Positions 1-64,000 of a stretch of 64,000 nt of DNA are shown piece by piece. The translations under genes were made by a program, and so were the position numbers. The notes below the pieces were generated by a model that saw only the letters and a list, made by a program, of their open reading frames with translations, ran no database searches and was not told the origin of the DNA. Position 1 is the stretch's first letter. The number at the start of each line of letters is the position of its first letter. Origin of the DNA: Tenacibaculum sp. 190524A02b (GTDB lineage: Bacteria > Bacteroidota > Bacteroidia > Flavobacteriales > Flavobacteriaceae); assembly GCF_964036645.1 (NCBI RefSeq), contig NZ_OZ038525.1, forward strand, positions 2,502,501 through 2,566,500, in the 5' to 3' direction.

Positions 1-654
1 TATTAAACCACTCAACTCTTTTCTGTATGAAGACCCTGTTTGGAAGTTTCTATTAATATTTAAATCTATTAAAGCCAACTTACTATCGGAAAAATTGGCA
101 TTTACACTATACTCAAATCCAATGTCTACTGGAGATTCACTGTTAAGTTTAACAACTTTTAATTCTGCGGTTATTTCTGTAGTAGAACGCCAAAAAGGTA
201 ATGAATTCATTTCTAATTCTAAACTGCGTGTACCACTAAGATCAAAAAAAGTATTGGCTCCTATTTCATTTCCGTAAAAAAAGCTACCATCATTCATTTT
301 AAAATAACCTCTTATTCTAAAGTTTCTATTTCTCTCTAACCAATCCAAATGCCCCACAACACTTTCAGGTTCTCCCAATGCTGGAACTGTATTTGAATCT
401 CCAACCTCAGGATCTGTATTAAATCCATATACAAAGCCACGTTCTATAACATTTGAATTAGGATCAGTATCTTCATAAGATCCTACAACTCTTAAGTATG
501 CAGTTCCATTTCTATTAATGAAAACTCCATTTATTCTATCTGTATTAAATTCTTTAGTATGTACTAATTTTAATTCTAAGTCTTGGTCATTTCTGCATCC
601 CACTAAAAACACAATGGTTATAAACAACGCTAATTGATTAATTGATTTTTTCAT
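1..654 (-). CDS. Lipoprotein with fibronectin-like fold, paralog 1 (C-terminus cut by window edge)
   Basis: The frame is open from an ATG at 654 to the window edge (218 codons seen), so the gene is truncated by the window and not broken. The start MKKSINQLALFITIVFLVGC is a lipoprotein signal with the lipobox cysteine at residue 20. The body matches the next two genes on this strand: it shares FINRNGT, DTDPNS, RGFVYG, RGYFKMNDGSFFYG and FWRSTTE. Those blocks suggest extracellular beta-sandwich repeats in which structured strands such as GFEYS recur. The function is unknown. A 34-bp promoter-like block at 694-727 is shared with paralog 3. The three genes probably arose by tandem duplication and sit outside the cytoplasmic membrane as lipoproteins. 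Confidence 0.85.
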   Translation of the reverse strand, partial: MKKSINQLALFITIVFLVGCRNDQDLELKLVHTKEFNTDRINGVFINRNGTAYLRVVGSYEDTDPNSNVIERGFVYGFNTDPEVGDSNTVPALGEPESVVGHLDWLERNRNFRIRGYFKMNDGSFFYGNEIGANTFFDLSGTRSLELEMNSLPFWRSTTEITAELKVVKLNSESPVDIGFEYSVNANFSDSKLALIDLNINRNFQTGSSYRKELSGLI

Positions 655-693
655 GTTGATTAGTTTTGGTTGATAAAAGAAGTAAAACTTCCT

Positions 694-727
694 TAGTATA
701 AGACGTAAAAAACTTTATATACCCTAT
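694..727 (-). promoter_or_regulatory. 34-bp conserved promoter block of lipoprotein paralog 1
   Basis: Read on the minus strand, it runs from ATAGGGTA through TACGT to TTATA-n-TA. The same 34-bp arrangement lies before paralog 3 (2605-2638). Each block ends about 39-40 bases before its ATG. The TACG-TTATA part probably includes the promoter; ATAGGGTA may be a regulator site (inference). Confidence 0.5.
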
Positions 728-820
728 CAATTTTACTAATTATTTAACAATCATAAAAGTAAACTAACATTTAACTTCAATATTGTTATATTATAAAAGA
801 TTTATTATAGAAGCTTAACA

Positions 821-1567
821 TTAATTTGTGCTCAGTTCAGCAGTACTAACTCCTCCGTGAGTAATGGTACCATCTGCATATTTTGCATACGGCCTAAAAT
901 AATATTTGGTAACTGGTGTAAGTCCGCTTAATACTTTTTGATAAAATGTAACACGAAAATTTTGATTCATATCTAAATCAACAATAGATATTATACTATC
1001 AGAAAAATCATCTTTCAAGCTATACTCAAACCCTAATTCTACAGGAGATTCTTGTGTTAGCTCTGTAACATCCAACTGCGGTGTCATTTCAGTAGTAGAA
1101 CGCCAAAATGGATCTGGTTTCATGGTCATTTTCAAAGTACGGGTAGTACTGAAATCAACCTCTGTACTTGCCTGAATTTCGTTACCGTAAAAAAAGCTCC
1201 CATCATTCATTTTAAAATACCCTCTTATATAATATGTTTTTCCTTTTTCTAAACTTCTTAAATTCCCTGTTACATTATCTTGCGGACCAATGGCTATTTC
1301 AGTATTTGAATCTCCTACTGTTGGTTCTGAATTTAAGCCAAACACAAATCCACGTTCAGTAACTTTAGAATCTGGATCTGTATCTTTAAAAGATCCAGAA
1401 ACAGTTAAATAAACTGTACCGTTTCTGTTTATAAAAGTACTTTCTGCCTCTTTAGTTAGAAACTCTTTAGTATGTACAATTTGAAAATCATTATTTGTAT
1501 CATTAGAGCAACTTACTATAGTTATAATAGTAAACAATAATGCTAATTGGTTAATTATTTTTTTCAT
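821..1567 (-). CDS. Lipoprotein with fibronectin-like fold, paralog 2
   Basis: This 248-residue protein has a lipoprotein signal (MKKIINQLALLFTIITIVSC, Cys20). It is closely related to the genes on either side, sharing FINRNGTVYLTV, KDTDPDS, RGFVFG, RGYFKMNDGSFFYG, FWRSTTEMTP, GFEYS and YYFRPYAKYADGT. The alternating strand pattern with YY(I/V)RGYF and YYFRPYAKY suggests two immunoglobulin- or fibronectin-like domains. There is no catalytic motif. It is probably surface or periplasmic and membrane-anchored by lipid; its role is unknown. It lies 167 bases from paralog 1 and 244 from paralog 3, so each gene probably has its own promoter. Unlike paralogs 1 and 3, it lacks the ATAGGGTA block, although the upstream stretch GTAAATTTGATAG resembles that of paralog 1. 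Confidence 0.85.
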   Translation of the reverse strand: MKKIINQLALLFTIITIVSCSNDTNNDFQIVHTKEFLTKEAESTFINRNGTVYLTVSGSFKDTDPDSKVTERGFVFGLNSEPTVGDSNTEIAIGPQDNVTGNLRSLEKGKTYYIRGYFKMNDGSFFYGNEIQASTEVDFSTTRTLKMTMKPDPFWRSTTEMTPQLDVTELTQESPVELGFEYSLKDDFSDSIISIVDLDMNQNFRVTFYQKVLSGLTPVTKYYFRPYAKYADGTITHGGVSTAELSTN

Positions 1568-1756
1568 TTTTTTAGTTTTTGTTTATAATTAACTACCTAA
1601 AAAATATTCTTTAGTAATGTTAATAAATTTTGCTACTGTTTTTATACCTAAACTGCTGTTGCATACTATTAATTAATAGTATAGCACTTTTTAGTTTTCT
1701 ATCAAATTTACTAATTAAGTAACAATTTAAAAAAACAAGTATTTATAAACTAAAAA

Positions 1757-1780
1757 TCCACAACTATAATAAGTTGTGGA
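1757..1780 (-). terminator. Hairpin terminator after lipoprotein paralog 3
   Basis: Nine-base inverted arms TCCACAACT / AGTTGTGGA lie 31 bases past the stop of the minus-strand gene and are followed on that strand by a T-rich run. Confidence 0.6.
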
Positions 1781-1810
1781 ATGAAACTAATTTTAAGAAT
1801 AAATGCGTTA

Positions 1811-2566
1811 TTAATTTGTACTTAATTCTGCTGTACTTGTACCTCCTTGCGAAATGGTACCATCTGCATACTTAGCATACGGCCTAAAGTAATATTTGGT
1901 TGCAGGTGTTAAGTTATTAAGCACGTCTGAATACTTTCTTACTTTTACATTTCCTATATCCAATCCATTAATACCTCTAACTAACCATATTTTACTATCA
2001 GAAAAATCGGCATTTAGGCTGTATTCAAACCCTAATTCAGTTGGTGACTCTTTACTAATTTCTGTTACTTTTAATTCTGGAGTCATTTCAGTTGTTGAAC
2101 GCCAAAAAGGTTCTGGCTCCATAACCATTACTAAGGTACGTGTAGTACTTGCATTTACATCTGTGCTTGCTTGGATTTCTTCTCCGTACAAAAAACTTCC
2201 ATTACTCATTTTAAAATACCCTCTTACATAATAAAGTTTTCCTTTCTCTAAATTTTTTAAAACGCTTACAACATTACTATCTGCAGAGCCACCAGCTAAA
2301 GCTGTGTTATTAGCTCCTACTTCTGGTTTAGGGGCTAATCCGTAAACAAATCCTTTTTCTGATACCGTAGAATTTGGGTCGGTATCTTTATAAGCACCTG
2401 TTACGGTTAAATCTACAGTACCATCTCTATTAATAAAAAAATCGGTTACTTCTTTGGTTGTAAAACTTCTTTCATAATTAATTACTGCTGTTCCTTCATT
2501 ATTAGAACAACTAACCGCCATTAGAGTAATTGTTAATACTACTATTTTACTAAATAAATTTCTCAT
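1811..2566 (-). CDS. Lipoprotein with fibronectin-like fold, paralog 3
   Basis: This 251-residue protein has a lipoprotein signal (MRNLFSKIVVLTITLMAVSC, Cys20). It carries the same conserved blocks as paralogs 1 and 2 (FINRDGTVDLTV, KDTDPNS, KGFVYG, RGYFKMSNGSFLYG, FWRSTTEMTP, YYFRPYAKYADGT) and the same end, AELSTN. It is the most distant from the edge-truncated copy in signal-peptide sequence. No enzyme motif is visible. A 34-bp promoter-like block at 2605-2638 is nearly the same as that of paralog 1. A surface-exposed variable lipoprotein family is a reasonable guess, but the function is not known. Confidence 0.85.
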   Translation of the reverse strand: MRNLFSKIVVLTITLMAVSCSNNEGTAVINYERSFTTKEVTDFFINRDGTVDLTVTGAYKDTDPNSTVSEKGFVYGLAPKPEVGANNTALAGGSADSNVVSVLKNLEKGKLYYVRGYFKMSNGSFLYGEEIQASTDVNASTTRTLVMVMEPEPFWRSTTEMTPELKVTEISKESPTELGFEYSLNADFSDSKIWLVRGINGLDIGNVKVRKYSDVLNNLTPATKYYFRPYAKYADGTISQGGTSTAELSTN

Positions 2567-2604
2567 GTTTTCTTTGTTTATATTTTCGGTTTAATTTTTA
2601 TCTC

Positions 2605-2638
2605 TACTATAAAACGTATGAGAATTTAAGTACCCTAT
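2605..2638 (-). promoter_or_regulatory. 34-bp conserved promoter block of lipoprotein paralog 3
   Basis: The minus strand reads ATAGGGTA, then TAAA, TACGT and TTATA-n-TA, with spacing identical to 694-727. It ends 39 bases before the ATG at 2566. Confidence 0.5.
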
Positions 2639-2690
2639 TTTTTTTTTGAAAAAAGTTTACATGATTTATTTTATATGGCTTATAAAAACA

Positions 2691-2720
2691 AAAAACCACA
2701 ACTTTTCAGTTGTAGTTTTT
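2691..2720 (-). terminator. Hairpin with A/T flanks (copy 1 of a repeated terminator)
   Basis: The stem is AAAAACCACAACT / AGTTGTAGTTTTT, and the same 30 bases occur at 6109-6138. It overlaps the stop of the short lipoprotein ORF at 2706. Its A and T tails would allow termination on either strand. Confidence 0.6.
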
Positions 2721-2804
2721 CAAATTTAAATCTTCTTGATTACAAGCCGTAATTAAAAAGAAACTGCACAGTAATAGTAAACTGTGCTTACGTATTGTTT
2801 TCAT
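2706..2804 (-). CDS. Very small predicted lipoprotein (32 aa)
   Basis: ATG at 2804 opens a 32-codon frame: basic start MKTIRKHS, a hydrophobic core (LLLLCSFFLITAC) with a lipobox-type cysteine at 21, then only eleven residues (NQEDLNLKNYN). The stop lies inside a terminator hairpin, so transcription and translation end together, which favours a real gene. It is either a tiny lipoprotein or the surviving start of a decayed one. A lysis-type or entericidin-like lipopeptide would have this size, but no homology is recognised. Confidence 0.5.
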   Translation of the reverse strand: MKTIRKHSLLLLCSFFLITACNQEDLNLKNYN

Positions 2805-3098
2805 TCTCTGATAATTTTAAATAGTTTTTTACAAATTTTAATAACGAAAACACTCAAAATTATAAGTAAAAAAATATTAAAAATTTTCCAAAAGCTTATG
2901 ATAGTCATGATAATAAAATTTAGTTAGTTTACTCAAATGTAATGTATTATTACTTATTAAAAGAGATAATTTTATGTGTTTTTTAGTGGTTTTTCTTATT
3001 TAGGATGAAGTCTTTTTTCTATAACTTACATCTGGGGAGTTTTGCTGGTTTCATAAATTGTATTTAATTAAAATATTTATTATCTATTAGCATATAGC

Positions 3099-3161
3099 CA
3101 ACTAAAAGGTGTGCCACTAATACTATTACTGTGCTAACCAAACACAAACACACCTTAGTTG
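3099..3161. repeat. Inverted repeat with 13-15 bp arms
   Basis: CAACTAAAAGGTGTG (3099-3113) faces CACACCTTAGTTG (3149-3161); the arms pair apart from a two-base bulge. The loop is 35 bases. The surrounding stretch 2810-3230 has no other gene-like frame. It could be a terminator, an RNA structure or a remnant of a mobile end. Confidence 0.4.
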
Positions 3162-3233
3162 ACTTTACAAGGAGAAAAAGTGGTAAGTACCCTGTTATAA
3201 GTACCCTTCTAAAAACTTATAAAAAGTACTTAC

Positions 3234-3407
3234 CTAGTTAGGAAATATAAAAAAAGGTGCAGTTCCTTGTTTTTGTATTTCATGTCCTTCACTCAATGCT
3301 TGGGTTATTTCATTAGCCAATAAACTATTATGTATATCTTCTTTATAAATAGTTGCGTATGCTTCTACAATGGTTAATAATCTTTGATGATTTTGTAATA
3401 CATTCAT
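3234..3407 (-). CDS. Small ORF of unknown function (57 aa)
   Basis: The frame MNVLQNHQRLLTIVEAYATI... ends in APFFIFPN. It is predicted mostly helical and soluble, with no signal peptide. It is transcribed divergently from the HTH gene at 3593, which is often the arrangement of a regulator and its small target. Two direct copies of TAAGTACCC lie just beyond its stop (3184-3206). No family is recognised; codon use resembles the neighbours. A chance frame is possible. Confidence 0.4.
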   Translation of the reverse strand: MNVLQNHQRLLTIVEAYATIYKEDIHNSLLANEITQALSEGHEIQKQGTAPFFIFPN

Positions 3408-3592
3408 CTTTTTAATGTTTAGTTATTGATTTTTTGGTGTTATTAATTTTTAAACATAATAAGCCTTGGTAAGCCAGTGTATTGTACTGCCAATAGGTAA
3501 TATTTACATATATTTGTTATGGTATGATACAAATATAGGACATTTTTAGACACAAAGCGTACTTTTTACACTTTTTTTTACTTTTTATTTCT

Positions 3593-3964
3593 ATGGTGAA
3601 AGATAAATTTAGAAACTTACTTGATGAACTTGGCGTTACTCCTGAAGAGTTTGGGGTAAAAATTGGGGTTGGTAAAAGTGGCATTTATAAGATATTAAGA
3701 GGCGACACCAAAAAAATTAGCGACAAGCTTTCTAAAAAAATAAGTGAAGTTTATCCGCAATATAGCTATGAGCATATTAAGAGTTTTAACTATACCACTA
3801 CTGCTGCTATTGCTATTGATAATGAAGGAACTATTGAGGTACAAAAAATTGTAGACATTGTTATTGCCAATTATGATAGTTTTACTAAAAATTCTGATTT
3901 TAAGGATTTACTAGACAGGCATGCCTTAAATGCTATGAAAGATTATTTAGCTCAAAAGAAATAA
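3593..3964 (+). CDS. Small helix-turn-helix DNA-binding protein
   Basis: In this 123-residue protein, residues 5-50 form an HTH of the XRE type: LLDELGVTPEEFGVKIGVGKSGIYKILRG gives helices 2 and 3, followed by a conserved-looking TKKISDKLSKKISEVYPQYS. The C-terminal 60 residues are a different small domain ending in a helix (FKDLLDRHALNAMKDYLAQKK). Such proteins are common phage-type or accessory-region regulators in Bacteroidota. It is alone on this strand. The start is supported by an A/T-rich leader and the HTH beginning right after it. Its target is unknown; the divergent small ORF at 3234-3407 is a candidate. Confidence 0.75.
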   Translation: MVKDKFRNLLDELGVTPEEFGVKIGVGKSGIYKILRGDTKKISDKLSKKISEVYPQYSYEHIKSFNYTTTAAIAIDNEGTIEVQKIVDIVIANYDSFTKNSDFKDLLDRHALNAMKDYLAQKK

Positions 3965-3965
3965 G

Positions 3966-4180
3966 GTGGCTATTGGCTCTTGGCTCTTGGCTTAAGTAAG
4001 TTTTTAATTTTTAGTGTTTAGTTTTTAGTCAACTCACTCATAAATCTGAACTCATAGCTCTGAACTCATAACTTCTTGGCTGTTGGCTGTTGGCTGTTGA
4101 CTGTTGACTGTTGACTGTTGGCTGTTGGCTGTTGGCTTAAGTAAGTTTTTAATTTTTAGTGTTTAGTTTTAAATCAAACT
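3966..4180. repeat. Heptamer tandem repeats with a conserved tail (two adjacent units)
   Basis: Two units lie head to tail. The first is a short CTTGGCT run followed by AAGTAAGTTTTTAATTTTTA and then strings of CTCATAACT / CTGAACTCATA. The second (4076-4180) holds about eight copies of TGTTGGC or TGTTGAC followed by the same AAGTAAGTTTTT tail. A third unit with a different heptamer (AGAAGGC) lies at 5625-5800. These are noncoding. Slippage probably varies the copy number. Confidence 0.75.
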
Positions 4181-4197
4181 AATAATTCAAAATTTAT

Positions 4198-4349
4198 TGT
4201 CATTCTGAGCAGAGTTTACGGAGCGAAAGAATCTTTCTTTTATATAGCAGATTGCCACAAAAAATTCCATTAAATTCCATTTTTTTCGCAATGACATCCT
4301 TTATTTACAAAGGTTATCAAGATAAAGTTACATAGAAACTCACGTTAAT
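4198..4349. repeat. Dispersed palindromic element, partial copy A
   Basis: It starts GTCATTCTGAG and continues through GATTGCCACAAAAA to TTCGCAATGAC, then the right terminal repeat ACTCACGTTAAT. It matches the inner core and right end of the element at 5806-6013, but the left terminal repeat is missing. The right end touches the stop codon of the small gene ending at 4349. Confidence 0.65.
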
Positions 4350-4552
4350 TACGGTAAGTCTAAGTGTTTTTTTAGATGGTCTATTTCTTCTTTAATTTTT
4401 TTCTTTTCTCTATTCAACGCCTCTTTGTCCATACGTTGGTATAGCGTTTCTAATTTTTCTAACAAGCCTCTAGCTTCCTTTTTTCCTTTGTTGGTAAGCA
4501 GTTTAGAAACCGCTATCATTTGTTTATAATCTTTTTCTTTATCCTTGCTCAT
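4349..4552 (-). CDS. Small charged coiled-coil protein (67 aa), last gene of a three-gene operon
   Basis: MSKDKEKDYKQMIAVSK... is almost wholly charged helix (KKEARGLLEKLETLYQ, LNREKKKIKEEIDHLKKHL), with no signal or membrane segment. Its ATG at 4552 overlaps the end of the preceding membrane-protein gene by 14 bases, so translation is probably coupled. It is likely cytoplasmic and may bind the charged tails of the membrane protein (inference). No family is recognised. Confidence 0.65.
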   Translation of the reverse strand: MSKDKEKDYKQMIAVSKLLTNKGKKEARGLLEKLETLYQRMDKEALNREKKKIKEEIDHLKKHLDLP

Positions 4553-5243
4553 TATCTAGCGCATTTTTTACCAACTCTAAACTCTTTTTATTGTAGTAGT
4601 TTTGTTTTTCTTCTTTTATTAAAGCTTGTTCTTTGGTATCTACTAAAATAAAATCAAACAAATTTCTAATGGTTAGCTGTAGTTTATGTACTTGTGTAAA
4701 CTTGTATTTAGCCATTAAATACACCGCACTGCATACTAATAAACCTGTTAATACTGCCATTATATAATAGCTTATTTTATTTACATCTTGAAAAGGTTGA
4801 AAAATCCAATACAAATAAAAACAGGCTATAATTATTAATGTGCCATGCAATACTATAATGCCCTTGTTTTGCTTTTCTTCTACATAACTTCTAAACAAAT
4901 TAAATAAAGCATAAATAAAAAGACCCAATACCCAACCTAATTCTCCTAAAAATTGTTGGAAGCTTCTAAAGCCCAAAAACTTTTCTTTTTTCCTTACCTC
5001 CAAATACTCTAGCCATGCTTCATTAGTGGCTTTTTTTTCTTTTAAATACAATTTATAAACCTCTGTATCTTTGGCAGCTTCTTTTACTTTGCTTAAAGCT
5101 AAAGTCCTTGCTTTTTTCCTCTCTAAATGATTTGCTTTTGCTTCTTGATAAGCTTTTGTTTTATCTGGAGCAAATTCAAATGCAAAAAAAGCGGTAGCGC
5201 AAACTACCGCAAGAATATAGGGTACAATCTGTTTACTCTTCAT
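4539..5243 (-). CDS. Membrane protein of unknown function, middle gene of a three-gene operon
   Basis: This 234-residue protein starts at ATG 5243 (MKSKQIVPYILAVV); a longer frame exists to 5330, but it would run through most of the upstream lipoprotein gene and code for low-quality sequence. One N-terminal hydrophobic segment (residues 5-22) is followed by a long charged helical stretch (about 25-90), then three more membrane segments (about 100-117, 128-145 and 155-180) and a basic/acidic C-terminal tail. It overlaps the upstream lipoprotein stop by 11 bases and the downstream gene by 14. No family is recognised. Confidence 0.7.
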   Translation of the reverse strand: MKSKQIVPYILAVVCATAFFAFEFAPDKTKAYQEAKANHLERKKARTLALSKVKEAAKDTEVYKLYLKEKKATNEAWLEYLEVRKKEKFLGFRSFQQFLGELGWVLGLFIYALFNLFRSYVEEKQNKGIIVLHGTLIIIACFYLYWIFQPFQDVNKISYYIMAVLTGLLVCSAVYLMAKYKFTQVHKLQLTIRNLFDFILVDTKEQALIKEEKQNYYNKKSLELVKNALDNEQG

Positions 5244-5412
5244 CATTACTTGGATCATCATAGTCATCTGATGAATTTGGGTTGATGCTGTTTTCTTTGT
5301 CGATGAGCTGTATTCTTTTTTGTTCTTCAAGGTCTTGTATGGTATTGTCTGTACAACTACCTAATACCATTATACTTACCAATGCACCTATAATAACTGC
5401 TACTTTTTTCAT
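5233..5412 (-). CDS. Small lipoprotein (59 aa), first gene of a three-gene operon
   Basis: ATG at 5412 gives MKKVAVIIGALVSIMVLGSC, a clear lipoprotein signal with Cys20. A short acidic, Asn/Ser-rich mature part follows (TDNTIQDLEEQ..., ending SSDDYDDPSNDEE). The overlap with the next ATG (GATGAAGAGTAA carries both the stop and the next start region) marks an operon. Its role is unknown; it may recruit or report envelope state to the membrane protein encoded next. Confidence 0.7.
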   Translation of the reverse strand: MKKVAVIIGALVSIMVLGSCTDNTIQDLEEQKRIQLIDKENSINPNSSDDYDDPSNDEE

Positions 5413-5624
5413 GTTTGCTTAGTTTAAAAATTAATAACTAAGTAAATATACAGTTAATTTACAGGGGCTTTTGTACTGGTTTATTTTGATTTTTAGTTAG
5501 TTGCTGTTTTTTAATAGCTTCAAACTTACAGGGTTTTTACTTGATTTACAATACTCAATAGCCCTGAAATTTTTCTAAGGGTTTTCCCTTAATTCATACT
5601 ATTAGTTGGTTTGAGGTAAGAGGT

Positions 5625-5800
5625 AAAAGGTAGAAGGTAGAAGGCAGAAGGCAGAAGGCAGAAGGCAGAAGGCAGAAGGCAGAAGGCAGAAGGCTAAAGC
5701 TAGTTTTTAATTTTTAGTGTTTAATTAATTCACTCATAACTCCATAACTCTGAACTCATAACTCATAACTCCATACCCCATCTCAATACTCAATACTCAG
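5625..5800. repeat. AGAAGGC/T heptamer array with conserved tail
   Basis: About nine copies of AGAAGG(T/C) (5629-5693) are followed by GCTAGTTTTTAATTTTTAGT and repeated CTCATAACT and CAATACT words. The tail is the same as at 3966-4180 although the heptamer differs. The CTCATAACT/CAATACT string resumes after the 208-bp element at 6013-6095. Confidence 0.7.
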
Positions 5801-5805
5801 TACTA

Positions 5806-6013
5806 ATTAACGTGAACTCGATATAACAGATAGTATATTTACCTGAATATCAACATAATTTGTCATTACGATTGGCGAAATGAAATGAAGCTAAGAAGTA
5901 ATCTTTCCCTATGCTAACTAAAGACTGCCACAAAAACTCCATTGCATTACGTTTTTTCGCAGTGACAACAGAGGTTTATTAAACTTATAACATAAAGTTA
6001 AACTCACGTTAAT
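5806..6013. mobile_element. 208-bp element with terminal inverted repeats (MITE-like), copy B
   Basis: The ends are ATTAACGTGA and TCACGTTAAT, with a second inner inverted pair GTCATTACG / CGCAGTGAC, so the whole element can fold. It carries no ORF. It lies between two arrays of the same CTCATAACT/CAATACT words, as if it had inserted into one array. Copy C (25945-26144) is nearly identical internally and copy A (4198-4349) is partial. A non-autonomous mobile element or a REP-like repeat is the best fit. Confidence 0.65.
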
Positions 6014-6108
6014 TTAATAAATTCACTCATAACTCTGAACTCATAACTCATCTCAATACTCAATACTCAATACTAACTACTCAGTACTAATTATTACGTT
6101 TTAAAACA

Positions 6109-6138
6109 AAAAACCACAACTTTTCAGTTGTAGTTTTT
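6109..6138 (-). terminator. Hairpin terminator (copy 2)
   Basis: These are the same 30 bases as at 2691-2720, placed 36 bases past the stop of the minus-strand gene at 6175. Confidence 0.65.
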
Positions 6139-6174
6139 ACTATGCTATACCTTCAATATCTTTAATTCATAGCC

Positions 6175-6960
6175 TTAGGCTAGTGTATCATCAACATCTG
6201 TAGACACTGTATCTGTAGGGACTTCCGTATTAGGTTCCTCAGTGTCTGGCGTTTCAGATGTTGTATTGTATCTGTTTTCAATAGTTTGTTCATAAGCCGC
6301 AGCTAAACTTTCTATTTTTTCTAACAATAGTGTGTAAGCTGCGGTATTGGTTAGTGTTTTATGCGCTTTTATATGATCTACTAAATTATAATAGGCATTT
6401 ACTGCCTCTTTACGTAATTCTGGGAAATTAGCTAATGGATTTTCTACAGATTCGTCTAAACGTTCTAAATACTTTGTATTAAACAAGGTATTACTTTCTT
6501 TTAACTCATTAAACCAATTAGTTAAATGTAAAGTAGTCACTGCTTCTGTTAGCACTGTTTCTTTTTCTATGTCTTTTACTATAGTATTAAGAATGGCTGT
6601 TTCTTCATTATATTCTCTGCGGGCAATATTTGGACCGTGCTTATCTATTACTGTTAGTAACTTGTTAGCTGCCAATGACTCTGCCTCTGTAAAATAATGT
6701 GTATACCCTGTAACTACTGTTTTTAAGCCTCTAATAGCTTTATCTCTTCTATCATCAATAGCTTCTATTTCCTTAGTTATTACACTGCCTCTTGTTTGCT
6801 TGTACACGGCTTGCAAAGCGCTTAATTTAACGTTAAGCTCAGTTAGCGAGTCGGTAAGCAATAAAGTACTCACGTCTTCTTTATTTACAATAGCTATTAC
6901 TTGATCTAGGTATTGTATAATTTCTAGGTGTTTAAACCTGTAAAAAAATGATGAAATCAT
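6175..6960 (-). CDS. DUF6261-like helical protein
   Basis: This 261-residue, predicted soluble and largely helical protein starts MISSFFYRFKHLEIIQYLDQV. The pattern of an N-terminal LTELN...LSALQAVYKQTRGSVITKEIEAIDDRRDKAI block and a central LTNWFNELKESN motif matches what I know of the Bacteroidota DUF6261 family. The C-terminus is an acidic Thr/Pro-rich tail (SETPDTEEPNTEVPTD) that is probably disordered. DUF6261 proteins are often found in mobile or polymorphic regions, but their function is not established. The gene stands alone, with a terminator after it and 586 bases of repeat-bearing DNA before it. Confidence 0.6.
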   Translation of the reverse strand: MISSFFYRFKHLEIIQYLDQVIAIVNKEDVSTLLLTDSLTELNVKLSALQAVYKQTRGSVITKEIEAIDDRRDKAIRGLKTVVTGYTHYFTEAESLAANKLLTVIDKHGPNIARREYNEETAILNTIVKDIEKETVLTEAVTTLHLTNWFNELKESNTLFNTKYLERLDESVENPLANFPELRKEAVNAYYNLVDHIKAHKTLTNTAAYTLLLEKIESLAAAYEQTIENRYNTTSETPDTEEPNTEVPTDTVSTDVDDTLA

Positions 6961-7177
6961 AGTATTTTTAAATTTGGATTTACAATTTTTATTGAAAGCA
7001 ATTTACTTGCATAGCTGTCTCAAATATAATGCATTCTGTTTATTAAATAAGTAAGCTGTTGTTTTTTAACATCATTTTAATACATTAACTTTATTCTACT
7101 CCAAAGTCTTTGTATTTGATTCAATATAAAATAGTAGAGATTTGAATATTTAGCTTTCCTCCTCCTATTAGTACAAT

Positions 7178-7345
7178 ACAATTTCCAGAAAAATAAATTG
7201 TTTCCCGCACTGGTGCAACACAGCTTCCAGAAAAATAAATTGCTTCCCGCACTAGTGCAGCACAACTTCCAGAAAAATAAATCTCTTCCCGCACTAGTGC
7301 AGCACAGCTTCCAGAAAAATAAATTGCTTCCTGCACTAGTGCAGG
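7178..7345. repeat. Four perfect-register 42-bp direct repeats upstream of the restriction island
   Basis: The units at 7178, 7220, 7262 and 7304 are each 42 bp with no spacer. The consensus begins ACAGCTTCCAGAAAAATAAA and ends with the palindromic CGCACTAGTGCA; the last copy has a full TGCACTAGTGCA. Copies differ at only a few positions. Forty-two base pairs is about four turns of B-DNA, which would place all four palindromes on one face. The array lies 202 bp before the WYL gene. Frames read through it are repeat artefacts. Confidence 0.9.
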
Positions 7346-7480
7346 AAAAAGAAAAAAACAATATAAAACACTAAAAAACAACAAACTACACCTAAAATCG
7401 CATTTAAATAGTTGTTTACGATTAAAAAAATAGGTTTTTAACTTCTAATTTTTTTCAAATTCGATTCACAACAAACATAA

Positions 7481-7501
7481 AATTATTATGCTGTAATAAT
7501 T
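7481..7501. promoter_or_regulatory. Inverted repeat at the WYL gene promoter
   Basis: AATTATTA-TGCTG-TAATAATT has perfect 8-bp arms and runs into TATCTTTA (7501-7508), a near match to the TAnnTTTG -7 element. It is well placed as an autoregulatory operator for the gene at 7547 (inference). Confidence 0.45.
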
Positions 7502-7546
7502 ATCTTTACATAACTCAAGTTGCATACTAAAAATTAACTCATATTT

Positions 7547-8545
7547 ATGGCCAATAGCAAACATGCTCATCTAAGGTATAATATACTAGATTATTGCTTT
7601 AGAAAAAAAGCACTGAATTTTAATCAATTATTAGTCTATGTGAATAATCAAATAGAAAAATATTATCCCGAAGAAAATATTTCAGAACGAACTTTAAGAG
7701 AAGATTTAAAATTATTTCGAGATCATAAACAAGGGTTTGGCGCTCCACTTCCTAATAAAGTGAGAGTTTTAAAATATGATACTCCAAATTTTTCCATTGC
7801 AACAAAACCATTATTGGAATATGAACAATATTTAATTGAAGCTGCTCAACAGTTACTACAAAGGTTCGAAAACCACCCTAAATATGAGAAGTTAGCAGAA
7901 GCTTTACTTACATTTCAAGAAGAAGAAGATCAAGACAATCAATTATCAAAAGTCTTGTTTTATGACTACAATAAAGAATATAAAGGAATTAAACACCTTA
8001 AACCTTTATACCTAGCCATAAAAAAGAAACAAGTTCTTCAAATTACGTTTTTAGGTTTTAATAACAGTGAATCTAAAATATTTGAGTTTCATCCTTATGT
8101 ATTAAAACAATATAATAGAAGGTGGTTTGTTTTTGGACTTAATAAAACAAAAAACATTGCACAATGGAGTATTCCTTTAGACGAAAGATTACTGAATTTT
8201 GAAGTACTAGAAGATGCTAATTTTATTGAAACAGCAACCAATTGGGAGTCTTTTTTCAGACCAATAATTGGTGTTGTTAAACCTGTTAATGCCACCATAG
8301 AAAAGATTATACTCCGCTTTTATAATGGTAGAGAACAATATTTTAAAACCAAACCCCTGCATCCTGATTACGAGGAGTTTTTTGAAGAAGATAAACAAAA
8401 CCAAATCTGGTTTGAGGCTATTATTAATAAAGAATTAGTACAACAATTGTTATCATATGGTCAAGATGTTGAAGTGATTGCTCCAGAGCGTTTAAAACTA
8501 AAAATGAAAGAACATGCAGAGAACATGCAAAACTATTACAGTTAA
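7547..8545 (+). CDS. WYL-domain transcriptional regulator of the restriction island
   Basis: In this 332-residue protein, the N-terminal 70 residues form a winged helix (ILDYCFRKKALNFNQLLVYV, then ISERTLREDLKLFRD). A WYL domain follows (about 150-215: YLAIKKKQVLQITFLGFN, FHPYVLKQYNRRWFVFGLN, WSIPLDERLLNFEVL), and then a C-terminal WCX-like extension (EKIILRF...FKTKPLHPDYEE). WYL proteins sense ligands, often nucleic acid pieces, and many control phage-defence loci such as BREX (BrxR) and CBASS. It is the first gene of the island and precedes the methylase-kinase gene by 53 bases. A perfect inverted repeat overlaps its own promoter, and the 42-bp array lies upstream. The start ATG 7547 gives the full HTH. 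Confidence 0.88.
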   Translation: MANSKHAHLRYNILDYCFRKKALNFNQLLVYVNNQIEKYYPEENISERTLREDLKLFRDHKQGFGAPLPNKVRVLKYDTPNFSIATKPLLEYEQYLIEAAQQLLQRFENHPKYEKLAEALLTFQEEEDQDNQLSKVLFYDYNKEYKGIKHLKPLYLAIKKKQVLQITFLGFNNSESKIFEFHPYVLKQYNRRWFVFGLNKTKNIAQWSIPLDERLLNFEVLEDANFIETATNWESFFRPIIGVVKPVNATIEKIILRFYNGREQYFKTKPLHPDYEEFFEEDKQNQIWFEAIINKELVQQLLSYGQDVEVIAPERLKLKMKEHAENMQNYYS

Positions 8546-8550
8546 AACTA

Positions 8551-8584
8551 TGCAATTACTCCGCATAAAAAAACACTTAATTTG
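8551..8584 (+). promoter_or_regulatory. Shared 17-bp motif plus -7 element before the methylase-kinase gene
   Basis: TGCAATTACTCCGCATA (8551-8567) is followed by TTAATTTG (8577-8584), a one-mismatch TAnnTTTG element. The identical 17-mer and a -7 element at the identical 26-base offset precede the DUF2130 gene (12276-12309). The motif covers the -33 region and has ATGC/GCAT ends, so a dimeric regulator is plausible. Confidence 0.6.
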
Positions 8585-8598
8585 TAGACAAGTATTTA

Positions 8599-11088
8599 AT
8601 GAAGCTTATGAGAGAAGATAATTATATAGTTGAGAAAATATCAGATCAGTTCTGGCAATCTGCCCATGTTTTGAAAACAATAGTATTAGATGCTAGCCTT
8701 GATCTTACACTTTTTTTTGTTTGTGTATATAAAGACGAAATTTTTACGGATCTGAATATGGCCTCTCGTCATGAGCAATTAAACGAGATAAAAAAAAATA
8801 TTCAAAATAACTCATTTTACAGCAGAATATATGAAGTTTATGCTCCTCTGATTGATAATATCCCTCCAAATCAATTAGATCAGTTATTTTATCATATTAC
8901 GAATATTAGCCACTATGATTTAAATTTATATTTTCATAAAGTCTTTGAAAAGATTCTTCAAAAAATTTTCTCCTATAAAGGAAAGTACTCAGGCGAATCC
9001 ATACAGCCAAAAGAAATAAGTCGTTTGATTATAAAATTAGCAAAATTACCTACTAACGCTAAGGTATACAATCCTTTTGCTGGTTTAGCATCTTTTGGTA
9101 TATTCTTAGAAGGCTTTCATGAATATTATGGTCAGGAAATAAACCAACAAACATGGGCAATTGGAAAAATGAGATTGAAAGCTCATAACAAAGACTTTAG
9201 CTATAGATATGAATTAAGTGATTCAATAGAAAAATGGGATGAATTTAAAAAATATGATCTTATTGTTGCCACCCCGCCTTTTGGTATGCGAATACCCAAA
9301 TACATAGATTCATATTTTTTTGGAAAATCATACGGAACGATTGAGAACTTTCTAATTGATAAAGGTCTTAATTCATTAAAAAATAATGGAAAGTTAATCA
9401 CTGTTTTTTCATTATCCTTTCTCTTCAAGGGTGGACAATCTACTAGAATAAAAAAATGGTTAATAGATAAGAACTTTATAGATACTATTATAACATTACC
9501 TTCGGGTCTGTTTTCAAATACCAATATTCCTGTATGTATTATCATTTTTAAAACTGTTTCTTCACGCCCAGGTTATGTAAAGCTATTGGATGCCTCAAAT
9601 TTTTATAGCAAAGATGGCCCAAGAAATAAGATTTTAAATAATCAACAAATTATAGATCTTTTAAATGATGATTTAGAAAATGACTATTTAAAATATATAA
9701 GTACGGAGCATTTTTATAAAAATGATTTCGACTTGTCTTTCGGTAGATACTTTTTAAAAGATATAAATGGTACGCCTTTAAAGGAATTTGCTGAGATTAT
9801 AAATGGATCTAAAGCTCCTCAAGGTAAAAAAATGCGTCAAGTGCAAATTAAAAACTTAAAAGACGAAGTTTTCGACAGTAAATTAAATAGTACTGAAATC
9901 AATTTAAGTGTTATAAATAGAGGTACATTTAAAATAATTGAAAAATCTTGTATCTTAATCGCTACCAAATGGAACTCACTCAAACCTACCTATTTTGAAT
10001 ATACTGGGGAACCAATTGCAATATCTAGATCTATTGTAGCTCTTCGACTAAATGAAGATATCGTTGACCCTACATTTTTCATCAATGAATTATCAGCTGA
10101 TTATATAAAAAAACAATTGAAAGCTTACAGAGTTGGCTCCGTTCAACCAATACTTCGTAGTAAAGATTTAATTAACATTATTTTTCAATTGCCTACTATG
10201 CAAGAGCAGAAGGCAAAAGTTAGTGCAATTATTGAGCTATCCGACAGACTTAAAAAAATAGAAGCTGAAAAAGAAAACATTGTAAGAGGTATTCAAAAAG
10301 AAGAAACTGAAAGCTCAACTTCTTTAAGCCATATATTAGGGAAGCCACTATTAAGTATTGGTTCCTCTATAGAAATAATTCAAAATGCTTTAACCAAAGT
10401 AGACCCTAACTGGAAAAATATTGTAATTAGTGAACGAAGACAGTTTAAGATGTCTGATGCGTTTGATTCTATTTCAAAAAATTTAAAATACATTCAGGAA
10501 TTAGCAGATGTCAACACAGCATTAGTGAGTGTATCTGCATTTAATTTAACTGAAATTCATTTCCTAAAGTTTTTGTCAGAATTTGTAAAAACCGAAAAAA
10601 AGAGTTTAAATGGCAATATTGATCTTAAACTAGATATACATGATGATATTAAGGAACAAATGAATAATCAAATATTGATTAAAGGGAATGAACAAAAGCT
10701 AAAAATTGTTTTAACCAATCTTATAGATAATGCTAAAAATCATGCTTTTATTAATAAAGACCAGGAGCATAAAATAAATATAGAAATCCTTCCATTTACT
10801 GGTAATGAAAAAGAGGCTGATCAATTCAATTATGATATAGATGGAAGAAAATCTTACGTAGAAGTTAAGGTCTCTAATACAGGAAAACCATTTCCCAAAG
10901 ACCTAAAATTAGAGGATTATATTAGAAAAAGTTTTGCCGTGGGGGCAACCAAAAACAAAGGTCTTGGAGGATATGAGGTGAATGAAATACTTAAAGTACA
11001 TAATGACAGAAAACAAGCTTTAAATATTATCTCAAATCAAGAATTAGAATATTGTACAACAATATCATTTTTATTACCAATTATTTAA
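8599..11088 (+). CDS. N6-methylase-like / HsdS-like / histidine-kinase fusion protein
   Basis: This protein has 829 residues. Residues 110-390 are a type I N6-adenine methylase-like domain: SAM motif NPFAGLASF (158-166) and motif IV TPPF at 225-228, where N, D or S is expected in place of T, so activity is doubtful. Residues 390-545 are one HsdS-like specificity half (LKEFAEIINGSK, then ILRSKDL...LPTMQEQKAKV) with a coiled coil. Residues 570-829 are a histidine-kinase module: H-box HILGKPLLSI (His578), N-box LTNLIDNAKNHA, G1 SNTGKPFP and G2 KNKGLGGYEV. Its receiver partner begins 2 bases after the stop. The likely role is to recognise DNA or its methylation and signal by phosphotransfer. The start 8599 is chosen because the shared promoter motif lies just before it. 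Confidence 0.85.
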   Translation: MKLMREDNYIVEKISDQFWQSAHVLKTIVLDASLDLTLFFVCVYKDEIFTDLNMASRHEQLNEIKKNIQNNSFYSRIYEVYAPLIDNIPPNQLDQLFYHITNISHYDLNLYFHKVFEKILQKIFSYKGKYSGESIQPKEISRLIIKLAKLPTNAKVYNPFAGLASFGIFLEGFHEYYGQEINQQTWAIGKMRLKAHNKDFSYRYELSDSIEKWDEFKKYDLIVATPPFGMRIPKYIDSYFFGKSYGTIENFLIDKGLNSLKNNGKLITVFSLSFLFKGGQSTRIKKWLIDKNFIDTIITLPSGLFSNTNIPVCIIIFKTVSSRPGYVKLLDASNFYSKDGPRNKILNNQQIIDLLNDDLENDYLKYISTEHFYKNDFDLSFGRYFLKDINGTPLKEFAEIINGSKAPQGKKMRQVQIKNLKDEVFDSKLNSTEINLSVINRGTFKIIEKSCILIATKWNSLKPTYFEYTGEPIAISRSIVALRLNEDIVDPTFFINELSADYIKKQLKAYRVGSVQPILRSKDLINIIFQLPTMQEQKAKVSAIIELSDRLKKIEAEKENIVRGIQKEETESSTSLSHILGKPLLSIGSSIEIIQNALTKVDPNWKNIVISERRQFKMSDAFDSISKNLKYIQELADVNTALVSVSAFNLTEIHFLKFLSEFVKTEKKSLNGNIDLKLDIHDDIKEQMNNQILIKGNEQKLKIVLTNLIDNAKNHAFINKDQEHKINIEILPFTGNEKEADQFNYDIDGRKSYVEVKVSNTGKPFPKDLKLEDYIRKSFAVGATKNKGLGGYEVNEILKVHNDRKQALNIISNQELEYCTTISFLLPII

Positions 11089-11090
11089 TT

Positions 11091-12272
11091 ATGAATAAAA
11101 CCTATAACATACTTTGGATAGATGATGAACACAATCACGAAGAAATGGATACATTTATTATCCAAACTGAACAACAAGATATTTTATTACATGGATATGG
11201 ATCTTTTGTAGAGGGTTTTGAAGCTTTAGAAGCTGATTTAAATTTCTATGATGCAATTGTGCTAGATGCTCTCTTTTTTGAAGAGAAAGATTCAGAAACA
11301 GTCAGCCCAATGGCATTGGGTTCAGCTATTAAAAGAATTTATGAACTCAGAACAAAAAAAACATTTCCATATTTTATTCTTTCTGGTCAATCGAATTTTA
11401 CTGAAGTTTCGAATCCTATTATTGAAGCTTTTAAATTAAGATGTTACAATAAAAAGAATTCAGAGGATGTAAAAGAATTACTTATCAACATCAAAAAAGA
11501 AGCTGATGCTCAAGTAGATCTTCAAATAAAACATGAAAACCAACAATTATTCGACATTCTAAAAAACTATCCGGATTCTGCTAGAGATACATTTATCTCA
11601 ATCTTTAAAGGCTTAAAAGGTATTAACAATCAGTTTGATGATCAATTATACTTTACTCAACTAAGAATTATATTAGAGACTATGTTTAGAATGGCTAATG
11701 CATATGGTTTATTACACGATAAATGTGTTCAAGTAAATGGTAACAAAGTTAATTTATCTGAATCTAGTTTATTTCTTTCAGGTTATGATACTAAGCACCT
11801 AAAAGTTAGTTGTTCAGTAACCCACTTTCCAAAAATAATAGCGGATAATGTAAAAAACATTATTGATATTACTGGAGCTGCTTCGCATACTACTGTCGTA
11901 GATGTAACTAAAAACATACATATTCAAGCATATCGTAATGCTATAAAAACCCCTTATTTATTATATTCATTGGCACTTCAACTAATGGATACATTAATTT
12001 GGTTTGATGACTATATTAAAGTAAATAGTGACATAGCAACCAATAAATCACATTGGCAAGATATCATGTACAATGCAAATGGAAATAAATATGAAATAGG
12101 AAAATTACAAAATATTGCTAGAAACGGATGGGGTACTATTTTAATAAATGGAGGTTTAGAAAGTATTAGCGTATTTAAAGATGATATAACAAGACTCAGT
12201 CTAAAGGTTGGAGATCAGATTAAGTTTACAATTAAAGCCTCTTCTATTGCGAAAGACATAACTAAAGCTTAA
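11091..12272 (+). CDS. Receiver-domain protein paired with the methylase-kinase
   Basis: This 393-residue protein starts at ATG 11091, two bases after the stop of the kinase gene; the upstream extension in frame lies inside that gene and is rejected. Residues 4-130 form a receiver domain: ILWIDDE gives acidic Asp11/Asp12, YDAIVLDALFF gives the phosphoacceptor Asp59, ILSGQS gives Ser98, and YNKKN gives the conserved Lys (121). All four positions needed for phosphorylation are present. The remaining 250 residues form a mostly helical domain with no recognised family (LFDILKNYPDSARDTFISIF, LRIILETMFRMANAYGLL, a segment around ITGAASHTTVVD). No DNA-binding motif is visible, so the output may be protein contact, for instance with the restriction complex (inference). 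Confidence 0.85.
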   Translation: MNKTYNILWIDDEHNHEEMDTFIIQTEQQDILLHGYGSFVEGFEALEADLNFYDAIVLDALFFEEKDSETVSPMALGSAIKRIYELRTKKTFPYFILSGQSNFTEVSNPIIEAFKLRCYNKKNSEDVKELLINIKKEADAQVDLQIKHENQQLFDILKNYPDSARDTFISIFKGLKGINNQFDDQLYFTQLRIILETMFRMANAYGLLHDKCVQVNGNKVNLSESSLFLSGYDTKHLKVSCSVTHFPKIIADNVKNIIDITGAASHTTVVDVTKNIHIQAYRNAIKTPYLLYSLALQLMDTLIWFDDYIKVNSDIATNKSHWQDIMYNANGNKYEIGKLQNIARNGWGTILINGGLESISVFKDDITRLSLKVGDQIKFTIKASSIAKDITKA

Positions 12273-12275
12273 CCC

Positions 12276-12309
12276 TGCAATTACTCCGCATAGTTTATTT
12301 GTAGTTTTG
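12276..12309 (+). promoter_or_regulatory. Shared 17-bp motif plus -7 element before the DUF2130-hsdMS operon
   Basis: TGCAATTACTCCGCATA (12276-12292) and TAGTTTTG (12302-12309), a perfect TAnnTTTG, lie 26 bases apart start to start, as at 8551-8584. The motif begins 4 bases after the receiver gene. Confidence 0.65.
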
Positions 12310-12335
12310 TAGTATAATTATTAAATGAGAAAGTT

Positions 12336-13676
12336 ATGAAAGATAACCACATTCAGTGTCCTAACTGCCAGGAAGTTTTTAAAGTAGATGAATCTGTGTA
12401 CACAGATATTGTAAAACAAGTAAGAGATCAACAGTTTAAAGAAGAAGTAGCTAACAGACTACTAGCGGCTGAAAATGAAAAAAAAGCAGCTGTAGAACTA
12501 GCAGAAACCAAAGTAAAAAATGCTTTTGACAAGCAATTAACCCAGAAGGAAAACGAACTCAATGCACTAAAATTTCAAAGTAAGGCAGCACTAACGGAAC
12601 AGTTGGCGCAAAAACAGAAAGAAATTGAGTTACTAAAAGAAAAAAGTAAAACAGCATTACTTGAAGAAACTTCTAAAAAAGATGCTACTATTAAAGATTT
12701 GGAAGCTAAATTACAACAAGCCGCATCGGATAAAGAATTAGCATTACAAAAAGCGGTAATCCATATTGAAAAAAAAAGAGACCAGTTAGAAAATGATATC
12801 AAACTTAAAGAAGCAGAAAAAATAAATCTTGAAAAATCATTAAGAGAAGAGTTCCGATTAGAAAAAGATCATATTGCAAAAGAACTTCAATTAAAAGATG
12901 ATGAAATTCATCGTTTAAAAGATTTTAAACAAAAGCTTTCTACCAAAATGTTAGGAGAAACCCTAGAACAGCATTGTGAAATAGCGTTTAATAAATTAAG
13001 AGCCACTGCTTTTCAAAACGCTTATTTTGAAAAAGACAACGATGCTTCTTCTGGTACCAAAGGAGATTATATTTTTAAAGAAGCCGATGCTAACGGAAAT
13101 GAGGTTGTTTCTATAATGTTTGAAATGAAAAATGAAAACGAAACAACAGCTACCAAAAAGAAAAACGAAGACTTTTTAGCCAAATTAGATAAAGATAGAA
13201 AAACAAAAGGTTGTGAATACGCTGTTTTGGTTTCTTTATTAGAGGCAGATAATGAGTATTACAATACAGGTATTGTTGATGTTTCACACAAATACGAAAA
13301 AATGTATGTGATACGTCCGCAATTTTTTATCCAAATAATTACCTTGTTAAGAAACTCTGGTAGTAAAGCCTTGCAATATAAAGCAGAATTAAACGCTGTT
13401 AGAAATCAAAATATTGACATCACTAATTTTGAAGAAAAAATGAACGCTTTTAAAACTGGCTTTGCTAGAAATTATGAGTTAGCAAAAAAACAGTTTGGAA
13501 CCGCTATTCAAGAAATAGATAAAAGTATTTTGCATTTAAATAAAATAAAAGAAGCGCTTACAAAATCAGAAAACAATCTTAGATTAGCCAATAATAAAGC
13601 AGAGGATTTAAGTATTAAAAAACTTACCCGTGGCAACCCAACCATGAAAAGTAAGTTTGAAAACTTAAGCAATTAA
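12336..13676 (+). CDS. DUF2130 family protein: zinc-ribbon, coiled coil and PD-(D/E)XK-like domain
   Basis: In this 446-residue protein, CPNC at residues 8-11 is half of a possible zinc ribbon. Residues 25-205 are a long coiled coil (heptads such as [13 protein letters not shown] and [13 protein letters not shown]). The C-terminal domain shows a nuclease-like signature: Asp244 (KGDYIF) and Glu263-x-Lys265 (MFEMKNE), matching the D...ExK pattern of the PD-(D/E)XK fold to which DUF2130 is assigned as far as I know. The family is often met beside type I restriction genes, but its job is not established. It leads the operon with hsdM (16-base gap) and shares its promoter motif with the kinase pair. 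Unmodified-DNA binding or cleavage is an inference. Confidence 0.8.
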
Positions 13677-13692
13677 AATACAGACACTAAAA

Positions 13693-15363
13693 ATGATTAC
13701 AGGAGAATTAAAGAGTAAAATTGATAAAATTTGGGGTGATTTCAGGAGTGGAGGAATTTCCACCCCAATCACTGTTATTGAGCAATTTACCTACCTTATA
13801 TTTTTACGACAGTTAAACGAAAAGCAAACGCAAAAAGAAAAGGAAGCAAATTTGTTAGGTATTGCAATAGAAAATGAGATTTACCCAGAAAAATACAAGA
13901 AATTTCGCTGGAGTTATTTTAAGCAACTCACCCCAGAAGAGAGATTTATCTTATTTACACGCCCACAAAAGGAGATGGACAATTTAACGGCTTTTGATTT
14001 TATGAAAAACATAGGTAAACAAGGAGGGGTGTTTGCCCAGCACATGAAAGGAGCCATGTTTATGATACAAACCCCAGGCTTGTTGGATAAGGTGGTACAG
14101 CAAATTGATGCGCTTAATATTAATGATAAGGATTTACTGGGCGATTTATACGAATACATGCTCTCAAAAATTGCAGAAGCAGGCACCAATGGGCAATTCC
14201 GTACGCCTCGCCATATTATTCGTATGATGGTAGAAATAATGCAACCCAAAAAAGAAGATACCATTTGCGATCCGTCAAGCGGAACGGCAGGTTTTTTGGT
14301 AGCGGCAGGGCAATATATTTACGAAAAACATAACGATTGGTTTTTAGACGAAACCTTTAGAAACCACTTTCATAACCAAATGTTTAACGGTATTGAATTT
14401 GATCCTAACATGCTTCGTATTGGCGCTATGAACATGCAATCACATGGCTTGGAAAACCCAACACTTATTGGTAAAGATGCCTTGAGTACTAAGTTAACCA
14501 CCGAATACCAATACAACGATAAGCTTTCACAAGAAGAAAATGAAAAAAAGGAAAAAGAATTTCAGAAAGAAATTCTTGAAGAAGCCTACTCGCTTATTTT
14601 AGCCAATCCGCCGTTTAAAGGAAGTTTAGACTATGAGGAGGTAGAAAGTAGCTTATTAAAAGTTACCAAAACCAAAAAAACCGAATTGTTGTTTTTAGCC
14701 CTTATGCTACGCTTGCTAAAAACAGGAGGACGCGCCGCAGTTATTGTACCCGATGGCGTATTGTTTGGAAGCTCAAATGCACATAAAAGCATACGTAAAC
14801 AGCTTGTTGAAAACCAACAACTACACGCTGTAATTTCCATGCCTAGTGGTGTATTTAAACCTTATGCAGTAGTAAGTACAGCTATTTTAATATTTACCAA
14901 AACCAACTCTGGTGGTACCGATAAAGTTTGGTTTTACGACATGAAAGCCGATGGTTTAAGTTTAGATGATAAACGTAACTTATTAGTAACCGAGGCAGCT
15001 TTTGAACAGTGTTTTACAGAACCTGAAAATATAGTAACAGAGGTAAAAGAGAAATGTGATATCCCACAAATATTATTAGATGCTCAAAAACTCCTAAATG
15101 TCAGTTCGGATAATACGTCATTGCGAGAAGGTACGACGAAGCAATCTCTTGAAGAGAAGTACGCAGACCGCACCCAACAAAGCTTCCTAGTACCCAAACA
15201 AGAAATTATTGACAAAAATTGGGATTTATCCATTAACCGCTACAAAGAAATTGTATACAAAGAAATTGAGTACGAAGCCCCAAGTGCATTATTACAGCAA
15301 ATAAAAGACTTAGATGCCCAACGTACGCAAGCCATGTTGAACCTTGAAAAGATGATAGGTTAA
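13693..15363 (+). CDS. hsdM: Type I restriction-modification N6-adenine methyltransferase subunit
   Basis: In this 556-residue protein, the helical N-terminal HsdM domain (DFRSGGISTPITVIEQFTYLIFLRQL) is followed by the methylase core: QFRTPRHIIRMMV, SAM-binding DPSSGTAGFL (from Asp193) and catalytic NPPF (305-308). It methylates adenine in the site chosen by HsdS and forms the M2S core of the enzyme. hsdS follows one base after the stop, so the two are translationally coupled. Unusually, residues 475-485 (TSLREGTTKQS) are encoded by DNA matching a dispersed noncoding repeat (GTCATTGCGAG...GAAGCAATCT), which appears to have entered a linker before the C-terminal helices without breaking the frame. 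All catalytic motifs are intact. Confidence 0.96.
   Translation: MITGELKSKIDKIWGDFRSGGISTPITVIEQFTYLIFLRQLNEKQTQKEKEANLLGIAIENEIYPEKYKKFRWSYFKQLTPEERFILFTRPQKEMDNLTAFDFMKNIGKQGGVFAQHMKGAMFMIQTPGLLDKVVQQIDALNINDKDLLGDLYEYMLSKIAEAGTNGQFRTPRHIIRMMVEIMQPKKEDTICDPSSGTAGFLVAAGQYIYEKHNDWFLDETFRNHFHNQMFNGIEFDPNMLRIGAMNMQSHGLENPTLIGKDALSTKLTTEYQYNDKLSQEENEKKEKEFQKEILEEAYSLILANPPFKGSLDYEEVESSLLKVTKTKKTELLFLALMLRLLKTGGRAAVIVPDGVLFGSSNAHKSIRKQLVENQQLHAVISMPSGVFKPYAVVSTAILIFTKTNSGGTDKVWFYDMKADGLSLDDKRNLLVTEAAFEQCFTEPENIVTEVKEKCDIPQILLDAQKLLNVSSDNTSLREGTTKQSLEEKYADRTQQSFLVPKQEIIDKNWDLSINRYKEIVYKEIEYEAPSALLQQIKDLDAQRTQAMLNLEKMIG
15117..15150. repeat. Dispersed-repeat fragment inside hsdM
   Basis: GTCATTGCGAGAAGGTACGA followed by CGAAGCAATCT resembles the left core of the intergenic elements at 4198 and 5860 (GTCATTACGA...GAAGTAATCTTT) and the well-known Bacteroidota GTCATTGCGAGG...GAAGCAATCT repeats. 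It is in frame within the hsdM coding sequence. Confidence 0.6.
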
Positions 15364-15364
15364 T

Positions 15365-16564
15365 ATGGAATTAGTAAGTATAAAATCCATAATTGAAAAG
15401 CCTATTACAGGGGAATGGGGAACAGAAGGGAATGGAGTTAATGTAATTAGAACTACAAATTTCACTAATGAAGGAAAACTAAATTTAGAAAATGTTGTTA
15501 AAAGGATTGTTGATGAAAAAAAAGTAAAGGCTAAAAAATTAGTATTTGGAGATGTTATTATTGAGAAATCAGGAGGAAGTCCTAAGCAACCAGTTGGACG
15601 AGTTGTGTTTTTTGATCAGAAAACAGAATTATACTTATGTAATAATTTCACCTCTATCTTACGTCCTAAAAAAGATAAAGTCTATCCAAAATATCTTTTA
15701 TTTATTTTATTCATAAACCATCAAAAAGGAGTTACAAGCAGATATCAAAATAAGACAACAGGAATTATAAATCTTAAATTACAAAATTATATCTCGGAAC
15801 TCAAAATCCCCCTACCATCATTACCCGAACAAAAACGTATAGCCGCTATATTAGACGAAGCAGACAAGCTACGCCAACTAAATACGCAATTGATCAAAAA
15901 ATACGATGCCCTAATGCAAAGTTTATTTTTAGATATGTTTGGGGATGTAGGAATGAGTAAAACGAAAGAAAATTTTATTCAACTTAAAGAGTTAATTACC
16001 CAAAAACCTGATAATGGTTTTTTTGCAAAAAAAGACTTATACAATTCTTTAGGCACCCCTGTTGTTTGGTTAAATAATTTTATCGATAAAATATATATAG
16101 ACCAAATGAATTTAAGAAGAGCTCAGGTGTCAAGAAAAGATGACAAATATGCTTTAGAATATGGAGATGCTTTGTTTTGTCGTTCATCTTTAACCGTTGA
16201 AGGAATTGGTAAGTGTGCAATTGTTCCTGAGAGTTTGAAAGAAAAAACATTATTTGAATGTCATATTATTAGATTGAAATTTAATTTAGATAAGATTGTA
16301 CCTGAATATTTTAGATTTTTATCCAATACTAATTATTTCAGATCTAATATTAAGAAAAGAGCTAAAACTTCAACAATGACAACAATATCACAGGATGGTA
16401 TTACAGATATAAAAATACCAGTACCTCCTATTCAATTACAAATTCAATTTAGAGAAAGTTTAAGAATTATTCAAGAACAAAAACAACAAGCCCAAGCAGC
16501 CTTGCAAAAAAGTGAAGACTTGTTTAACAGTTTGTTACAAAAAGCCTTTAAAGGGCAGTTATAA
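15365..16564 (+). CDS. hsdS: Type I restriction-modification specificity subunit
   Basis: In this 399-residue protein, the first target-recognition domain (1-150) ends in the conserved block LPSLPEQKRIAAILDEADKL, the central helical spacer that sets the distance between half-sites. A second recognition domain (about 205-365) ends in IPVPPIQLQIQF and a C-terminal helix (LFNSLLQKAFKGQL). The two-TRD layout is the standard one, so the enzyme should recognise a bipartite asymmetric site. The ATG lies one base after the hsdM stop. The recognition sequence cannot be told from the protein by eye. No extra hsdS copies or inverted repeats for phase variation are present within the window. Confidence 0.95.
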   Translation: MELVSIKSIIEKPITGEWGTEGNGVNVIRTTNFTNEGKLNLENVVKRIVDEKKVKAKKLVFGDVIIEKSGGSPKQPVGRVVFFDQKTELYLCNNFTSILRPKKDKVYPKYLLFILFINHQKGVTSRYQNKTTGIINLKLQNYISELKIPLPSLPEQKRIAAILDEADKLRQLNTQLIKKYDALMQSLFLDMFGDVGMSKTKENFIQLKELITQKPDNGFFAKKDLYNSLGTPVVWLNNFIDKIYIDQMNLRRAQVSRKDDKYALEYGDALFCRSSLTVEGIGKCAIVPESLKEKTLFECHIIRLKFNLDKIVPEYFRFLSNTNYFRSNIKKRAKTSTMTTISQDGITDIKIPVPPIQLQIQFRESLRIIQEQKQQAQAALQKSEDLFNSLLQKAFKGQL

Positions 16565-16593
16565 ATGAGTTCAATGATTTATAAAGAGAATTA

Positions 16594-17550
16594 ATGACCA
16601 TAAAAGAAGCTATATTAAAAGTATTAGAAGACAATAAAGGCGCTTTTACCTATTTAGAAGTCCTTAAAAAAATAGACGAACAACAGTATATTGATTGGAG
16701 CAATGCCAAAACACCTTCTGACACCATAGGTGCACAATTAGGACATTTTATCCGACAGAATGATACACGCGTTAAGCGCGTAAAAGGAAAAAAAGGATTT
16801 GAATACTACTTTACTGCTTATGAGAACGAGCTTAATTTGTCAGAAATAGTAGAAAAAGAAGCAAGCTCAAAAAAAGCAGTAGCCAAAAAATACCAAGAAC
16901 GTGATTTGCATAAATTATTGAGTTCCTATTTAAAAAGTCAAAATATTTATGCCAAAACCATTCTTCATGAAAAATCAGCAAATAGCAAAGACGATCATCA
17001 GAAATGGATTCACCCAGATATGTTGGGCATCCGTTTTTTGCATTTAAAAAATGCTGCAAGTAATGCCTTGCTAAAGGAAATTAATAAATCGGATGCCTTT
17101 ACGTTAATTTCTTATGAACTAAAACGAGAAATCAAATCAGATCACGAATTAAAAAAGTGTTTTTTTCAAGCAGTATCCAATTCTAGCTGGGCAAATTTTG
17201 GGTATTTGGTAGCTTTTGATATTAGTAAAAATTTACTGGACGAAATGGAGCGCTTACATCAATCATTTGGAATAGGTATTATTGAGTTAAAGGCAAACCC
17301 TTACGAGAGTGATGTACTTTTTCCTGCAAAATTTAAAGAATTAGATTTTAAAACCATTGATAAGCTTTGTGAGATAAACCCAGCGTTTAAAACCTTTATT
17401 GAACAAGCTAAAAGTATGCTTACAGCACCCGAAGAGTATATAAAACCTACCAGAGCAGCTTTTGAAAATTTTTGTGATGCCTATTTTAAAACAGATTCAG
17501 AAATAGATACGTATTGCAAGGAAAAAAACATACCCATAGAACAAGAGTAG
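16594..17550 (+). CDS. HARE-HTH protein with a nuclease-like C-terminal domain (COG2958/HrgA-like)
   Basis: This protein has 318 residues. Residues 1-75 match the HARE-HTH winged helix (AILKVLEDNKGAFTYLEVLK, then GAQLGHFIRQNDTRVKRVKG), a module known from restriction-associated and chromatin proteins. The C-terminal part has HPDMLG (Asp142) and SYELKRE (Glu175-x-Lys177), consistent with a PD-(D/E)XK-type fold. The arrangement resembles HrgA-type proteins found in restriction loci of Helicobacter and others. It sits between hsdS (29-base gap) and hsdR (301-base gap), so it is probably co-transcribed with hsdMS. Its function is unknown; an accessory nuclease or a DNA-binding control factor are the main options. 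Confidence 0.75.
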   Translation: MTIKEAILKVLEDNKGAFTYLEVLKKIDEQQYIDWSNAKTPSDTIGAQLGHFIRQNDTRVKRVKGKKGFEYYFTAYENELNLSEIVEKEASSKKAVAKKYQERDLHKLLSSYLKSQNIYAKTILHEKSANSKDDHQKWIHPDMLGIRFLHLKNAASNALLKEINKSDAFTLISYELKREIKSDHELKKCFFQAVSNSSWANFGYLVAFDISKNLLDEMERLHQSFGIGIIELKANPYESDVLFPAKFKELDFKTIDKLCEINPAFKTFIEQAKSMLTAPEEYIKPTRAAFENFCDAYFKTDSEIDTYCKEKNIPIEQE

Positions 17551-17851
17551 TACATATGATATTTAAATAAAATTTATTTTAGCACAAGAAAAACTACATC
17601 ATTAACAATGTGAGATCGAGTGCAATCTGTCAAGTCCAGCATTGGTTGAAATCAAAATGCATTTTGATTGAAAGCACGCTGTGAAACAGTCGAGACTTCA
17701 TTAACATTAGAGATAATGGGAAGCCACTCCACGGTATTACAGGTTACATAATGAGTTGTTTTTTATAGCACCATACCATTATATCTTATTTTTTTGTCTT
17801 GTACGAATTAGATGTATATCTTTATAAAAAAAAATAGAACTTGCTAACCAG
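17551..17851. other. Structured, GC-richer gap before hsdR, with a perfect 20-bp palindrome
   Basis: There is no gene-like frame. Bases 17600-17760 are less A/T-rich than the surroundings and contain several self-complementary words. The clearest is AATCAAAATGCATTTTGATT at 17650-17669, a perfect 20-bp palindrome. hsdR is usually expressed later than hsdMS, so a separate promoter with an operator here would make sense. A small RNA or mobile-element remnant is also possible; I do not recognise it. Confidence 0.5.
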
Positions 17852-20800
17852 ATGACGAACTTTAACTTTTTACAAAACGAATTTCCTGAAATTTATCAAG
17901 AAGCTATAAAAGCGGAAGAATATACCTTTAAAGAACCTAAATTTGGAGCGTTGCAATGTCGTACGGTATTAGAGCTTGGCGTAAAATGGATGTATCATAA
18001 TGATACCGAATTTACCTTGCCTCATGATACAAGTTTAAACAGTTTGTTACACCATACTAGTTTTCGACATTCGGTTCGTCCTTCTATGTTTAAAGAACTC
18101 AATTTGGTTAGAAAAATAGGAAACAATGCAGCACATGGAAAAAAAGTAAGTACCTCACAATCATTGGCAGCTTTAAAAGGAGTCTTTAGTTTTTGTGTAT
18201 ATCTTAGCAAATACTACAGTGAAACCAACCCCACCATTGACGCTTTTGAAGAAGCAATTATCCCGATACCCACATCAGAAAAAGAAAAAATTTCAACAAA
18301 GGAGTTTCAACAAAAAATAGCAACCGCTGAAGCTCTTATAAAAAAGTATGAAGCTGCACACAAAAAGCAGCAGGAGCTTATAGCAAAAAACGAATTATTG
18401 CAACTGCAAAAAGAACGTTTGCAAAATGAGTTACAGTTAAGAAAAGAAGCACGAAAAACTACGATAAATGAAGATATTGAAATACCTCAACTATTACCAG
18501 AAGCTGAAACACGCAAATTGTATATTGATGTATTATTGGAAGAAGCTGGTTGGCAAAACTTACAAAAAGGAAGAGATACTGAGTACTCAGTACTAGGAAT
18601 GCCCCTAAGTACCAACCCCTCAGGAAAAGGAAATGCTGATTATGTACTTTGGGGTGATAACGGATTGCCTTTAGCTGTAATTGAAGCGAAAAGTACCTTG
18701 AAAAGTGCTGATAAAGGAAAGCATCAGGCGTATTTATATGCCAATTGTTTGGAAAAAATGCATGGGCAACGCCCCGTAATATTTTATACCAATGGTTATC
18801 AAACCTATCTTTGGGATGATACTTTTTATAGCAGCGAAAGAGAAGTGGACGGTTTTTATACCAAAGACGAATTAGAATACCTCATTTTTCAGCGAGCCAA
18901 TAGGGAAGACATTAGAAATTTTAAGGTAAATACTGATATTGCAGGAAGAGCCTATCAGTTAGAAGCCATACAACGTGTAGCGGAAACCTTGGCAATTACC
19001 TCTACAGAAGGAAAGCTTAGAGGTAATGGAAGAGAAGCGTTATTGGTAATGGCAACAGGAAGTGGAAAAACACGAACTGCTTGTGCTATTGTAGATATGC
19101 TAATGAAAACCAAATGGGCAAAACGTGTATTGTTTTTAGCCGATAGAAATGCTTTGGTAACACAGGCTAAAAATGCCTTTAAAGAGCATTTGCCAAGTTT
19201 TAGCGGTATTGATTTAACAAAAGAAAAAGAAGACGATAAAACACGTTTGGTATTCTCAACCTACCCGACCATTATGAATAAAATAGACGCTTTAAAAAAT
19301 GAAGAAGGGCGTTTTTATGGTGTAGGGCATTTTGATGTGATTATTATTGACGAAGCCCACCGTTCGGTATATCAAAAATACCAAGCCATATTTGAGTATT
19401 TTGATGCCATTTTAATAGGGCTTACCGCTACTCCTAAAAAAGAATTAGATCATGATACCTATGGTTTGTTTAATATAGAGGATGATACCCCCACTTTTGC
19501 GTATGAGTTAAATGATGCCGTGGCTCAAGGTTTTTTAAACCCACCAAAATCATATAAAGTACCTGTAAAGTTTATAAGAGAGGGTATTAAATACAGTGAA
19601 CTTTCGGAAAAAGATAAAACAAAGTTCGAAGAAAAATTTGGAATCCAGTCTGATTCCGAAACTGATATTACCATTGATAAAAGTGTGATAAACAAAATAT
19701 TTTTTAATTCAAAAACAGTTGATTTGGTTTTGGATTATTTAATGACACACGGACTAAAAGTAAATGGAGGCGATACCTTAGGGAAGTCTATTATTTTTGC
19801 AAAAAATCATAAACATGCAGTGTTTATTGAAAAACGATTTTATAAAAATTATCCGCAATACAGCGGTGATTTTTTAAGGGTAATTGATAATTATAATGAT
19901 AAAGCACAAGATTTATTAGAAAAATTTTGTGATGACAAAGAAGATTTACTGCCTCAAATAGCTGTTTCTGTTGATATGATGGACACTGGCGTAGATGCTC
20001 CAAAAGTGGTAAATTTAGTATTCTTTAAAGAGGTAAAATCATACGCAAAGTTCTGGCAAATGGTAGGTAGAGGTACCCGATTAAGACCTAATTTGTTTGG
20101 TCCCAATAAAGACAAAGAGTTCTTTTTAATCTTTGACCTTTGCAAAAACCTTGAATTTTTTGAAGCAAACCCTGAAGGGTATCAAAGTAAGCTTCAAAAA
20201 TCGGTAACTACCCAAGTTTTTGAGGCTAAATTAAATGTGATTACTGCAATTAGAAATCATCATGAAGCCACAAAAGAAGAGGATGCTTTGGCATTACAAT
20301 ATACAAATGAACTTTATACAACCATCACAAACTTAAACCCTGAAAGATTTGAAGTAAGAAAAGTACAAGAGTTTGTTGATAAATATCAAAAAAGAGAGTG
20401 CTGGGAGCATTTATCAGTAGGAGTGGTCTCTGAAATTATAACGCATTTAGCAGCCCTAACCAAGAGTAATGATACCAATGAAGTTGAACTGCGTTTTGAG
20501 TTATTAATGCTTCGTTTTCAATTGGCTTTATTGCAGCAATCAAAAGCCCAAGAAACCTATGTTGGTAAAATAATGGATATAGGAAACCAATTGTACCGAA
20601 AAAGAAATATTCCAATGGTAGCAGCGAAAATAGAAACGATTGAGAATATTATTGACATGGAATATTGGCAAACTGTGGGAGTATCAACATTAGAAAGTAT
20701 AAAAAATGAACTTAAATCACTTATTAAGTTTTTAGACAAAAACCATACAGAGGTGGTTTATACAGACTTTGAAGATGTATTAGATCATTCGAAAGTAGAG

Positions 20801-21295
20801 GAAGTTGATATTTTGGAAATACATAAAAATCTGCAACCTTATAAAGATAGAATTACAGCATTTATCAGGAAAAACAAATCACATTTAGTAATTGATAAAT
20901 TGTATAAAAATATTCCAATAACAGAAGCCGAATTAGACTTATTGGAATCTTTTCTTTATGAGGAAACGCATAGTACAAAAGAAGAATATGCAAAAGAGTT
21001 TGGAGCGGTTTCTTTAGGTAAATTTATACGCGGTATTGTTGGTTTAGATGCTACGGTAACCAATGGGATATTTGCTCAATTTATTCAAGAAAATAACTTA
21101 AATAGTACCCAAATTACTTTCGTAAATATTTTAATTGACTTTTTAACAAATAATGGAATTATTGACAAAAGGTTATTGAAAAAACCTCCCTTTAATAAAA
21201 CTCATGAAAATGGAATTTTTGGTGTTTTTAAAGAAGATAAAAAAATACGAAAAATCATTTCTTTAATTGATGAAGTAAATGATAATGCAGGATAA
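17852..21295 (+). CDS. hsdR: Type I restriction endonuclease subunit R (DUF4145 N-terminus)
   Basis: This protein has 1147 residues. Residues 1-115 look like DUF4145 (LQCRTVLELGVKWMYHN, IGNNAAHGK). A coiled coil follows (150-205), then the HSDR nuclease domain with Asp263 (NADYVLWG) and Glu278-x-Lys280 (VIEAKST). Next are the two helicase lobes: Walker A ATGSGKT (about 401-407), DEAH at 500-503, GLTATPKK, and motif VI GRGTRLR (about 739). The C-terminal helical domain binds the M2S core. It translocates DNA with ATP and cuts far from the unmethylated site. All core motifs are present and the length is normal for the DUF4145-containing subfamily. It is preceded by a 301-base gap. Confidence 0.95.
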   Translation: MTNFNFLQNEFPEIYQEAIKAEEYTFKEPKFGALQCRTVLELGVKWMYHNDTEFTLPHDTSLNSLLHHTSFRHSVRPSMFKELNLVRKIGNNAAHGKKVSTSQSLAALKGVFSFCVYLSKYYSETNPTIDAFEEAIIPIPTSEKEKISTKEFQQKIATAEALIKKYEAAHKKQQELIAKNELLQLQKERLQNELQLRKEARKTTINEDIEIPQLLPEAETRKLYIDVLLEEAGWQNLQKGRDTEYSVLGMPLSTNPSGKGNADYVLWGDNGLPLAVIEAKSTLKSADKGKHQAYLYANCLEKMHGQRPVIFYTNGYQTYLWDDTFYSSEREVDGFYTKDELEYLIFQRANREDIRNFKVNTDIAGRAYQLEAIQRVAETLAITSTEGKLRGNGREALLVMATGSGKTRTACAIVDMLMKTKWAKRVLFLADRNALVTQAKNAFKEHLPSFSGIDLTKEKEDDKTRLVFSTYPTIMNKIDALKNEEGRFYGVGHFDVIIIDEAHRSVYQKYQAIFEYFDAILIGLTATPKKELDHDTYGLFNIEDDTPTFAYELNDAVAQGFLNPPKSYKVPVKFIREGIKYSELSEKDKTKFEEKFGIQSDSETDITIDKSVINKIFFNSKTVDLVLDYLMTHGLKVNGGDTLGKSIIFAKNHKHAVFIEKRFYKNYPQYSGDFLRVIDNYNDKAQDLLEKFCDDKEDLLPQIAVSVDMMDTGVDAPKVVNLVFFKEVKSYAKFWQMVGRGTRLRPNLFGPNKDKEFFLIFDLCKNLEFFEANPEGYQSKLQKSVTTQVFEAKLNVITAIRNHHEATKEEDALALQYTNELYTTITNLNPERFEVRKVQEFVDKYQKRECWEHLSVGVVSEIITHLAALTKSNDTNEVELRFELLMLRFQLALLQQSKAQETYVGKIMDIGNQLYRKRNIPMVAAKIETIENIIDMEYWQTVGVSTLESIKNELKSLIKFLDKNHTEVVYTDFEDVLDHSKVEEVDILEIHKNLQPYKDRITAFIRKNKSHLVIDKLYKNIPITEAELDLLESFLYEETHSTKEEYAKEFGAVSLGKFIRGIVGLDATVTNGIFAQFIQENNLNSTQITFVNILIDFLTNNGIIDKRLLKKPPFNKTHENGIFGVFKEDKKIRKIISLIDEVNDNAG

Positions 21296-21726
21296 TGTGG
21301 TAGTCATTAGACTAGCACTATACCTATTTTAAAGAAGCTTGTAATATTAATACTTTCATAGAACACACCGTTTGACAAAACATACTATTTAGTAGTTCCT
21401 AAATCAACAGACTAATCTAAGCTTAAATCAATTAAAAGAATTAAAAAACAGGTATTTCACCACTTTTTAATGATGCCAAGTATTCAAAAAACACAACATA
21501 TACAGCTACATTAGAACACAGCTATTACAATTTAATGAACAACCCCAAGGCAGAGCCTTGAGGAATTCTATAGATTAAAGAACATTATTCTAGCTAAATA
21601 ATTTTACACAGCACTAACATATTATGTATAAACATATTGTTAGAAAAACACAGCAAAATTCACACTTTTAGGGTGAAGTGTAGAATATGACGCTAGAATA
21701 CTTTTGTGGCTTAAAATAATTTAATC
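21296..21726. other. Intergenic region between the restriction island and the LRR gene
   Basis: It is A/T-rich without a convincing ORF. One compact hairpin, CAAGGC-AGA-GCCTTG (21546-21560), stands out by GC content. Near the right end, TACTTTTG (21699-21706) fits the -7 element for the LRR gene at 21727. Confidence 0.5.
21699..21706 (+). promoter_or_regulatory. -7 promoter element (TAnnTTTG) for the LRR gene
   Basis: TACTTTTG is a perfect match to the Bacteroidota -7 consensus, 20 bases before the ATG at 21727. Confidence 0.5.
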
Positions 21727-24700
21727 ATGAAAAAAATAATACCCTTGTTATTTATGTGCTTAACTATAATTAGTTATGCGCAAACTACTGCAATACCTGA
21801 TCCAAATTTTGAACAAGCTTTAATCGATTTAGGATATGATGATGTTGTAGATGGAGCTGTACTTACTACAAACATTAGTACTGTGAAAAACTTGTTTATT
21901 AGTAGAAAAGGAATTTCTGATTTAACAGGTATAGAGGAGTTTACTGCATTAGAAAATTTAAATATTTCCCAAAACATTAATTTAAAAAAGTTGGATTTAT
22001 CTAAAAATACAGCGTTAATTGATATTAATAGTTATGGGAACTTTAATTTAGAGTCTTTTGATTTGAGTAAGAATACTAAGTTAAAATTTCTTAATTTAGG
22101 GTATTGTGGGTTAACCTCTATAGATGTAAGTATTTATCCAGAGTTAATTAGCCTGTATTTACAATCAAATAAGTTAACTTCTATAGATTTAAGTAAGAAT
22201 ATCAAATTAACTAGATTATCATTGTCTAACAACAAATTAGAAGAGCTTGACCTTACCAACCAAACAAAATTAGGAGGAAAGTTAGAACTAGCTTATAACT
22301 TGTTAAATAAAATAGATATAAGTACAAATTTAGACATTCAAGCTTTAACAATTAATAACAATCAATTAAAAACATTAGATGTAAGTTTACATACTAAACT
22401 TGTTCAAATAGATGTGTCTAATAATTCTAAATTAGAGCATTTTAATATAAAGAATGGTACCAATACTAAAATTACTAGTACATATTTTAAAGCAACAAAT
22501 TTACCAAGGTTAGGATGTATTCAAGTTGATGATTCAGATTGGAGTAGAACAAATTGGACAAATATAGGTTCCGCTATAACTTTTAATGAAAATTGCCCTA
22601 CAAATCTTGAGGAAACTAGTATACCAGATACAAAATTTGAACAGGCGTTAATAGATTTAGGCTATGATGATGTTATAGATGGTTCTGCAGCTACAGGGAA
22701 AATTTGTGTTATAAAGAATTTGAATATTTCTAATAAAGAAATTTCAAATTTAACAGGTATAGAAGCGTTTAAAGCCTTAGAACATTTAGATATTTCCCAA
22801 AATTACAATTTAAAGGAATTAGATTTATCTAAAAACACAGCATTAAAAAATCTTTTTGGTTATGGAAACTTTAACCTAGAGTCGTTTGATTTAAGTAAAA
22901 ATATAAACTTAGAATATCTTAACCTAGGAAATTGTGGGGTAACCTCTATAGATCTAAGTACTTATACGAATTTAAAACATTTGTATTTACAATCAAATAA
23001 GTTAACTGCTATAGATTTGAGTAAAAATTTAGAGTTAATGAGTTTATCAATTGAAAATAATAAAATTGAAGAGCTTAATCTTACCAATCAAACAAAATTG
23101 TCTGGGAAATTTAATTTGGGAAACAATTTACTTAAAGTAATAGATTTAAGTACAAATTTAAATATTGTTTCTTTAGAGATTTATAATAATCAAATAAAAA
23201 CTTTAGACTTAAGTTTGCATACTAAACTTCTGCAATTAAATGCCTCAAATAATCCGTTAATAGAAAGTTTAAATTTAAAAAACGGCACTAACACCAATAT
23301 CAAAAACCAATATTTTGAAGTAAAAAACACACCAAGGTTAACTTGTATTCAAGTTGATGATGCTACTTGGAGTACTACAAATTGGAAAAATAAAGATGTT
23401 ACGGCTACTTATAATGAAAATTGTGAACCTATAACTTGGTCTGGTAATGTAAACTCAAATTGGAACTTAGCAGAAAACTGGCTTGGGGGAACTCTACCTA
23501 GTATCACTGATAGAGTATTAATTCCTTCAACAGCTACTAATTTCCCTACAATAAACCAAGCTATCACTGTAAATAATATAGAAATAGAGTCTGGCGCTAC
23601 ATTAATAGCTAATGCTACAGTAACAGGTAATGCTATTTATAGAAAAAAATTATTAACTAGTAATTGGTATTTAATGGCTAGTCCTTTAGTAAGAGAAACA
23701 ATACAAGGCTTAATTGCTAAAAATTCTTTAGCAAGAGGCACAAATAATAATTTAGGTTTAGCATTTTACGATAATACTCAAGTTTTATCTAAAGATAGAT
23801 GGAGGTATCAACAATCAAACTCAACAGGATCTATACATCTAGGGAAAGGGTTTTCGGTTAAATTGTCTACACCTGGAGTTTTTTCTTTTGAAGGGTCAGT
23901 GAACCCTGGTAATACAGCAGTATCTATAACTAAAAACGCTACGCCTTATAATTTAATAGGTAATCCGTATTTAGCACTTGTTAAATCACAAAGTTTTTTA
24001 ACAAGGAATACAGCATCATTAGAAAGTGAAACTATTTGGGTTTGGAATCAAGCAACCAATAGTTATGATACTAAAGTAACTGCAGATAATTTTAACATAG
24101 CAACGGGGCAAGCTTTTTTTGTAAAATCAAAAGCAACAACAGGAACTGTTAATTTTCAGCTATCTGATCAAACACATGGAGCAGAAACTTTTCAAAGAAA
24201 AGCAAATGATAAATCAGCACTTAAATTACTCGTATCTAATGGAGAAGTTGATAGATATACTAAAATTTATTTTATAGCATCTGCTACTAAAGGATTTGAT
24301 AATGGATATGATGGAGAGTTATTTTCAGGAGTAGAAAATAAATTTGAGGTGTACTCAGAATTATTAGAGAATAATAAAAATAAAAAATATCAAATTCAAT
24401 CAATTCCTACTACAGAAGAACACACTATTATTCCAATAGGTATCAAAGCTTCTGCTGGAGAAACAATTAAATTTTCTATTGAAAATAAAAATAATTTAAA
24501 AAATGTATATCTTGAGGATAAAGAAAAGAAACTTCTTACCGAACTTGATAACACAACTGAAAACTATTCAGTTACATTATCTAAAAACACAAATGGTACT
24601 GGACGTTTTTACTTACACACTTCTTCAAAAGAAACATTAGGCAACAATACTATTGCAGCTACTCCTATAAAAATAAACCATATAAAACCTAATTTAATTA

Positions 24701-24885
24701 AAGTTGAAGGAATAAATGATTTAATAGCTATAGAAGTATATACCCTACAAGGTAAAACGGTTATTGCTAAAAATTTAAAACACAATAACACTCAACTTAT
24801 GCTACCTAAATTAGCTAGTGGCGTTTATATTGTAAAAGTAAAGGCAAAAGAAGCACAGGTAATTAAAAAAATTATTTTAAAATAA
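21727..24885 (+). CDS. Secreted leucine-rich-repeat protein with T9SS sorting domain
   Basis: In this 1052-residue protein, the signal peptide MKKIIPLLFMCLTIISYAQ is followed by two diverged copies of a 276-residue unit (starting near residues 23 and 299). Each opens with IPD.(N/K)FEQALIDLGYDDV and holds short LRRs of the LxxLDLSxNxxL kind. A third region (about 570-960) begins WSGNVNSNWNLAENWLGG, a motif common in secreted Bacteroidota adhesins. The C-terminus (VYTLQGKTVIAKN... GVYIVKVKAKEAQVIKKIIL) is a type A T9SS sorting signal, so the protein should be exported by the Por system and attached to or released from the surface. A 51-residue ORF follows 33 bases downstream. Confidence 0.9.
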   Translation: MKKIIPLLFMCLTIISYAQTTAIPDPNFEQALIDLGYDDVVDGAVLTTNISTVKNLFISRKGISDLTGIEEFTALENLNISQNINLKKLDLSKNTALIDINSYGNFNLESFDLSKNTKLKFLNLGYCGLTSIDVSIYPELISLYLQSNKLTSIDLSKNIKLTRLSLSNNKLEELDLTNQTKLGGKLELAYNLLNKIDISTNLDIQALTINNNQLKTLDVSLHTKLVQIDVSNNSKLEHFNIKNGTNTKITSTYFKATNLPRLGCIQVDDSDWSRTNWTNIGSAITFNENCPTNLEETSIPDTKFEQALIDLGYDDVIDGSAATGKICVIKNLNISNKEISNLTGIEAFKALEHLDISQNYNLKELDLSKNTALKNLFGYGNFNLESFDLSKNINLEYLNLGNCGVTSIDLSTYTNLKHLYLQSNKLTAIDLSKNLELMSLSIENNKIEELNLTNQTKLSGKFNLGNNLLKVIDLSTNLNIVSLEIYNNQIKTLDLSLHTKLLQLNASNNPLIESLNLKNGTNTNIKNQYFEVKNTPRLTCIQVDDATWSTTNWKNKDVTATYNENCEPITWSGNVNSNWNLAENWLGGTLPSITDRVLIPSTATNFPTINQAITVNNIEIESGATLIANATVTGNAIYRKKLLTSNWYLMASPLVRETIQGLIAKNSLARGTNNNLGLAFYDNTQVLSKDRWRYQQSNSTGSIHLGKGFSVKLSTPGVFSFEGSVNPGNTAVSITKNATPYNLIGNPYLALVKSQSFLTRNTASLESETIWVWNQATNSYDTKVTADNFNIATGQAFFVKSKATTGTVNFQLSDQTHGAETFQRKANDKSALKLLVSNGEVDRYTKIYFIASATKGFDNGYDGELFSGVENKFEVYSELLENNKNKKYQIQSIPTTEEHTIIPIGIKASAGETIKFSIENKNNLKNVYLEDKEKKLLTELDNTTENYSVTLSKNTNGTGRFYLHTSSKETLGNNTIAATPIKINHIKPNLIKVEGINDLIAIEVYTLQGKTVIAKNLKHNNTQLMLPKLASGVYIVKVKAKEAQVIKKIILK

Positions 24886-24918
24886 GCATTTTAAAAACAA
24901 TATACACAAAAGTTCATT

Positions 24919-25074
24919 ATGAATGATACTAAAGATATTTCAAGAAAAGAGGCTTTAAAAAAAATAGGGAACTATGGTAAATATACAGCTTTAACAGCAT
25001 TAGGTACCTATATTCTATTAAATCCTAAAAAAGCACAAGCTCAAAGCCCAGATCGTCCTGGTGACAATTTTTAA
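24919..25074 (+). CDS. Small protein after the LRR gene (51 aa)
   Basis: MNDTKDISRKEALKKIGNYG is followed by a weakly hydrophobic stretch (KYTALTALGTYILLNP) and then KKAQAQSPDRPGDNF. The SRKEALKKIG start with a downstream hydrophobic segment and AQA resembles the small twin-arginine-like or anchor peptides often encoded beside T9SS substrates in Flavobacteria, though the two arginines are not adjacent here. It lies 33 bases from the LRR gene, with a strong terminator just after, so both are probably on one transcript. Its function is unknown. Confidence 0.6.
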   Translation: MNDTKDISRKEALKKIGNYGKYTALTALGTYILLNPKKAQAQSPDRPGDNF

Positions 25075-25092
25075 AACATAAATATATATCAT

Positions 25093-25122
25093 AAAAAGAC
25101 TGTTTAAAAAGGCAGTCTTTTT
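25093..25122 (+). terminator. Terminator of the LRR operon
   Basis: The stem AAAAAGACTG / CAGTCTTTTT is followed by TTAG and a T-run. Confidence 0.8.
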
Positions 25123-25507
25123 AGTTTTTTACTTAATTGTTCTTCATCAGGATTTTATACCCAAAAAAGTTAAGACTTATTAATTACAGGAGTACTAAGA
25201 TTCAAACCCAAGCCCAAGTCTAAATATACTACTCCCTTTAAAATTTCTACATATCCATCTTCATTTAAACTACGTTGTAATTATATAAAATTAGTGTCAT
25301 CTCTTTTTAGTAACGGTTTTTTATTTAAAAAAAAATGATTAAATTACTGTGAATTAAAAAGTAACCTACCAATAAGTAACTAATAAGGTAATAGGTTTTA
25401 TTTTTAGGAAATCTTATAGCTATTATACTTTTTGCAGTACCCATAAACACTAAACAATACATACCAATAAGTCTTACTTTTTATAATTAACATAAAAAAT
25501 CAAAATC
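25123..25507. other. Intergenic region with a possible minus-strand gene remnant
   Basis: On the minus strand a 33-codon frame without a start (about 25170-25271) ends in NLSTPVINKS before a stop. It could be a decayed gene end, but it is too short to name. The rest is A/T-rich leader of the next gene. Confidence 0.3.
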
Positions 25508-25876
25508 ATGAAGGTAAAATTACTCAAAACAATGTTATTATTATTGGTATTTGTATTTACAACAAATACCTCATTATTTGCACAAGAAAAGGTAGAAAAG
25601 GAAACCAAAAAAGAGCTTAAGAAAAAAGAAAAAAAATTGGCTAAAGCAGATAGAAAAAAGCAACGAGTACTTGAAAAAGAAAGTAAAAAAGCCATGAAAG
25701 AAAAAAGAAAAAAGAATGAGAAAAAACAGAAAAAATTATTAAAAGAAAGAAAAGAAAGAAAAAGAAAACTAGCAGAAGATAAATGGAGACACAAAAAAGA
25801 AATGGAAAAAAAGCAAAAGAAACTCTTAAAAGAACGAAATCAAAAATTGAAAGCTAAAAAAGGAGAAAATAGTTAA
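25508..25876 (+). CDS. Exported lysine/glutamate-rich helical protein
   Basis: This 122-residue protein has a signal peptide (MKVKLLKTMLLLLVFVFTTN...SLFAQ). The rest is an almost pure Lys/Glu/Arg helix (KKEKKLAKADRKKQ, KEKRKKNEKKQKK). Such highly basic periplasmic or surface helices are common but unnamed in Flavobacteria. A reverse-strand frame in the same place is only the mirror of this low-complexity sequence. No partner is visible: an A/T-rich gap lies before it, and a weak hairpin (ACACCTTTTG...AAGGTGTTTT, 25900-25937) and repeat copy C lie after it. Confidence 0.7.
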   Translation: MKVKLLKTMLLLLVFVFTTNTSLFAQEKVEKETKKELKKKEKKLAKADRKKQRVLEKESKKAMKEKRKKNEKKQKKLLKERKERKRKLAEDKWRHKKEMEKKQKKLLKERNQKLKAKKGENS

Positions 25877-25944
25877 AATAATAATTCATAGTTACTAAAA
25901 ACACCTTTTGTATTTTTATAATATATTAAGGTGTTTTATTATTC

Positions 25945-26144
25945 AACGTGATTCCGATATAACAAAAATCTTATTTACCTGAAAATCAAAATAATTAGTC
26001 ATTACGATTAGCGAAATGAAATGAAGCTAAGAAGTAATCTTTCCCTATACTAACTAAAGACTGCCACAAAAACTCCATTGCATTACGTTTTTTCGCAGTG
26101 ACAACAGGAAGTTTATTAAACTTATAACATAAAGTTATATCGAG
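25945..26144. mobile_element. Copy C of the 208-bp MITE-like element
   Basis: It starts AACGTGATTCCGATATAAC and ends GTTATATCGAG, with the same core as copy B (GTCATTACGATT, GAAGTAATCTTTCCCTA, GACTGCCACAAAAACTCCAT, TTCGCAGTGACAACA). The outer few bases of the right end have diverged. The two copies are far more alike inside than in their flanks, which suggests recent movement or gene conversion. Confidence 0.65.
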
Positions 26145-26575
26145 TTTGTATGTTTACTTATAATACTATTTACCCTATAAAAATTTCATCAATTAAGCTT
26201 TTAAAAATAAAACCAATAGCCTTGTTTTTCATATTTAAGCAAACATCATTTTTATCATTTTTTTGTTTTTTTATCTTTTTTTGCGTTACTTCGTAACTGA
26301 ATTAAAAGAAAAAGTATGCATTTTATGTGAAATTGTTATTTGCATTTATAAAAGCCATTCTTTGTGTTTTCTTACAACACAGGTTTTTATTACCAAAGCA
26401 TTGCATTACATGTAGCATTACTTCTAATATTATTTATACTAGTTAATAGTACTTTCTATTTTTATTTAGAATGAAACTATTATGCTATGTATGTAAAATA
26501 TTTTTCGCGAAAATAGACACAAGTCTTGAGTGTCTTAAAATGATCAAGATTTTATAAATTTTTTAAATTTTAATT
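26145..26575. other. Leader region of the double-glycine peptide, with two adjacent palindromes
   Basis: There is no ORF. TTTTCGCGAAAA (26502-26513) is a perfect 12-bp palindrome. AGACAC-N9-GTGTCT (26515-26535) is a 6-bp-arm dyad right beside it. Both lie 40-75 bases before the ATG at 26576, where operators would be expected. Confidence 0.4.
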
Positions 26576-26761
26576 ATGAAAAATCAACTTTTAAGTTTAG
26601 GAAAAGTTTTAAGCAAAGAAACACAACAATCAGTAAAAGGAGGAGGTGCAGAAGGTGATGTTTATTGCGTTACTGAAGATCACGAAAATAAAAGATCTAC
26701 AATAAAAAAAGGACCATGTATGGATCCTAACGATATTACAAGTTACGAGATAGAATTATAA
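26576..26761 (+). CDS. Double-glycine-leader peptide (bacteriocin-like), 61 aa
   Basis: MKNQLLSLGKVLSKETQQSVKGG is a leader of the class II bacteriocin type, with the cut expected after Gly22-Gly23. It is closely like the leader of the peptide at 36334 (SLGKVL(S/T)K..QQ). The core (about 38 residues, starting GAEGDVYC) has two cysteines (31 and 48) that could pair and an acidic end (TSYEIEL). A C39-peptidase ABC exporter would be required; none is in the window. It could be a bacteriocin, a signalling peptide or a secreted small protein of the Bacteroidota type. A terminator hairpin lies at 26772. Confidence 0.65.
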   Translation: MKNQLLSLGKVLSKETQQSVKGGGAEGDVYCVTEDHENKRSTIKKGPCMDPNDITSYEIEL

Positions 26762-26771
26762 TTCTAAGGTT

Positions 26772-26804
26772 AAAGCTAGAAGCATTTATGTTTCTAGCTT
26801 TTTC
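26772..26804 (+). terminator. Terminator of the double-glycine peptide gene
   Basis: The stem AAAGCTAGAA / TTCTAGCTTT is followed by a T-rich run. Confidence 0.7.
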
Positions 26805-27146
26805 TTTATTACATAAAGTGATTCTTGCAGTACTCTTTCTTATCTTAATTCAACTTGCTAAGCGTTACTAAAATTTTTTCAGCTAATAATATACTCCAAA
26901 ACATTATTATTTCCCTTATACTTCTCTAGCTCTACAAATACTTTAAAATGATGTTTACTCATCTTTCAACATATTTTAAACACTGAGTAACAAAAATTCC
27001 TTTAACAATAACAAATAATCAATAGTAGTAGTATAATAATTTTAAACGAAAAAACATTTCAACTTATACTCTCTTAATAATTGATTTTTAAATAAATATT
27101 ATGAAATTATACTTTATATTTACCCTTATAAAGTGATAAATCAACT
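26805..27146. other. Intergenic region before the membrane AraC gene
   Basis: It is A/T-rich. I see no ORF, repeat or clear operator. Confidence 0.4.
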
Positions 27147-28283
27147 ATGGATATCCTACCTTTGATCAATGCTGTTATTGGAATAACTTTAATTATTTTT
27201 ATTTTTTTAAACAAACATAATTTAGGTCAAAACTTTTACGCTAAAACTGCTATTATTGGCGTTATCACTATTTTTACTTTTTCAGCGATATCTGAATATA
27301 TTATGGCTGAGCACTCTCCAAATCGTTATAATATATTTATTTTTATTACCATAATATTATCACATTTAACAGGTTATTTTTTATTGCTTTTCATCTCAGT
27401 AATTACTAATTACTTTCAACATATAAAAAAAATAACTTTTATTACTATAGGGATCTCCATACTCAGGTTAATTTTTTATGTCTTTATACAGGAATTATTA
27501 ATAAAAACAGATATTTCTGGTATTAAAAACTTTACAAATCCTAATTTTAGACTTTATACAATACTTGCAAACATAGATGAGTTTATAATGGTTGTATATA
27601 ATTTAACTTTAATTATTATAGCTTATAAAATTTTAAAAAAAGCTCCTTTAATTATCTCTTTAAAATCTAATCAAACTTTATATTATAAATGGGGTAATAT
27701 TATACTTATATTTTCTGTTTCTCTATATACTTTTGCATTTATAAATACCATACTACTTTCTTTTAGTAGAGAAAATTTGTATTCTATTATTAGCATAGAA
27801 AACCTGCTCCAATCAATATTTTTTATATTCTTAACTATATCCATGATGTACTTTCCTGTATTTGCTTATTCAGGTAGGTACGAAGACCTTCCTTCCTTGT
27901 ATGAAACCAATACAGAAAAATATAAAAACTCTACTTTAAATAATTCATATGCTCTTTTTATGGAAATTGACACCTTAGTTAAAAAAGAAAAATTGTATCT
28001 AGACTCAGAGTTAAAAATGAATAAGATCTCAAAAAAATTATCTAAATCAATACCATACATATCTCAAGCTATAAATGAAAATACTCAAAAAAGTTTCCCA
28101 GATTACATCAATTCTTTTAGAGTTGAAGAAGCTAAAAAAAAATTATTAATAGACAAGCCTGATACGATTTTTGCAATTGCTATAGATGTAGGGTTTAACA
28201 ATAAAACTACTTTTTACAATGCTTTTAAAAAGCAAACCAACATGACCCCTAGTCAATATAAAAAAGAAAAAACTAATATTTAA
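27147..28283 (+). CDS. Membrane-anchored AraC-family regulator
   Basis: This protein has 378 residues. The N-terminal 240 residues contain about seven hydrophobic segments (for example LINAVIGITLIIFIFL, YNIFIFITIILSHLTGYFLL, IILIFSVSLYTFAFINTILL). A C-terminal AraC domain (about 275-376) has both HTHs: MNKISKKLSKSIPYISQAIN, and then TIFAIAIDVGFNNKTTFYNAFKKQTNMTPSQYKK. This 7TM-plus-AraC plan is frequent in Flavobacteria and suggests a membrane sensor that binds DNA directly. Neighbouring candidates for control are the bacteriocin-like peptide upstream and the subtilase downstream, but no site can be shown. The N-terminus starts directly with the first membrane helix. Confidence 0.85.
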   Translation: MDILPLINAVIGITLIIFIFLNKHNLGQNFYAKTAIIGVITIFTFSAISEYIMAEHSPNRYNIFIFITIILSHLTGYFLLLFISVITNYFQHIKKITFITIGISILRLIFYVFIQELLIKTDISGIKNFTNPNFRLYTILANIDEFIMVVYNLTLIIIAYKILKKAPLIISLKSNQTLYYKWGNIILIFSVSLYTFAFINTILLSFSRENLYSIISIENLLQSIFFIFLTISMMYFPVFAYSGRYEDLPSLYETNTEKYKNSTLNNSYALFMEIDTLVKKEKLYLDSELKMNKISKKLSKSIPYISQAINENTQKSFPDYINSFRVEEAKKKLLIDKPDTIFAIAIDVGFNNKTTFYNAFKKQTNMTPSQYKKEKTNI

Positions 28284-28723
28284 AAAAGTAATTCTCCTTT
28301 CTACTACAAATACAATTCCCCTATTCTAACTCAGGGTTATTAATCGTTATAAAGTAAGTTTCTACTCCCTATCAACTCTAGTTAGAAGGTTTTAAAGTTT
28401 CTACAAAAATTCATAACTCCTCATATTTATTCACAATTATTAAGTGTATTTACTACACTATCAAAAAAAATTACTTAGGCAAAAGAAATGATACTTGTTT
28501 TTTATTTTTATTTAATAAATAGTTTTCATAAAACTGAAATAAATAGACTATATAACATACACTCTCAAAACACTAATTATAAATAACTTGAAAATTAATT
28601 TAAAGTCAATATTTATAAATATTGACTTATTTTTTGTCTTAGCATTATAAGAATTGACCTTTAATTTAGGTGGGTTATTTAGTTTTAAACCGAAATTTTA
28701 AAACAATAAATAAATCCTTCAAA
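28284..28723. other. Intergenic region before the T9SS subtilase
   Basis: The only clear element is the perfect hairpin AAGTCAATATTTATAAATATTGACTT region at 28603-28628, followed by TATTTTTTG. It may end the AraC transcript or lie in the leader of the protease. Confidence 0.5.
28603..28634 (+). terminator. Perfect A/T-rich hairpin with T-run
   Basis: AAGTCAATATTTA / TAAATATTGACTT is followed by ATTTTTTG. Confidence 0.6.
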
Positions 28724-31270
28724 ATGAAAAACAAGTATTTAAAGGCTTTTGTTCTTTCTTCAGTTCTTTTAGGAACTAATTATCAAACACAAGCGCAAAA
28801 CAAAAAAGAAGTGGAATCTATCCGTAAAAATTATGACTTAAAAAAGCTACAAAAAATGAGTCATAACTTTAAAGAAAAAAGTATAGATAAGAAAGAAAAG
28901 GCTTTCAAAATTGCTAAGAGAAAAGGATGGGAAACTAAAATTTTCAACAAAAATGGTACTTACATGGAACTTCAAGAGGTTGTTGATGGTAAACCTATTT
29001 ACTATACAACTTTTAATGTAGATGCAGCTAAATCAACTAGAACTAATCACTTACATAGTGGAGGTTCATTAGGCTTAAACCTTTTAGGCCAAGGTATGAA
29101 AGCTTATGTATGGGATGGTGGAATACCTAATAAAGACCATCAAGAATATGATGGAACCGGTGGAAACAATAGAGTATCTATAGGCGACGGTTCTTCAACA
29201 CTTAATTTTCACGCAGAGCATGTAACGGCTACTATTGTGGCATCTGGAAAAATAGCTAAATCAAAAGGAATGGCTCCTCATGCAACTGCAGTAGGAAATG
29301 ACTGGAATAATGATAAATCTGAGGCTACTAAAGCTGCAACTAATGGAATGATTCTTTCTAATCATTCTTATGGTTATGGAGCTCAACAAATTCCTGACTA
29401 CTATTTTGGTGCCTATATTGCGGTATCTCGTGAATGGGATGAGATTATGTTTAATGCTCCAAACTATTTAATGGTAGTAGCTGCTGGTAATGACGGAGAA
29501 GATGAAAGTTCTAATGCTAAGCCTTTAAATGGTAATAGCGCTTATGATAAATTATCAGGCCATTCAACATCTAAAAATAATTTAGTTGTAGCAAATGCAC
29601 AAGATGCAAATATTGATTCAAGTGGAAAGTTAATCTCGGTTCAGATTCATAGTTCTAGTAGTGAAGGTCCTACTGATGACCTACGTATTAAACCAGATAT
29701 TACAGGTAACGGTTCAGGAGTGTATTCTGCTACTCATTTCCCTAGCTATGATAAAGCATCTAGCTCAAATCATAGTGATGGAAACATTACTGATGATTAC
29801 ATTGAAATGACAGGAACCTCAATGGCTGCACCAAACGTAACTGGTTCTTTAGTATTATTACAACAACATTATAAAAATAAGAATAATGGTACTTTTATGA
29901 AAGCCGCAACTTTAAAAGGTTTGGCTTTACACACTGCTGATGATGTTGGAGCTAAAGGACCAGATGCAATTTACGGATGGGGTTTATTAAACGCTAAAGC
30001 AGCTGCTACGGCAATTACTCAAAATGGTAAAGAAGCACAAATTAAAGAGTTAACTTTAGCTTCTGGTAAATCATATACATTAACTGTTAATTCTGATGGA
30101 AAAAACCCTTTATTAACATCTATTTCTTGGACAGATAGACCGGGTACTGCTACTGAAAAAGCAAATCAATCTACACCTGTTTTAGTAAACGATTTAGATT
30201 TAAAAGTTACTAAAAGTGGCACAACATACAAACCTTGGAGATTAACAGGAGTAGCAACTAATGGAAAAGGAGACAACAAAGTAGATCCTTATGAAAGAGT
30301 AGATATTTCAAATGCGTCTGGTACTTATACTATTACGGTTACTCATAAAGGAACATTAACAGGCAATAATCAAAACTTTTCATTAATTGTAACTGGGTTA
30401 AAAGGAGAACCAGTTGTATGTAATGCCACGGTGCCAACAAACGTAATTTCAAAAGATATAACAGAAAAAGAAGCTAAAATTGAATGGACAACTGTATCTG
30501 GAGCAAAGTATGATATAAGATACCGTAAGTCTGGTACTACTAATTGGACAACTAAAGAAGTGACTACTAACAATTATAAAGTTACTAATTTAACGGCTAA
30601 AACTAAATATGATATTCAAGTACGTAGTAAATGCGCTAACAAAAGCTCAGCTTACAGCTCTATTGTTAATTTTACTACTAAACAAAAGCCAGTGCAAGAT
30701 ACACAAGCACCAACTGCTCCTACTAATTTAAAAGCTAACAAAGTTGAACAAACCACTTTAACATTAAACTGGACAGCTTCAACTGATAATATTGCCGTAA
30801 CTAGTTACGATATATATAAAGGAACAACTAAATTAGGAGTTGCAACAGGTACTTCATATAATGTAACTGGACTAACTGCTAATACAGCATATAAGTTTTC
30901 GGTAAAAGCAAAAGATGCGGCTGGTAATGTTTCTACTAGTAGTAATGAAATTAATGTAACTACTAAATTTGATGATGGAAATGATGATGACTGGGATTGG
31001 GGTGACGACTGGGACTGGGATGAATTTTCGACTAATAGTAGTGCTTCTTCAGACATTACAATTTTTCCAAACCCAGCATCAAACTTTATAAACATAAAAA
31101 CTGCGTTCTTGTTAAAAGCTAAGTACCGTATTTTTAATATCTCGGGTAAAACTGTCCTGTTTGGAAAAATAACTAAAAATATAGATATATCTAAATTAAC
31201 AAAAGGAGTTTACTTTTTTGAATATAAAAGTAAACAAGAACAACGTATAGTTAAATTTATAAAAGAGTAA
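28724..31270 (+). CDS. Subtilisin-like serine protease with FN3 domains and T9SS sorting domain
   Basis: The 848-residue start is ATG 28724, giving the signal peptide MKNKYLKAFVLSSVLLGTNY...QAQ; a frame extension to 28670 would put 18 non-signal residues in front. The S8 catalytic residues are Asp131 (VWDGG), His163 (HAEHVTATI, in place of the usual HGTHV) and Ser366 (GTSMAAP). A C-terminal beta domain of the protease follows (460-560), then two fibronectin type III domains (about 570-655 and 665-750). Next comes an acidic Trp/Asp linker (DDDWDWGDDWDWDE), and last a type A T9SS sorting domain (ITIFPNPASNFINI...KGVYFFEYKSK). It is probably a secreted or cell-surface protease. Confidence 0.92.
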   Translation: MKNKYLKAFVLSSVLLGTNYQTQAQNKKEVESIRKNYDLKKLQKMSHNFKEKSIDKKEKAFKIAKRKGWETKIFNKNGTYMELQEVVDGKPIYYTTFNVDAAKSTRTNHLHSGGSLGLNLLGQGMKAYVWDGGIPNKDHQEYDGTGGNNRVSIGDGSSTLNFHAEHVTATIVASGKIAKSKGMAPHATAVGNDWNNDKSEATKAATNGMILSNHSYGYGAQQIPDYYFGAYIAVSREWDEIMFNAPNYLMVVAAGNDGEDESSNAKPLNGNSAYDKLSGHSTSKNNLVVANAQDANIDSSGKLISVQIHSSSSEGPTDDLRIKPDITGNGSGVYSATHFPSYDKASSSNHSDGNITDDYIEMTGTSMAAPNVTGSLVLLQQHYKNKNNGTFMKAATLKGLALHTADDVGAKGPDAIYGWGLLNAKAAATAITQNGKEAQIKELTLASGKSYTLTVNSDGKNPLLTSISWTDRPGTATEKANQSTPVLVNDLDLKVTKSGTTYKPWRLTGVATNGKGDNKVDPYERVDISNASGTYTITVTHKGTLTGNNQNFSLIVTGLKGEPVVCNATVPTNVISKDITEKEAKIEWTTVSGAKYDIRYRKSGTTNWTTKEVTTNNYKVTNLTAKTKYDIQVRSKCANKSSAYSSIVNFTTKQKPVQDTQAPTAPTNLKANKVEQTTLTLNWTASTDNIAVTSYDIYKGTTKLGVATGTSYNVTGLTANTAYKFSVKAKDAAGNVSTSSNEINVTTKFDDGNDDDWDWGDDWDWDEFSTNSSASSDITIFPNPASNFINIKTAFLLKAKYRIFNISGKTVLFGKITKNIDISKLTKGVYFFEYKSKQEQRIVKFIKE

Positions 31271-31341
31271 TTAAACTTCTGTAACTAAGAAATAATTGAT
31301 CGTATAAATCAATTAAAAGTCTCCCTTTATAATTCATGATT

Positions 31342-31372
31342 AAAGTCCCAACTATTAAATAGCTGGGGCTTT
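31342..31372 (+). terminator. Hairpin after the subtilase gene
   Basis: The arms AAAGTCCCAACTATT / AATAGCTGGGGCTTT pair with one mismatch and one G-U; the downstream T-run is weak. Confidence 0.55.
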
Positions 31373-31565
31373 ATATTTTAACCAACATCCACGTTCCTTT
31401 CAAATTCAAACAATTAACCTTACATCCATTAAATCCACTTTACAAAGATTCTAAAATTAACTTAAAAGATGTTGTTTCAATTTTCAACATTTTAAACATA
31501 AAAAGATTGAGAAGGAGAATGTAACCTTTAAAGCATTTAACTTACACCTATTCTTACACCTCAAA

Positions 31566-31600
31566 AAAAAACCTCTGTAACCACAGGGGCTACAGAGGTC
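31566..31600 (-). terminator. Terminator of ssrA
   Basis: On the minus strand GACCTCTGTA pairs with TACAGAGGTT, followed by a run of eight or more T. It lies directly after the tmRNA 3' end. Confidence 0.85.
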
Positions 31601-31605
31601 AATTG

Positions 31606-32001
31606 TGGAGACGCCGAGAATCGAACTCGGGTCCAAACAAGTAGTTCAAAGGCTTTCTACATACTTAGTTTTGATTTAATTGTCGGCTAAAAGCTGATTC
31701 AAAACTACCCACTTTTAGCTTATCTTCTTTAATTTCAAAAACCTATCGAAGTACTAAGCTTTCTATGTTTACTTTTACGATGCCCAAAAATGAAACGCCG
31801 TAAACCAAGGCTTTTCGTGGACATAAAGCTTGCGCACCTTGTGCGCCGAGGCTTGAATCTTACTATAATTCAGATTATTAAGCAGCTAAAGCGTAATTAT
31901 TTTCGCCGTTTATAAAGTTGAAATAAGTTTAACGAGTTATCATCTCACTCCTCGGTATGCTTACGTTTTCACTAATCTTGCTGTCAAAACCAGTCGTCCC
32001 C
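31606..32001 (-). ncRNA. ssrA: Transfer-messenger RNA (tmRNA)
   Basis: The minus strand starts GGGGACGACTGGTTTTGACA and ends with a T-arm GTTCGATTC and acceptor CGTCTCC-A. The 5' GGGGACG pairs with the 3' CGTCTCC (one G-U pair). The tag frame in the first third reads GGCGAAAATAATTACGCTTT then AGCTGCTTAA, that is GENNYALAA followed by stop, the tag typical of Flavobacteria. The last bases after the discriminator are CAA, so the CCA end appears not to be encoded. It rescues stalled ribosomes with SmpB. A TATATTTG element at 32031-32038 on this strand is a candidate -7 promoter, which would leave a short leader to be trimmed. Confidence 0.97.
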
Positions 32002-32030
32002 AAATATGTCAAAGAATTACTTATTTCTTT

Positions 32031-32038
32031 CAAATATA
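32031..32038 (-). promoter_or_regulatory. -7 element upstream of ssrA
   Basis: TATATTTG on the minus strand fits TAnnTTTG, about 30 bases before the mature 5' end. Confidence 0.4.
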
Positions 32039-32238
32039 CTAGTAAATCTGTTTTTATTATCTAACATACATCTAAATTGATAACTGTATAAAATTATTTT
32101 ACTAGCAATATAAAATAAGCGGATGCAAATATAAAAAAATACTACTTGTAAAATCATTTAAAAAAAAGTATTTTCGCAACAAATAGTTGTAATTTACAAC
32201 AATTAAAATCAAATTGTTTAATTTTAATACAAAATAGT

Positions 32239-33447
32239 ATGAAATTTGGGATTATCAAGGAACGTAAAAACCCACCAGATAGAAGAGTTGTTTTTTCTCC
32301 TAGTAAACTACAAGAACTTAAAAAGCAATTTCCACAGGCTGAAATAATAGTAGAGAGTTCAGATATTAGAGTATTTCCTGACAAAGCATATGAAGATGCT
32401 GGTTTTACAGTTACCAATGATGTTAGTGATTGTGATGTATTGTTAGGTGTAAAAGAAGTTCCTTTAGATAATTTGATTCCAAATAAAAAATATTTTTTCT
32501 TTTCTCATACCATTAAAAAGCAACCTTATAATAGAAAGTTGTTAAAAACGATGTTAGAAAAAAACATTGAAATGTATGACCATGAAACTATTATTAAAGA
32601 AAATGGTGCTCGTTTAATAGGTTTTGGTCGCTATGCTGGTTTAGTAGGTGCTTACAATGGTTTTAGAGCTATTGGATTAAGAGAGGGAATTTTTACTTTG
32701 CCTAAAGTAGAAACCTTATCGGATTTAGATGCCGTTAAAAAGGAGTTAGATAAAATTACCATTCCTAATAACCTTAAAATTTTATTGTCAGGTACAGGCA
32801 AAGTAGCCTATGGTGCTAAAGAAATATTAGATCATTTACAAATTAAACAAGTGAGTGATGCGCTATATTTAACATCTAAATTTACAGAACCAGTTTACTG
32901 CATGGTAGATGTAATGGAATATGCAAAAAGGATTGATGGTAAAGTAGGTGATAAATTTGCTTTTTATAAAGATCCATCAGGTTATGAAAGTAATTTTATG
33001 CCTTATGCTAAAGAAACCGACTTTTTTATAGCAGGTCATTTTTATGGAGATGGTGCTCCATATTTATATACTAGAGAAGATGCTAAACATACTGACTTTA
33101 ATATTAAGTACGTAGCTGATATTTCATGTGATGTAGATGGTCCAGTAGCTTCAACTCTTAGAGCTTCTACCATTGCTGATCCTATATACGGATACCACGC
33201 TGCTACAGAAAGTGAAGTAGATTATAAACAAGAAGATGCTATTGTGGTAATGGCTGTAGACAATTTACCTTGTGAATTACCTAAAGATGCTAGTGAAGGT
33301 TTTGGTGATATGTTTTTACAACATGTTATTCCTGCTTTTTATAATAACGATAAAGATGGTATTTTAGCAAGATCAAAAATGACAGAAAACAAACAACTCA
33401 CCCAACGTTATGCTTATTTACAAGACTATGTTGATGGTAAAGAATAA
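32239..33447 (+). CDS. NAD(P)-dependent oxidoreductase of the saccharopine/alanine dehydrogenase type (LYS1-like)
   Basis: In this 402-residue protein, the start KFGIIKERKNPPDRRVVFSP is the N-terminal AlaDh/PNT-type domain. FFSHTIKKQPYNRKLLKTML and YDHETI...RLIGFGRYAGLVGAYN follow. The glycine-rich nucleotide-binding turn is LLSGTGKVAYGAKE, and the C-terminal half carries ADISCDVDGPVASTLR. These are the hallmarks of lysine-forming saccharopine dehydrogenase-like enzymes in Bacteroidota, whose true substrate is often uncertain. It is cytoplasmic. It heads a short run with two small genes (7-base gap). The ATG at 32239 begins exactly at the domain start. Confidence 0.8.
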   Translation: MKFGIIKERKNPPDRRVVFSPSKLQELKKQFPQAEIIVESSDIRVFPDKAYEDAGFTVTNDVSDCDVLLGVKEVPLDNLIPNKKYFFFSHTIKKQPYNRKLLKTMLEKNIEMYDHETIIKENGARLIGFGRYAGLVGAYNGFRAIGLREGIFTLPKVETLSDLDAVKKELDKITIPNNLKILLSGTGKVAYGAKEILDHLQIKQVSDALYLTSKFTEPVYCMVDVMEYAKRIDGKVGDKFAFYKDPSGYESNFMPYAKETDFFIAGHFYGDGAPYLYTREDAKHTDFNIKYVADISCDVDGPVASTLRASTIADPIYGYHAATESEVDYKQEDAIVVMAVDNLPCELPKDASEGFGDMFLQHVIPAFYNNDKDGILARSKMTENKQLTQRYAYLQDYVDGKE

Positions 33448-33454
33448 ATAATCA

Positions 33455-34102
33455 ATGCGCATCATTAAAAAAATATTAAAATACTTTTTCTTTTTTTTAA
33501 TGATGCTTATACTCTATACAGGTATATCTATTCTTGTCAGTTTTATTACTGTTAATAAAAACTCTAATAAACCCACAGATAATAAAACAGTTTATTTAAG
33601 CAGTAATGGTATTCATTTAAGTATTATTTTACCTAAAGAAAATATAGATCCTACTTTATTAAGAGATTTGTCGTATTCTAAAAACCACCACTATTTCATG
33701 TTTGGCTGGGGAAATGCTTATTTTTACTTAAACACTCCTACTTGGGATGATTTTAAAGTTTCAAACGGATTAAAAGCGCTTTTTTTAAACGGAGAAACTG
33801 CTATACACTTAACTACTTATTATAATAAGCAACCTAAATGGATTCCTGTGAAATTAAGTGACAGAGAACTATATAAGCTAAATGCTTACATTAAAAATAC
33901 GTTTAAAATTAACTTAGAAGGAAAGAAAATACCTATACCACATAAAGACTACAGTATTTATGATTCTTTCTACAGTGCAAAAGGTAGCTACTCCCCTATT
34001 AAAACTTGTAATACATGGGTAAATAGCGCTTTAAAAGAAAGTGGACTAAAAGCTAGCTATTGGACCCTTTGGGATTTTGGTGTACTCAATAAGTATAAAT
34101 AA
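33455..34102 (+). CDS. DUF2459 (TIGR02117) family membrane-anchored protein
   Basis: In this 215-residue protein, one N-terminal membrane helix (ILKYFFFFLMMLILYTGISI) is followed by a periplasmic domain with SNGIHLSIILP, FGWGNAYFYLNTPTW, KTCNTWVN and SYWTLWDFGV. The GIH, FGWG and C-N-T-W motifs are those of the DUF2459 family, whose fold resembles papain-like NlpC/P60 amidases; the Cys in TCNTW and His in GIH are candidate active residues (inference). The family function is unknown. It is 7 bases after the dehydrogenase, and its stop shares a base with the next ATG (TAATG). Confidence 0.8.
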   Translation: MRIIKKILKYFFFFLMMLILYTGISILVSFITVNKNSNKPTDNKTVYLSSNGIHLSIILPKENIDPTLLRDLSYSKNHHYFMFGWGNAYFYLNTPTWDDFKVSNGLKALFLNGETAIHLTTYYNKQPKWIPVKLSDRELYKLNAYIKNTFKINLEGKKIPIPHKDYSIYDSFYSAKGSYSPIKTCNTWVNSALKESGLKASYWTLWDFGVLNKYK

Positions 34103-34317
34103 TGATAGACAACAAACAGTTTTTAATAGACACTGCTAATATGAAAATGCCATTTGGTAAATACAAGAATGTGTATTTAATTGATATTCCAGAGTATTAT
34201 TTAGTATGGTATAAAAACAAAGGTTTTCCTAATGGAAAATTAGGAAAAATGATGGCTTTGGTATATGAACTTAAACTTAACGGTTTGGAAGATATTCTAC
34301 GAAAAATTAGAAGTTAA
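34102..34317 (+). CDS. DUF3820 family small protein
   Basis: This 71-residue protein has MPFGKYKNVYLIDIPEYYLVWYKNKGFPNGKLG, the typical DUF3820 signature of a compact beta-alpha domain similar to one found in exonuclease accessory regions. Its start overlaps the previous stop by one base (TAATG), so it is translationally coupled. It is cytoplasmic; the role is not established. The length is normal for stand-alone family members. Confidence 0.85.
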   Translation: MIDNKQFLIDTANMKMPFGKYKNVYLIDIPEYYLVWYKNKGFPNGKLGKMMALVYELKLNGLEDILRKIRS

Positions 34318-34783
34318 CTATTCGTTTAACCTTACGTAATTAATTCTTAATCGTAAACTATTCTTTATTTACTCCTTGTTAATTTTCTACAAAATTGAAC
34401 AAGCTTTAACTATAAATCATCTAAAACAAAATAAACTATAGATGGTAAAACTCAAACCTCAAAAAACAAGCCCTTAAAATAAAATTTAAACTTTTTTTAA
34501 AATCTTAAAAGAAGTATACAATAAATTAATGTTAATTTTACTTATCAACCAAAAACCTAAACACCTGACTTAAAACCCGTTAAACAATCTCAAAAAGAAA
34601 CATTTTTTTAATACAATCCAATTATTTTTTTTTGAATTACCAACTACTTTTACATCGAAAATAAGAAGCTAAAATCAAAGATTATTTTTCGGTTATATGT
34701 GTATTGTTTTAGCTCTTATTCAATAACCCTATTAAACCCATAGGAATTATTCCTTAAAAATTTTAAACAAAAATCAAAAGATC
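34318..34783. other. Intergenic region before the GEVED/PKD gene
   Basis: These 466 A/T-rich bases hold no ORF, repeat or hairpin that I can support. Presumably it is a long untranslated leader plus promoter. Confidence 0.4.
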
Positions 34784-36283
34784 ATGAAAACAACTAAACA
34801 ATTCATGTTATTAATTTTAATTGTATTTGCCAAACAAATTTTAGCCCAAACAGCTAGTAATTATTGTTCTGTCATCTCTGAAAGACAAGAAAACTATATT
34901 ACTGATGTAGTTTTTGCTGGCATTGAAAACCTTTCTGGAAATGGAACTAATGGTTATACTAATTTTACTAGTAAAGAAGCTTCAGTTTACCCAAATGAGT
35001 CCTACGGTATTGGTGTAAATACCAAATGGAATCATTGGGGTTATAACGTTGTTCAAGTATGGATAGACTGGAATCAAAACTTTATTTTTGAAGACACTGA
35101 ACGTGCTTTTTATAAAACAGGAACAGGCTTATTATCCTCAAATATTTCAGTTCCTGTGGACGCTAAAATTGGTAGAACCACTATGCGAGTTAGGTATAGT
35201 TATGCTGAAGCATTGTCGCCTTGTAACAACAATGTGCAAAAACTAACAGATGTTGAAGATTATACAGTAATTGTAAATAACCCTTTAAAGCCAAGTGCTC
35301 GTTTTGATGCTTCAATCTACCATGTAAAAAGCAGAAAAGATGTGGTAGAATACAGAGACATATCTGCTAATACTCCTACCTCATGGCACTGGGAATTTGA
35401 AGGAGGGATTCCTTCCTCAAGTATAGAACAAACCCCTTCTGTTACCTATCCTGAATCTGGTAAATTTTCTGTAAAATTAATTGTAAAAAATCAATATGGT
35501 GAAGATGAAATCTTTATTAAAGACTACATTACCGTAGAACTGCCTAGTGATGAATTTTGTATTAGTAGTAATGAAAAACCTAATGGTCAATACATTACTG
35601 CTGTAGAGTTTGCTGGTGTAGTGAATCATACTCAATATAATAGTGGCTATGAATTATATGAATTTCCTAATGCAACAGTAGAAAAAGGGCCTTATACAAA
35701 CCTTAACGAAGCTACTGTTATGAGTATTAAAGTGAATAACAGATGGGAAGATACAAAAGTTGGTCTTTGGGTAGATTGGAATCAAGATGATGATTTTGAT
35801 GATGCTGGAGAAGAAAGAATATTAACAAACAATCAAAGTACATCTAATCAATTTACCTTCTTCTTTACAGTTCCAAATCATGCCAAAACCGGAAAAACTA
35901 GACTACGTATACGTACTATACATGGTAAAAGTTTAACATCATGTGGAGAATCTTGGTTTGGAGAAACAGAAGATTATGTTCTTTATGTTGCTGAACAAAG
36001 AAATAGAAGAACAGCTGATAGTTTAAATAGTTTAGACGAAACAATTGTTAATGTTCACCCAGTTCCAAGTAAAGATGGCAATATAACTTTCACATTCAAT
36101 ACAAAACAAGAAAATATCAACTTTAAGTTTTTTAACGATAAGAACATTGAAGTTTTACCTTCTCAATCTTTTTCTTATAAAAATACGATCAATTTAGATC
36201 TATCTTCATTACCTAGCGGAACTTATTTTGTTCAAACTATTACAAATTCTGAGAGTACTACTAGCAGAATTATTTTAGATTAG
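34784..36283 (+). CDS. Secreted GEVED-PKD-GEVED protein with T9SS sorting domain
   Basis: In this 499-residue protein, the signal peptide MKTTKQFMLLILIVFAKQILAQ precedes a GEVED domain (residues 25-165: VQVWIDWNQNFIFEDTER, ending VEDYTVIV). A PKD domain (about 170-255: DISANTPTSWHWEFEGG, SGKFSVKLIVKN) comes next, then a second GEVED domain (260-405: VGLWVDWNQDDDFDDAGE, ending TEDYVLYVAE). Last is a T9SS sorting domain (HPVPSKDGNITFTF, LPSGTYFVQTI). GEVED domains are usually attached to secreted proteases; here no catalytic domain is present, so this is probably a binding or adhesion protein. A strong terminator follows at 36291. Confidence 0.9.
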   Translation: MKTTKQFMLLILIVFAKQILAQTASNYCSVISERQENYITDVVFAGIENLSGNGTNGYTNFTSKEASVYPNESYGIGVNTKWNHWGYNVVQVWIDWNQNFIFEDTERAFYKTGTGLLSSNISVPVDAKIGRTTMRVRYSYAEALSPCNNNVQKLTDVEDYTVIVNNPLKPSARFDASIYHVKSRKDVVEYRDISANTPTSWHWEFEGGIPSSSIEQTPSVTYPESGKFSVKLIVKNQYGEDEIFIKDYITVELPSDEFCISSNEKPNGQYITAVEFAGVVNHTQYNSGYELYEFPNATVEKGPYTNLNEATVMSIKVNNRWEDTKVGLWVDWNQDDDFDDAGEERILTNNQSTSNQFTFFFTVPNHAKTGKTRLRIRTIHGKSLTSCGESWFGETEDYVLYVAEQRNRRTADSLNSLDETIVNVHPVPSKDGNITFTFNTKQENINFKFFNDKNIEVLPSQSFSYKNTINLDLSSLPSGTYFVQTITNSESTTSRIILD

Positions 36284-36290
36284 ATTATCT

Positions 36291-36326
36291 AAAGATATTG
36301 CCTATTAAATTAGGCAATATCTTTTT
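36291..36326 (+). terminator. Terminator of the GEVED/PKD gene
   Basis: AAAGATATTGCCTA / TAGGCAATATCTTTTT is a perfect 14-bp stem. It may also serve the converging peptide gene. Confidence 0.85.
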
Positions 36327-36333
36327 AACTTAA

Positions 36334-36519
36334 TTAACTGTCACAACCTTTAAAGCATACATCTCTATTTTCAAAGCAAAAACTTTGAGGTGTTCCTCTC
36401 CAAAGACACTGCATCCAAGTTACAGCACATTTATTATAACAAGCATCGTTAGATCCATTAATTTGTTGTTGTTCAGCCTTTGTTAAGACTTTTCCTAGTG
36501 AATAAAGTTTTGATTTCAT
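36334..36519 (-). CDS. Six-cysteine peptide with bacteriocin-type leader (61 aa)
   Basis: The leader MKSKLYSLGKVLTKAEQQQINGS is like that of the peptide at 26576, but the processing pair is Gly22-Ser23 in place of Gly-Gly. The 38-residue core has six cysteines (27, 31, 38, 48, 55 and 59). Their spacing is mirror-symmetric: CX3C-X6-C-X9-C-X6-CX3C. Two CX3C motifs facing each other are typical of disulfide-locked helical hairpins. Aromatic residues (Trp35, Trp40, Phe47, Phe49) would line the inside. It may be an antimicrobial or signalling peptide. It converges on the GEVED gene. No exporter or modifying enzyme is next to it. Confidence 0.65.
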   Translation of the reverse strand: MKSKLYSLGKVLTKAEQQQINGSNDACYNKCAVTWMQCLWRGTPQSFCFENRDVCFKGCDS

Positions 36520-36686
36520 TTTTATAAATTTTAGGCGGTTTAAAGTGGCTTAAAATTAGCTAAAAATTATAGTTAGAAATAAGGTTTTGAATATTTTATA
36601 GTAACTCCAATTCAATATATTCAATAATTAACTGTTATTAAATACATTGAAACTATATTTATCTATTGTAATAACACTCATGAAAC

Positions 36687-37043
36687 ATGAAACCTGCAGA
36701 AATTTACATTCTTAATAAACCAGAACCCTTAAAAAGCATATTATTACACTTACAAGTTTTAATTGAAAATGCATTTCCAAGCGTCGTTTTAAAGTTTAAA
36801 TGGAAAATTCCTTTTTATTATTTAGATAACAAACCTTTATGTTATTTAAATGCAAGTAAAAAAGGCTATGTGGATGTTGCTTTTTACTTATCTACTGATT
36901 TAGATAAATACAATGAATTTTTAATTAGTGAAAAGAGAAAAGTAGTAAAATCTATACGCTATTATACTCCAGAGCAAATTAACAACGAAGTACTTATATA
37001 TATATTAATTGAAGCTTATAAAATAAAACAACAATTACAATAA
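36687..37043 (+). CDS. DUF1801 domain protein
   Basis: This 118-residue protein has KPAEIYILNKPEPLKSILLHLQVLI, FKWKIPFYYLDNKPLCYLN and VDVAFYLSTDL, the pattern of the small DUF1801 (YdhG-like) fold, where the FKW..PFY block forms a central sheet. It is cytoplasmic; the family's biochemical role is not settled. It stands alone between the peptide gene and the converging transglutaminase gene. The length is usual. Confidence 0.8.
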   Translation: MKPAEIYILNKPEPLKSILLHLQVLIENAFPSVVLKFKWKIPFYYLDNKPLCYLNASKKGYVDVAFYLSTDLDKYNEFLISEKRKVVKSIRYYTPEQINNEVLIYILIEAYKIKQQLQ

Positions 37044-37105
37044 TTTTATTCAGTTATATACTGTTTTAAATAGAAAGATAAATAGTTAATTACTTCTTTT
37101 GGTTT

Positions 37106-38056
37106 TTAGATTAACTTATATTTTATATAAATTTCTCCATCTACAACTAATGATAATTTATCACAATCTTTAGTTGGTGTAATTTTTATATAACCTATAC
37201 CATTTTTATAAACTAAATTTGGTTGTTTAGCAAATCTATACCCACTTAAACCACATAATACTGTTTGATAAGAAAGTAAATTTTTGACTTCTAATGTAAT
37301 TGTTTTGCCTTTTTTAAATTTAATAGCTCCTTTTAATGGGTTTATTAACTCTAAATCTGTTTTTAAAAACTCAGGTGTAAATATTGGTTGACTGTAAAAA
37401 CTTTTCTTAGATAGTTTTTGACCTAGCATCCATTTTTTTTCTGCTGGATAATGAGTTTTTAAATAATTTCTTCTAGGAATATTAAAGTAATAATCCTCAA
37501 AACTTACTTGCCATCTGCCGTTTATAACTGAACCTGCAGCCCAAGTAGCATCTAAAACCATCCACTCTTCATTTACTTTTACTACATTCCAAGCATGATT
37601 AGGCATTAATGGCTCATTATTTATGTCTCTAATAGAATTTCTAACATACCCTTTAACCACATAATTCTCTAACTGTAATAAAGTAAAAATTTTAGATAAA
37701 GTTTGGGCATACCCTTCACAAACAGCTTGTCTAGTTGTTAAGGTTTGCTCTACAATACTATCTTTAATAGCTTGCAATTTCCTTAACTTATCAGCTTCAT
37801 CTGTATAACTAAATCCAATTCTCTTTCTACTTGGATTATAGTATTCCGATAGGTTATACTTAATATTGTTTGCTACCCAATAAAAGGTAGCTCGTACTTG
37901 ATTCTCTTTTGAAGAAAAGTCTTTTTTAACTTTCTTCGCTAGTTCTTTTGCGGTTACTTCGCTAGGGTATTCCTTTACTTTTGTATCAATTGCTTGGTAC
38001 TTTTGTGCATACGCATTAAAGCAGATTAATACTATAAGGGGGAAAAGTCGCTTCAT
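37106..38056 (-). CDS. Exported transglutaminase-like protein
   Basis: ATG 38056 gives MKRLFPLIVLICFNAYAQ, a clean signal peptide; nine extra residues in frame upstream would spoil it. The 316-residue protein has the transglutaminase-like triad: Cys in TTRQAVCEGYAQ, His in MPNHAWNVV and Asp in WMVLDATWAAG. The second half is a beta domain. Such proteins act outside the cytoplasm as cysteine proteases or amide-bond enzymes on unknown substrates. It is followed at 38110 by kdsA on the same strand upstream (53-base gap), so the two may be co-transcribed. Confidence 0.85.
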   Translation of the reverse strand: MKRLFPLIVLICFNAYAQKYQAIDTKVKEYPSEVTAKELAKKVKKDFSSKENQVRATFYWVANNIKYNLSEYYNPSRKRIGFSYTDEADKLRKLQAIKDSIVEQTLTTRQAVCEGYAQTLSKIFTLLQLENYVVKGYVRNSIRDINNEPLMPNHAWNVVKVNEEWMVLDATWAAGSVINGRWQVSFEDYYFNIPRRNYLKTHYPAEKKWMLGQKLSKKSFYSQPIFTPEFLKTDLELINPLKGAIKFKKGKTITLEVKNLLSYQTVLCGLSGYRFAKQPNLVYKNGIGYIKITPTKDCDKLSLVVDGEIYIKYKLI

Positions 38057-38109
38057 ATTAATAAGGGGAATTTTTATTAACAACTTTAATGATTAATCAA
38101 AAACTGTGC

Positions 38110-38928
38110 CTATAAATTTACAATTGTTTTTCTAATTGCTACTAAATTTGCCAACAATTTACTTAAAAATTTTAAATCTAGCATATTAGCTCCATCACTT
38201 TTTGCAGATGAAGGGTCAAAATGCGTTTCCATAAACAAACCGTCAATATTATTTACAACACCTGCTCTAGCAATTGTTTCAATCATTTCTGGTCTTCCTC
38301 CAGTTACTCCACTAGACTGATTTGGTTGTTGCAAAGAATGTGTTACATCTAAAACAGTAGGCGCAAAAGCTCTCATTGTAGGTATACCTCTAAAATCAAC
38401 AATCATGTCTTGATAACCAAACATCGTTCCTCTATCAGTTATCCACGCATTTTCATTTCCAGACTCATGCACTTTTGTTACAGCATGTTTCATTGCTTCA
38501 GGGCTCATAAATTGCCCTTTTTTCAAATTAACTATTTTACCAGTTTTAGCAGCAGCTACTACTAAATCAGTTTGACGAACTAAAAAAGCAGGTATTTGTA
38601 AAATATCTACATATTCAGCAGCCTTTTCTGCATCAGAAACCTCATGAATATCTGTTACTACAGGCACATCAAATGTCTCAGAAACTTTACGTAATATCTT
38701 TAGTGCCTTTTCATCTCCTATTCCAGTAAAACTATCTAACCTACTTCTATTAGCCTTCTTAAAGCTTCCTTTGAAAACATAAGGTATCTTTAATTCATTT
38801 GTTATAGACACTACTTCTTCAGCAATCCGCAATGCCATATCTTCTCCTTCAATGGCGCAAGGCCCCGCTAAAAGAAAAAAATTATTTGAATCTGTGTGTT
38901 TTATCTTGGGAACGTTTGATAAATGCAT
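38110..38928 (-). CDS. kdsA: 3-deoxy-8-phosphooctulonate (KDO-8-P) synthase
   Basis: In this 272-residue protein, FLLAGPCAIEGEDMALRIAEE, FKGSFKKANRSR, VTDIHEVSDAE, LVRQTDLV, NLKKGQFMSPEAM, TDRGTMFGY and VTGGRPEMI are diagnostic of KdsA. It condenses phosphoenolpyruvate with arabinose 5-phosphate in the cytoplasm to make the KDO precursor for lipopolysaccharide. The length is normal. A TACTTTTG element on the minus strand at 38946-38953 gives a leader of about ten bases before the ATG. Confidence 0.97.
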   Translation of the reverse strand: MHLSNVPKIKHTDSNNFFLLAGPCAIEGEDMALRIAEEVVSITNELKIPYVFKGSFKKANRSRLDSFTGIGDEKALKILRKVSETFDVPVVTDIHEVSDAEKAAEYVDILQIPAFLVRQTDLVVAAAKTGKIVNLKKGQFMSPEAMKHAVTKVHESGNENAWITDRGTMFGYQDMIVDFRGIPTMRAFAPTVLDVTHSLQQPNQSSGVTGGRPEMIETIARAGVVNNIDGLFMETHFDPSSAKSDGANMLDLKFLSKLLANLVAIRKTIVNL

Positions 38929-38945
38929 GATGTATTATTTAGGTG

Positions 38946-38953
38946 CAAAAGTA
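38946..38953 (-). promoter_or_regulatory. -7 element of kdsA
   Basis: Minus-strand TACTTTTG is a perfect TAnnTTTG match 18 bases before the kdsA start. Confidence 0.5.
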
Positions 38954-38996
38954 AGAAATTAAATTAGCTATCTTTAGACTTTAAAATCAATTTAAC

Positions 38997-39986
38997 ATGA
39001 ATCCAAAAACAGCTTCTTTGCTTGCAATTTTTGTTCTACTTTTTTCTTGTAAGCAAGCTAAAAATGTAAACGAAAAAACTACGAAAAAAATTGTTACCAT
39101 ACCTAAAAAGGAAATTAATATTTCTATTGACTCTTTAACTGTAAAAAAACATTTATACACGCTAGCTTCTGATGATATGGAGGGAAGGAAAGCTGGAAGT
39201 AAAGGAATAGAAAAAGCTGCTCAATATATTGAGAGCGAATTCAAAAGAATAGGTTTAACAACATTTGAAAACTTAAAAGAATATCGTCAAAACTTTGAAC
39301 ACAACCAATTAAAAATGTTCAACCTAATAGGCGTATTAGAAGGGAAAAGTAAAAAAGATGAATATGTGGTAGTATCTGCTCATTATGATCACCTTGGAAT
39401 GAAAAAAGATGGGGAAGGTGATCGTATTTTTAACGGAGCTGACGATGATGCGTCTGGGGTTGCCGCTGTATTAAGCCTGGCAGAGTATTACGCTAAAAAA
39501 GGTACAGAAAGAACTATTTTATTTATTGCTTTTACAGCTGAAGAAATGGGTTTAATTGGCTCTACGTTTTTTGGCAAAAAAGTAAATCCGGCTAAGTTTA
39601 TTGCTGGAATTAATATAGAAATGATAGGTAAACAATCTAGTTATGGTCCCAAAACAGCATGGTTAACTGGATTTGAAAGATCAAATTTTGGTAAAATAAT
39701 TCAAAAGAATTTAAAAGGAACTAATTATAAATTATATCCTGACCCTTTTCCTAAATACAAACTTTTTTTTAGGTCTGATAATGCTTCTCTTGCTAAACTT
39801 GGTATTCCTGCTCATACATTTTCAACTGGACCTATAGATGTTGATGTTCATTACCATAAAGTATCTGATGAAGCTGAAACTCTTAATATTTCTAATATTA
39901 CTGAAACAGTTAAAGCTATTGCTTTAGGTACAGAAAGTATTATTAATGGAAAAGATACACCATCTAGAGTAATAATTGATAAATAG
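38997..39986 (+). CDS. M28-family zinc peptidase, lipoprotein
   Basis: This 329-residue protein has a lipoprotein signal (MNPKTASLLAIFVLLFSC, Cys18). M28 metal ligands are present: His-Asp in SAHYDHLG, Asp in NGADDDASG, Glu-Glu in TAEEMG and a later His (VDVHYHKVSDEAE). An aminopeptidase acting in the periplasm or on the cell surface is likely. The divergent pair kdsA/M28 shares a 68-base promoter gap. A terminator follows at 40021. The length is somewhat short because no PA-type insert is present. Confidence 0.9.
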   Translation: MNPKTASLLAIFVLLFSCKQAKNVNEKTTKKIVTIPKKEINISIDSLTVKKHLYTLASDDMEGRKAGSKGIEKAAQYIESEFKRIGLTTFENLKEYRQNFEHNQLKMFNLIGVLEGKSKKDEYVVVSAHYDHLGMKKDGEGDRIFNGADDDASGVAAVLSLAEYYAKKGTERTILFIAFTAEEMGLIGSTFFGKKVNPAKFIAGINIEMIGKQSSYGPKTAWLTGFERSNFGKIIQKNLKGTNYKLYPDPFPKYKLFFRSDNASLAKLGIPAHTFSTGPIDVDVHYHKVSDEAETLNISNITETVKAIALGTESIINGKDTPSRVIIDK

Positions 39987-40020
39987 ATAATTTATTTCTT
40001 TATTATTTATAAAATCATTA

Positions 40021-40056
40021 AAATACGGTTAAAATAGTTTTAACCGTATTTTTTTA
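40021..40056 (+). terminator. Terminator of the M28 peptidase gene
   Basis: AAATACGGTTAAAA / TTTTAACCGTATTTTTTT forms a perfect stem with a T-run. Confidence 0.85.
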
Positions 40057-40224
40057 TCCAAACTAAAAAACTTATAACAAACTATAAATCAAACCAAAAG
40101 AAAAACCCACCAAAAAAAACACCTAACAATTTGATAAAACAAAAGGGTGTTTTTTAAAAAACATATATTATTTATACTGCATTTTTAATATATTCGCTAC
40201 AAATAATACTAACCCTTCATTATA

Positions 40225-41709
40225 ATGAGAAAAAAACTATTAAGTTTAGGAATCATTGTTACAATGTTTTCCTGTACTAACAACGAGCCCTTACAAGAAG
40301 TAACTACACAAGAACAAAAAGAAGTTCTAACCAAAACTGAAATCAACAACCTTATAAAAGAATCTATACAGAATAACGGTGATTTTTATTGGAATGATCA
40401 AAACCCTCACACTATTTGGAGTGCTTTAAAACATGGAAATAATATATTAACCATTGGTTATGGAAACTCAAAAGATGATTTTGCAAGAAGTAACAAATCA
40501 GTATCTATAAAAAATTCTCTTTTAGAACTAGTTAATAAATTAGAAAAAAAATCCACAAAAGGTACCCATGAACTTTATTCAGATGAAGAACTGAATATTA
40601 TTGACCTAAAAATAGAAAACAAAGAGACTGTTTCTGCTTTATTAAAGCATCCAAGAGTAAGGTATATAGAGCCTAGTGACTATTCTTTTGTTGAAACTGG
40701 ACAAAATACTCAAGCACGTAGTTCATCTGGATGTGGATATAGACAACATGTATTAAACGGTAATGATTATAGAACTGTTACTCCAGGCGCCAGAGTTCCA
40801 TGGGCTTTTGATGCTCACAATATTTCACAAGCATGGAGCCACAGTACAGGTACTGGTATCACCATTGCCGTTATTGACTCTGGTTTATCACCAGATCAAA
40901 AATGGATGAATCAATACTTTAATGATGGTTTTTCTTCTGGTAGAACCGTTCAAAAGTATGGTAATTTTGTAGACTCTATTTGGCCTTGGTCTGATGACTA
41001 TGATGGTGTTGATGATAAATGTGGACACGGAACTAATATGGCTGCCATTGCAACTGCTCCAAGAAATAATGATAATCTACCTGTTGGTGTAGCTTATAAT
41101 TCTAATTTAGTATCCTATAGATCTGTTGAAGATGTTGTTATAAATGGTTATCATGAAGAAAAAGGTGTCGCTAAAGCATTAAAAGCATTAGCCAATAGAA
41201 GTGATGTAAAAATCATTTCTATGTCACTAGGTTCACCTTTTACTATAAACAGAGTGAAAGATGCCATCAAATATACTTACGGTAAAGGTAAAATGATTTT
41301 AGCTGCTGGTGGTACTTCTACTAGTTTTACTACATGGTTTGGTGTTATTTTCCCAGCTAGTATGAATGAAACAGTTGCTGTTACTGGAGTAAAAGAAGGT
41401 AAATATGAAACCTGTGATGTTTGCCATTCAGGTTCTAAAATTGATTTCACCTTACAAATGGAAAGAACTAATGGTACTAGCAACAAAATACCTGCTTTAA
41501 GCTATTATAACGGTAAAGCTAATTATGTAGGTGGATCATCTGCTGCAACTGCTGCAACAGCAGGTATAGCTGCTTTAGTTTGGGCCAAACACCCAAGTTG
41601 GTCTAGAGAACAAGTATTACAAAAAATGAGAGAGTCAGCAGATTTCTACCCAAATAAACATTCTGAATTTGGTTATGGAAATATTGATGCCTTGAAAGCT
41701 GTTCAATAA
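40225..41709 (+). CDS. Subtilisin-like serine protease, lipoprotein
   Basis: In this 494-residue protein, the start MRKKLLSLGIIVTMFSC is a lipoprotein signal with Cys17. A propeptide-like region (about 40-160) precedes the S8 domain: Asp218 (IAVIDSGL), His268 (CGHGTNMAAIA) and Ser439 (GGSSAATAATAG). There is no T9SS sorting domain, unlike the other subtilase in this window, so it should stay lipid-anchored. A hairpin with arms AACACC / GGTGTT (about 40118-40154) lies in its leader. A terminator at 41731 closes the unit. Confidence 0.92.
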   Translation: MRKKLLSLGIIVTMFSCTNNEPLQEVTTQEQKEVLTKTEINNLIKESIQNNGDFYWNDQNPHTIWSALKHGNNILTIGYGNSKDDFARSNKSVSIKNSLLELVNKLEKKSTKGTHELYSDEELNIIDLKIENKETVSALLKHPRVRYIEPSDYSFVETGQNTQARSSSGCGYRQHVLNGNDYRTVTPGARVPWAFDAHNISQAWSHSTGTGITIAVIDSGLSPDQKWMNQYFNDGFSSGRTVQKYGNFVDSIWPWSDDYDGVDDKCGHGTNMAAIATAPRNNDNLPVGVAYNSNLVSYRSVEDVVINGYHEEKGVAKALKALANRSDVKIISMSLGSPFTINRVKDAIKYTYGKGKMILAAGGTSTSFTTWFGVIFPASMNETVAVTGVKEGKYETCDVCHSGSKIDFTLQMERTNGTSNKIPALSYYNGKANYVGGSSAATAATAGIAALVWAKHPSWSREQVLQKMRESADFYPNKHSEFGYGNIDALKAVQ

Positions 41710-41730
41710 TTCAAATAGTTAACACTTTTT

Positions 41731-41761
41731 CAAAACCTCGAAAATTTTTCGAGGTTTTCTG
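41731..41761 (+). terminator. Terminator of the lipoprotein subtilase
   Basis: AAAACCTCGAAAA / TTTTTCGAGGTTTT is followed by CTGTTTTT. Confidence 0.85.
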
Positions 41762-41814
41762 TTTTTACAGAGTATAATAGGTATAGTTTTTGATATCAAC
41801 ACGTAAACTTTATC

Positions 41815-42336
41815 ATGAAAAAAATAGCACTTTTCTTAATTTTAATTATCACAGCTGGTTGCTCCTCTTCAAGAGTTACTTATGATTATGACAATAAAAC
41901 TAATTTTTCTAAACAACAAACGTTTGGTTTTTTTGATGATGTAGGTGAAGGCTTAAATGAATTTGATATAAAAAGGATTCGTACAGTAATTGCTGACGAA
42001 CTTAGATTAAAAGGTATGGGACTTTCTGAAAACCCAGATTTTTATATAAACTTTTTTTCAAAACAAACTGAAGATGTTAATAGAAGTACTATTGGAGTTG
42101 GAATTGGTGGTGGCGGAAATGTTGGTTTTGGAATATCTGGAGGAATACCTATAGATAATAGAAGAATTATACAAACACTAACCATAGATTTTGTAAAAGC
42201 TAATACGGATGACTTATTTTGGCAAGGAATATCTGAGCATAGAATAAATGAACAAACTACTCCATATAAAAGATTAAACTATTATCGTTCCGTTATAAAC
42301 AAAATATTTTCTAACTACCCTCCCAATAAACATTAA
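41815..42336 (+). CDS. DUF4136 lipoprotein
   Basis: This 173-residue protein has a lipoprotein signal (MKKIALFLILIITAGC, Cys16). The body has VTYDYDNKTNFSKQQTFGFF, then IADELRLKGMGLSENPDFYI, then a glycine-rich loop (GVGIGGGGNVGFGISGG) and DLFWQGISEHRI, the layout of DUF4136. These are envelope lipoproteins of unknown function. It is two bases from the TfoX-like gene. Confidence 0.88.
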   Translation: MKKIALFLILIITAGCSSSRVTYDYDNKTNFSKQQTFGFFDDVGEGLNEFDIKRIRTVIADELRLKGMGLSENPDFYINFFSKQTEDVNRSTIGVGIGGGGNVGFGISGGIPIDNRRIIQTLTIDFVKANTDDLFWQGISEHRINEQTTPYKRLNYYRSVINKIFSNYPPNKH

Positions 42337-42338
42337 CC

Positions 42339-42686
42339 ATGGCTTACGACTTATTTTTATCAGAACGAATCTCTAACTTTTTTAAGAGTAAGAATGTATC
42401 TTTTATAGAAAAGAAAATGTTTGGTGGTTTATGTTTTATGGTTGATAATAAAATGTGTGTTGGTATTCTTAAAAATGAAGTAATGGCTCGTATTGATCCT
42501 GACATCTATGAAATATCATTAACTAAAAAAGGATGTAATAAAATGGATTTTACAGGCCGTTCTGCTAAAGGTTTTGTTTTCTTATCTGATGAAGCTATTG
42601 ATCTTGATGAAGATCTTTATTATTGGCTCCAGTTAGCTTTAGATTTTAATCCTAAAGCCAAGGCCAGTAAGAAAAAAAAGAGTTAA
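42339..42686 (+). CDS. TfoX N-terminal-domain protein
   Basis: This 115-residue protein has MFGGLCFMVDNKMCVGIL, EVMARIDP and FTGRSAKGFVFLSDEA, which define the TfoX N-terminal domain. Stand-alone copies are common and their link to competence is unproven. It is cytoplasmic, with a Lys-rich tail (KAKASKKKKS). It starts two bases after the DUF4136 stop, so both are co-transcribed. Its stop codon lies inside a palindromic terminator. Confidence 0.88.
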   Translation: MAYDLFLSERISNFFKSKNVSFIEKKMFGGLCFMVDNKMCVGILKNEVMARIDPDIYEISLTKKGCNKMDFTGRSAKGFVFLSDEAIDLDEDLYYWLQLALDFNPKAKASKKKKS

Positions 42687-42710
42687 CTTTAAAGTTAACT
42701 CTTTTTTTTC
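42672..42710. terminator. Bidirectional terminator between convergent genes
   Basis: AGTTAACTTTAAAGTTAACT is a perfect 20-bp palindrome flanked by an A-run and a T-run. It serves the TfoX-like gene and the converging DUF349 gene. Confidence 0.85.
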
Positions 42711-42724
42711 TTACTTACTCTCAT

Positions 42725-44566
42725 TTAATAATCTAATCTTTTTAGATAATCTAGCTTCATTTGCCAGATGTCTAATTCATCTTTAAATCCTTGAATTCCT
42801 TTACGAACACTTTTAACTAATGGATTATCTTCTGTAGCGTTAGATATAAAACTTAAATTATTTTCTAATTGTTGCATTTCACGAACATTTTCATCTATTT
42901 TTCTTCTAATGAATAACTGTTCACTATCTAACTTTCTGAAATCCTCTTGAGCTAAATAACCATCAACAACATTTTTAAACTTCATCATTTCAATATCAGC
43001 TCTTCCCATATTTAGTTTATTCAAATGAGCATCAATTGCTTTGTTAAATTTTTCATTTAAATGGCGTGCATTTCTTGGCAGAGCTCCTAATTGTTTCCAC
43101 TTAGTTATAGCTTCTTGAACATCTTCAAGTGTTAAACCTTCTTTAGCTTTTATAGCCTCTATGAATTCCTTTTTACCTTCAACAACCGCTAGCTGCTCTT
43201 TATTCAACTCATTTTTATGAGCATGTAACCTATCAAAATAATGATTACAAGCATCTTTAAAACGTTTCCATATTTCATCTGAATATTTTCTTGGCACATG
43301 TCCAATTTTTTTCCAATCAGATTGAATACGTTTCATCGTATTAGTAGTTGCTTCCCAATCATCACTTTCTTTTAAGCTCTCAGCAACCTCTACTAACTCC
43401 ATCTTCTTTTTTAAGTTATCACTCTGAACGCTTTTTTCTTGCTTGTAAAACAGATTTTTAGCAGAATTAAACTTCTTTGTAGCCGCTTTAAATTGTTGCC
43501 ATATAGCTTCACTCTTATTGTACGGAAGCTTACCTACATCAAAATATTTTTTTCGTAAAGCTTCAATGTCTACAATACTTTTTTGCCAATCATTATGTGT
43601 TTTGTTATTGGAAGTATCATACGCATTAATTTCTGCTACAACTTTAAGTTTTTCGTCAATCATATCTTGATACTTTGACTTTAGCTCTTTAAAATGTTGA
43701 TGGCGCTTATCGTGAATTTTTTTTGTTGCTTCACTAAATCGTTTCCAAACGTCTTCTCTATATTCTTTACCTACAGGTCCTATTTCTTCTTTCCATAAAC
43801 GGTGAAGCTCTTGCAGTTCTTTAAAAGCTTGATTTATATCTTCAACATTATTTAAAGCTTCTGCTCTTTCTATTAAACGTAATTTTTCTTCTAAATTATG
43901 CTTAAAGTCTAACTCTCTAAAATCTTTATTTAAATGTAGAAGGTCATAAAAACGTTCTACATGATGATGATAGGTACGCCAAGTATCATTATACTTAGTT
44001 TTAGGAACTGCTCCTATTGCCTTCCATCTATTTTGAAGTTCTTGAAAATCGTTATACATCGTCTTCATATCCGCGCTTTCTATTAAAGACTTCAATTCTT
44101 CAATAATGTTATTGCGTTTTTCAAGATTGTCTTTTAATTGCTTTTCTAATTGAGAGTAATAAACATCTCTTTTCTTTTTATACTCTCCAAGTAATTTATT
44201 GTATTCTGTTTTTACAGGGCTAGAAAACTGAAAATCTATAGAGTTACCTCCTTCGGCCAAAAATGCTTCTTTTTTATCTGCTAATAGCTTCCCAAACTTT
44301 CCATTAAATGAAACTTTTATAGCATCTACGTTATTTTTTAACTGTTGAGCAGGATATTTCTTTAATAATTTACTTAATTCATCAACCAACTTTTGTAAAT
44401 CCATTGCATCGTAATCAAGCATAGGGATTTCATTTTTCTCTTCTGCTTTTTCTGCATCTTGAGCTAACTCTTTCTCTACATCATTTACCGCCTTATCAGT
44501 ATCATTTGCAGTTACAATTTCTTCTTTGGTTGATTGTTCTAAATTTTCTTGATTGTTTTCTAACAT
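42725..44566 (-). CDS. DUF349 repeat protein
   Basis: This 613-residue, highly charged and all-helical protein has repeated units ending in WK.IG.(V/A)P or similar: WKAIGAVPKTKYNDTWRTYHHH, LWKEEIGPVGKEYREDVWKRF, DVGKLPYNKSEAIWQQFK, WKKIGHVPRKYSDEIWKRFK and WKQLGALPRN. Five such DUF349 repeats are visible. The N-terminus is acidic and probably disordered. The family is widespread in Bacteroidota and its function is not established. It is the last gene of the tamB-led operon or a separate unit (89-base gap from aroE). Confidence 0.88.
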   Translation of the reverse strand: MLENNQENLEQSTKEEIVTANDTDKAVNDVEKELAQDAEKAEEKNEIPMLDYDAMDLQKLVDELSKLLKKYPAQQLKNNVDAIKVSFNGKFGKLLADKKEAFLAEGGNSIDFQFSSPVKTEYNKLLGEYKKKRDVYYSQLEKQLKDNLEKRNNIIEELKSLIESADMKTMYNDFQELQNRWKAIGAVPKTKYNDTWRTYHHHVERFYDLLHLNKDFRELDFKHNLEEKLRLIERAEALNNVEDINQAFKELQELHRLWKEEIGPVGKEYREDVWKRFSEATKKIHDKRHQHFKELKSKYQDMIDEKLKVVAEINAYDTSNNKTHNDWQKSIVDIEALRKKYFDVGKLPYNKSEAIWQQFKAATKKFNSAKNLFYKQEKSVQSDNLKKKMELVEVAESLKESDDWEATTNTMKRIQSDWKKIGHVPRKYSDEIWKRFKDACNHYFDRLHAHKNELNKEQLAVVEGKKEFIEAIKAKEGLTLEDVQEAITKWKQLGALPRNARHLNEKFNKAIDAHLNKLNMGRADIEMMKFKNVVDGYLAQEDFRKLDSEQLFIRRKIDENVREMQQLENNLSFISNATEDNPLVKSVRKGIQGFKDELDIWQMKLDYLKRLDY

Positions 44567-44655
44567 ATCTACAATGTTTAAGTTCCTTGTTATTTAGATG
44601 TTAAAGATAAACATAATTACATAAAACCAAACTTTATTTTTAATGAACATTTGAT

Positions 44656-45414
44656 TTATTTATGCCAAATTTTCCACGCTTTTTCTGCTTGTTGTTCTAA
44701 CATTTCTAATCCATTTTTAATAACAGCTCCTTTTTCTTTTCCATGCTTAAGAAAAGTTGTTTCTGACGGATTATATATTAAATCGTACAACAAATGTTTA
44801 TTGGTAATGAATTCATAAGGAATATCTGGGCAATCTTCTACATTTGGATGTGTACCTAACGGTGTACAATTAATTATTAATAAGTTAGCTATCATTAATT
44901 GCTCTGTCACTTCTTGATATGTTATTGTTTTTACTTCTTTAGCTTGTCTGGAAACAAATAAAAAGTCTATTCCTAACTCATCTAAAACAAATGCTACAGC
45001 TTTTGATGCACCGCCAGTACCTAAAATAAGCGCTTTTTTATGATACTCTTTCAGCAATGGTTTTAATGACTGTTTAAAACCATAAGCGTCCGTGTTATAT
45101 CCTTTTAGTTTTCCATTACTTGTTATTTTAATTGTATTTACAGCTCCTATTGCTTTTGCTTGTTCATCTACTTCATCTAAATATTCAAAAATCTCTAACT
45201 TGTAAGGTATCGTTACATTCATTCCTTTTAATTCACTAAAATGTGCTTTTAGTTTTGCTGGAAACTCCTGAATACTCTGAAAATCAAAATTTACATACTC
45301 ACAATTATCCAAACCAAGTTTTTCAAATTTCTCCGTAAAGTATCCTCTTGAGAAAGAGTACGATATATTTTTACCTATTAGAGAGAATAGTTGTTTATTT
45401 TCGTTTTTTTCCAT
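44656..45414 (-). CDS. aroE: Shikimate dehydrogenase
   Basis: In this 252-residue protein, FSLIGKNISYSFSRGYF, MNVTIPYKLEIFEYL (the catalytic Lys), IGAVNTIK, GYNTDAYGF, the nucleotide turn LILGTGGASKAVAF and NGLEMLEQQAEKAW together identify AroE. It reduces 3-dehydroshikimate with NADPH in aromatic amino acid synthesis. Its start overlaps the end of the upstream DUF368 gene by 20 bases, so it is translationally coupled. The length is in the short range usual for Flavobacteria. Confidence 0.96.
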   Translation of the reverse strand: MEKNENKQLFSLIGKNISYSFSRGYFTEKFEKLGLDNCEYVNFDFQSIQEFPAKLKAHFSELKGMNVTIPYKLEIFEYLDEVDEQAKAIGAVNTIKITSNGKLKGYNTDAYGFKQSLKPLLKEYHKKALILGTGGASKAVAFVLDELGIDFLFVSRQAKEVKTITYQEVTEQLMIANLLIINCTPLGTHPNVEDCPDIPYEFITNKHLLYDLIYNPSETTFLKHGKEKGAVIKNGLEMLEQQAEKAWKIWHK

Positions 45415-46402
45415 AAAAATCTATAATTAAAATCATGATAATACCTAGTGTAATAAACCCAATAGTTAACCATGTATCTGACAAAGCTAAATCTGGTAAA
45501 TATCGCTCATAATTTTCTACTATTTTATTTCCTTTTTTATCCAGCAAATATGCTGAATTGTTCATTTTATATATAGTTCTTTTCCAAGGCCAAACAATTC
45601 CTAAAGAACCTGTAATGAACCCTATAATAATAGCAGATACAATTTGGTGCCATCGTTTTAAGACATATCCTAACACATGTGATATTGAAACTAAACCAAA
45701 AGCCGACCCTAGTGTAAAAACACCTATTATTTTAAGATACCTAACTTTAATCTCATCTTTTAGCACATTAAAATCACCAGAAAAAAGTCTAGTTATTACG
45801 CTTCCTAAAACGTTCACGCTATCTACCAAAAGTAATACGTAGTTTCCTAGTAAAATAAGTATAAAAGATCCTGATAGACCAGGCAATGTCATTCCTGAAA
45901 CCCCTATAATTCCGCATACAAAAACAAACCATAAATTGTCGTTTTCTTTGGCTGGTGTCATAAAACTTATCGACAACCCTATTCCAACTCCTATAAGTAA
46001 TGATATTATATTTTTCCACTTCCAATCTCCAAAATCTTTTGAGATGTAATAAATAGAACCTATAATCATCCCAAAAAACCATGCCCAAACATATAGTTCA
46101 TAGTTTTTTAAGAAGTAATCTAACACTAAAGAAATACTAAAATAGCTAAACATGCTTCCTAGCATTACCAATGCTAAAAATTGGATATTTACATATTGTC
46201 CAAAACTTTTAAAACGTCCATTAAACAGTAGTTTAAAAGCTTTCCCATTAATTCTTTGGAAAGTAAATATTAATTCTTCATAAAACCCCATTACAAAAGC
46301 TACCATTCCACCAGAAACCCCAGGCACTTTATTAGCGCCTCCCATAGCTAAACCTTTTAAAAAAAGAGTAACTTTTTCTACAAATGTTCGATCTTTATAC
46401 AT
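45395..46402 (-). CDS. DUF368 membrane protein, copy 2 (PopT-like polyprenyl-phosphate transporter)
   Basis: In this 335-residue protein, the signature GLAMGGANKVPGVSGGMVAFVMGFYEEL at the N-terminus and the second half-repeat GMTLPGLSGSFILILLGNY mark DUF368. Eight or more membrane segments are visible. Members called PopT recycle the lipid carrier undecaprenyl phosphate across the membrane (established for some bacteria; transfer to this protein is inference). An insertion near the C-terminus (NNSAYLLDKKGNKIVENYERYLPDLALSD) and GANKVPG in place of GAADVVPG distinguish it from its neighbour copy. It overlaps aroE by 20 bases. Confidence 0.88.
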   Translation of the reverse strand: MYKDRTFVEKVTLFLKGLAMGGANKVPGVSGGMVAFVMGFYEELIFTFQRINGKAFKLLFNGRFKSFGQYVNIQFLALVMLGSMFSYFSISLVLDYFLKNYELYVWAWFFGMIIGSIYYISKDFGDWKWKNIISLLIGVGIGLSISFMTPAKENDNLWFVFVCGIIGVSGMTLPGLSGSFILILLGNYVLLLVDSVNVLGSVITRLFSGDFNVLKDEIKVRYLKIIGVFTLGSAFGLVSISHVLGYVLKRWHQIVSAIIIGFITGSLGIVWPWKRTIYKMNNSAYLLDKKGNKIVENYERYLPDLALSDTWLTIGFITLGIIMILIIDFYGKKRK

Positions 46403-46437
46403 TGGTTTTATTTACAGAACTACGAAGTTACATATTT

Positions 46438-47361
46438 CTATTGCTTTTTAACTGCTAATTTTTCTAAGAGTAGTATTAAACTAAATCCTATTATTGCCAG
46501 TACAATCGCATATAATAACTGAGCATTACCTTCATAAACAAAAGGGGAAATAGATCTTTCATTAAAGGGTACTTGTTCTCCATGAGAATTGGTCCTGTAT
46601 GTGATCACCTCTTTCCATGGCCATATTTTATTTAATGAACCTATTATAAAACCTGTTAAAGCTGCTAATGTGTAGTTTTTATAATTGTTAAATAACCACT
46701 TTAATATTCTTGAAAAAGAAAGCAATCCTACAATGGTTCCAACACCTACAGTTGCTATAGTTGTCATATCCCTATTATTCACCGCTGTTAGTATTGGTTT
46801 ATAAGCTCCTAAAAGTACTAAAATAAAAGACCCTGAAATTCCTGGTAAAATCATAGCGCAAATTGCCAACGCTCCTGCTAAAAACAAAAATAATGGTGAC
46901 GAACTTTCTGTTACCATTGGGTTTAGTGTAGTTATATAATAGGCCAATACAGTTCCTAAAATGATTAGCATTACAGATAAAAGGTTCCATTTTGTTATTT
47001 GTTTTGCTATATATATTACACTTGCTAAAACTAATCCGAAGAAAAATGACCAGAGCAATATAGGGTGATTATCTAACAACCAAGCTATAGCTTTGGCTAA
47101 AGATAGTACACTAATAAAAATTCCTATAAATAATGAAGCTAAAAAATTACCATTAAGTTGTTTCCATGCTTTTTTAAAACCTTCTTTTCTTAATGTTTTT
47201 AATAACTTTAAGTTAATATTACTAATTGAAGTTAACAACTCTTCATAAATTCCAGAAATAAAAGCAATAGTTCCTCCTGAAACTCCTGGCACTACATCTG
47301 CTGCTCCCATAGCAATTCCTTTTAATCCAATTACCACGTAATCTTTAATTGATCTACTCAT
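46438..47361 (-). CDS. DUF368 membrane protein, copy 1 (PopT-like polyprenyl-phosphate transporter)
   Basis: In this 307-residue protein, KGIAMGAADVVPGVSGGTIAFISGIYEEL and the later AMILPGISGSFILVLLGAY are the paired DUF368 signatures. Eight or more membrane helices are visible. It is closer to the usual family sequence than copy 2. It starts 6 bases after the tamB stop and is followed by copy 2 after 35 bases, so all are on one transcript. A role in moving undecaprenyl phosphate back to the cytoplasmic side is the best guess. Confidence 0.9.
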   Translation of the reverse strand: MSRSIKDYVVIGLKGIAMGAADVVPGVSGGTIAFISGIYEELLTSISNINLKLLKTLRKEGFKKAWKQLNGNFLASLFIGIFISVLSLAKAIAWLLDNHPILLWSFFFGLVLASVIYIAKQITKWNLLSVMLIILGTVLAYYITTLNPMVTESSSPLFLFLAGALAICAMILPGISGSFILVLLGAYKPILTAVNNRDMTTIATVGVGTIVGLLSFSRILKWLFNNYKNYTLAALTGFIIGSLNKIWPWKEVITYRTNSHGEQVPFNERSISPFVYEGNAQLLYAIVLAIIGFSLILLLEKLAVKKQ

Positions 47362-47367
47362 GTAAGT

Positions 47368-50300
47368 TTAGTTATTTGTTTTTTTCTTTCTTTTTGTTTT
47401 AAAATGAATTATTTTCTTTTCTTCTTTTTTTAAGGTGTCTTTTTTAGCTTTTTGCTCTTTCTTTTTTAGTCCTAGTTTCTTTTTTAAATCTGATAAATTA
47501 TTAAAATTCACCTGATAAGACAAACCTACACCTTGGGTATACCCCTCATCATCAACTGAATACTGAACATCATTTTGTCTATTAAACACCGTTCCTCTAA
47601 AGTTCCCTTCTTCATTAAGCAATACTTCTACTTTTACTTCACCTACAACATTAGTTTGAGTATTTCCTCCTACAGGAACTCCTACTTTCCCATTCACTAA
47701 TACCCTATCACTTAACTGTGTACTAACTGACACGTCTACTTGATCATCCGTATTTAAATTATTAACTTCTCCTCTATCAGCTTGTGTATATCCTACTCCA
47801 ACTTTAATTTTATTCCCTTCACTATTTAACATATTTGAAAGGATACTTGAAGCTATTTCTGATGCTGTTCCTGTTAGACCTGAACTAGCACTATTACCAA
47901 TGGTTTCTTCGTTATAAAATGTTCCAAATGCTAATAAAAATGAGAAGTGCTGCATTTTTGTATTTAAATCATTCTCATTTAACACAAACTCTAATTCCGA
48001 GCTTACTGTGGAATTAGCATTAGGTATTTTAATATCAAAATCTTGTTTTGAATTAAATAAACCTCCCGTTATTTTGGTGTACAAATCTATGGGTATTTTT
48101 CTATTAGAAGCTATATTATCTAACACTTGTGCTGGATTTGCTTTTGTTCTATAAACAGCGGTTATATCTAACTCAGCATTATACGGACTACCATTCCATG
48201 AAATTGTTCCGCCTTTTTGTACTTTAAAAGGTTTATTTATACCGGCATATTTAAAGTTATAAAACCCGTTATCAACAGTAAAATCACCAAACATATTAAA
48301 TTTACCTCGGGTATCAATATCAATAAATAAGTTACCAGTTCCACTTCCTTGCAATTCACTTCCAGAAACTTTATCTATTACCACTTGTGCTATAGCATCT
48401 TTGGTTACTGCTAAATTTATCTTTAAATCTAGTCCTTTAATATCATCTATGGCAATATTTCCCTCTTTTTTCACCTCATCTTTTCTTCTAAAATGAATTA
48501 ACTTATAATTATCAATCATTTTAACATCACTTAAAGGAATTACAAACTTAGTACCAGGCTGTGTACTTCCATTAACATCAATATCTAAATTACTTGTTAA
48601 CCCTGTTATTTCAGCAGAGCCTTTTAAAAATCCAGTCCCATAATATTGAATATCTTCTTGTTCTTTTGTATCTAGAATTAATAAATTTTCTGTATTAATA
48701 TCAAGATCCATAAACCACAATTTAAAGTTTTGGTGTGCTATATAGCCTGATAAACTACCTCTAGTTTTATATTTTGTATCTTCTAAAATTACATTATTCA
48801 ACTTAAATTGTTGTCCCTCTAACTCTACTGATGTATTTCCTTTTAAATCAAAATCTACGTTTAAATAAGGAAATCCTAAACCAGTCTCTTCAAAATTTAA
48901 AACACCATTAAAATTTGGATTACCTAGTGGGCCCTTAGCCGTAAAATCACCTGATACTTTTCCTCTTAATTTAGATAAAACTTCTTCTCCTAAAGGACTA
49001 AATGCTGCTATTTCATATTCTTTTAATGATACATTTAAATCTAAAGTAGGTCTTTTTCCACTTAAATTAACATCTCCTTTAGCAGAAATACTCTTTGCTT
49101 TTTCATTATCTAAAGACATAGTTACTTGATAATTTTCATAAGAGTTTTTCCCTGTAAGATTTAATGCTAAATCTCCTTGTTCAAAATCATTAATTTTAAA
49201 ATCTTCTATTAATAAATTAGCTTTAGGCTCTACTTTATTTTCTTCTTGTTTAAAATTAACAAAACCGTTTACTTTTCCATTTAACTTTAAACTATCAATA
49301 GTAGGCAAAAAACTTTCTAATTTAACTTTTGTAAACTTAGCTTGAAGGTCACGATAATTTTTCCCTTTTAAACTCCCAGATAGATCAATTTTCTGTTCAT
49401 TTGAAGCAAAAACAAACGGGCTAATTACAAAGTCATTTTCTTTTAAATTAAATGTTACTTTATTTTTTTTATTATTCTTAGGATTTATTACCCAATCAAA
49501 TCCTTTGTAATTTAGAATTGATTTTTGAACTCCTACTACAGATTTTTTAGATTCATCTATTGTATAATAAAAATCTAGATTGAAGTTTTCTGCATAATTT
49601 TTCCCTCCCTTAAAAACAGACTTAAAAAACAAAGTATCTTTATGTGTTCTATTTAAAAGGTTTAGCTTTTCTATATTATAATATTTAGTGTTAACTTTTT
49701 TTGCTGTTAAATGTGTATTATATAATGGATTTTTATTATCCATACGCAATACCAAGCCATCAATTAAGTTATCATATAAATTTATATTGGGTGATGTAAA
49801 GGTTAATTTTAATGAATTTTTATCTGAGTTAATTTTACCTTTTATGTGTGTGTTTTTTCCTATTGCTATTTGTGGGAAAAACACATCTACAATTTGGTTA
49901 TAAATTGTAAAATCAAACTCTAAAAACTGGCTAGGTGTTACTTCATGAGGTTCATAATTTGTATATACGCTACCTAAAGCATTTTGGGTTATTGGTAATA
50001 ATTCTTTAAATAAAAATTTACCTCGTAATTTTCCCTTTACAATATCTTCAGAATTTACTTCAATGGTTTTAACGCTATCTTTTACTGAAGAATTTATAAT
50101 AAACTTTCTAAATGTATATTCTTGTTTTTGATTTTTATATTTAAAGTTATTAAAAGTAGCTTTTCCAACGATATCATCAAATGTATTTCCAGAAATATCC
50201 AGTTTTACCCTTCCTTTTAATGTTGCTAAACTATCTCTAACAAATAAGTTAGTCTTCTTTAAATCTATATAATCGATATCTGCTTCAAAATTAAAATTAT

Positions 50301-51777
50301 GTACTAGTGATGAAAAATCTGCAAGTCCTTCAAACTTCATTTTAAAATTCTCATCTTCTGCGCTTAAAAAACCATCAAACTTTTTATTTTGAAACTGTCC
50401 GTTAACATTTAAGTCTTTATATTCATATTCTTTAAACTCTAAACTACTGACTTTTCCAATGATAGTAGTATTGATATTATCAATATTAAAACCACTTCCA
50501 TTTACATCTGCTCTCAAAGAAATTTTACCCAATAATGGATCATTAGCAAACACACCTATATCAAAATCTTTAAATTCAATTTCTCCAACATAAGCTGCTT
50601 CATCTATATTATCTATGTTTGTCAATTGTAAATCAGAAATAGTAGTTCCTATTTCAGAGTCAACATTTAATGTTGCCTCCATTTGTTCAGGGGTAATTTT
50701 AACCAAACCTGACATTGTAAAGTTTCCTAACTTATGAAATTCGCTTGGTAATGTTTTTCCTAATAGATTTGGTAATACACTTTTTAATTGATAATAATTA
50801 GCTGTTACATCTTTTAAATCAGCATCAAAAACAAAACCTCTATCCGTTTTTATAGCATTTACAAACCCTAAATCTCCAACAATACGCATTCCTCGTTTAG
50901 AGCGTAGCCTTACATTAGTAGCACTAAAATTATTTAAGACACCATCAATATTCCCCGTAAAATACATTACATCACTCCCTCTAAACTCTTTATAAAGTTT
51001 ACTTAAGTCTTTTACTGATAAAGCACTTTTTTTAAATTTTGCTTTAATATTAACTTTATCATTAAAATCAATAAAATCTTTTCTCTTGTATTTAAATTTA
51101 ATATCTGCTTTTAACTCCGATTTATTATCTGTTTTTAATGTTGTGTTTTCAAAAAGCATGTATTTTTTTGTGTATACAAAATCTGTAGATAAATTGGTTA
51201 CATTGACACCTCTATTCTCCGTAAAATACATGTCTTTAATCTTTATAGAAACATCAGGTCCAACAATAGAAAAGTTGTGTAAATTTGCACCTGCCTTGTT
51301 TGCAGAAAACTGAAGCTCATCTTTTTTATTTGCATCAATGAGTTTAAAAGTTAAATCTCTTAATTTAATTTTTTCACTTCTTAAAATAAAAGGCTTGGAT
51401 AAACTATCTTTTGGTTTCCCATCATCAAAACTTTCAATAAAAACAGCCATGTTATCATTATCCTCTCCTTTATAAGTTTTCATATAGAAATGGACACCAC
51501 TTAATGAAGCTTCTTCAAGGTCTACTTTATTTTCAATTACTTTTTTAGCATTAAGTAGAGAGGTACTTAGTTTTTTCACAAAAATTAAGGTATCTTGATG
51601 ATGGTCTCTAATCTCTATTTCTTTTAATTTTACACTACCCAACCATGATAAATCTAATTTCTTTACAACTATATTGGTTCCAAAACTTTTGTTTACATAA
51701 TCGGTAGCATAACCGGCTAGCTTACTTTGAACAAAAGGTGTAGATAATAAAAGTATCAACAATATCAAAAATAGCAC
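47368..51777 (-). CDS. tamB: TamB-domain translocation/assembly protein (start uncertain, non-ATG)
   Basis: This 1469-residue protein, counted from a GTG at 51777, is very long and beta-rich, with an N-terminal hydrophobic anchor (FLILLILLLSTPFVQSKLAGYATDYVN). The long AsmA-like body is followed by the C-terminal TamB/DUF490 domain (VDNGFYNFKYAG..., then GTISWNGSPYNAELDITAVYRTKA, ending in a barrel-like part). TamB-like proteins bridge the envelope and are thought to carry phospholipid to the outer membrane. No ATG is in frame near the start. Twenty codons upstream, still open, encode the basic residues expected before the anchor (KFKTIKTVRKIVFKALKY), beginning at an ATT at 51837, so the true start is probably further upstream. 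It is divergent from tsaD and leads the DUF368-aroE operon. Confidence 0.88.
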   Translation of the reverse strand: MLFLILLILLLSTPFVQSKLAGYATDYVNKSFGTNIVVKKLDLSWLGSVKLKEIEIRDHHQDTLIFVKKLSTSLLNAKKVIENKVDLEEASLSGVHFYMKTYKGEDNDNMAVFIESFDDGKPKDSLSKPFILRSEKIKLRDLTFKLIDANKKDELQFSANKAGANLHNFSIVGPDVSIKIKDMYFTENRGVNVTNLSTDFVYTKKYMLFENTTLKTDNKSELKADIKFKYKRKDFIDFNDKVNIKAKFKKSALSVKDLSKLYKEFRGSDVMYFTGNIDGVLNNFSATNVRLRSKRGMRIVGDLGFVNAIKTDRGFVFDADLKDVTANYYQLKSVLPNLLGKTLPSEFHKLGNFTMSGLVKITPEQMEATLNVDSEIGTTISDLQLTNIDNIDEAAYVGEIEFKDFDIGVFANDPLLGKISLRADVNGSGFNIDNINTTIIGKVSSLEFKEYEYKDLNVNGQFQNKKFDGFLSAEDENFKMKFEGLADFSSLVHNFNFEADIDYIDLKKTNLFVRDSLATLKGRVKLDISGNTFDDIVGKATFNNFKYKNQKQEYTFRKFIINSSVKDSVKTIEVNSEDIVKGKLRGKFLFKELLPITQNALGSVYTNYEPHEVTPSQFLEFDFTIYNQIVDVFFPQIAIGKNTHIKGKINSDKNSLKLTFTSPNINLYDNLIDGLVLRMDNKNPLYNTHLTAKKVNTKYYNIEKLNLLNRTHKDTLFFKSVFKGGKNYAENFNLDFYYTIDESKKSVVGVQKSILNYKGFDWVINPKNNKKNKVTFNLKENDFVISPFVFASNEQKIDLSGSLKGKNYRDLQAKFTKVKLESFLPTIDSLKLNGKVNGFVNFKQEENKVEPKANLLIEDFKINDFEQGDLALNLTGKNSYENYQVTMSLDNEKAKSISAKGDVNLSGKRPTLDLNVSLKEYEIAAFSPLGEEVLSKLRGKVSGDFTAKGPLGNPNFNGVLNFEETGLGFPYLNVDFDLKGNTSVELEGQQFKLNNVILEDTKYKTRGSLSGYIAHQNFKLWFMDLDINTENLLILDTKEQEDIQYYGTGFLKGSAEITGLTSNLDIDVNGSTQPGTKFVIPLSDVKMIDNYKLIHFRRKDEVKKEGNIAIDDIKGLDLKINLAVTKDAIAQVVIDKVSGSELQGSGTGNLFIDIDTRGKFNMFGDFTVDNGFYNFKYAGINKPFKVQKGGTISWNGSPYNAELDITAVYRTKANPAQVLDNIASNRKIPIDLYTKITGGLFNSKQDFDIKIPNANSTVSSELEFVLNENDLNTKMQHFSFLLAFGTFYNEETIGNSASSGLTGTASEIASSILSNMLNSEGNKIKVGVGYTQADRGEVNNLNTDDQVDVSVSTQLSDRVLVNGKVGVPVGGNTQTNVVGEVKVEVLLNEEGNFRGTVFNRQNDVQYSVDDEGYTQGVGLSYQVNFNNLSDLKKKLGLKKKEQKAKKDTLKKEEKKIIHFKTKRKKKTNN

Positions 51778-51966
51778 TATGTACTTTAAAGCTTTAAATA
51801 CTATTTTTCTTACTGTTTTTATGGTCTTAAATTTAATGTAATATCGTTAATTTATAATCAACTCAAAAATTAATAATTGGCATAACAAAAGTAACTAGCT
51901 AACCCCAAAAATCCTGCCTTATTATAAAGAAAATTAGATTTTAACTAAATTCTAACGCATTATCAA

Positions 51967-51974
51967 TATTTTTG
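51967..51974 (+). promoter_or_regulatory. -7 element of tsaD
   Basis: TATTTTTG matches TAnnTTTG and ends 18 bases before the proposed TTG start at 51993. A start at 51972 would lie inside it, which argues for the later start. Confidence 0.5.
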
Positions 51975-51992
51975 CTGTTTAAACCTTTTATT

Positions 51993-53021
51993 TTGAGTTC
52001 AGAAAACATTTACATTTTAGGAATTGAAAGTTCTTGTGATGACACAAGTGCCGCTGTTATTTATAATGGAAAAGTTTTAAGTAATATTGTTGCTAATCAA
52101 GAAGTGCATGCTAAGTACGGTGGTGTAGTTCCAGAATTGGCTTCTCGCGCCCACCAACAAAACATAGTTCCTGTTGTACAGCAAGCTATTGAACAAGCTG
52201 GGATTTCTAAAGAAGATTTGAGTGCTATTTCTTTTACTCGTGGTCCAGGGTTAATGGGGTCTTTATTAGTAGGAACTTCTTTTGCTAAATCATTAGCTTT
52301 GGGTTTAGACATTCCTTTAATTGATGTAAATCATATGCAAGCGCATATCTTAGCTCATTTTATTGATGAAAAAAATAGTAAAAAGCCTCCTTTTCCTTTT
52401 ATATGTTTAACCATCAGTGGTGGGCATACTCAAATTGTAAAAATTACCGACCATTTTGATATGGAAGTTTTAGGTGAAACTATTGATGATGCTGTTGGTG
52501 AAGCTTTTGATAAATCTGCAAAAATACTTGGGCTTCCTTATCCTGGAGGTCCGTTAGTTGATAAATATGCTCAATTAGGAAACCCAAAAGCCTTTAAATT
52601 TACCAAACCTAGAGTTGGCGAACTAGAGTTTAGTTTTAGTGGTTTAAAAACTGGTATTTTATATTTTGTTCAAAAAAACGTTAAAGAAAACCCTAATTTT
52701 ATTCAGGAAAATCTTAACGACATTTGTGCCTCTATTCAATATACTATTATTGAAATTTTAATGGATAAACTTAAAAATGCTGTAAAACAAACAGGTATTA
52801 AACACATTGCAATAGCTGGTGGAGTTTCTGCTAACTCTGAAATTAGAAAGCGTTTAGAAATGGCTCAAAAACACTGGGGATGGAGTACCTATATCCCTAA
52901 ATTCGAATACACAACTGATAATGCAGCTATGATTGCCATTACAGGGTATTTAAAATACTTAAACAAGACATATTCAGATGTTTCCGTAACTGCTCAGGCT
53001 AGATTAAAAGTAACGGAATAA
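51993..53021 (+). CDS. tsaD: tRNA N6-threonylcarbamoyladenosine transferase
   Basis: The product is 342 residues from a TTG at 51993, giving (M)SSENIYILGIESSCDDTSAAV, the usual family start. A frame extends back to 51972, but it would start in the promoter element. Metal ligands are His in HMQAHILAHF and Asp in the late TTDNAAM; FTRGPGLMGSLLVG and ISGGHTQIV are also conserved. With TsaB/TsaE/TsaC it makes t6A37 of tRNAs reading ANN codons; it is essential in most bacteria. The pairing divergent to tamB is conserved in Bacteroidota, as far as I know. Confidence 0.96.
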   Translation: MSSENIYILGIESSCDDTSAAVIYNGKVLSNIVANQEVHAKYGGVVPELASRAHQQNIVPVVQQAIEQAGISKEDLSAISFTRGPGLMGSLLVGTSFAKSLALGLDIPLIDVNHMQAHILAHFIDEKNSKKPPFPFICLTISGGHTQIVKITDHFDMEVLGETIDDAVGEAFDKSAKILGLPYPGGPLVDKYAQLGNPKAFKFTKPRVGELEFSFSGLKTGILYFVQKNVKENPNFIQENLNDICASIQYTIIEILMDKLKNAVKQTGIKHIAIAGGVSANSEIRKRLEMAQKHWGWSTYIPKFEYTTDNAAMIAITGYLKYLNKTYSDVSVTAQARLKVTE

Positions 53022-53039
53022 ATTTAAAAACATATTTAT

Positions 53040-53501
53040 ATGTTAAACCGTATACACCATACTGCTATTATCTGTTCTAATTATACTATTTCTAAACATT
53101 TTTATACTGAAATTTTAGGTTTAGAAATTATTAAAGAGCATTACAGAGTTGATAGAGATTCTTATAAACTGGATTTAGGTTTAAATGGAAATTACATTAT
53201 AGAACTTTTTTCTTTTCCTGATCCTCCAAAACGCTTATCTTTTCCTGAATCTTGTGGTTTAAGACATTTAGCTTTTGAGGTTGACAACATTGAAACTATT
53301 ATTGATAAACTTAAAAGTGAAAACCTGTCTATACAACCTATTAGTTTAGCTTTTGAGGTTGACAACATTGAAACTATTATTGATAAACTTAAAAGTGAAA
53401 ACCTGTCTATACAACCTATTAGAATAGATGAATATACAGGTAAAAAATTCACTTTCTTTTTTGATCCTGATGACTTACCTATTGAGCTTTATGAAAAATA
53501 A
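53040..53501 (+). CDS. Glyoxalase/VOC-family protein with a perfect 26-residue internal duplication
   Basis: This 153-residue protein starts LNRIHHTAIICSNYTISKHFYTEILGLEI, the VOC fold start with its first metal ligand (His7 region). It continues with a second module carrying RHLAFEVDN and ends FFFDPDDLPIELYEK, as in YaeR/SMU1112c-like members. Bases 53267-53344 are repeated exactly at 53345-53422 (78 bp, 26 codons), so LAFEVDNIETIIDKLKSENL occurs twice. Without the insert the protein would be 127 residues, the usual length. The second copy is preceded by Ser in place of the Arg-His that includes the metal ligand. The frame is kept, but folding may be affected. Confidence 0.85.
   Translation: MLNRIHHTAIICSNYTISKHFYTEILGLEIIKEHYRVDRDSYKLDLGLNGNYIIELFSFPDPPKRLSFPESCGLRHLAFEVDNIETIIDKLKSENLSIQPISLAFEVDNIETIIDKLKSENLSIQPIRIDEYTGKKFTFFFDPDDLPIELYEK
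53267..53422 (+). repeat. Perfect 78-bp tandem duplication inside the VOC gene
   Basis: Two identical 78-bp units, 53267-53344 and 53345-53422, lie directly side by side. There is no mismatch between them, so the event is very recent (or an assembly artefact). Confidence 0.95.
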
Positions 53502-53520
53502 GTTCTTATCTATTTTCCAA

Positions 53521-54354
53521 TTATACTTTAAAAGTCATTACAGGTAAACTACTATGATTAGCAACATCTTCTGAAATACTTCCTTCAAAAAAATGAGCTA
53601 TTCCTTTTCTTCCGTGTGTTGCAATAGCCACTACATCAGCCTGAATTGAGTTTGCATAATTCAATACTCCTTCTTCAACTGAGTAATCTGCTACAATTTT
53701 AATTCCGTCCATAAAATCTATCTTTTCATGAACTTTATTCATAAACTTTACTACTTTACTCATAATTTCTTTAGTGCTTTTAAATCTAGAATTTGGAGTA
53801 GTAACGTATACTAATTTCATAGCACAACCTAACATTCCAAAAAAAGCTTTTGCTTCTTGATATGGCTTAATATCATCATCTGAAAAATCACAGGCAAACA
53901 GTGCTGTTTTAAAATCGGTTTCCATAGGTTCATCTTTTACTACTAATACAGGAATATTTGCATATCTTATCACTCTCTCCGTATTAGAACCTATAAAAAG
54001 TTCTTTAACTCCACTTGTTCCTTTGGAACCCATTATAATTAAATCTGCCTTTTCTTCTCTAGCTAATCTTTCTAATTCACTAAAAATTTTAAAATGTTTA
54101 ATTACTGGAGTAATTTTAATTCCTTTTAAATATTCTTTTTCTAAAAATTTTGAAAACTTTTTTTCTGCTAACTTAAAATAAAACAATGTTTCTTCTTGAG
54201 TATATGCTTCTGACTGTGATACAATAGCATTTGATAGTTCTAACATATGAACTACCAAAATTTCAGCTTCTATTTTTTTTGCTAAATATGCTGCTGTTTT
54301 TAAGGCATTTTCTGCATACAAAGAAAAGTCTATAGGTACGATAATTTTTTTCAT
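53521..54354 (-). CDS. Universal stress protein with two Usp domains
   Basis: In this 277-residue protein, the first Usp domain is IIVPIDFSLYAENALKTAAYLA...IIMGSKGTSGVKELFIGSNTERVIRYANIPVLVV. The second (from residue 145) has ALFACDFSDDDIKPYQEAKAF and VVAIATHGRKGIAHFFEGSI. GSKGTSG...GSNTE and THGRKG are the ATP-binding loops. It is a stress or low-oxygen survival protein, cytoplasmic. A Crp/Fnr-type box (54506-54517) and a TAAATTTG -7 element lie in its upstream region with the same geometry as for ccoS, which points to oxygen control. The leader of about 115 bases includes the hairpin TTGGC-TTC-GCCAA. Confidence 0.9.
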   Translation of the reverse strand: MKKIIVPIDFSLYAENALKTAAYLAKKIEAEILVVHMLELSNAIVSQSEAYTQEETLFYFKLAEKKFSKFLEKEYLKGIKITPVIKHFKIFSELERLAREEKADLIIMGSKGTSGVKELFIGSNTERVIRYANIPVLVVKDEPMETDFKTALFACDFSDDDIKPYQEAKAFFGMLGCAMKLVYVTTPNSRFKSTKEIMSKVVKFMNKVHEKIDFMDGIKIVADYSVEEGVLNYANSIQADVVAIATHGRKGIAHFFEGSISEDVANHSSLPVMTFKV

Positions 54355-54474
54355 AATAATATTGTTTTTATTGGCTTCGCCAAAAGATATAATAGCTCGA
54401 GATTTACCTCGAAATTAAACTTAGTGTTCTACTAAATACCTTTTGGATATATTAAGGTAGTTTATACTACTATT

Positions 54475-54482
54475 CAAATTTA
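54475..54482 (-). promoter_or_regulatory. -7 element of usp
   Basis: Minus-strand TAAATTTG fits TAnnTTTG; its centre is 33 bases from the centre of the box at 54506-54517. Confidence 0.55.
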
Positions 54483-54505
54483 CCTCTTATCCTATTTTTA
54501 AAATA

Positions 54506-54517
54506 TGATTTTTGTCA
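54506..54517 (-). promoter_or_regulatory. Crp/Fnr-type box upstream of usp
   Basis: On the plus strand TGATTTTTGTCA has the form TGA-N6-TCA. It lies just after the stop region of the last cbb3-cluster gene and 33 bases (centre to centre) upstream of the usp -7 element. Confidence 0.6.
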
Positions 54518-54532
54518 GGTAGCACTATTTTT

Positions 54533-55237
54533 CTAATGGCAACCTTTTGCTTTAACTGTTATATCTGCAGCCTGTTTTTCTGGAGAAATATAAGGAACAT
54601 TTAAGCCGAGTCCTCTTACTATAAAAAGTATTCCTATAACCACAACTATGTATGGTATTATTTTTTGAAGCTTTCTTTTTACATAACTATTTGTAATATT
54701 CCCTAAAAAGGTTGTAGCAACCATTAATGGAACTGTTCCCAAACCAAATAAAATCATATATAACGCTCCATGCAATATATTAGATCTTACCAAAGCTCCA
54801 AAAACCGCTACATAGACTAATCCGCACGGTAAAAACCCATTCAAAAGCCCTAGTAGTATAAAAACACGTTTCTTTTTCTTTTTTAATTGATTACCTAAAG
54901 CCGATTTTAGCTTTACAACTAATATAGTTAGTGGCTTTACAAGTGTTTGAAAATTGCCACCCAACTTGGGATAGATAATAAATAATATCATTAAAACTCC
55001 TGTAAAAATTGATAATTGTTGCTGTAAACCAAATATGTAGAAACTTCTTCCAAGCAAACTAAATAATAACCCAATAATACCATAGGCTATTAACCTGCCT
55101 ACATGATAACTTGTTATTTGTAAAAAGCTTTTTATAGTATTAGATCTGTCAATAGGCAACATAAATGCTATTGGACCGCACATTCCTATGCAATGAAAAC
55201 TCCCTAACAATCCTAATATAAAAGCTGAAATCAACAT
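54533..55237 (-). CDS. Sulfite exporter TauE/SafE-like membrane protein of the cbb3 cluster
   Basis: In this 234-residue protein, GSFHCIGMCGPIAFMLP at residues 14-30 is the signature of the COG2836 group found beside cbb3 oxidase assembly genes. LLGLLNGFLPCGLVYVAVFGAL is the second half-motif with its proline-cysteine pair. Six membrane segments are visible. It is thought to help copper delivery or oxidase maturation, but the substrate is not proven. Its start overlaps the fixH stop by one base. It is the last gene of the oxidase operon. Confidence 0.88.
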   Translation of the reverse strand: MLISAFILGLLGSFHCIGMCGPIAFMLPIDRSNTIKSFLQITSYHVGRLIAYGIIGLLFSLLGRSFYIFGLQQQLSIFTGVLMILFIIYPKLGGNFQTLVKPLTILVVKLKSALGNQLKKKKKRVFILLGLLNGFLPCGLVYVAVFGALVRSNILHGALYMILFGLGTVPLMVATTFLGNITNSYVKRKLQKIIPYIVVVIGILFIVRGLGLNVPYISPEKQAADITVKAKGCH

Positions 55238-55686
55238 TAGTAAAACAATTCTTTTTTAAACAAATAAGCTTGTCCTTTATATTTACAGTTAACTGTAACA
55301 TTCCAACGCCCTTTCAATAGTTTTTTGTCTGACACCAGCATAAAAGAAGTTTTCGGTATCATTGAAATTGGTAATTGAAAGTCTAGTTTCTTATTTGATG
55401 GTCTATATAACTGTACACTTCCTTTTATTTTTTTTGAATCAAATTTTTTAGGAAAAACTATAATAAGTCCTTCTTTATCTTTTTTAATCTTTATGCCTTC
55501 TGTTTTTTTAGCATTCTCAATAGCTTTTAAAGAACTTTGATATAATAATTCTTTCTGATAATATTTTTCAGTAACTAAATCATGGCTATAGTTTTTGTTT
55601 GTACTCATTGTTATTACGAAGTACATTATAAAACCTATAAATCCAATCATTCCGATAACAATACCTGTACTCCAATTTAGTCTCAT
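55237..55686 (-). CDS. fixH: FixH-family oxidase assembly protein
   Basis: This 149-residue protein has one N-terminal membrane helix (GIVIGMIGFIGFIMYFVITMS). The remainder carries YSHDLVTEKYYQKELLYQ and GSVQLYRPSNKKLDFQLP, the typical FixH/CcoH pattern with a small periplasmic beta domain. It helps assemble the cbb3 oxidase. It lies 24 bases after ccoG and shares a base with the next gene. Confidence 0.9.
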   Translation of the reverse strand: MRLNWSTGIVIGMIGFIGFIMYFVITMSTNKNYSHDLVTEKYYQKELLYQSSLKAIENAKKTEGIKIKKDKEGLIIVFPKKFDSKKIKGSVQLYRPSNKKLDFQLPISMIPKTSFMLVSDKKLLKGRWNVTVNCKYKGQAYLFKKELFY

Positions 55687-55710
55687 TTTACTTATTTTTG
55701 AAAATTGTTT

Positions 55711-57138
55711 TTATCGGTAACTTCTAGGACTAAGAAAAACAGTACTGACTGTTTCTATTAATTTATTATCACTAAAAACACCTATCTTTAAAGTCTCCTT
55801 TTCTTTTTTAATTAATATTGATGGCAAGTTAATAAACAAAGTTCCTGACGCTATTCCTTGTTTGGGAATTACAATTTCTTGATGAGATATTATTTCTATT
55901 TTCCCTTTATGAGATAATAATTTATAACTCACTTTATTAATTTCTTTAGTGGTCTTATTTACTATTTTATAGGTATAAACATTACTAATTATATTATTTT
56001 CTTTGTGTTGATATAATTGACCTGGCAATCTTAAAATAGTAGCTTCTACATCATTTCTTAAAAAGAGCATTCCTGTAAAAACAATAATTAATAGTAACAG
56101 TACCCCAGAATAACCCTTCATCCTTGTAGTAAACTTAAAAGATTTTCCTTTACTTATATTTTCTTCACTAGCATACCGTATTAGGCCTTTAGGTAATCCT
56201 ACTTTTTCCATCATTGTATCACATTCATCAATACACGCGGTACAATTCACACATTCTAACTGTGTTCCATTTCTTATATCTATGCCTGTAGGACATACGT
56301 TCACACATTGAAAACAATCAATACAATCTCCTTTCCCTGAGGTTAACCTATTTTCTGTTTTTTTAAACTTAGCTCTCCCTTTTTCCTTTTCTCCTCTCAC
56401 ATAATCATAAGCCACATTTATAGTTTTATTGTCTAGTAAAACTCCTTGTAGCCTTCCATATGGGCAAGCTATAATACATACCTGTTCTCTAAACCACACA
56501 AACACGAAATAAAATATACTTGTAAAAATTAATAGAGAAATCAATGTTCCTAAATGATTCAAAGGATTATCTTTTACGTACATTAACAATTGGTCTCCAC
56601 CTATTAAATAAGCTAAAAACACGTTAGCTATAGCAAATGAAATCACAAAAAAAGCAAACCATTTTAAAAGTCGCTTCTTAATTTTTTCAGCATTCCAAGG
56701 TTGTTTATCTAGTCTTATTTGTTTTCCTCTATCTCCTTCTATTAAGTATTCTATTTTTCTAAATACCATTTCCATAAAAATGGTTTGTGGACAAATCCAA
56801 CCACAAAAAATCCTACCAAAAACAACTGTAAATAGAATAACAAAGACTACTCCTATTATCATTGAAAGTACTAGCAAATGGAAATCTTGTGGCCAAAAAG
56901 GAAATCCGAAAATATGAAACCTTCTTTCTAAAACATTAAATAATAAAAATTGATTTCCATTTATTTTTATAAATGGTGCAGCTATTAATGATAGTAATAA
57001 AAAATAACTTACGTATGTTCTGTATTTATAAAATTCCCCTGTTGGTTTTTTAGGAAATACCCAAGAGCGCTTCCCTTCTTTATTTATAGTACTAATGCTA
57101 TCTCTAAATTTTTCACTCTTGGGCTTTTCCATTATCAA
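55711..57138 (-). CDS. ccoG: Cytochrome c oxidase accessory protein CcoG
   Basis: In this 475-residue polytopic protein, CGWICPQTIFMEMVFR and the related FREQVCIIACPYGRLQGVL are its NapH-like cysteine motifs. Two 4Fe-4S clusters follow (CIDCFQCVNVCPTG and CVNCTACIDECD), and a C-terminal immunoglobulin-like periplasmic domain (IgFixC-like) ends the protein. It is thought to reduce copper for the oxidase. The start could be the ATG at 57138 or a second one six bases on. The gap to ccoP is 24 bases. The length is normal. Confidence 0.95.
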   Translation of the reverse strand: MIMEKPKSEKFRDSISTINKEGKRSWVFPKKPTGEFYKYRTYVSYFLLLSLIAAPFIKINGNQFLLFNVLERRFHIFGFPFWPQDFHLLVLSMIIGVVFVILFTVVFGRIFCGWICPQTIFMEMVFRKIEYLIEGDRGKQIRLDKQPWNAEKIKKRLLKWFAFFVISFAIANVFLAYLIGGDQLLMYVKDNPLNHLGTLISLLIFTSIFYFVFVWFREQVCIIACPYGRLQGVLLDNKTINVAYDYVRGEKEKGRAKFKKTENRLTSGKGDCIDCFQCVNVCPTGIDIRNGTQLECVNCTACIDECDTMMEKVGLPKGLIRYASEENISKGKSFKFTTRMKGYSGVLLLLIIVFTGMLFLRNDVEATILRLPGQLYQHKENNIISNVYTYKIVNKTTKEINKVSYKLLSHKGKIEIISHQEIVIPKQGIASGTLFINLPSILIKKEKETLKIGVFSDNKLIETVSTVFLSPRSYR

Positions 57139-57162
57139 CTATTAAAAACTAACAACTAAATT

Positions 57163-58029
57163 TTACTCTCCTTCAAACAAATCTCCTTGTGGAGCTTTGG
57201 CATTATCTGGATTGGTACCTTTTAAAGACATCACATAACTTGCAACTTTCTGAACATCTTTAGGTTTTAAGGTTTTTTCCCAAGGAACCATTCCTTTTCC
57301 TGCTCGTCCTCCTTTAGAAATTGTTTTAAAAACATTTTTTATACCTCCTCCTAAAATCCAATATTCATCTGTTAAATTTGGTCCTATACCTCCGCCTCCA
57401 TCTTTTCTATGACAAGCCGCACAATTTAAATTAAATACAGCTTTCCCTCTTCCTAAAGACGCTTCATCAGTCAATTCAGTAACCGTTTCAATAGCAATTA
57501 CCTCTTCTTTAGACGTTGCTTTGAAAGCATCTAACTCTCTTTGCGCTATAGCTACGGCATTTTCATATTCTGTTACCTGATTATCGCCATCTAAAATGTG
57601 ATATTTAACTAAATAAACTACTCCAAAAATCATCGTAGCATAAAACATATATAGCCACCAAGGCGGTAAATTATTATCTAACTCTTTAATCCCGTCATAA
57701 TCATGATCTAATTCAATTTCAGTTTCATTTTCTATTGCTTTCGCTTGTGTCCATTGCTGAATTATTTTTTTTAACCAAGCCCAGTTATCTATGTCTTTTG
57801 GATTAATACCCTCTTTTTCTAATTGTAGTTCTTCTGCTTTCTTTAATGCTATTATGTTTACCAATTCTTTTAATAACACTACTAATATCAGAGCTACAAT
57901 TGTTATCCATACTAGTGGATTTTCATATAAACTAAATGGATTCTTATAAGAAGTGATAGCTTTTGTAATGGCAAAAATGGTTACCGTTAAAAAAACAACA
58001 TAAGCTAATGATTGAATGTATTTTCTCAT
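57163..58029 (-). CDS. ccoP: cbb3-type cytochrome c oxidase subunit III
   Basis: In this 288-residue protein, two N-terminal membrane helices are followed by the CcoP N-domain (HDYDGIKELDNNLPPWWLYMFY) with a third helix (MIFGVVYLVKYHILD). A single c-type haem domain has CAACH (203-207) and its Met ligand in GKGMVPWEKTL. Two haem domains are usual in proteobacteria; one is common in Flavobacteria. It passes electrons to the catalytic subunit. It is in the middle of the operon, 13 bases after ccoQ. Confidence 0.95.
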   Translation of the reverse strand: MRKYIQSLAYVVFLTVTIFAITKAITSYKNPFSLYENPLVWITIVALILVVLLKELVNIIALKKAEELQLEKEGINPKDIDNWAWLKKIIQQWTQAKAIENETEIELDHDYDGIKELDNNLPPWWLYMFYATMIFGVVYLVKYHILDGDNQVTEYENAVAIAQRELDAFKATSKEEVIAIETVTELTDEASLGRGKAVFNLNCAACHRKDGGGGIGPNLTDEYWILGGGIKNVFKTISKGGRAGKGMVPWEKTLKPKDVQKVASYVMSLKGTNPDNAKAPQGDLFEGE

Positions 58030-58042
58030 ATTACTTTCTTTA

Positions 58043-58210
58043 TTAATTATCTAATGGTAATTGACTTACTTTATTCAAATACCCTTTTTTTGCTGTAAAT
58101 ACCCACCAAAAAAGCACTACAAAAAAGGTAAAGAATATTGTTAGTGAAATTATTGGGTAAATTTCTACTCCAGCAATACTTTCTAAATGGTTTTTCACAA
58201 ACTTTAGCAT
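58043..58210 (-). CDS. ccoQ: cbb3 oxidase small subunit CcoQ
   Basis: ATG 58210 opens 55 codons: MLKFVKNHLESIAGVEIYPI is followed by one membrane helix (ISLTIFFTFFVVLFWWVFTA) and a short tail with KKGYLNK. A single helix and the position between ccoNO and ccoP (4 and 13 bases apart) are those of CcoQ, which stabilises the complex. Confidence 0.9.
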   Translation of the reverse strand: MLKFVKNHLESIAGVEIYPIISLTIFFTFFVVLFWWVFTAKKGYLNKVSQLPLDN

Positions 58211-58214
58211 GATT

Positions 58215-60422
58215 CTAATTTTTTACACTTAATTGTTCCTCTATATCCTTAACTTTTATGTCAGTTCCTAATCGTTGCAAATAAGCTATCAATGCAACAA
58301 TTTCTCTATCTTTCATCTCTATGAACTGTAGTCCATTTTCTTTTGCATATTTTTTGTCTGCCTTATATATTTTAGCAAAATCTGGATCTGCATATAAATT
58401 TTCTTCAATCTGCTTTCCTTGTACATCCATTTGGTGTTGAGCATTGTTAATATCCTCTTCACTATAAGGAACCCCTAAAGCTACCATTGCTTTCATTTTT
58501 CCTTCTATATCAGATTTATCTAATTTATCTTTTAATAGCCATGGATATCTAGGCATTATTGAACCTGGTGAAGTACTCTGCGGGTCATACATGTGATTTA
58601 AATGCCAACTATCCGAATACTTTCCTCCTATTCTTAACAAATCTGGCCCTGTACGTTTACTTCCCCATAAAAAAGGATGATCATAAACAAACTCACCTGC
58701 TTTTGCATACTCTCCATAACGTTCTACTTCACTTCTAAATGGTCTAATCATCTGTGAATGGCACCCAACACATCCTTCACGGATATAAATATCTCTACCT
58801 TCTAACTCTAAAGGACTGTATGGTTTTACACTTGAAATAGTTGGTATATTTGATTTTACTAATAACGTTGGAACTATTTGAATTACTCCACCAATTAAAA
58901 TGGCAATGGTTGCATAAATAGTTAGTTTTATTGGCCTTCTTTCTAACCATGTATGCCATGTTTCTCCTCCTGTTCTGTATTTTGATACTTTAACCAATGC
59001 AGGAGCTTCTGCTAACTCATCTGTTACACCTCTTCCTTGTTTTACTGTTTTTACCACATTGTATAGCATTACTATTGCTCCTACAATAAACATACTTCCT
59101 CCAATAGCTCTCATCCAATACATTGGTATTATTTCATACACAGTTTCTAGAAAGTTGCCATAAGTTAAGGTACCATCAGGGTTAAACTGTTTCCACATAG
59201 AAGCTTGTACAAAACCTGCTACATACATTGGAAGTGCGTACATTATTATACCTAAAGTTCCAATCCAAAAGTGAAAATTTGCTAAGGCTGTAGAGTATAA
59301 TTTTGTTTTAAATAATCTTGGTATTAACCAGTACAACATTCCAAATGTTAAAAAGCCGTTCCATGCCAATGCTCCAACATGTACATGCGCTATAATCCAA
59401 TCACTAAAATGAGCTATTGCATTTACATTTTTAAGAGATAACATAGGCCCTTCAAATGTTGCCATTCCGTAACCCGTAATTGCAACCACCATAAATTTTA
59501 GCACTGGATCTACTCTAACTTTATCCCAAGCTCCTCGTAATGTTAATAATCCATTAATCATACCTCCCCAAGAAGGTGCTATTAGCATTACAGAAAAAGC
59601 AACTCCTAGGTTTTGCGCCCACTCAGGTAATGAGGTATATAATAAATGATGTGGTCCGGCCCATATATATATAAATATTAATGACCAAAAATGCACAATG
59701 GATAGTCTATAAGAATATACTGGACGATTTGCTGCTTTAGGAACAAAGTAATACATTAACCCTAGAAAAGGAGTTGTTAAGAAAAATGCTACCGCATTGT
59801 GCCCATACCACCATTGAACTAATGCGTCTTGTACCCCCGCGTACACAGAATAACTCTTTAAAAAACTTACAGGTAGTTCTAAACTATTAAAGATATGAAG
59901 CACAGCTACGGTAACAAATGTTCCCAAATAAAACCAAACTGCAACGTATAAGTGACGCTGCCTTCTTTTTAAAATTGTCCAAATCATATTCGCTCCAAAG
60001 GCAACCCAAACTAAGGCTATAGCAATATCTATAGGCCATTCTAACTCAGCGTATTCTTTAGAAGTTGTATACCCTAACGGTAATGTAATTGCTGCTGCTA
60101 TTATTATTAACTGCCATCCCCAAAAATTAAAATTACTTAGAAAATCACTGGCCATTCTTGTTTTTAATAGTCTTTGAAGCGAATAATAAACTCCAGCAAA
60201 AATGGCATTTCCTACAAAGGCAAAAATTACAGCATTGGTATGTAACGGGCGTAACCTTCCAAAACTCAACCACGAAATTCCGTCAGTAATATTGGGAAAT
60301 AAAAACATAAAAGCCAGTAGTAATCCTACTGAAAATCCAACAAGCCCCCATAACATTGTTGCATAAATAAACTTCTTTACGATTTTATTATCGTAATAAA
60401 ATTGTTGCATTTCCATAATCAA
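58215..60422 (-). CDS. ccoNO: Fused cbb3 oxidase subunits I and II
   Basis: In this 735-residue protein, the CcoN part (1 to about 480) has many membrane helices and haem/copper ligands in LRPLHTNAVIFAFVGN, VQWWYGHNAVAFFLT, YIWAGPHHLLYTSLP and IIAHVHVGALAWNG. The CcoO part (from about 510) carries a membrane anchor and one c-type haem, CVGCHSQ (about 551-556), followed by DPQSTSPGSIMPRYPWLL with its Met ligand. Fusion of the two subunits is a feature of Bacteroidota. It is the terminal high-affinity oxidase for low oxygen. It starts 4 bases after ccoS. Confidence 0.96.
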   Translation of the reverse strand: MIMEMQQFYYDNKIVKKFIYATMLWGLVGFSVGLLLAFMFLFPNITDGISWLSFGRLRPLHTNAVIFAFVGNAIFAGVYYSLQRLLKTRMASDFLSNFNFWGWQLIIIAAAITLPLGYTTSKEYAELEWPIDIAIALVWVAFGANMIWTILKRRQRHLYVAVWFYLGTFVTVAVLHIFNSLELPVSFLKSYSVYAGVQDALVQWWYGHNAVAFFLTTPFLGLMYYFVPKAANRPVYSYRLSIVHFWSLIFIYIWAGPHHLLYTSLPEWAQNLGVAFSVMLIAPSWGGMINGLLTLRGAWDKVRVDPVLKFMVVAITGYGMATFEGPMLSLKNVNAIAHFSDWIIAHVHVGALAWNGFLTFGMLYWLIPRLFKTKLYSTALANFHFWIGTLGIIMYALPMYVAGFVQASMWKQFNPDGTLTYGNFLETVYEIIPMYWMRAIGGSMFIVGAIVMLYNVVKTVKQGRGVTDELAEAPALVKVSKYRTGGETWHTWLERRPIKLTIYATIAILIGGVIQIVPTLLVKSNIPTISSVKPYSPLELEGRDIYIREGCVGCHSQMIRPFRSEVERYGEYAKAGEFVYDHPFLWGSKRTGPDLLRIGGKYSDSWHLNHMYDPQSTSPGSIMPRYPWLLKDKLDKSDIEGKMKAMVALGVPYSEEDINNAQHQMDVQGKQIEENLYADPDFAKIYKADKKYAKENGLQFIEMKDREIVALIAYLQRLGTDIKVKDIEEQLSVKN

Positions 60423-60425
60423 TTT

Positions 60426-60593
60426 TTATTGGTTAATATTCTCTTTCTTTACTAATTCATCATCAAAAAGCATTCGTACAGAAGGTGTATACGAATCATC
60501 ATATTGTCCATTTTTCACGGAAATAATAAATGCTATAAAAAACAATATAGCTATCAGTATACTTAGTGTTAGTAGTAGGTAAATAACGCTCAT
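60426..60593 (-). CDS. ccoS: cbb3 oxidase maturation protein CcoS
   Basis: ATG 60593 opens 55 codons: MSVIYLLLTLSILIAILFFI is a membrane helix, then AFIISVKNGQYDDSYTPSVR and MLFDDELVKK. The GQYDD...P..R.L(F)DD pattern is the CcoS signature. It is needed for cofactor insertion. It is the first gene of the oxidase operon, with the Fnr-type box and TACCTTTG promoter 25-70 bases before it. The P-type ATPase gene ccoI, usually next to ccoS, is absent here. Confidence 0.92.
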   Translation of the reverse strand: MSVIYLLLTLSILIAILFFIAFIISVKNGQYDDSYTPSVRMLFDDELVKKENINQ

Positions 60594-60615
60594 AATCATT
60601 CAAATTATTATACGT

Positions 60616-60623
60616 CAAAGGTA
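60616..60623 (-). promoter_or_regulatory. -7 element of the ccoS operon
   Basis: Minus-strand TACCTTTG fits TAnnTTTG and lies 23 bases before the ccoS ATG. Confidence 0.65.
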
Positions 60624-60642
60624 GATTGGAGTTACTTCTTAA

Positions 60643-60662
60643 AATATGATATTTATCATATT
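60643..60662 (-). promoter_or_regulatory. Crp/Fnr-type palindrome of the oxidase operon
   Basis: AATATGATATTTATCATATT has 9-bp inverted arms around TT and contains TGA-N6-TCA. Its centre is 33 bases upstream of the centre of the -7 element, so it should sit near -41, where class II activators bind. Confidence 0.75.
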
Positions 60663-60681
60663 AAAGTTTTTTCAGCACAAA

Positions 60682-60709
60682 AAAAAGACTGTTTTAAAAC
60701 AGTCTTTTT
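60682..60709 (-). terminator. Terminator after the small gene beside hemN
   Basis: AAAAAGACTGTTTT / AAAACAGTCTTTTT is a perfect stem with A and T tails, 22 bases past the stop at 60731. Confidence 0.8.
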
Positions 60710-60730
60710 AGCTAAATATTTTTAGTAATA

Positions 60731-61069
60731 TTATTTAAGTAGTTTCTGTAGGCCTGTCATCAAAATTCTTTCTAAAATAACATATTCACCATCAGACAGA
60801 AACAACTCTTTTATTTCATTAAATAACTTATCTATCTCTACTTTTGAAGAATTAAACACTTCTAAAGTATCTTGAATTTTTTGAATACTTTGGTAATCGT
60901 TATCTTTTTTAAATTCTAATCTCATCTTATGATACATATCACTTCCAAACCTAGAAATAATCATATCTAATTCTTCTGATGTTTCTTTATAATCTGCATT
61001 CATACAGTAAATAAAAATGTACGTATACAGTTCTTGTACTGTCCAGTTTGTTTCAATTATTGTTTTCAT
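60731..61069 (-). CDS. Small helical protein of unknown function, likely in the low-oxygen regulon
   Basis: This 112-residue soluble, all-helical protein has NWTVQELYTYIFIYCMNADY, then TSEELDMIISRFG, then KIQDTLEVF and EIKELFLSDGEYVILERILMTG. The SDGEY..LER pattern and helix lengths recall TerB-like folds, but I cannot assign a family. Its promoter carries a Crp/Fnr-type box (61125-61136) and TAACTTTG (61094-61101) at exactly the spacing found at ccoS and usp, so it should be induced with the oxidase. It lies between that operon and hemN. Confidence 0.75.
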   Translation of the reverse strand: MKTIIETNWTVQELYTYIFIYCMNADYKETSEELDMIISRFGSDMYHKMRLEFKKDNDYQSIQKIQDTLEVFNSSKVEIDKLFNEIKELFLSDGEYVILERILMTGLQKLLK

Positions 61070-61093
61070 GACGCCTGAGTTTTAAGTTATACT

Positions 61094-61101
61094 CAAAGTT
61101 A
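61094..61101 (-). promoter_or_regulatory. -7 element of the small low-oxygen gene
   Basis: Minus-strand TAACTTTG fits TAnnTTTG, 25 bases before the ATG at 61069. Confidence 0.6.
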
Positions 61102-61124
61102 TCAATTAATTAACTAAAAAAGCA

Positions 61125-61136
61125 TGATATAAGTCA
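61125..61136 (-). promoter_or_regulatory. Crp/Fnr-type box of the small low-oxygen gene
   Basis: TGATATAAGTCA has the TGA-N6-TCA form, flanked by A and T (ATGA...TCAT). Its centre is 33 bases upstream of the centre of the -7 element. Confidence 0.65.
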
Positions 61137-61163
61137 TAAATATTTAACTAACAATAAATTACA

Positions 61164-62528
61164 CTAAACCGTCATAGAAAACAATTTTAGATTTGATTGT
61201 TTTTCGTATAATTTTTTATCAAATGCCATACAGATATTTCTAACAAATGGACGTGCTTTTTCTGGAACTTCTATCCCTATATCATCTATTATCACCAAAC
61301 CATCTTTTTCCATTTCTTGTAATTTATCTATGTGAAAAGACAAATTATTCACTTGTAATTTATTGTCTTGCCATGAAGTTTTAAAATGACACATAATATT
61401 TAAAATATGCTGACGAATAACCAGATCTTCTTGTGACAAAATATGTCCCCTAAAAATTGGAATTTCTCCATTATTCACCAGCCTTTCATATTCTTTAACT
61501 GTTTTAACATTTTGAGCAAAACCATACCAAGAATCAGATATTGCTGACATCCCTAAACCAATCATTAACTGTGTTTTATTAGCAGAGTACCCCATAAAGT
61601 TTCTATGTAATGTTTTACTTTGTGAAGCTTTGTATAAGGAATCTGTAGGCAACGCAAAATGATCCATTCCTATTTCTACATATCCTATTTCTGAAAATAG
61701 TTTTTTTCCTATTTCATACAATTTTCTTTTTTCATCACCATTGGGTAAATCATTTTCATTAAAACCTCTTTGTCCTACTCCTTTTACCCAAGGTACATGT
61801 GCATAGCTGTAAAATGAGATTCTATCTGGTTGTAATTCTTTTGTTTTATTAATGGTATCAATTACATTTTCTTTTGTTTGAAATGGCAATCCAAAAATTA
61901 AATCATGACTAACAGAAACATATCCAATTTCCCTAGCCCATTTTGTTACTTTTTCAACCTCTGAAAAAGTTTGCTCTCTATTAATTGCTTTTTGTACTTC
62001 TTCATTATAGTCTTGCACCCCAAAACTAACTCTTGTAAAACCAACATCATAAAGTGCTTGTAATTGCTCTTTGCTTGTATTATTAGGGTGTCCTTCAAAA
62101 CTAAATTCATGATTTGGGTGTTTAATAGCATAATCAAACAATCCATCCATTAACCTTAAAAGTTCTTCTTTTTGAAAAAAAGTAGGTGTGCCACCTCCTA
62201 AATGAATCTCCTTAACCACAGGTGTTTCATCAACTAAATTGGTATATAACTGCCACTCTTTTAAAACAGTATCTATATAAGGTTTTTCTAATTCATGTCT
62301 TTTAGTTATATGTTTATGACATGCACAAAACGTACATAAACGCTCACAAAATGGTAAATGAATGTACAAACTTATTCCTTCTGTTTGATTACTTTCTTTA
62401 AATGACTTTTTAAAAGATTCTATCCATTTGTCTATAGAAAATGTGTTTGAATCCCAATAAGGCACTGTTGGATAGCTAGTATATCTTGGCCCTGGTATAT
62501 TGTATTTTTGAATGAGTGATTCCATCAT
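61164..62528 (-). CDS. hemN: Oxygen-independent coproporphyrinogen III oxidase
   Basis: In this 454-residue protein, GPRYTSYPTVPYW is the HemN start and CERLCTFCACHK (Cys61, 65 and 68) is the radical-SAM CX3CX2C motif. IHLGGGTPTFF and FSFEGHPNNTSKEQLQAL with GFTRVSFGVQDYNEEVQKAINR are typical, and the C-terminal HemN domain is present. It makes protoporphyrinogen without oxygen and so supports haem supply to the cbb3 oxidase at low oxygen. It follows deoD by 4 bases, an unusual partner. Its own promoter is not visible. Confidence 0.96.
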   Translation of the reverse strand: MMESLIQKYNIPGPRYTSYPTVPYWDSNTFSIDKWIESFKKSFKESNQTEGISLYIHLPFCERLCTFCACHKHITKRHELEKPYIDTVLKEWQLYTNLVDETPVVKEIHLGGGTPTFFQKEELLRLMDGLFDYAIKHPNHEFSFEGHPNNTSKEQLQALYDVGFTRVSFGVQDYNEEVQKAINREQTFSEVEKVTKWAREIGYVSVSHDLIFGLPFQTKENVIDTINKTKELQPDRISFYSYAHVPWVKGVGQRGFNENDLPNGDEKRKLYEIGKKLFSEIGYVEIGMDHFALPTDSLYKASQSKTLHRNFMGYSANKTQLMIGLGMSAISDSWYGFAQNVKTVKEYERLVNNGEIPIFRGHILSQEDLVIRQHILNIMCHFKTSWQDNKLQVNNLSFHIDKLQEMEKDGLVIIDDIGIEVPEKARPFVRNICMAFDKKLYEKQSNLKLFSMTV

Positions 62529-62532
62529 CTAA

Positions 62533-63231
62533 TTAAGCTATTTCTATAGCCAAGGCTACCATTTCTTTAAATGTTTGTTCTCTTTCTTCTGAAGAAGTTC
62601 TCTCTCCTGTTACTAAACTGTCTGAAATAGTAAGAATAGATAATGCTTCTACTTTATTTTTTGCTGCGATGGTATATAATGCAGCTGTTTCCATTTCTAC
62701 GCATAAAACTCCAAAATCTGCCCATTTCTTATAACTTTCAAAATCATCAGCGTAAAATTCATCGGAACTGAGTACATTCCCTGCTTTTAACACTATTTCT
62801 TTTTGTGCTGCTACTTGCATAACTTTTTGTAGTAATTTGAAACTTACTGTAGGTGCATAGTCTGCACCATTAAAACGAATTTTGTTTAACCCTGAGTTTG
62901 TGGAAGCAGCTAATGCTATTACTATATCTCTGATTTTAACTTCTTTTTGATATGAACCTGCTGAACCAACTCTAATAAGTTTTTTAACACCATACTCATT
63001 AATTAACTCATGTGCATAAATTAATGCTGATGGTACTCCCATTCCTGTTCCTTGGACTGAAATTCTTTTTCCTTTATAAGTTCCTGTAAACCCTAACATA
63101 CCACGCACATTGTTATAACAAACAGGGCTCTCTAAAAATGTTTCTGCTATCCATTTTGCTCTAAGCGGATCTCCAGGTAATAATACCGTCTCTGCTATTT
63201 CTCCTTTTTTTGCTTCTATATGTACGCTCAT
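62533..63231 (-). CDS. deoD: Purine nucleoside phosphorylase DeoD-type
   Basis: In this 232-residue protein, [66 protein letters not shown] and [15 protein letters not shown] are the DeoD motifs (phosphate binding, then the MET-A base/ribose site). Asp204 region (ILTISDSL) supplies the acid. It splits purine (deoxy)nucleosides to base and ribose 1-phosphate. It sits between deoC (11-base gap) and hemN. Confidence 0.96.
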
Positions 63232-63242
63232 GTAATGCTTTT

Positions 63243-63911
63243 TTAGTAAGATCCGTCTTTTATATTTCCTTCAGTAACCAAAGCTACTCCAGATGATGTT
63301 CCTAAACGAGTTACTCCGATTTTTATATATGTCTGAGCTGTGGCTATGTCTCTAATACCGCCTGCAGCTTTTATTTCTATTTTATTTTTTGCTATTTCTT
63401 TCATAACAGTAACATCCTCAACTGTGGCTCCATTTGTTCCAAACCCCGTAGAAGTTTTGATAAAATCTGCTCCTGCATTTATAGCTAATTGACTCACTTT
63501 TTTTATTTGCTCTTGAGTTAAATAACAATTTTCAAAAATTACTTTTAATGTATAATGCCCAATTGCTAATTTAACTTGACGGATTTCTTCTTCTACTTTC
63601 TCATATTCTCCGTCTAATAAGTTTCCTATATTAATAACCATGTCTATTTCTTCTGCTCCATCAACCACTGCTTGCCTAGCTTCAAATATTTTTGACTTGG
63701 CACACATTGCTCCTAACGGAAAACCAACTACTGCAGCTACTTTTACATTGCTCCCTTTTAATTCTTCTTTAGCTAATGCTACATAGCTACCGTTTACACA
63801 TACCGCATAGAAATTATGAGTTTTAGCTTCTTTACATAAATGAATAATATCTTTTTGAGTTGCTGTTGCTTTCAATAAAGTATGATCTATATATTGGTTT
63901 ATGTTATCCAT
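63243..63911 (-). CDS. deoC: Deoxyribose-phosphate aldolase
   Basis: In this 222-residue protein, [55 protein letters not shown] (Schiff-base Lys152) and IKAAGGIRD (Lys181) are all conserved. It splits deoxyribose 5-phosphate into glyceraldehyde 3-phosphate and acetaldehyde. It is the first gene of the deoC-deoD-hemN run. The length is normal. Confidence 0.97.
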
Positions 63912-63934
63912 ATTTATTTTATTTTGTAACTAAT

Positions 63935-63942
63935 TAAATTTG
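63935..63942 (+). promoter_or_regulatory. -7 element at the right edge
   Basis: TAAATTTG fits TAnnTTTG on the plus strand, divergent from deoC. Confidence 0.35.
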
Positions 63943-63947
63943 TAGCA

Positions 63948-64000
63948 ATGGTAGTAAATAATACTATACTAATAGAGCTTAGAGGCATTAAAATAGCTGC
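63948..64000 (+). CDS. Possible start of a gene leaving the window
   Basis: An ATG at 63948 opens a frame to the edge (MVVNNTILIELRGIKIA). A -7 element ends only 5 bases before it, so either the message is nearly leaderless or the true start lies beyond the window. Too little is seen to name it. Confidence 0.3.
   Translation, partial: MVVNNTILIELRGIKIA

Follow-up and report, generated by a model that had tools for sequence, protein, structure and literature searches.

The question raised by this locus is what is done, beside a type I restriction-modification (R-M) system, by a protein that joins a methylase-like part to a histidine-kinase module and by the receiver protein encoded directly behind it. 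With moderate confidence we read the two proteins as a cytoplasmic two-component switch attached to defence operons, comprising a methylase-fold sensor kinase and a receiver, with an operator probably under WYL repression.

Domain make-up and genomic linkage of the pair

The window, a 64,000-nucleotide stretch of the Tenacibaculum sp. 190524A02b genome in which all features given below lie on the + strand, encodes a fusion protein of 829 amino acids (8599..11088, likely true start 8608). It consists of an HsdM-like methylase domain, an HsdS half and a histidine-kinase module, and the make-up proposed in a preliminary description of this DNA was thereby confirmed. Pfam matches and motif counts define an N6_Mtase domain (residues 112-385, 8932..9753), whose motif I reads NPFAGLASF and whose motif IV reads TPPF; a single HsdS target-recognition half follows (residues 393-559, 9775..10275; Pfam and secondary structure), and a HATPase_c (CA) domain lies at residues 696-827 (10684..11079; Pfam and a PDB profile match). 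The first 560 residues resemble HsdM/HsdS in fold (the M part) and in domain order, whereas the fusion differs from them by its one target-recognition domain (TRD), its terminal kinase and the frequent loss of the catalytic motif. The receiver protein (393 amino acids, 11091..12272) is encoded 2 bases 3′ of the fusion gene.

The two genes are a conserved gene family pair: the fusion gene lies directly 5′ of the receiver gene in 42 of 43 loci, which bears out both the dedicated partnership proposed earlier and its occurrence in other genomes. Before counting, we dropped L044 (ORF sizes identical to L008), L047, L048 and L085 (taken as repeats of L005, L014 and L021), L058, L059 and L091-L093 (weak receiver matches, E >1e-10), and L026-L043 and L060-L083 (short flanks). 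The fusion co-evolves with the receiver, and the pair does not co-evolve with the adjacent HsdM. Literature searches returned no description of the fusion-receiver pair, in agreement with the earlier view of it as a candidate undescribed system.

The loci of the pair hold type I R-M, Druantia III and other defence systems. An HsdM-type gene lies 3′ of the pair in 32 of 43 loci, so the proposed tie to type I R-M stands, and HsdR was found in at least 18 of 43, a lower bound because HsdR was scored by a narrow profile and the flanks of some loci end early. In the window, HsdM (13693..15363, NPPF intact), HsdS (15365..16564) and HsdR (17852..21295), all assigned by profile matches, are encoded in a single gene run beside the pair, as in a type I R-M system. 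This run also includes a DUF2130 protein (12336..13676; Pfam 2.3e-86), found 3′ of the pair in 6 of 43 loci, and a HARE-HTH protein in the hsdS-hsdR interval (16594..17550; Pfam 4.1e-10). The pair does not always travel with hsdMSR and is not a dedicated part of it, since L018 has Druantia III genes 3′ of the pair and no HsdM within the 21 kb fetched; the Druantia labels of the L018 and L021 ORFs (1966 and 1969 amino acids) derive from a BLAST cluster with the scanned L001 protein.

Receiver, kinase and methylase parts

The receiver protein comprises a receiver domain (residues 1-140), a family-specific helical domain (about 140-330) and a C-terminal OB/cold-shock-like domain (about 330-393), the last read from weak S1CSD-TOTE-2/CSD matches under Pfam cut-offs in a few relatives. 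It has the receiver fold, acidic pair, Asp, Thr/Ser and Lys of a response regulator; D12, D59 and K121 are kept in 42/42 receivers, including the presumed phospho-accepting Asp59 (codon 11265..11267), and the set of receiver residues is complete, as had been noted. Most invariant residues of a 51-row alignment fall in the helical domain, the polar ones being T189, R192, E196, R200, N203, H209, H245, K248, H266, D300 and N318. All listed matches of a fold search with this protein came from the receiver part. A HEPN/DUF4145 assignment of the helical domain, suggested by a likeness by eye to the HsdR N-terminus, was rejected when profile comparison gave a probability of 0.5%, not above that of unrelated controls.

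This richness in invariant, often polar residues resembles a catalytic site, and Pfam recognises no output domain, DNA-binding domains included. Both observations would suit a receiver protein that is itself an effector, as in kinase-triggered abortive infection, where phosphorylated Asp59 would activate a helical-domain enzyme harming the cell or the phage. We nevertheless consider this unlikely, as the window's protein matched no known toxin or enzyme family (Pfam, PADLOC, NCBIfam, PHROGs), and the HsdM-type genes following the pair in most loci mean that another effector is often present.

In the kinase module, the presumed phospho-accepting His578 (codon 10330..10332) aligns with the His of HK853 and CovS, as does the DHp His of 41/41 fusions. 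Residues of the H, N, G1 and G2 boxes are conserved in 41/41 as well, the G1 box having Asn instead of Asp in all of them, and HATPase_c is matched in 38 of 51 fusions at E ≤0.01. An acid (E/D) follows the His in 8 of 41 fusions and is absent from 33. The kinase activity predicted from these residues is not certain because the acid is mostly absent and the G1 Asp is replaced. The same non-canonical H-box and Asn would fit a module working without phosphotransfer, as a nucleotide-gated ATPase with the receiver as its fixed binding partner; this appears quite improbable, given that the His and CA residues are invariant across 25 kinase regions, 19 of them only 16-29% identical to that of the window, and that the residues for phosphorylation of the receiver do not vary either.

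The methylase part was compared with the catalytic motif IV, [N/D]PP[FYW], of active type I and N6 methyltransferases, which the window's fusion lacks, having TPPF. NPP[FYW] is kept in 16 and lost in 25 of 41 fusions, and is present in 30/30 neighbouring HsdMs. In the window's fusion clade, TPPF, SPPF or SPPM occurs in 49 of 52 members. As motif IV is often lost while the kinase and receiver residues are invariant, the methylase part looks like a sensor; some members of the family may methylate, since NPP is present in 54 of 68 fusions among more distant database relatives. The TRD of a fusion does not resemble the HsdS of its own neighbour more than that of other loci (mean rank 16.7 of 30, against 15.5 by chance), and the idea that the fusion and the adjacent HsdS read one site was rejected. 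Of the earlier interpretation, the domain make-up, the receiver partner and the type I R-M link therefore stand, whereas sensing of methylation at the adjacent R-M sites, in its simple form, is not borne out, given the motif loss and the TRD ranks. An active methyltransferase that senses methylation of its own sites, with a kinase firing on unmethylated ones, is the least probable reading, in view of the clade's altered motif, the retention of NPP[FYW] in a minority of the loci and the TRD unmatched to the adjacent HsdS.

A shared operator and its putative binder

Upstream of the pair lies a gene for a WYL+WCX protein of 332 amino acids (7547..8545; Pfam WCX 2e-8, WYL 4.9e-5), BrxR/CapW-like in its make-up and its position near defence genes and likely an operon repressor, for which Pfam gave no wHTH match. 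Of 43 loci, 30 have a WYL gene 5′ of the pair, but WYL does not co-evolve with the pair (WYL-receiver 0.09, 120/500, 23 loci).

A fixed-geometry scan, which replaced an earlier free-spacer scan, located a promoter-operator, TGTGCA-N7-TGCACA-N13-TTTG. It lies 5′ of the pair in 33 of the 41 loci that were left for this count once L025 (broken gene) and L010 (contig end) had been dropped as well. Copy 1 of the window (TATGCA-N7-CGCATA-N13-TTTG, 8549..8584, 3/16 mismatches to consensus) lies behind the WYL stop codon and ahead of the fusion gene, and copy 2 (CCTGCA-N7-CGCATA-N13-TTTG, 12274..12309, 4/16 mismatches) lies 5′ of DUF2130-hsdMSR. A 17-mer within copy 1 occurs twice in the 5.04-Mb genome, and the resulting 17-bp direct repeat around the pair had been considered an insertion scar; this was replaced by a two-promoter reading because all six loci with DUF2130 hold two diverged copies at fixed spacing, the second (≤4 mismatches) being 3′ of the receiver gene.

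The operator was also found 5′ of BREX, Qat and CBASS genes. Since the consensus was derived from the same loci as were counted, a strict scan of 395 genomes is the more independent test; it gave 13 matches in 11 genomes, and the reversed pattern gave 3 among the matches listed. Four of the 13 lie 5′ of a fusion gene (G202, G142, G163, G089), one 26 nt 5′ of a CBASS cyclase ORF (G142), and two in G033, 258 nt 5′ of QatA and at the start of a BREX-locus ORF behind a WYL gene. One lies elsewhere, near the G053 island, and five (G394, G007, G190, G070, G251), three of them within ORFs, are without an established defence link. The window's genome has no strict match, its own copies being 3 and 4 mismatches off consensus, and since the loose operator (≤3 mismatches) matched 31 times in this genome and the reversed control 53 times, we claim no additional sites in it.

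The WYL regulator probably binds this operator. Among 30 fetched loci of the wider WYL family, 29 had a recognised WYL ORF, and the operator lies directly 3′ of the WYL gene in 7 of these 29 (shuffles, 1/1450 at ≤3 mismatches) and is absent from 22. Three of the seven were already known (L161, on L014's contig; L171, the window; L173, the BREX locus), and four are new (L163 and L164 with the fusion next; L168 and L170 with no fusion in the flank). Some loci with no nearby WYL gene carry the operator (L001, L008, L009, L021, L051), which, like the 22 absences and the lack of co-evolution, counts against WYL control. Binding by the receiver protein, a less likely possibility, was considered for this reason; against it, the operator precedes the BREX and Qat genes of G033, a genome that is not one of the 18 in which a receiver was matched, and in three of the seven WYL loci it follows a WYL gene whose fetched flank has no fusion gene.

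The proposed switch and related systems

The two-component switch draws on domains, fold and profile matches, conservation of phosphotransfer residues, motif loss, linkage, co-evolution and the operator, from which we infer phosphotransfer, ligand, helix coupling, output and WYL-operator binding. The fusion would act as a histidine kinase that senses through a type I methylase fold (M plus half S), for which methylation would no longer be needed in this clade. It would be triggered when invading DNA, or a phage product mimicking or disabling such clamps, engages its DNA-binding clamp. Engagement would shift the HsdS helix and, through the junction between this helix and His578 (modelled at pLDDT <50 over residues 557-577), the kinase dimerisation helix; His578 would autophosphorylate and pass the phosphate to Asp59, and the receiver's conserved helical domain would carry the output on to the adjacent defence system. 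As a second layer, a WYL repressor of the BrxR/CapW type would act on the TGTGCA-N7-TGCACA part of the operator and time transcription of the pair and the restriction genes. If true, a restriction methylase re-used as a kinase sensor would couple recognition of DNA or of phage counter-defence directly to the control of restriction by phosphorelay. With the shared operator one could also list, from sequence alone, the co-switched defence systems of a Bacteroidota genome, an open question on defence islands.

Detocs likewise combines a histidine kinase with receiver proteins in phage defence and carries a PNP effector on a receiver, whereas the window's receiver protein has no PNP match in Pfam. 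The Response_reg_2/HEF_HK pairs are, like the present pair, adjoining genes for a soluble kinase and a receiver, and they are enriched near R-M (Bellieny-Rabelo 2021, PMC8011034); the sensor type differs, theirs being mostly an N-terminal GHKL ATPase (HATPase_c_3, paraMORC) in a setting dominated by C5 methylases and type II R-M (PMC8011034). HATPase_c_3 was found in none of 51 fusions at E ≤0.01, PF19192, the receiver family of those pairs, was absent from the 25 of 26 Pfam families listed for 51 receivers (E ≤0.1) and from the window's genome, and the ORFs of three PF19192 loci gave nothing below E 0.01 against the present kinase and receiver profiles.

BrxR/CapW proteins are WYL+WCX repressors near varied defence systems with a palindromic promoter operator (PMC9122601, PMC9122588). 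The present locus shares the protein type, the setting and a palindrome of similar length; here, in contrast, the WYL gene heads an operon with a two-component pair, and the operator stands at a fixed distance from a Bacteroidota-type promoter box. CapK/CapS is a kinase-substrate pair 5′ of diverse immune operons, in which CapK, similar to anti-sigma-factor kinases, acts on the STAS-wHTH repressor CapS by phosphorylation at a serine (PMC13373217); unlike the present pair, it has no His-Asp pair and no methylase sensor. The preliminary description was silent on the WYL gene, the shared operator and the Response_reg_2/HEF_HK, BrxR/CapW and CapK/CapS precedents.

A bolder, tentative and rather doubtful reading takes the sensor as a decoy, a mock M-S clamp whose binders or disablers (invading DNA, a phage anti-restriction protein) would trigger the His-Asp relay, making the pair a portable alarm of Bacteroidota islands with a swappable sensor, wired with type I R-M, Druantia, BREX, Qat, CBASS and type III CRISPR largely via one WYL operator. 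A type III-A CRISPR operon contains a kinase-receiver pair carrying another sensor, which suggests a general module.

Linkage and distribution of the gene pair

The preliminary description had assigned to one protein (FUS, window 8599-11088) an N6-methylase-like domain (HsdM-like), an HsdS half (TRD) and a histidine kinase, and to the gene 2 bases on (REC, 11091-12272) a receiver; this anatomy was confirmed. Database searches at E<=0.001 returned 436 matches for FUS and 306 for REC (120 of each listed), and the cellular hosts named among the matches listed, the species-genome loci and the plasmid below are Bacteroidota or Balneolaceae throughout. The pair also occurs on one unverified phage record and on one viral contig with ORF sizes identical to those of locus L008. 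A REC profile matched 25 loci in species genomes, 18 of 395 Bacteroidota genomes and 26 of 397 genomes of the window's family (own genome included in both), the weakest matches in the latter two sets looking like PorX or other receivers.

Dropping duplicates and weak matches left 43 loci, window included. FUS lies immediately 5′ of REC in 42, bearing out the expected co-occurrence; the count includes L025, whose FUS gene is broken (several ORFs beside REC, 7749-10903, reflecting either degradation of the gene or an error in assembly). A WYL+WCX protein (WYL, BrxR/CapW-like; window 7547-8545) is encoded next upstream in 30/43 loci, on the same strand in 25 and divergently in 5. Up to eight genes downstream on the same strand, HsdM and HsdS were each found at 32/43 loci, HsdR at at least 18 and DUF2130 at 6, so the proposed association with hsdMSR is frequent but not constant: L018 reads WYL-FUS-REC-DruH-DruE (Druantia III). 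DruE immediately precedes FUS, or is one gene off, in L001 and L021, and other pair loci carry GmrSD-type (L003, L024, L050, L053), PLD (L015), AAA_5 (L057) or OLD/AriA-like (L052) genes. The Myroides plasmid pFM-G13, predicted to be mobilizable, has the order WYL-FUS-REC-HsdM-HsdS-two genes (one PLD-like)-HsdR.

The sole locus lacking FUS before REC, L056 (G066, 104-11687), encodes Cas10, Csm3, Csm4, Csm5, a kinase, REC, Csx1 and Cas6. This kinase, 763 aa long, matches the kinase profile at 8e-14 and gave no methylase hit. The same kinase and receiver families occur here with a different N-terminal sensor between Csm5 and Csx1 of a type III-A CRISPR operon. No second copy of this sensor was found in 164 genomes of its order, similarity being solely to the C-terminal kinase part. 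A separate cassette recurs in L091, L092 and L093, encoding proteins of 252-332 aa, 452-454 aa (2/3 loci), ~780 aa, 363-369 aa (weak receiver match), ~265 aa and ~630 aa (HsdM-like in 2/3).

Residue conservation and co-evolution

The kinase His, N-box Asn, G1 (N-x-G) and G2 (G-x-G) are retained in 41/41 FUS proteins, and D12, D59 and K121 in 42/42 REC proteins, with S or T at position 98. Methylase motif IV, NPP[FYW], is kept in only 16/41 FUS versus 30/30 adjoining HsdM. Split by identity, the best 120 of 436 database homologues comprise a near clade (52 at >=45%), whose motif reads TPPF in 39, SPPF in 9, SPPM in 1 and NPPF in 2, with one gap, and a far set of 68, of which 54 keep NPP. Given motif IV loss beside invariant kinase and receiver residues, the window's clade seems able to do without the methylase reaction, and selection there would act on the phosphotransfer residues. 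Two points speak against a simple sensor-not-enzyme reading: an acid directly follows the kinase His in only 8/41 FUS, and the far set retains NPP. The earlier proposal of methylation sensing coupled to phosphotransfer and restriction is partly supported: the analysis establishes anatomy, linkage, conservation pattern and the operator described below, and phosphotransfer, ligand, output and operator binder are inferred.

Pairwise identities were correlated over 30 loci having FUS, REC, HsdM and HsdS (500 permutations). REC tracks both the FUS kinase (0.44, 0/500) and the FUS methylase (0.64, 0/500). Correlations were slight for HsdM (kinase 0.004, 234/500; methylase 0.14, 73/500; REC 0.16, 43/500) and for HsdS with the kinase (0.12, 33/500), and WYL tracked neither REC (0.09, 120/500) nor kinase (0.09, 60/500) over 23 loci. 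Median identity is 0.31 for the FUS TRD and 0.32 for the FUS methylase part, and 0.17, close to alignment noise, for HsdS TRDs of the same loci; FUS TRD and HsdS from one locus are no more alike than those from different loci (mean rank 16.7 of 30). By these comparisons FUS-REC is a module recombined with different restriction systems, and it may recognise something more constant than its neighbour's target.

A shared candidate promoter-operator

The gaps either side of the window's FUS-REC have 17 bases in common, with just these two occurrences in the genome at <=2 mismatches. The consensus across loci is TGTGCA-N7-TGCACA-N13-TTTG, whose TTTG we take to fit the Bacteroidota -7 box, TAnnTTTG. 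This operator lies <=130 nt from FUS in 33/41 loci (<=3/16 mismatches) versus 0/2050 letter shuffles, and 7 loci, including all 6 DUF2130 loci, carry another copy downstream of REC (<=4 mismatches). The strict form gave 13 matches in 11 of the 395 genomes, the reversed-pattern control 3 among the matches listed. Four precede FUS genes; others precede a BREX locus in G033 (WYL, RmuC-type DRT protein, BrxA, BrxB, BrxC, PglX; L154 7837-7872), QatA and QatC in G033, 258 nt off (L153 12321-12356), and CBASS genes in G142 (cyclase, TRIP13; L157 13250-13285), and 6 are unexplained. The positions before BREX, Qat and CBASS genes suggest a common defence regulon in Bacteroidota.

The operator lies immediately 3′ of the WYL gene in 7/29 WYL loci (1/1450 shuffles), 3 of them known from earlier locus sets; FUS is next in 4, and 3 have no FUS within the flank. 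This position points to the WYL protein as the probable binder, though the other 22 WYL genes have no operator directly downstream and 5 FUS loci with no WYL gene close by carry one. Published CapW sites are 19-24 bp (PMC9122588) and BrxR binds inverted repeats (PMC9122601).

Published systems and neighbouring features

The preliminary description knew of no system of this make-up, and no description of the pair was found in searches of the PMC open set. The closest among the papers found are PMC8011034, with kinase/receiver genes likewise beside R-M but domains differing from FUS-REC, and CapK/CapS (PMC13373217). Also described are BREX Schlafen proteins carrying a minimal histidine kinase as a fusion partner (PMC12839542) and Cam2, a type III CRISPR receiver-domain effector without a kinase (PMC11229360); the methylase-kinase fusion was not found in the available parts of PMC12255303, PMC7641849, PMC7159879 and PMC10952713. 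We rate two-component regulators tied to defence as a known kind, and the type of sensor as new.

Elsewhere in the window, a HARE-HTH protein is encoded between hsdS and hsdR (16594-17550), and a tandem array (7183-7344; 42-bp unit, 3.9 copies, containing CACTAGTG) lies upstream of the WYL gene. Two neighbouring, similar lipoprotein-like genes occupy the minus strand at 821-1567 and 1811-2566.
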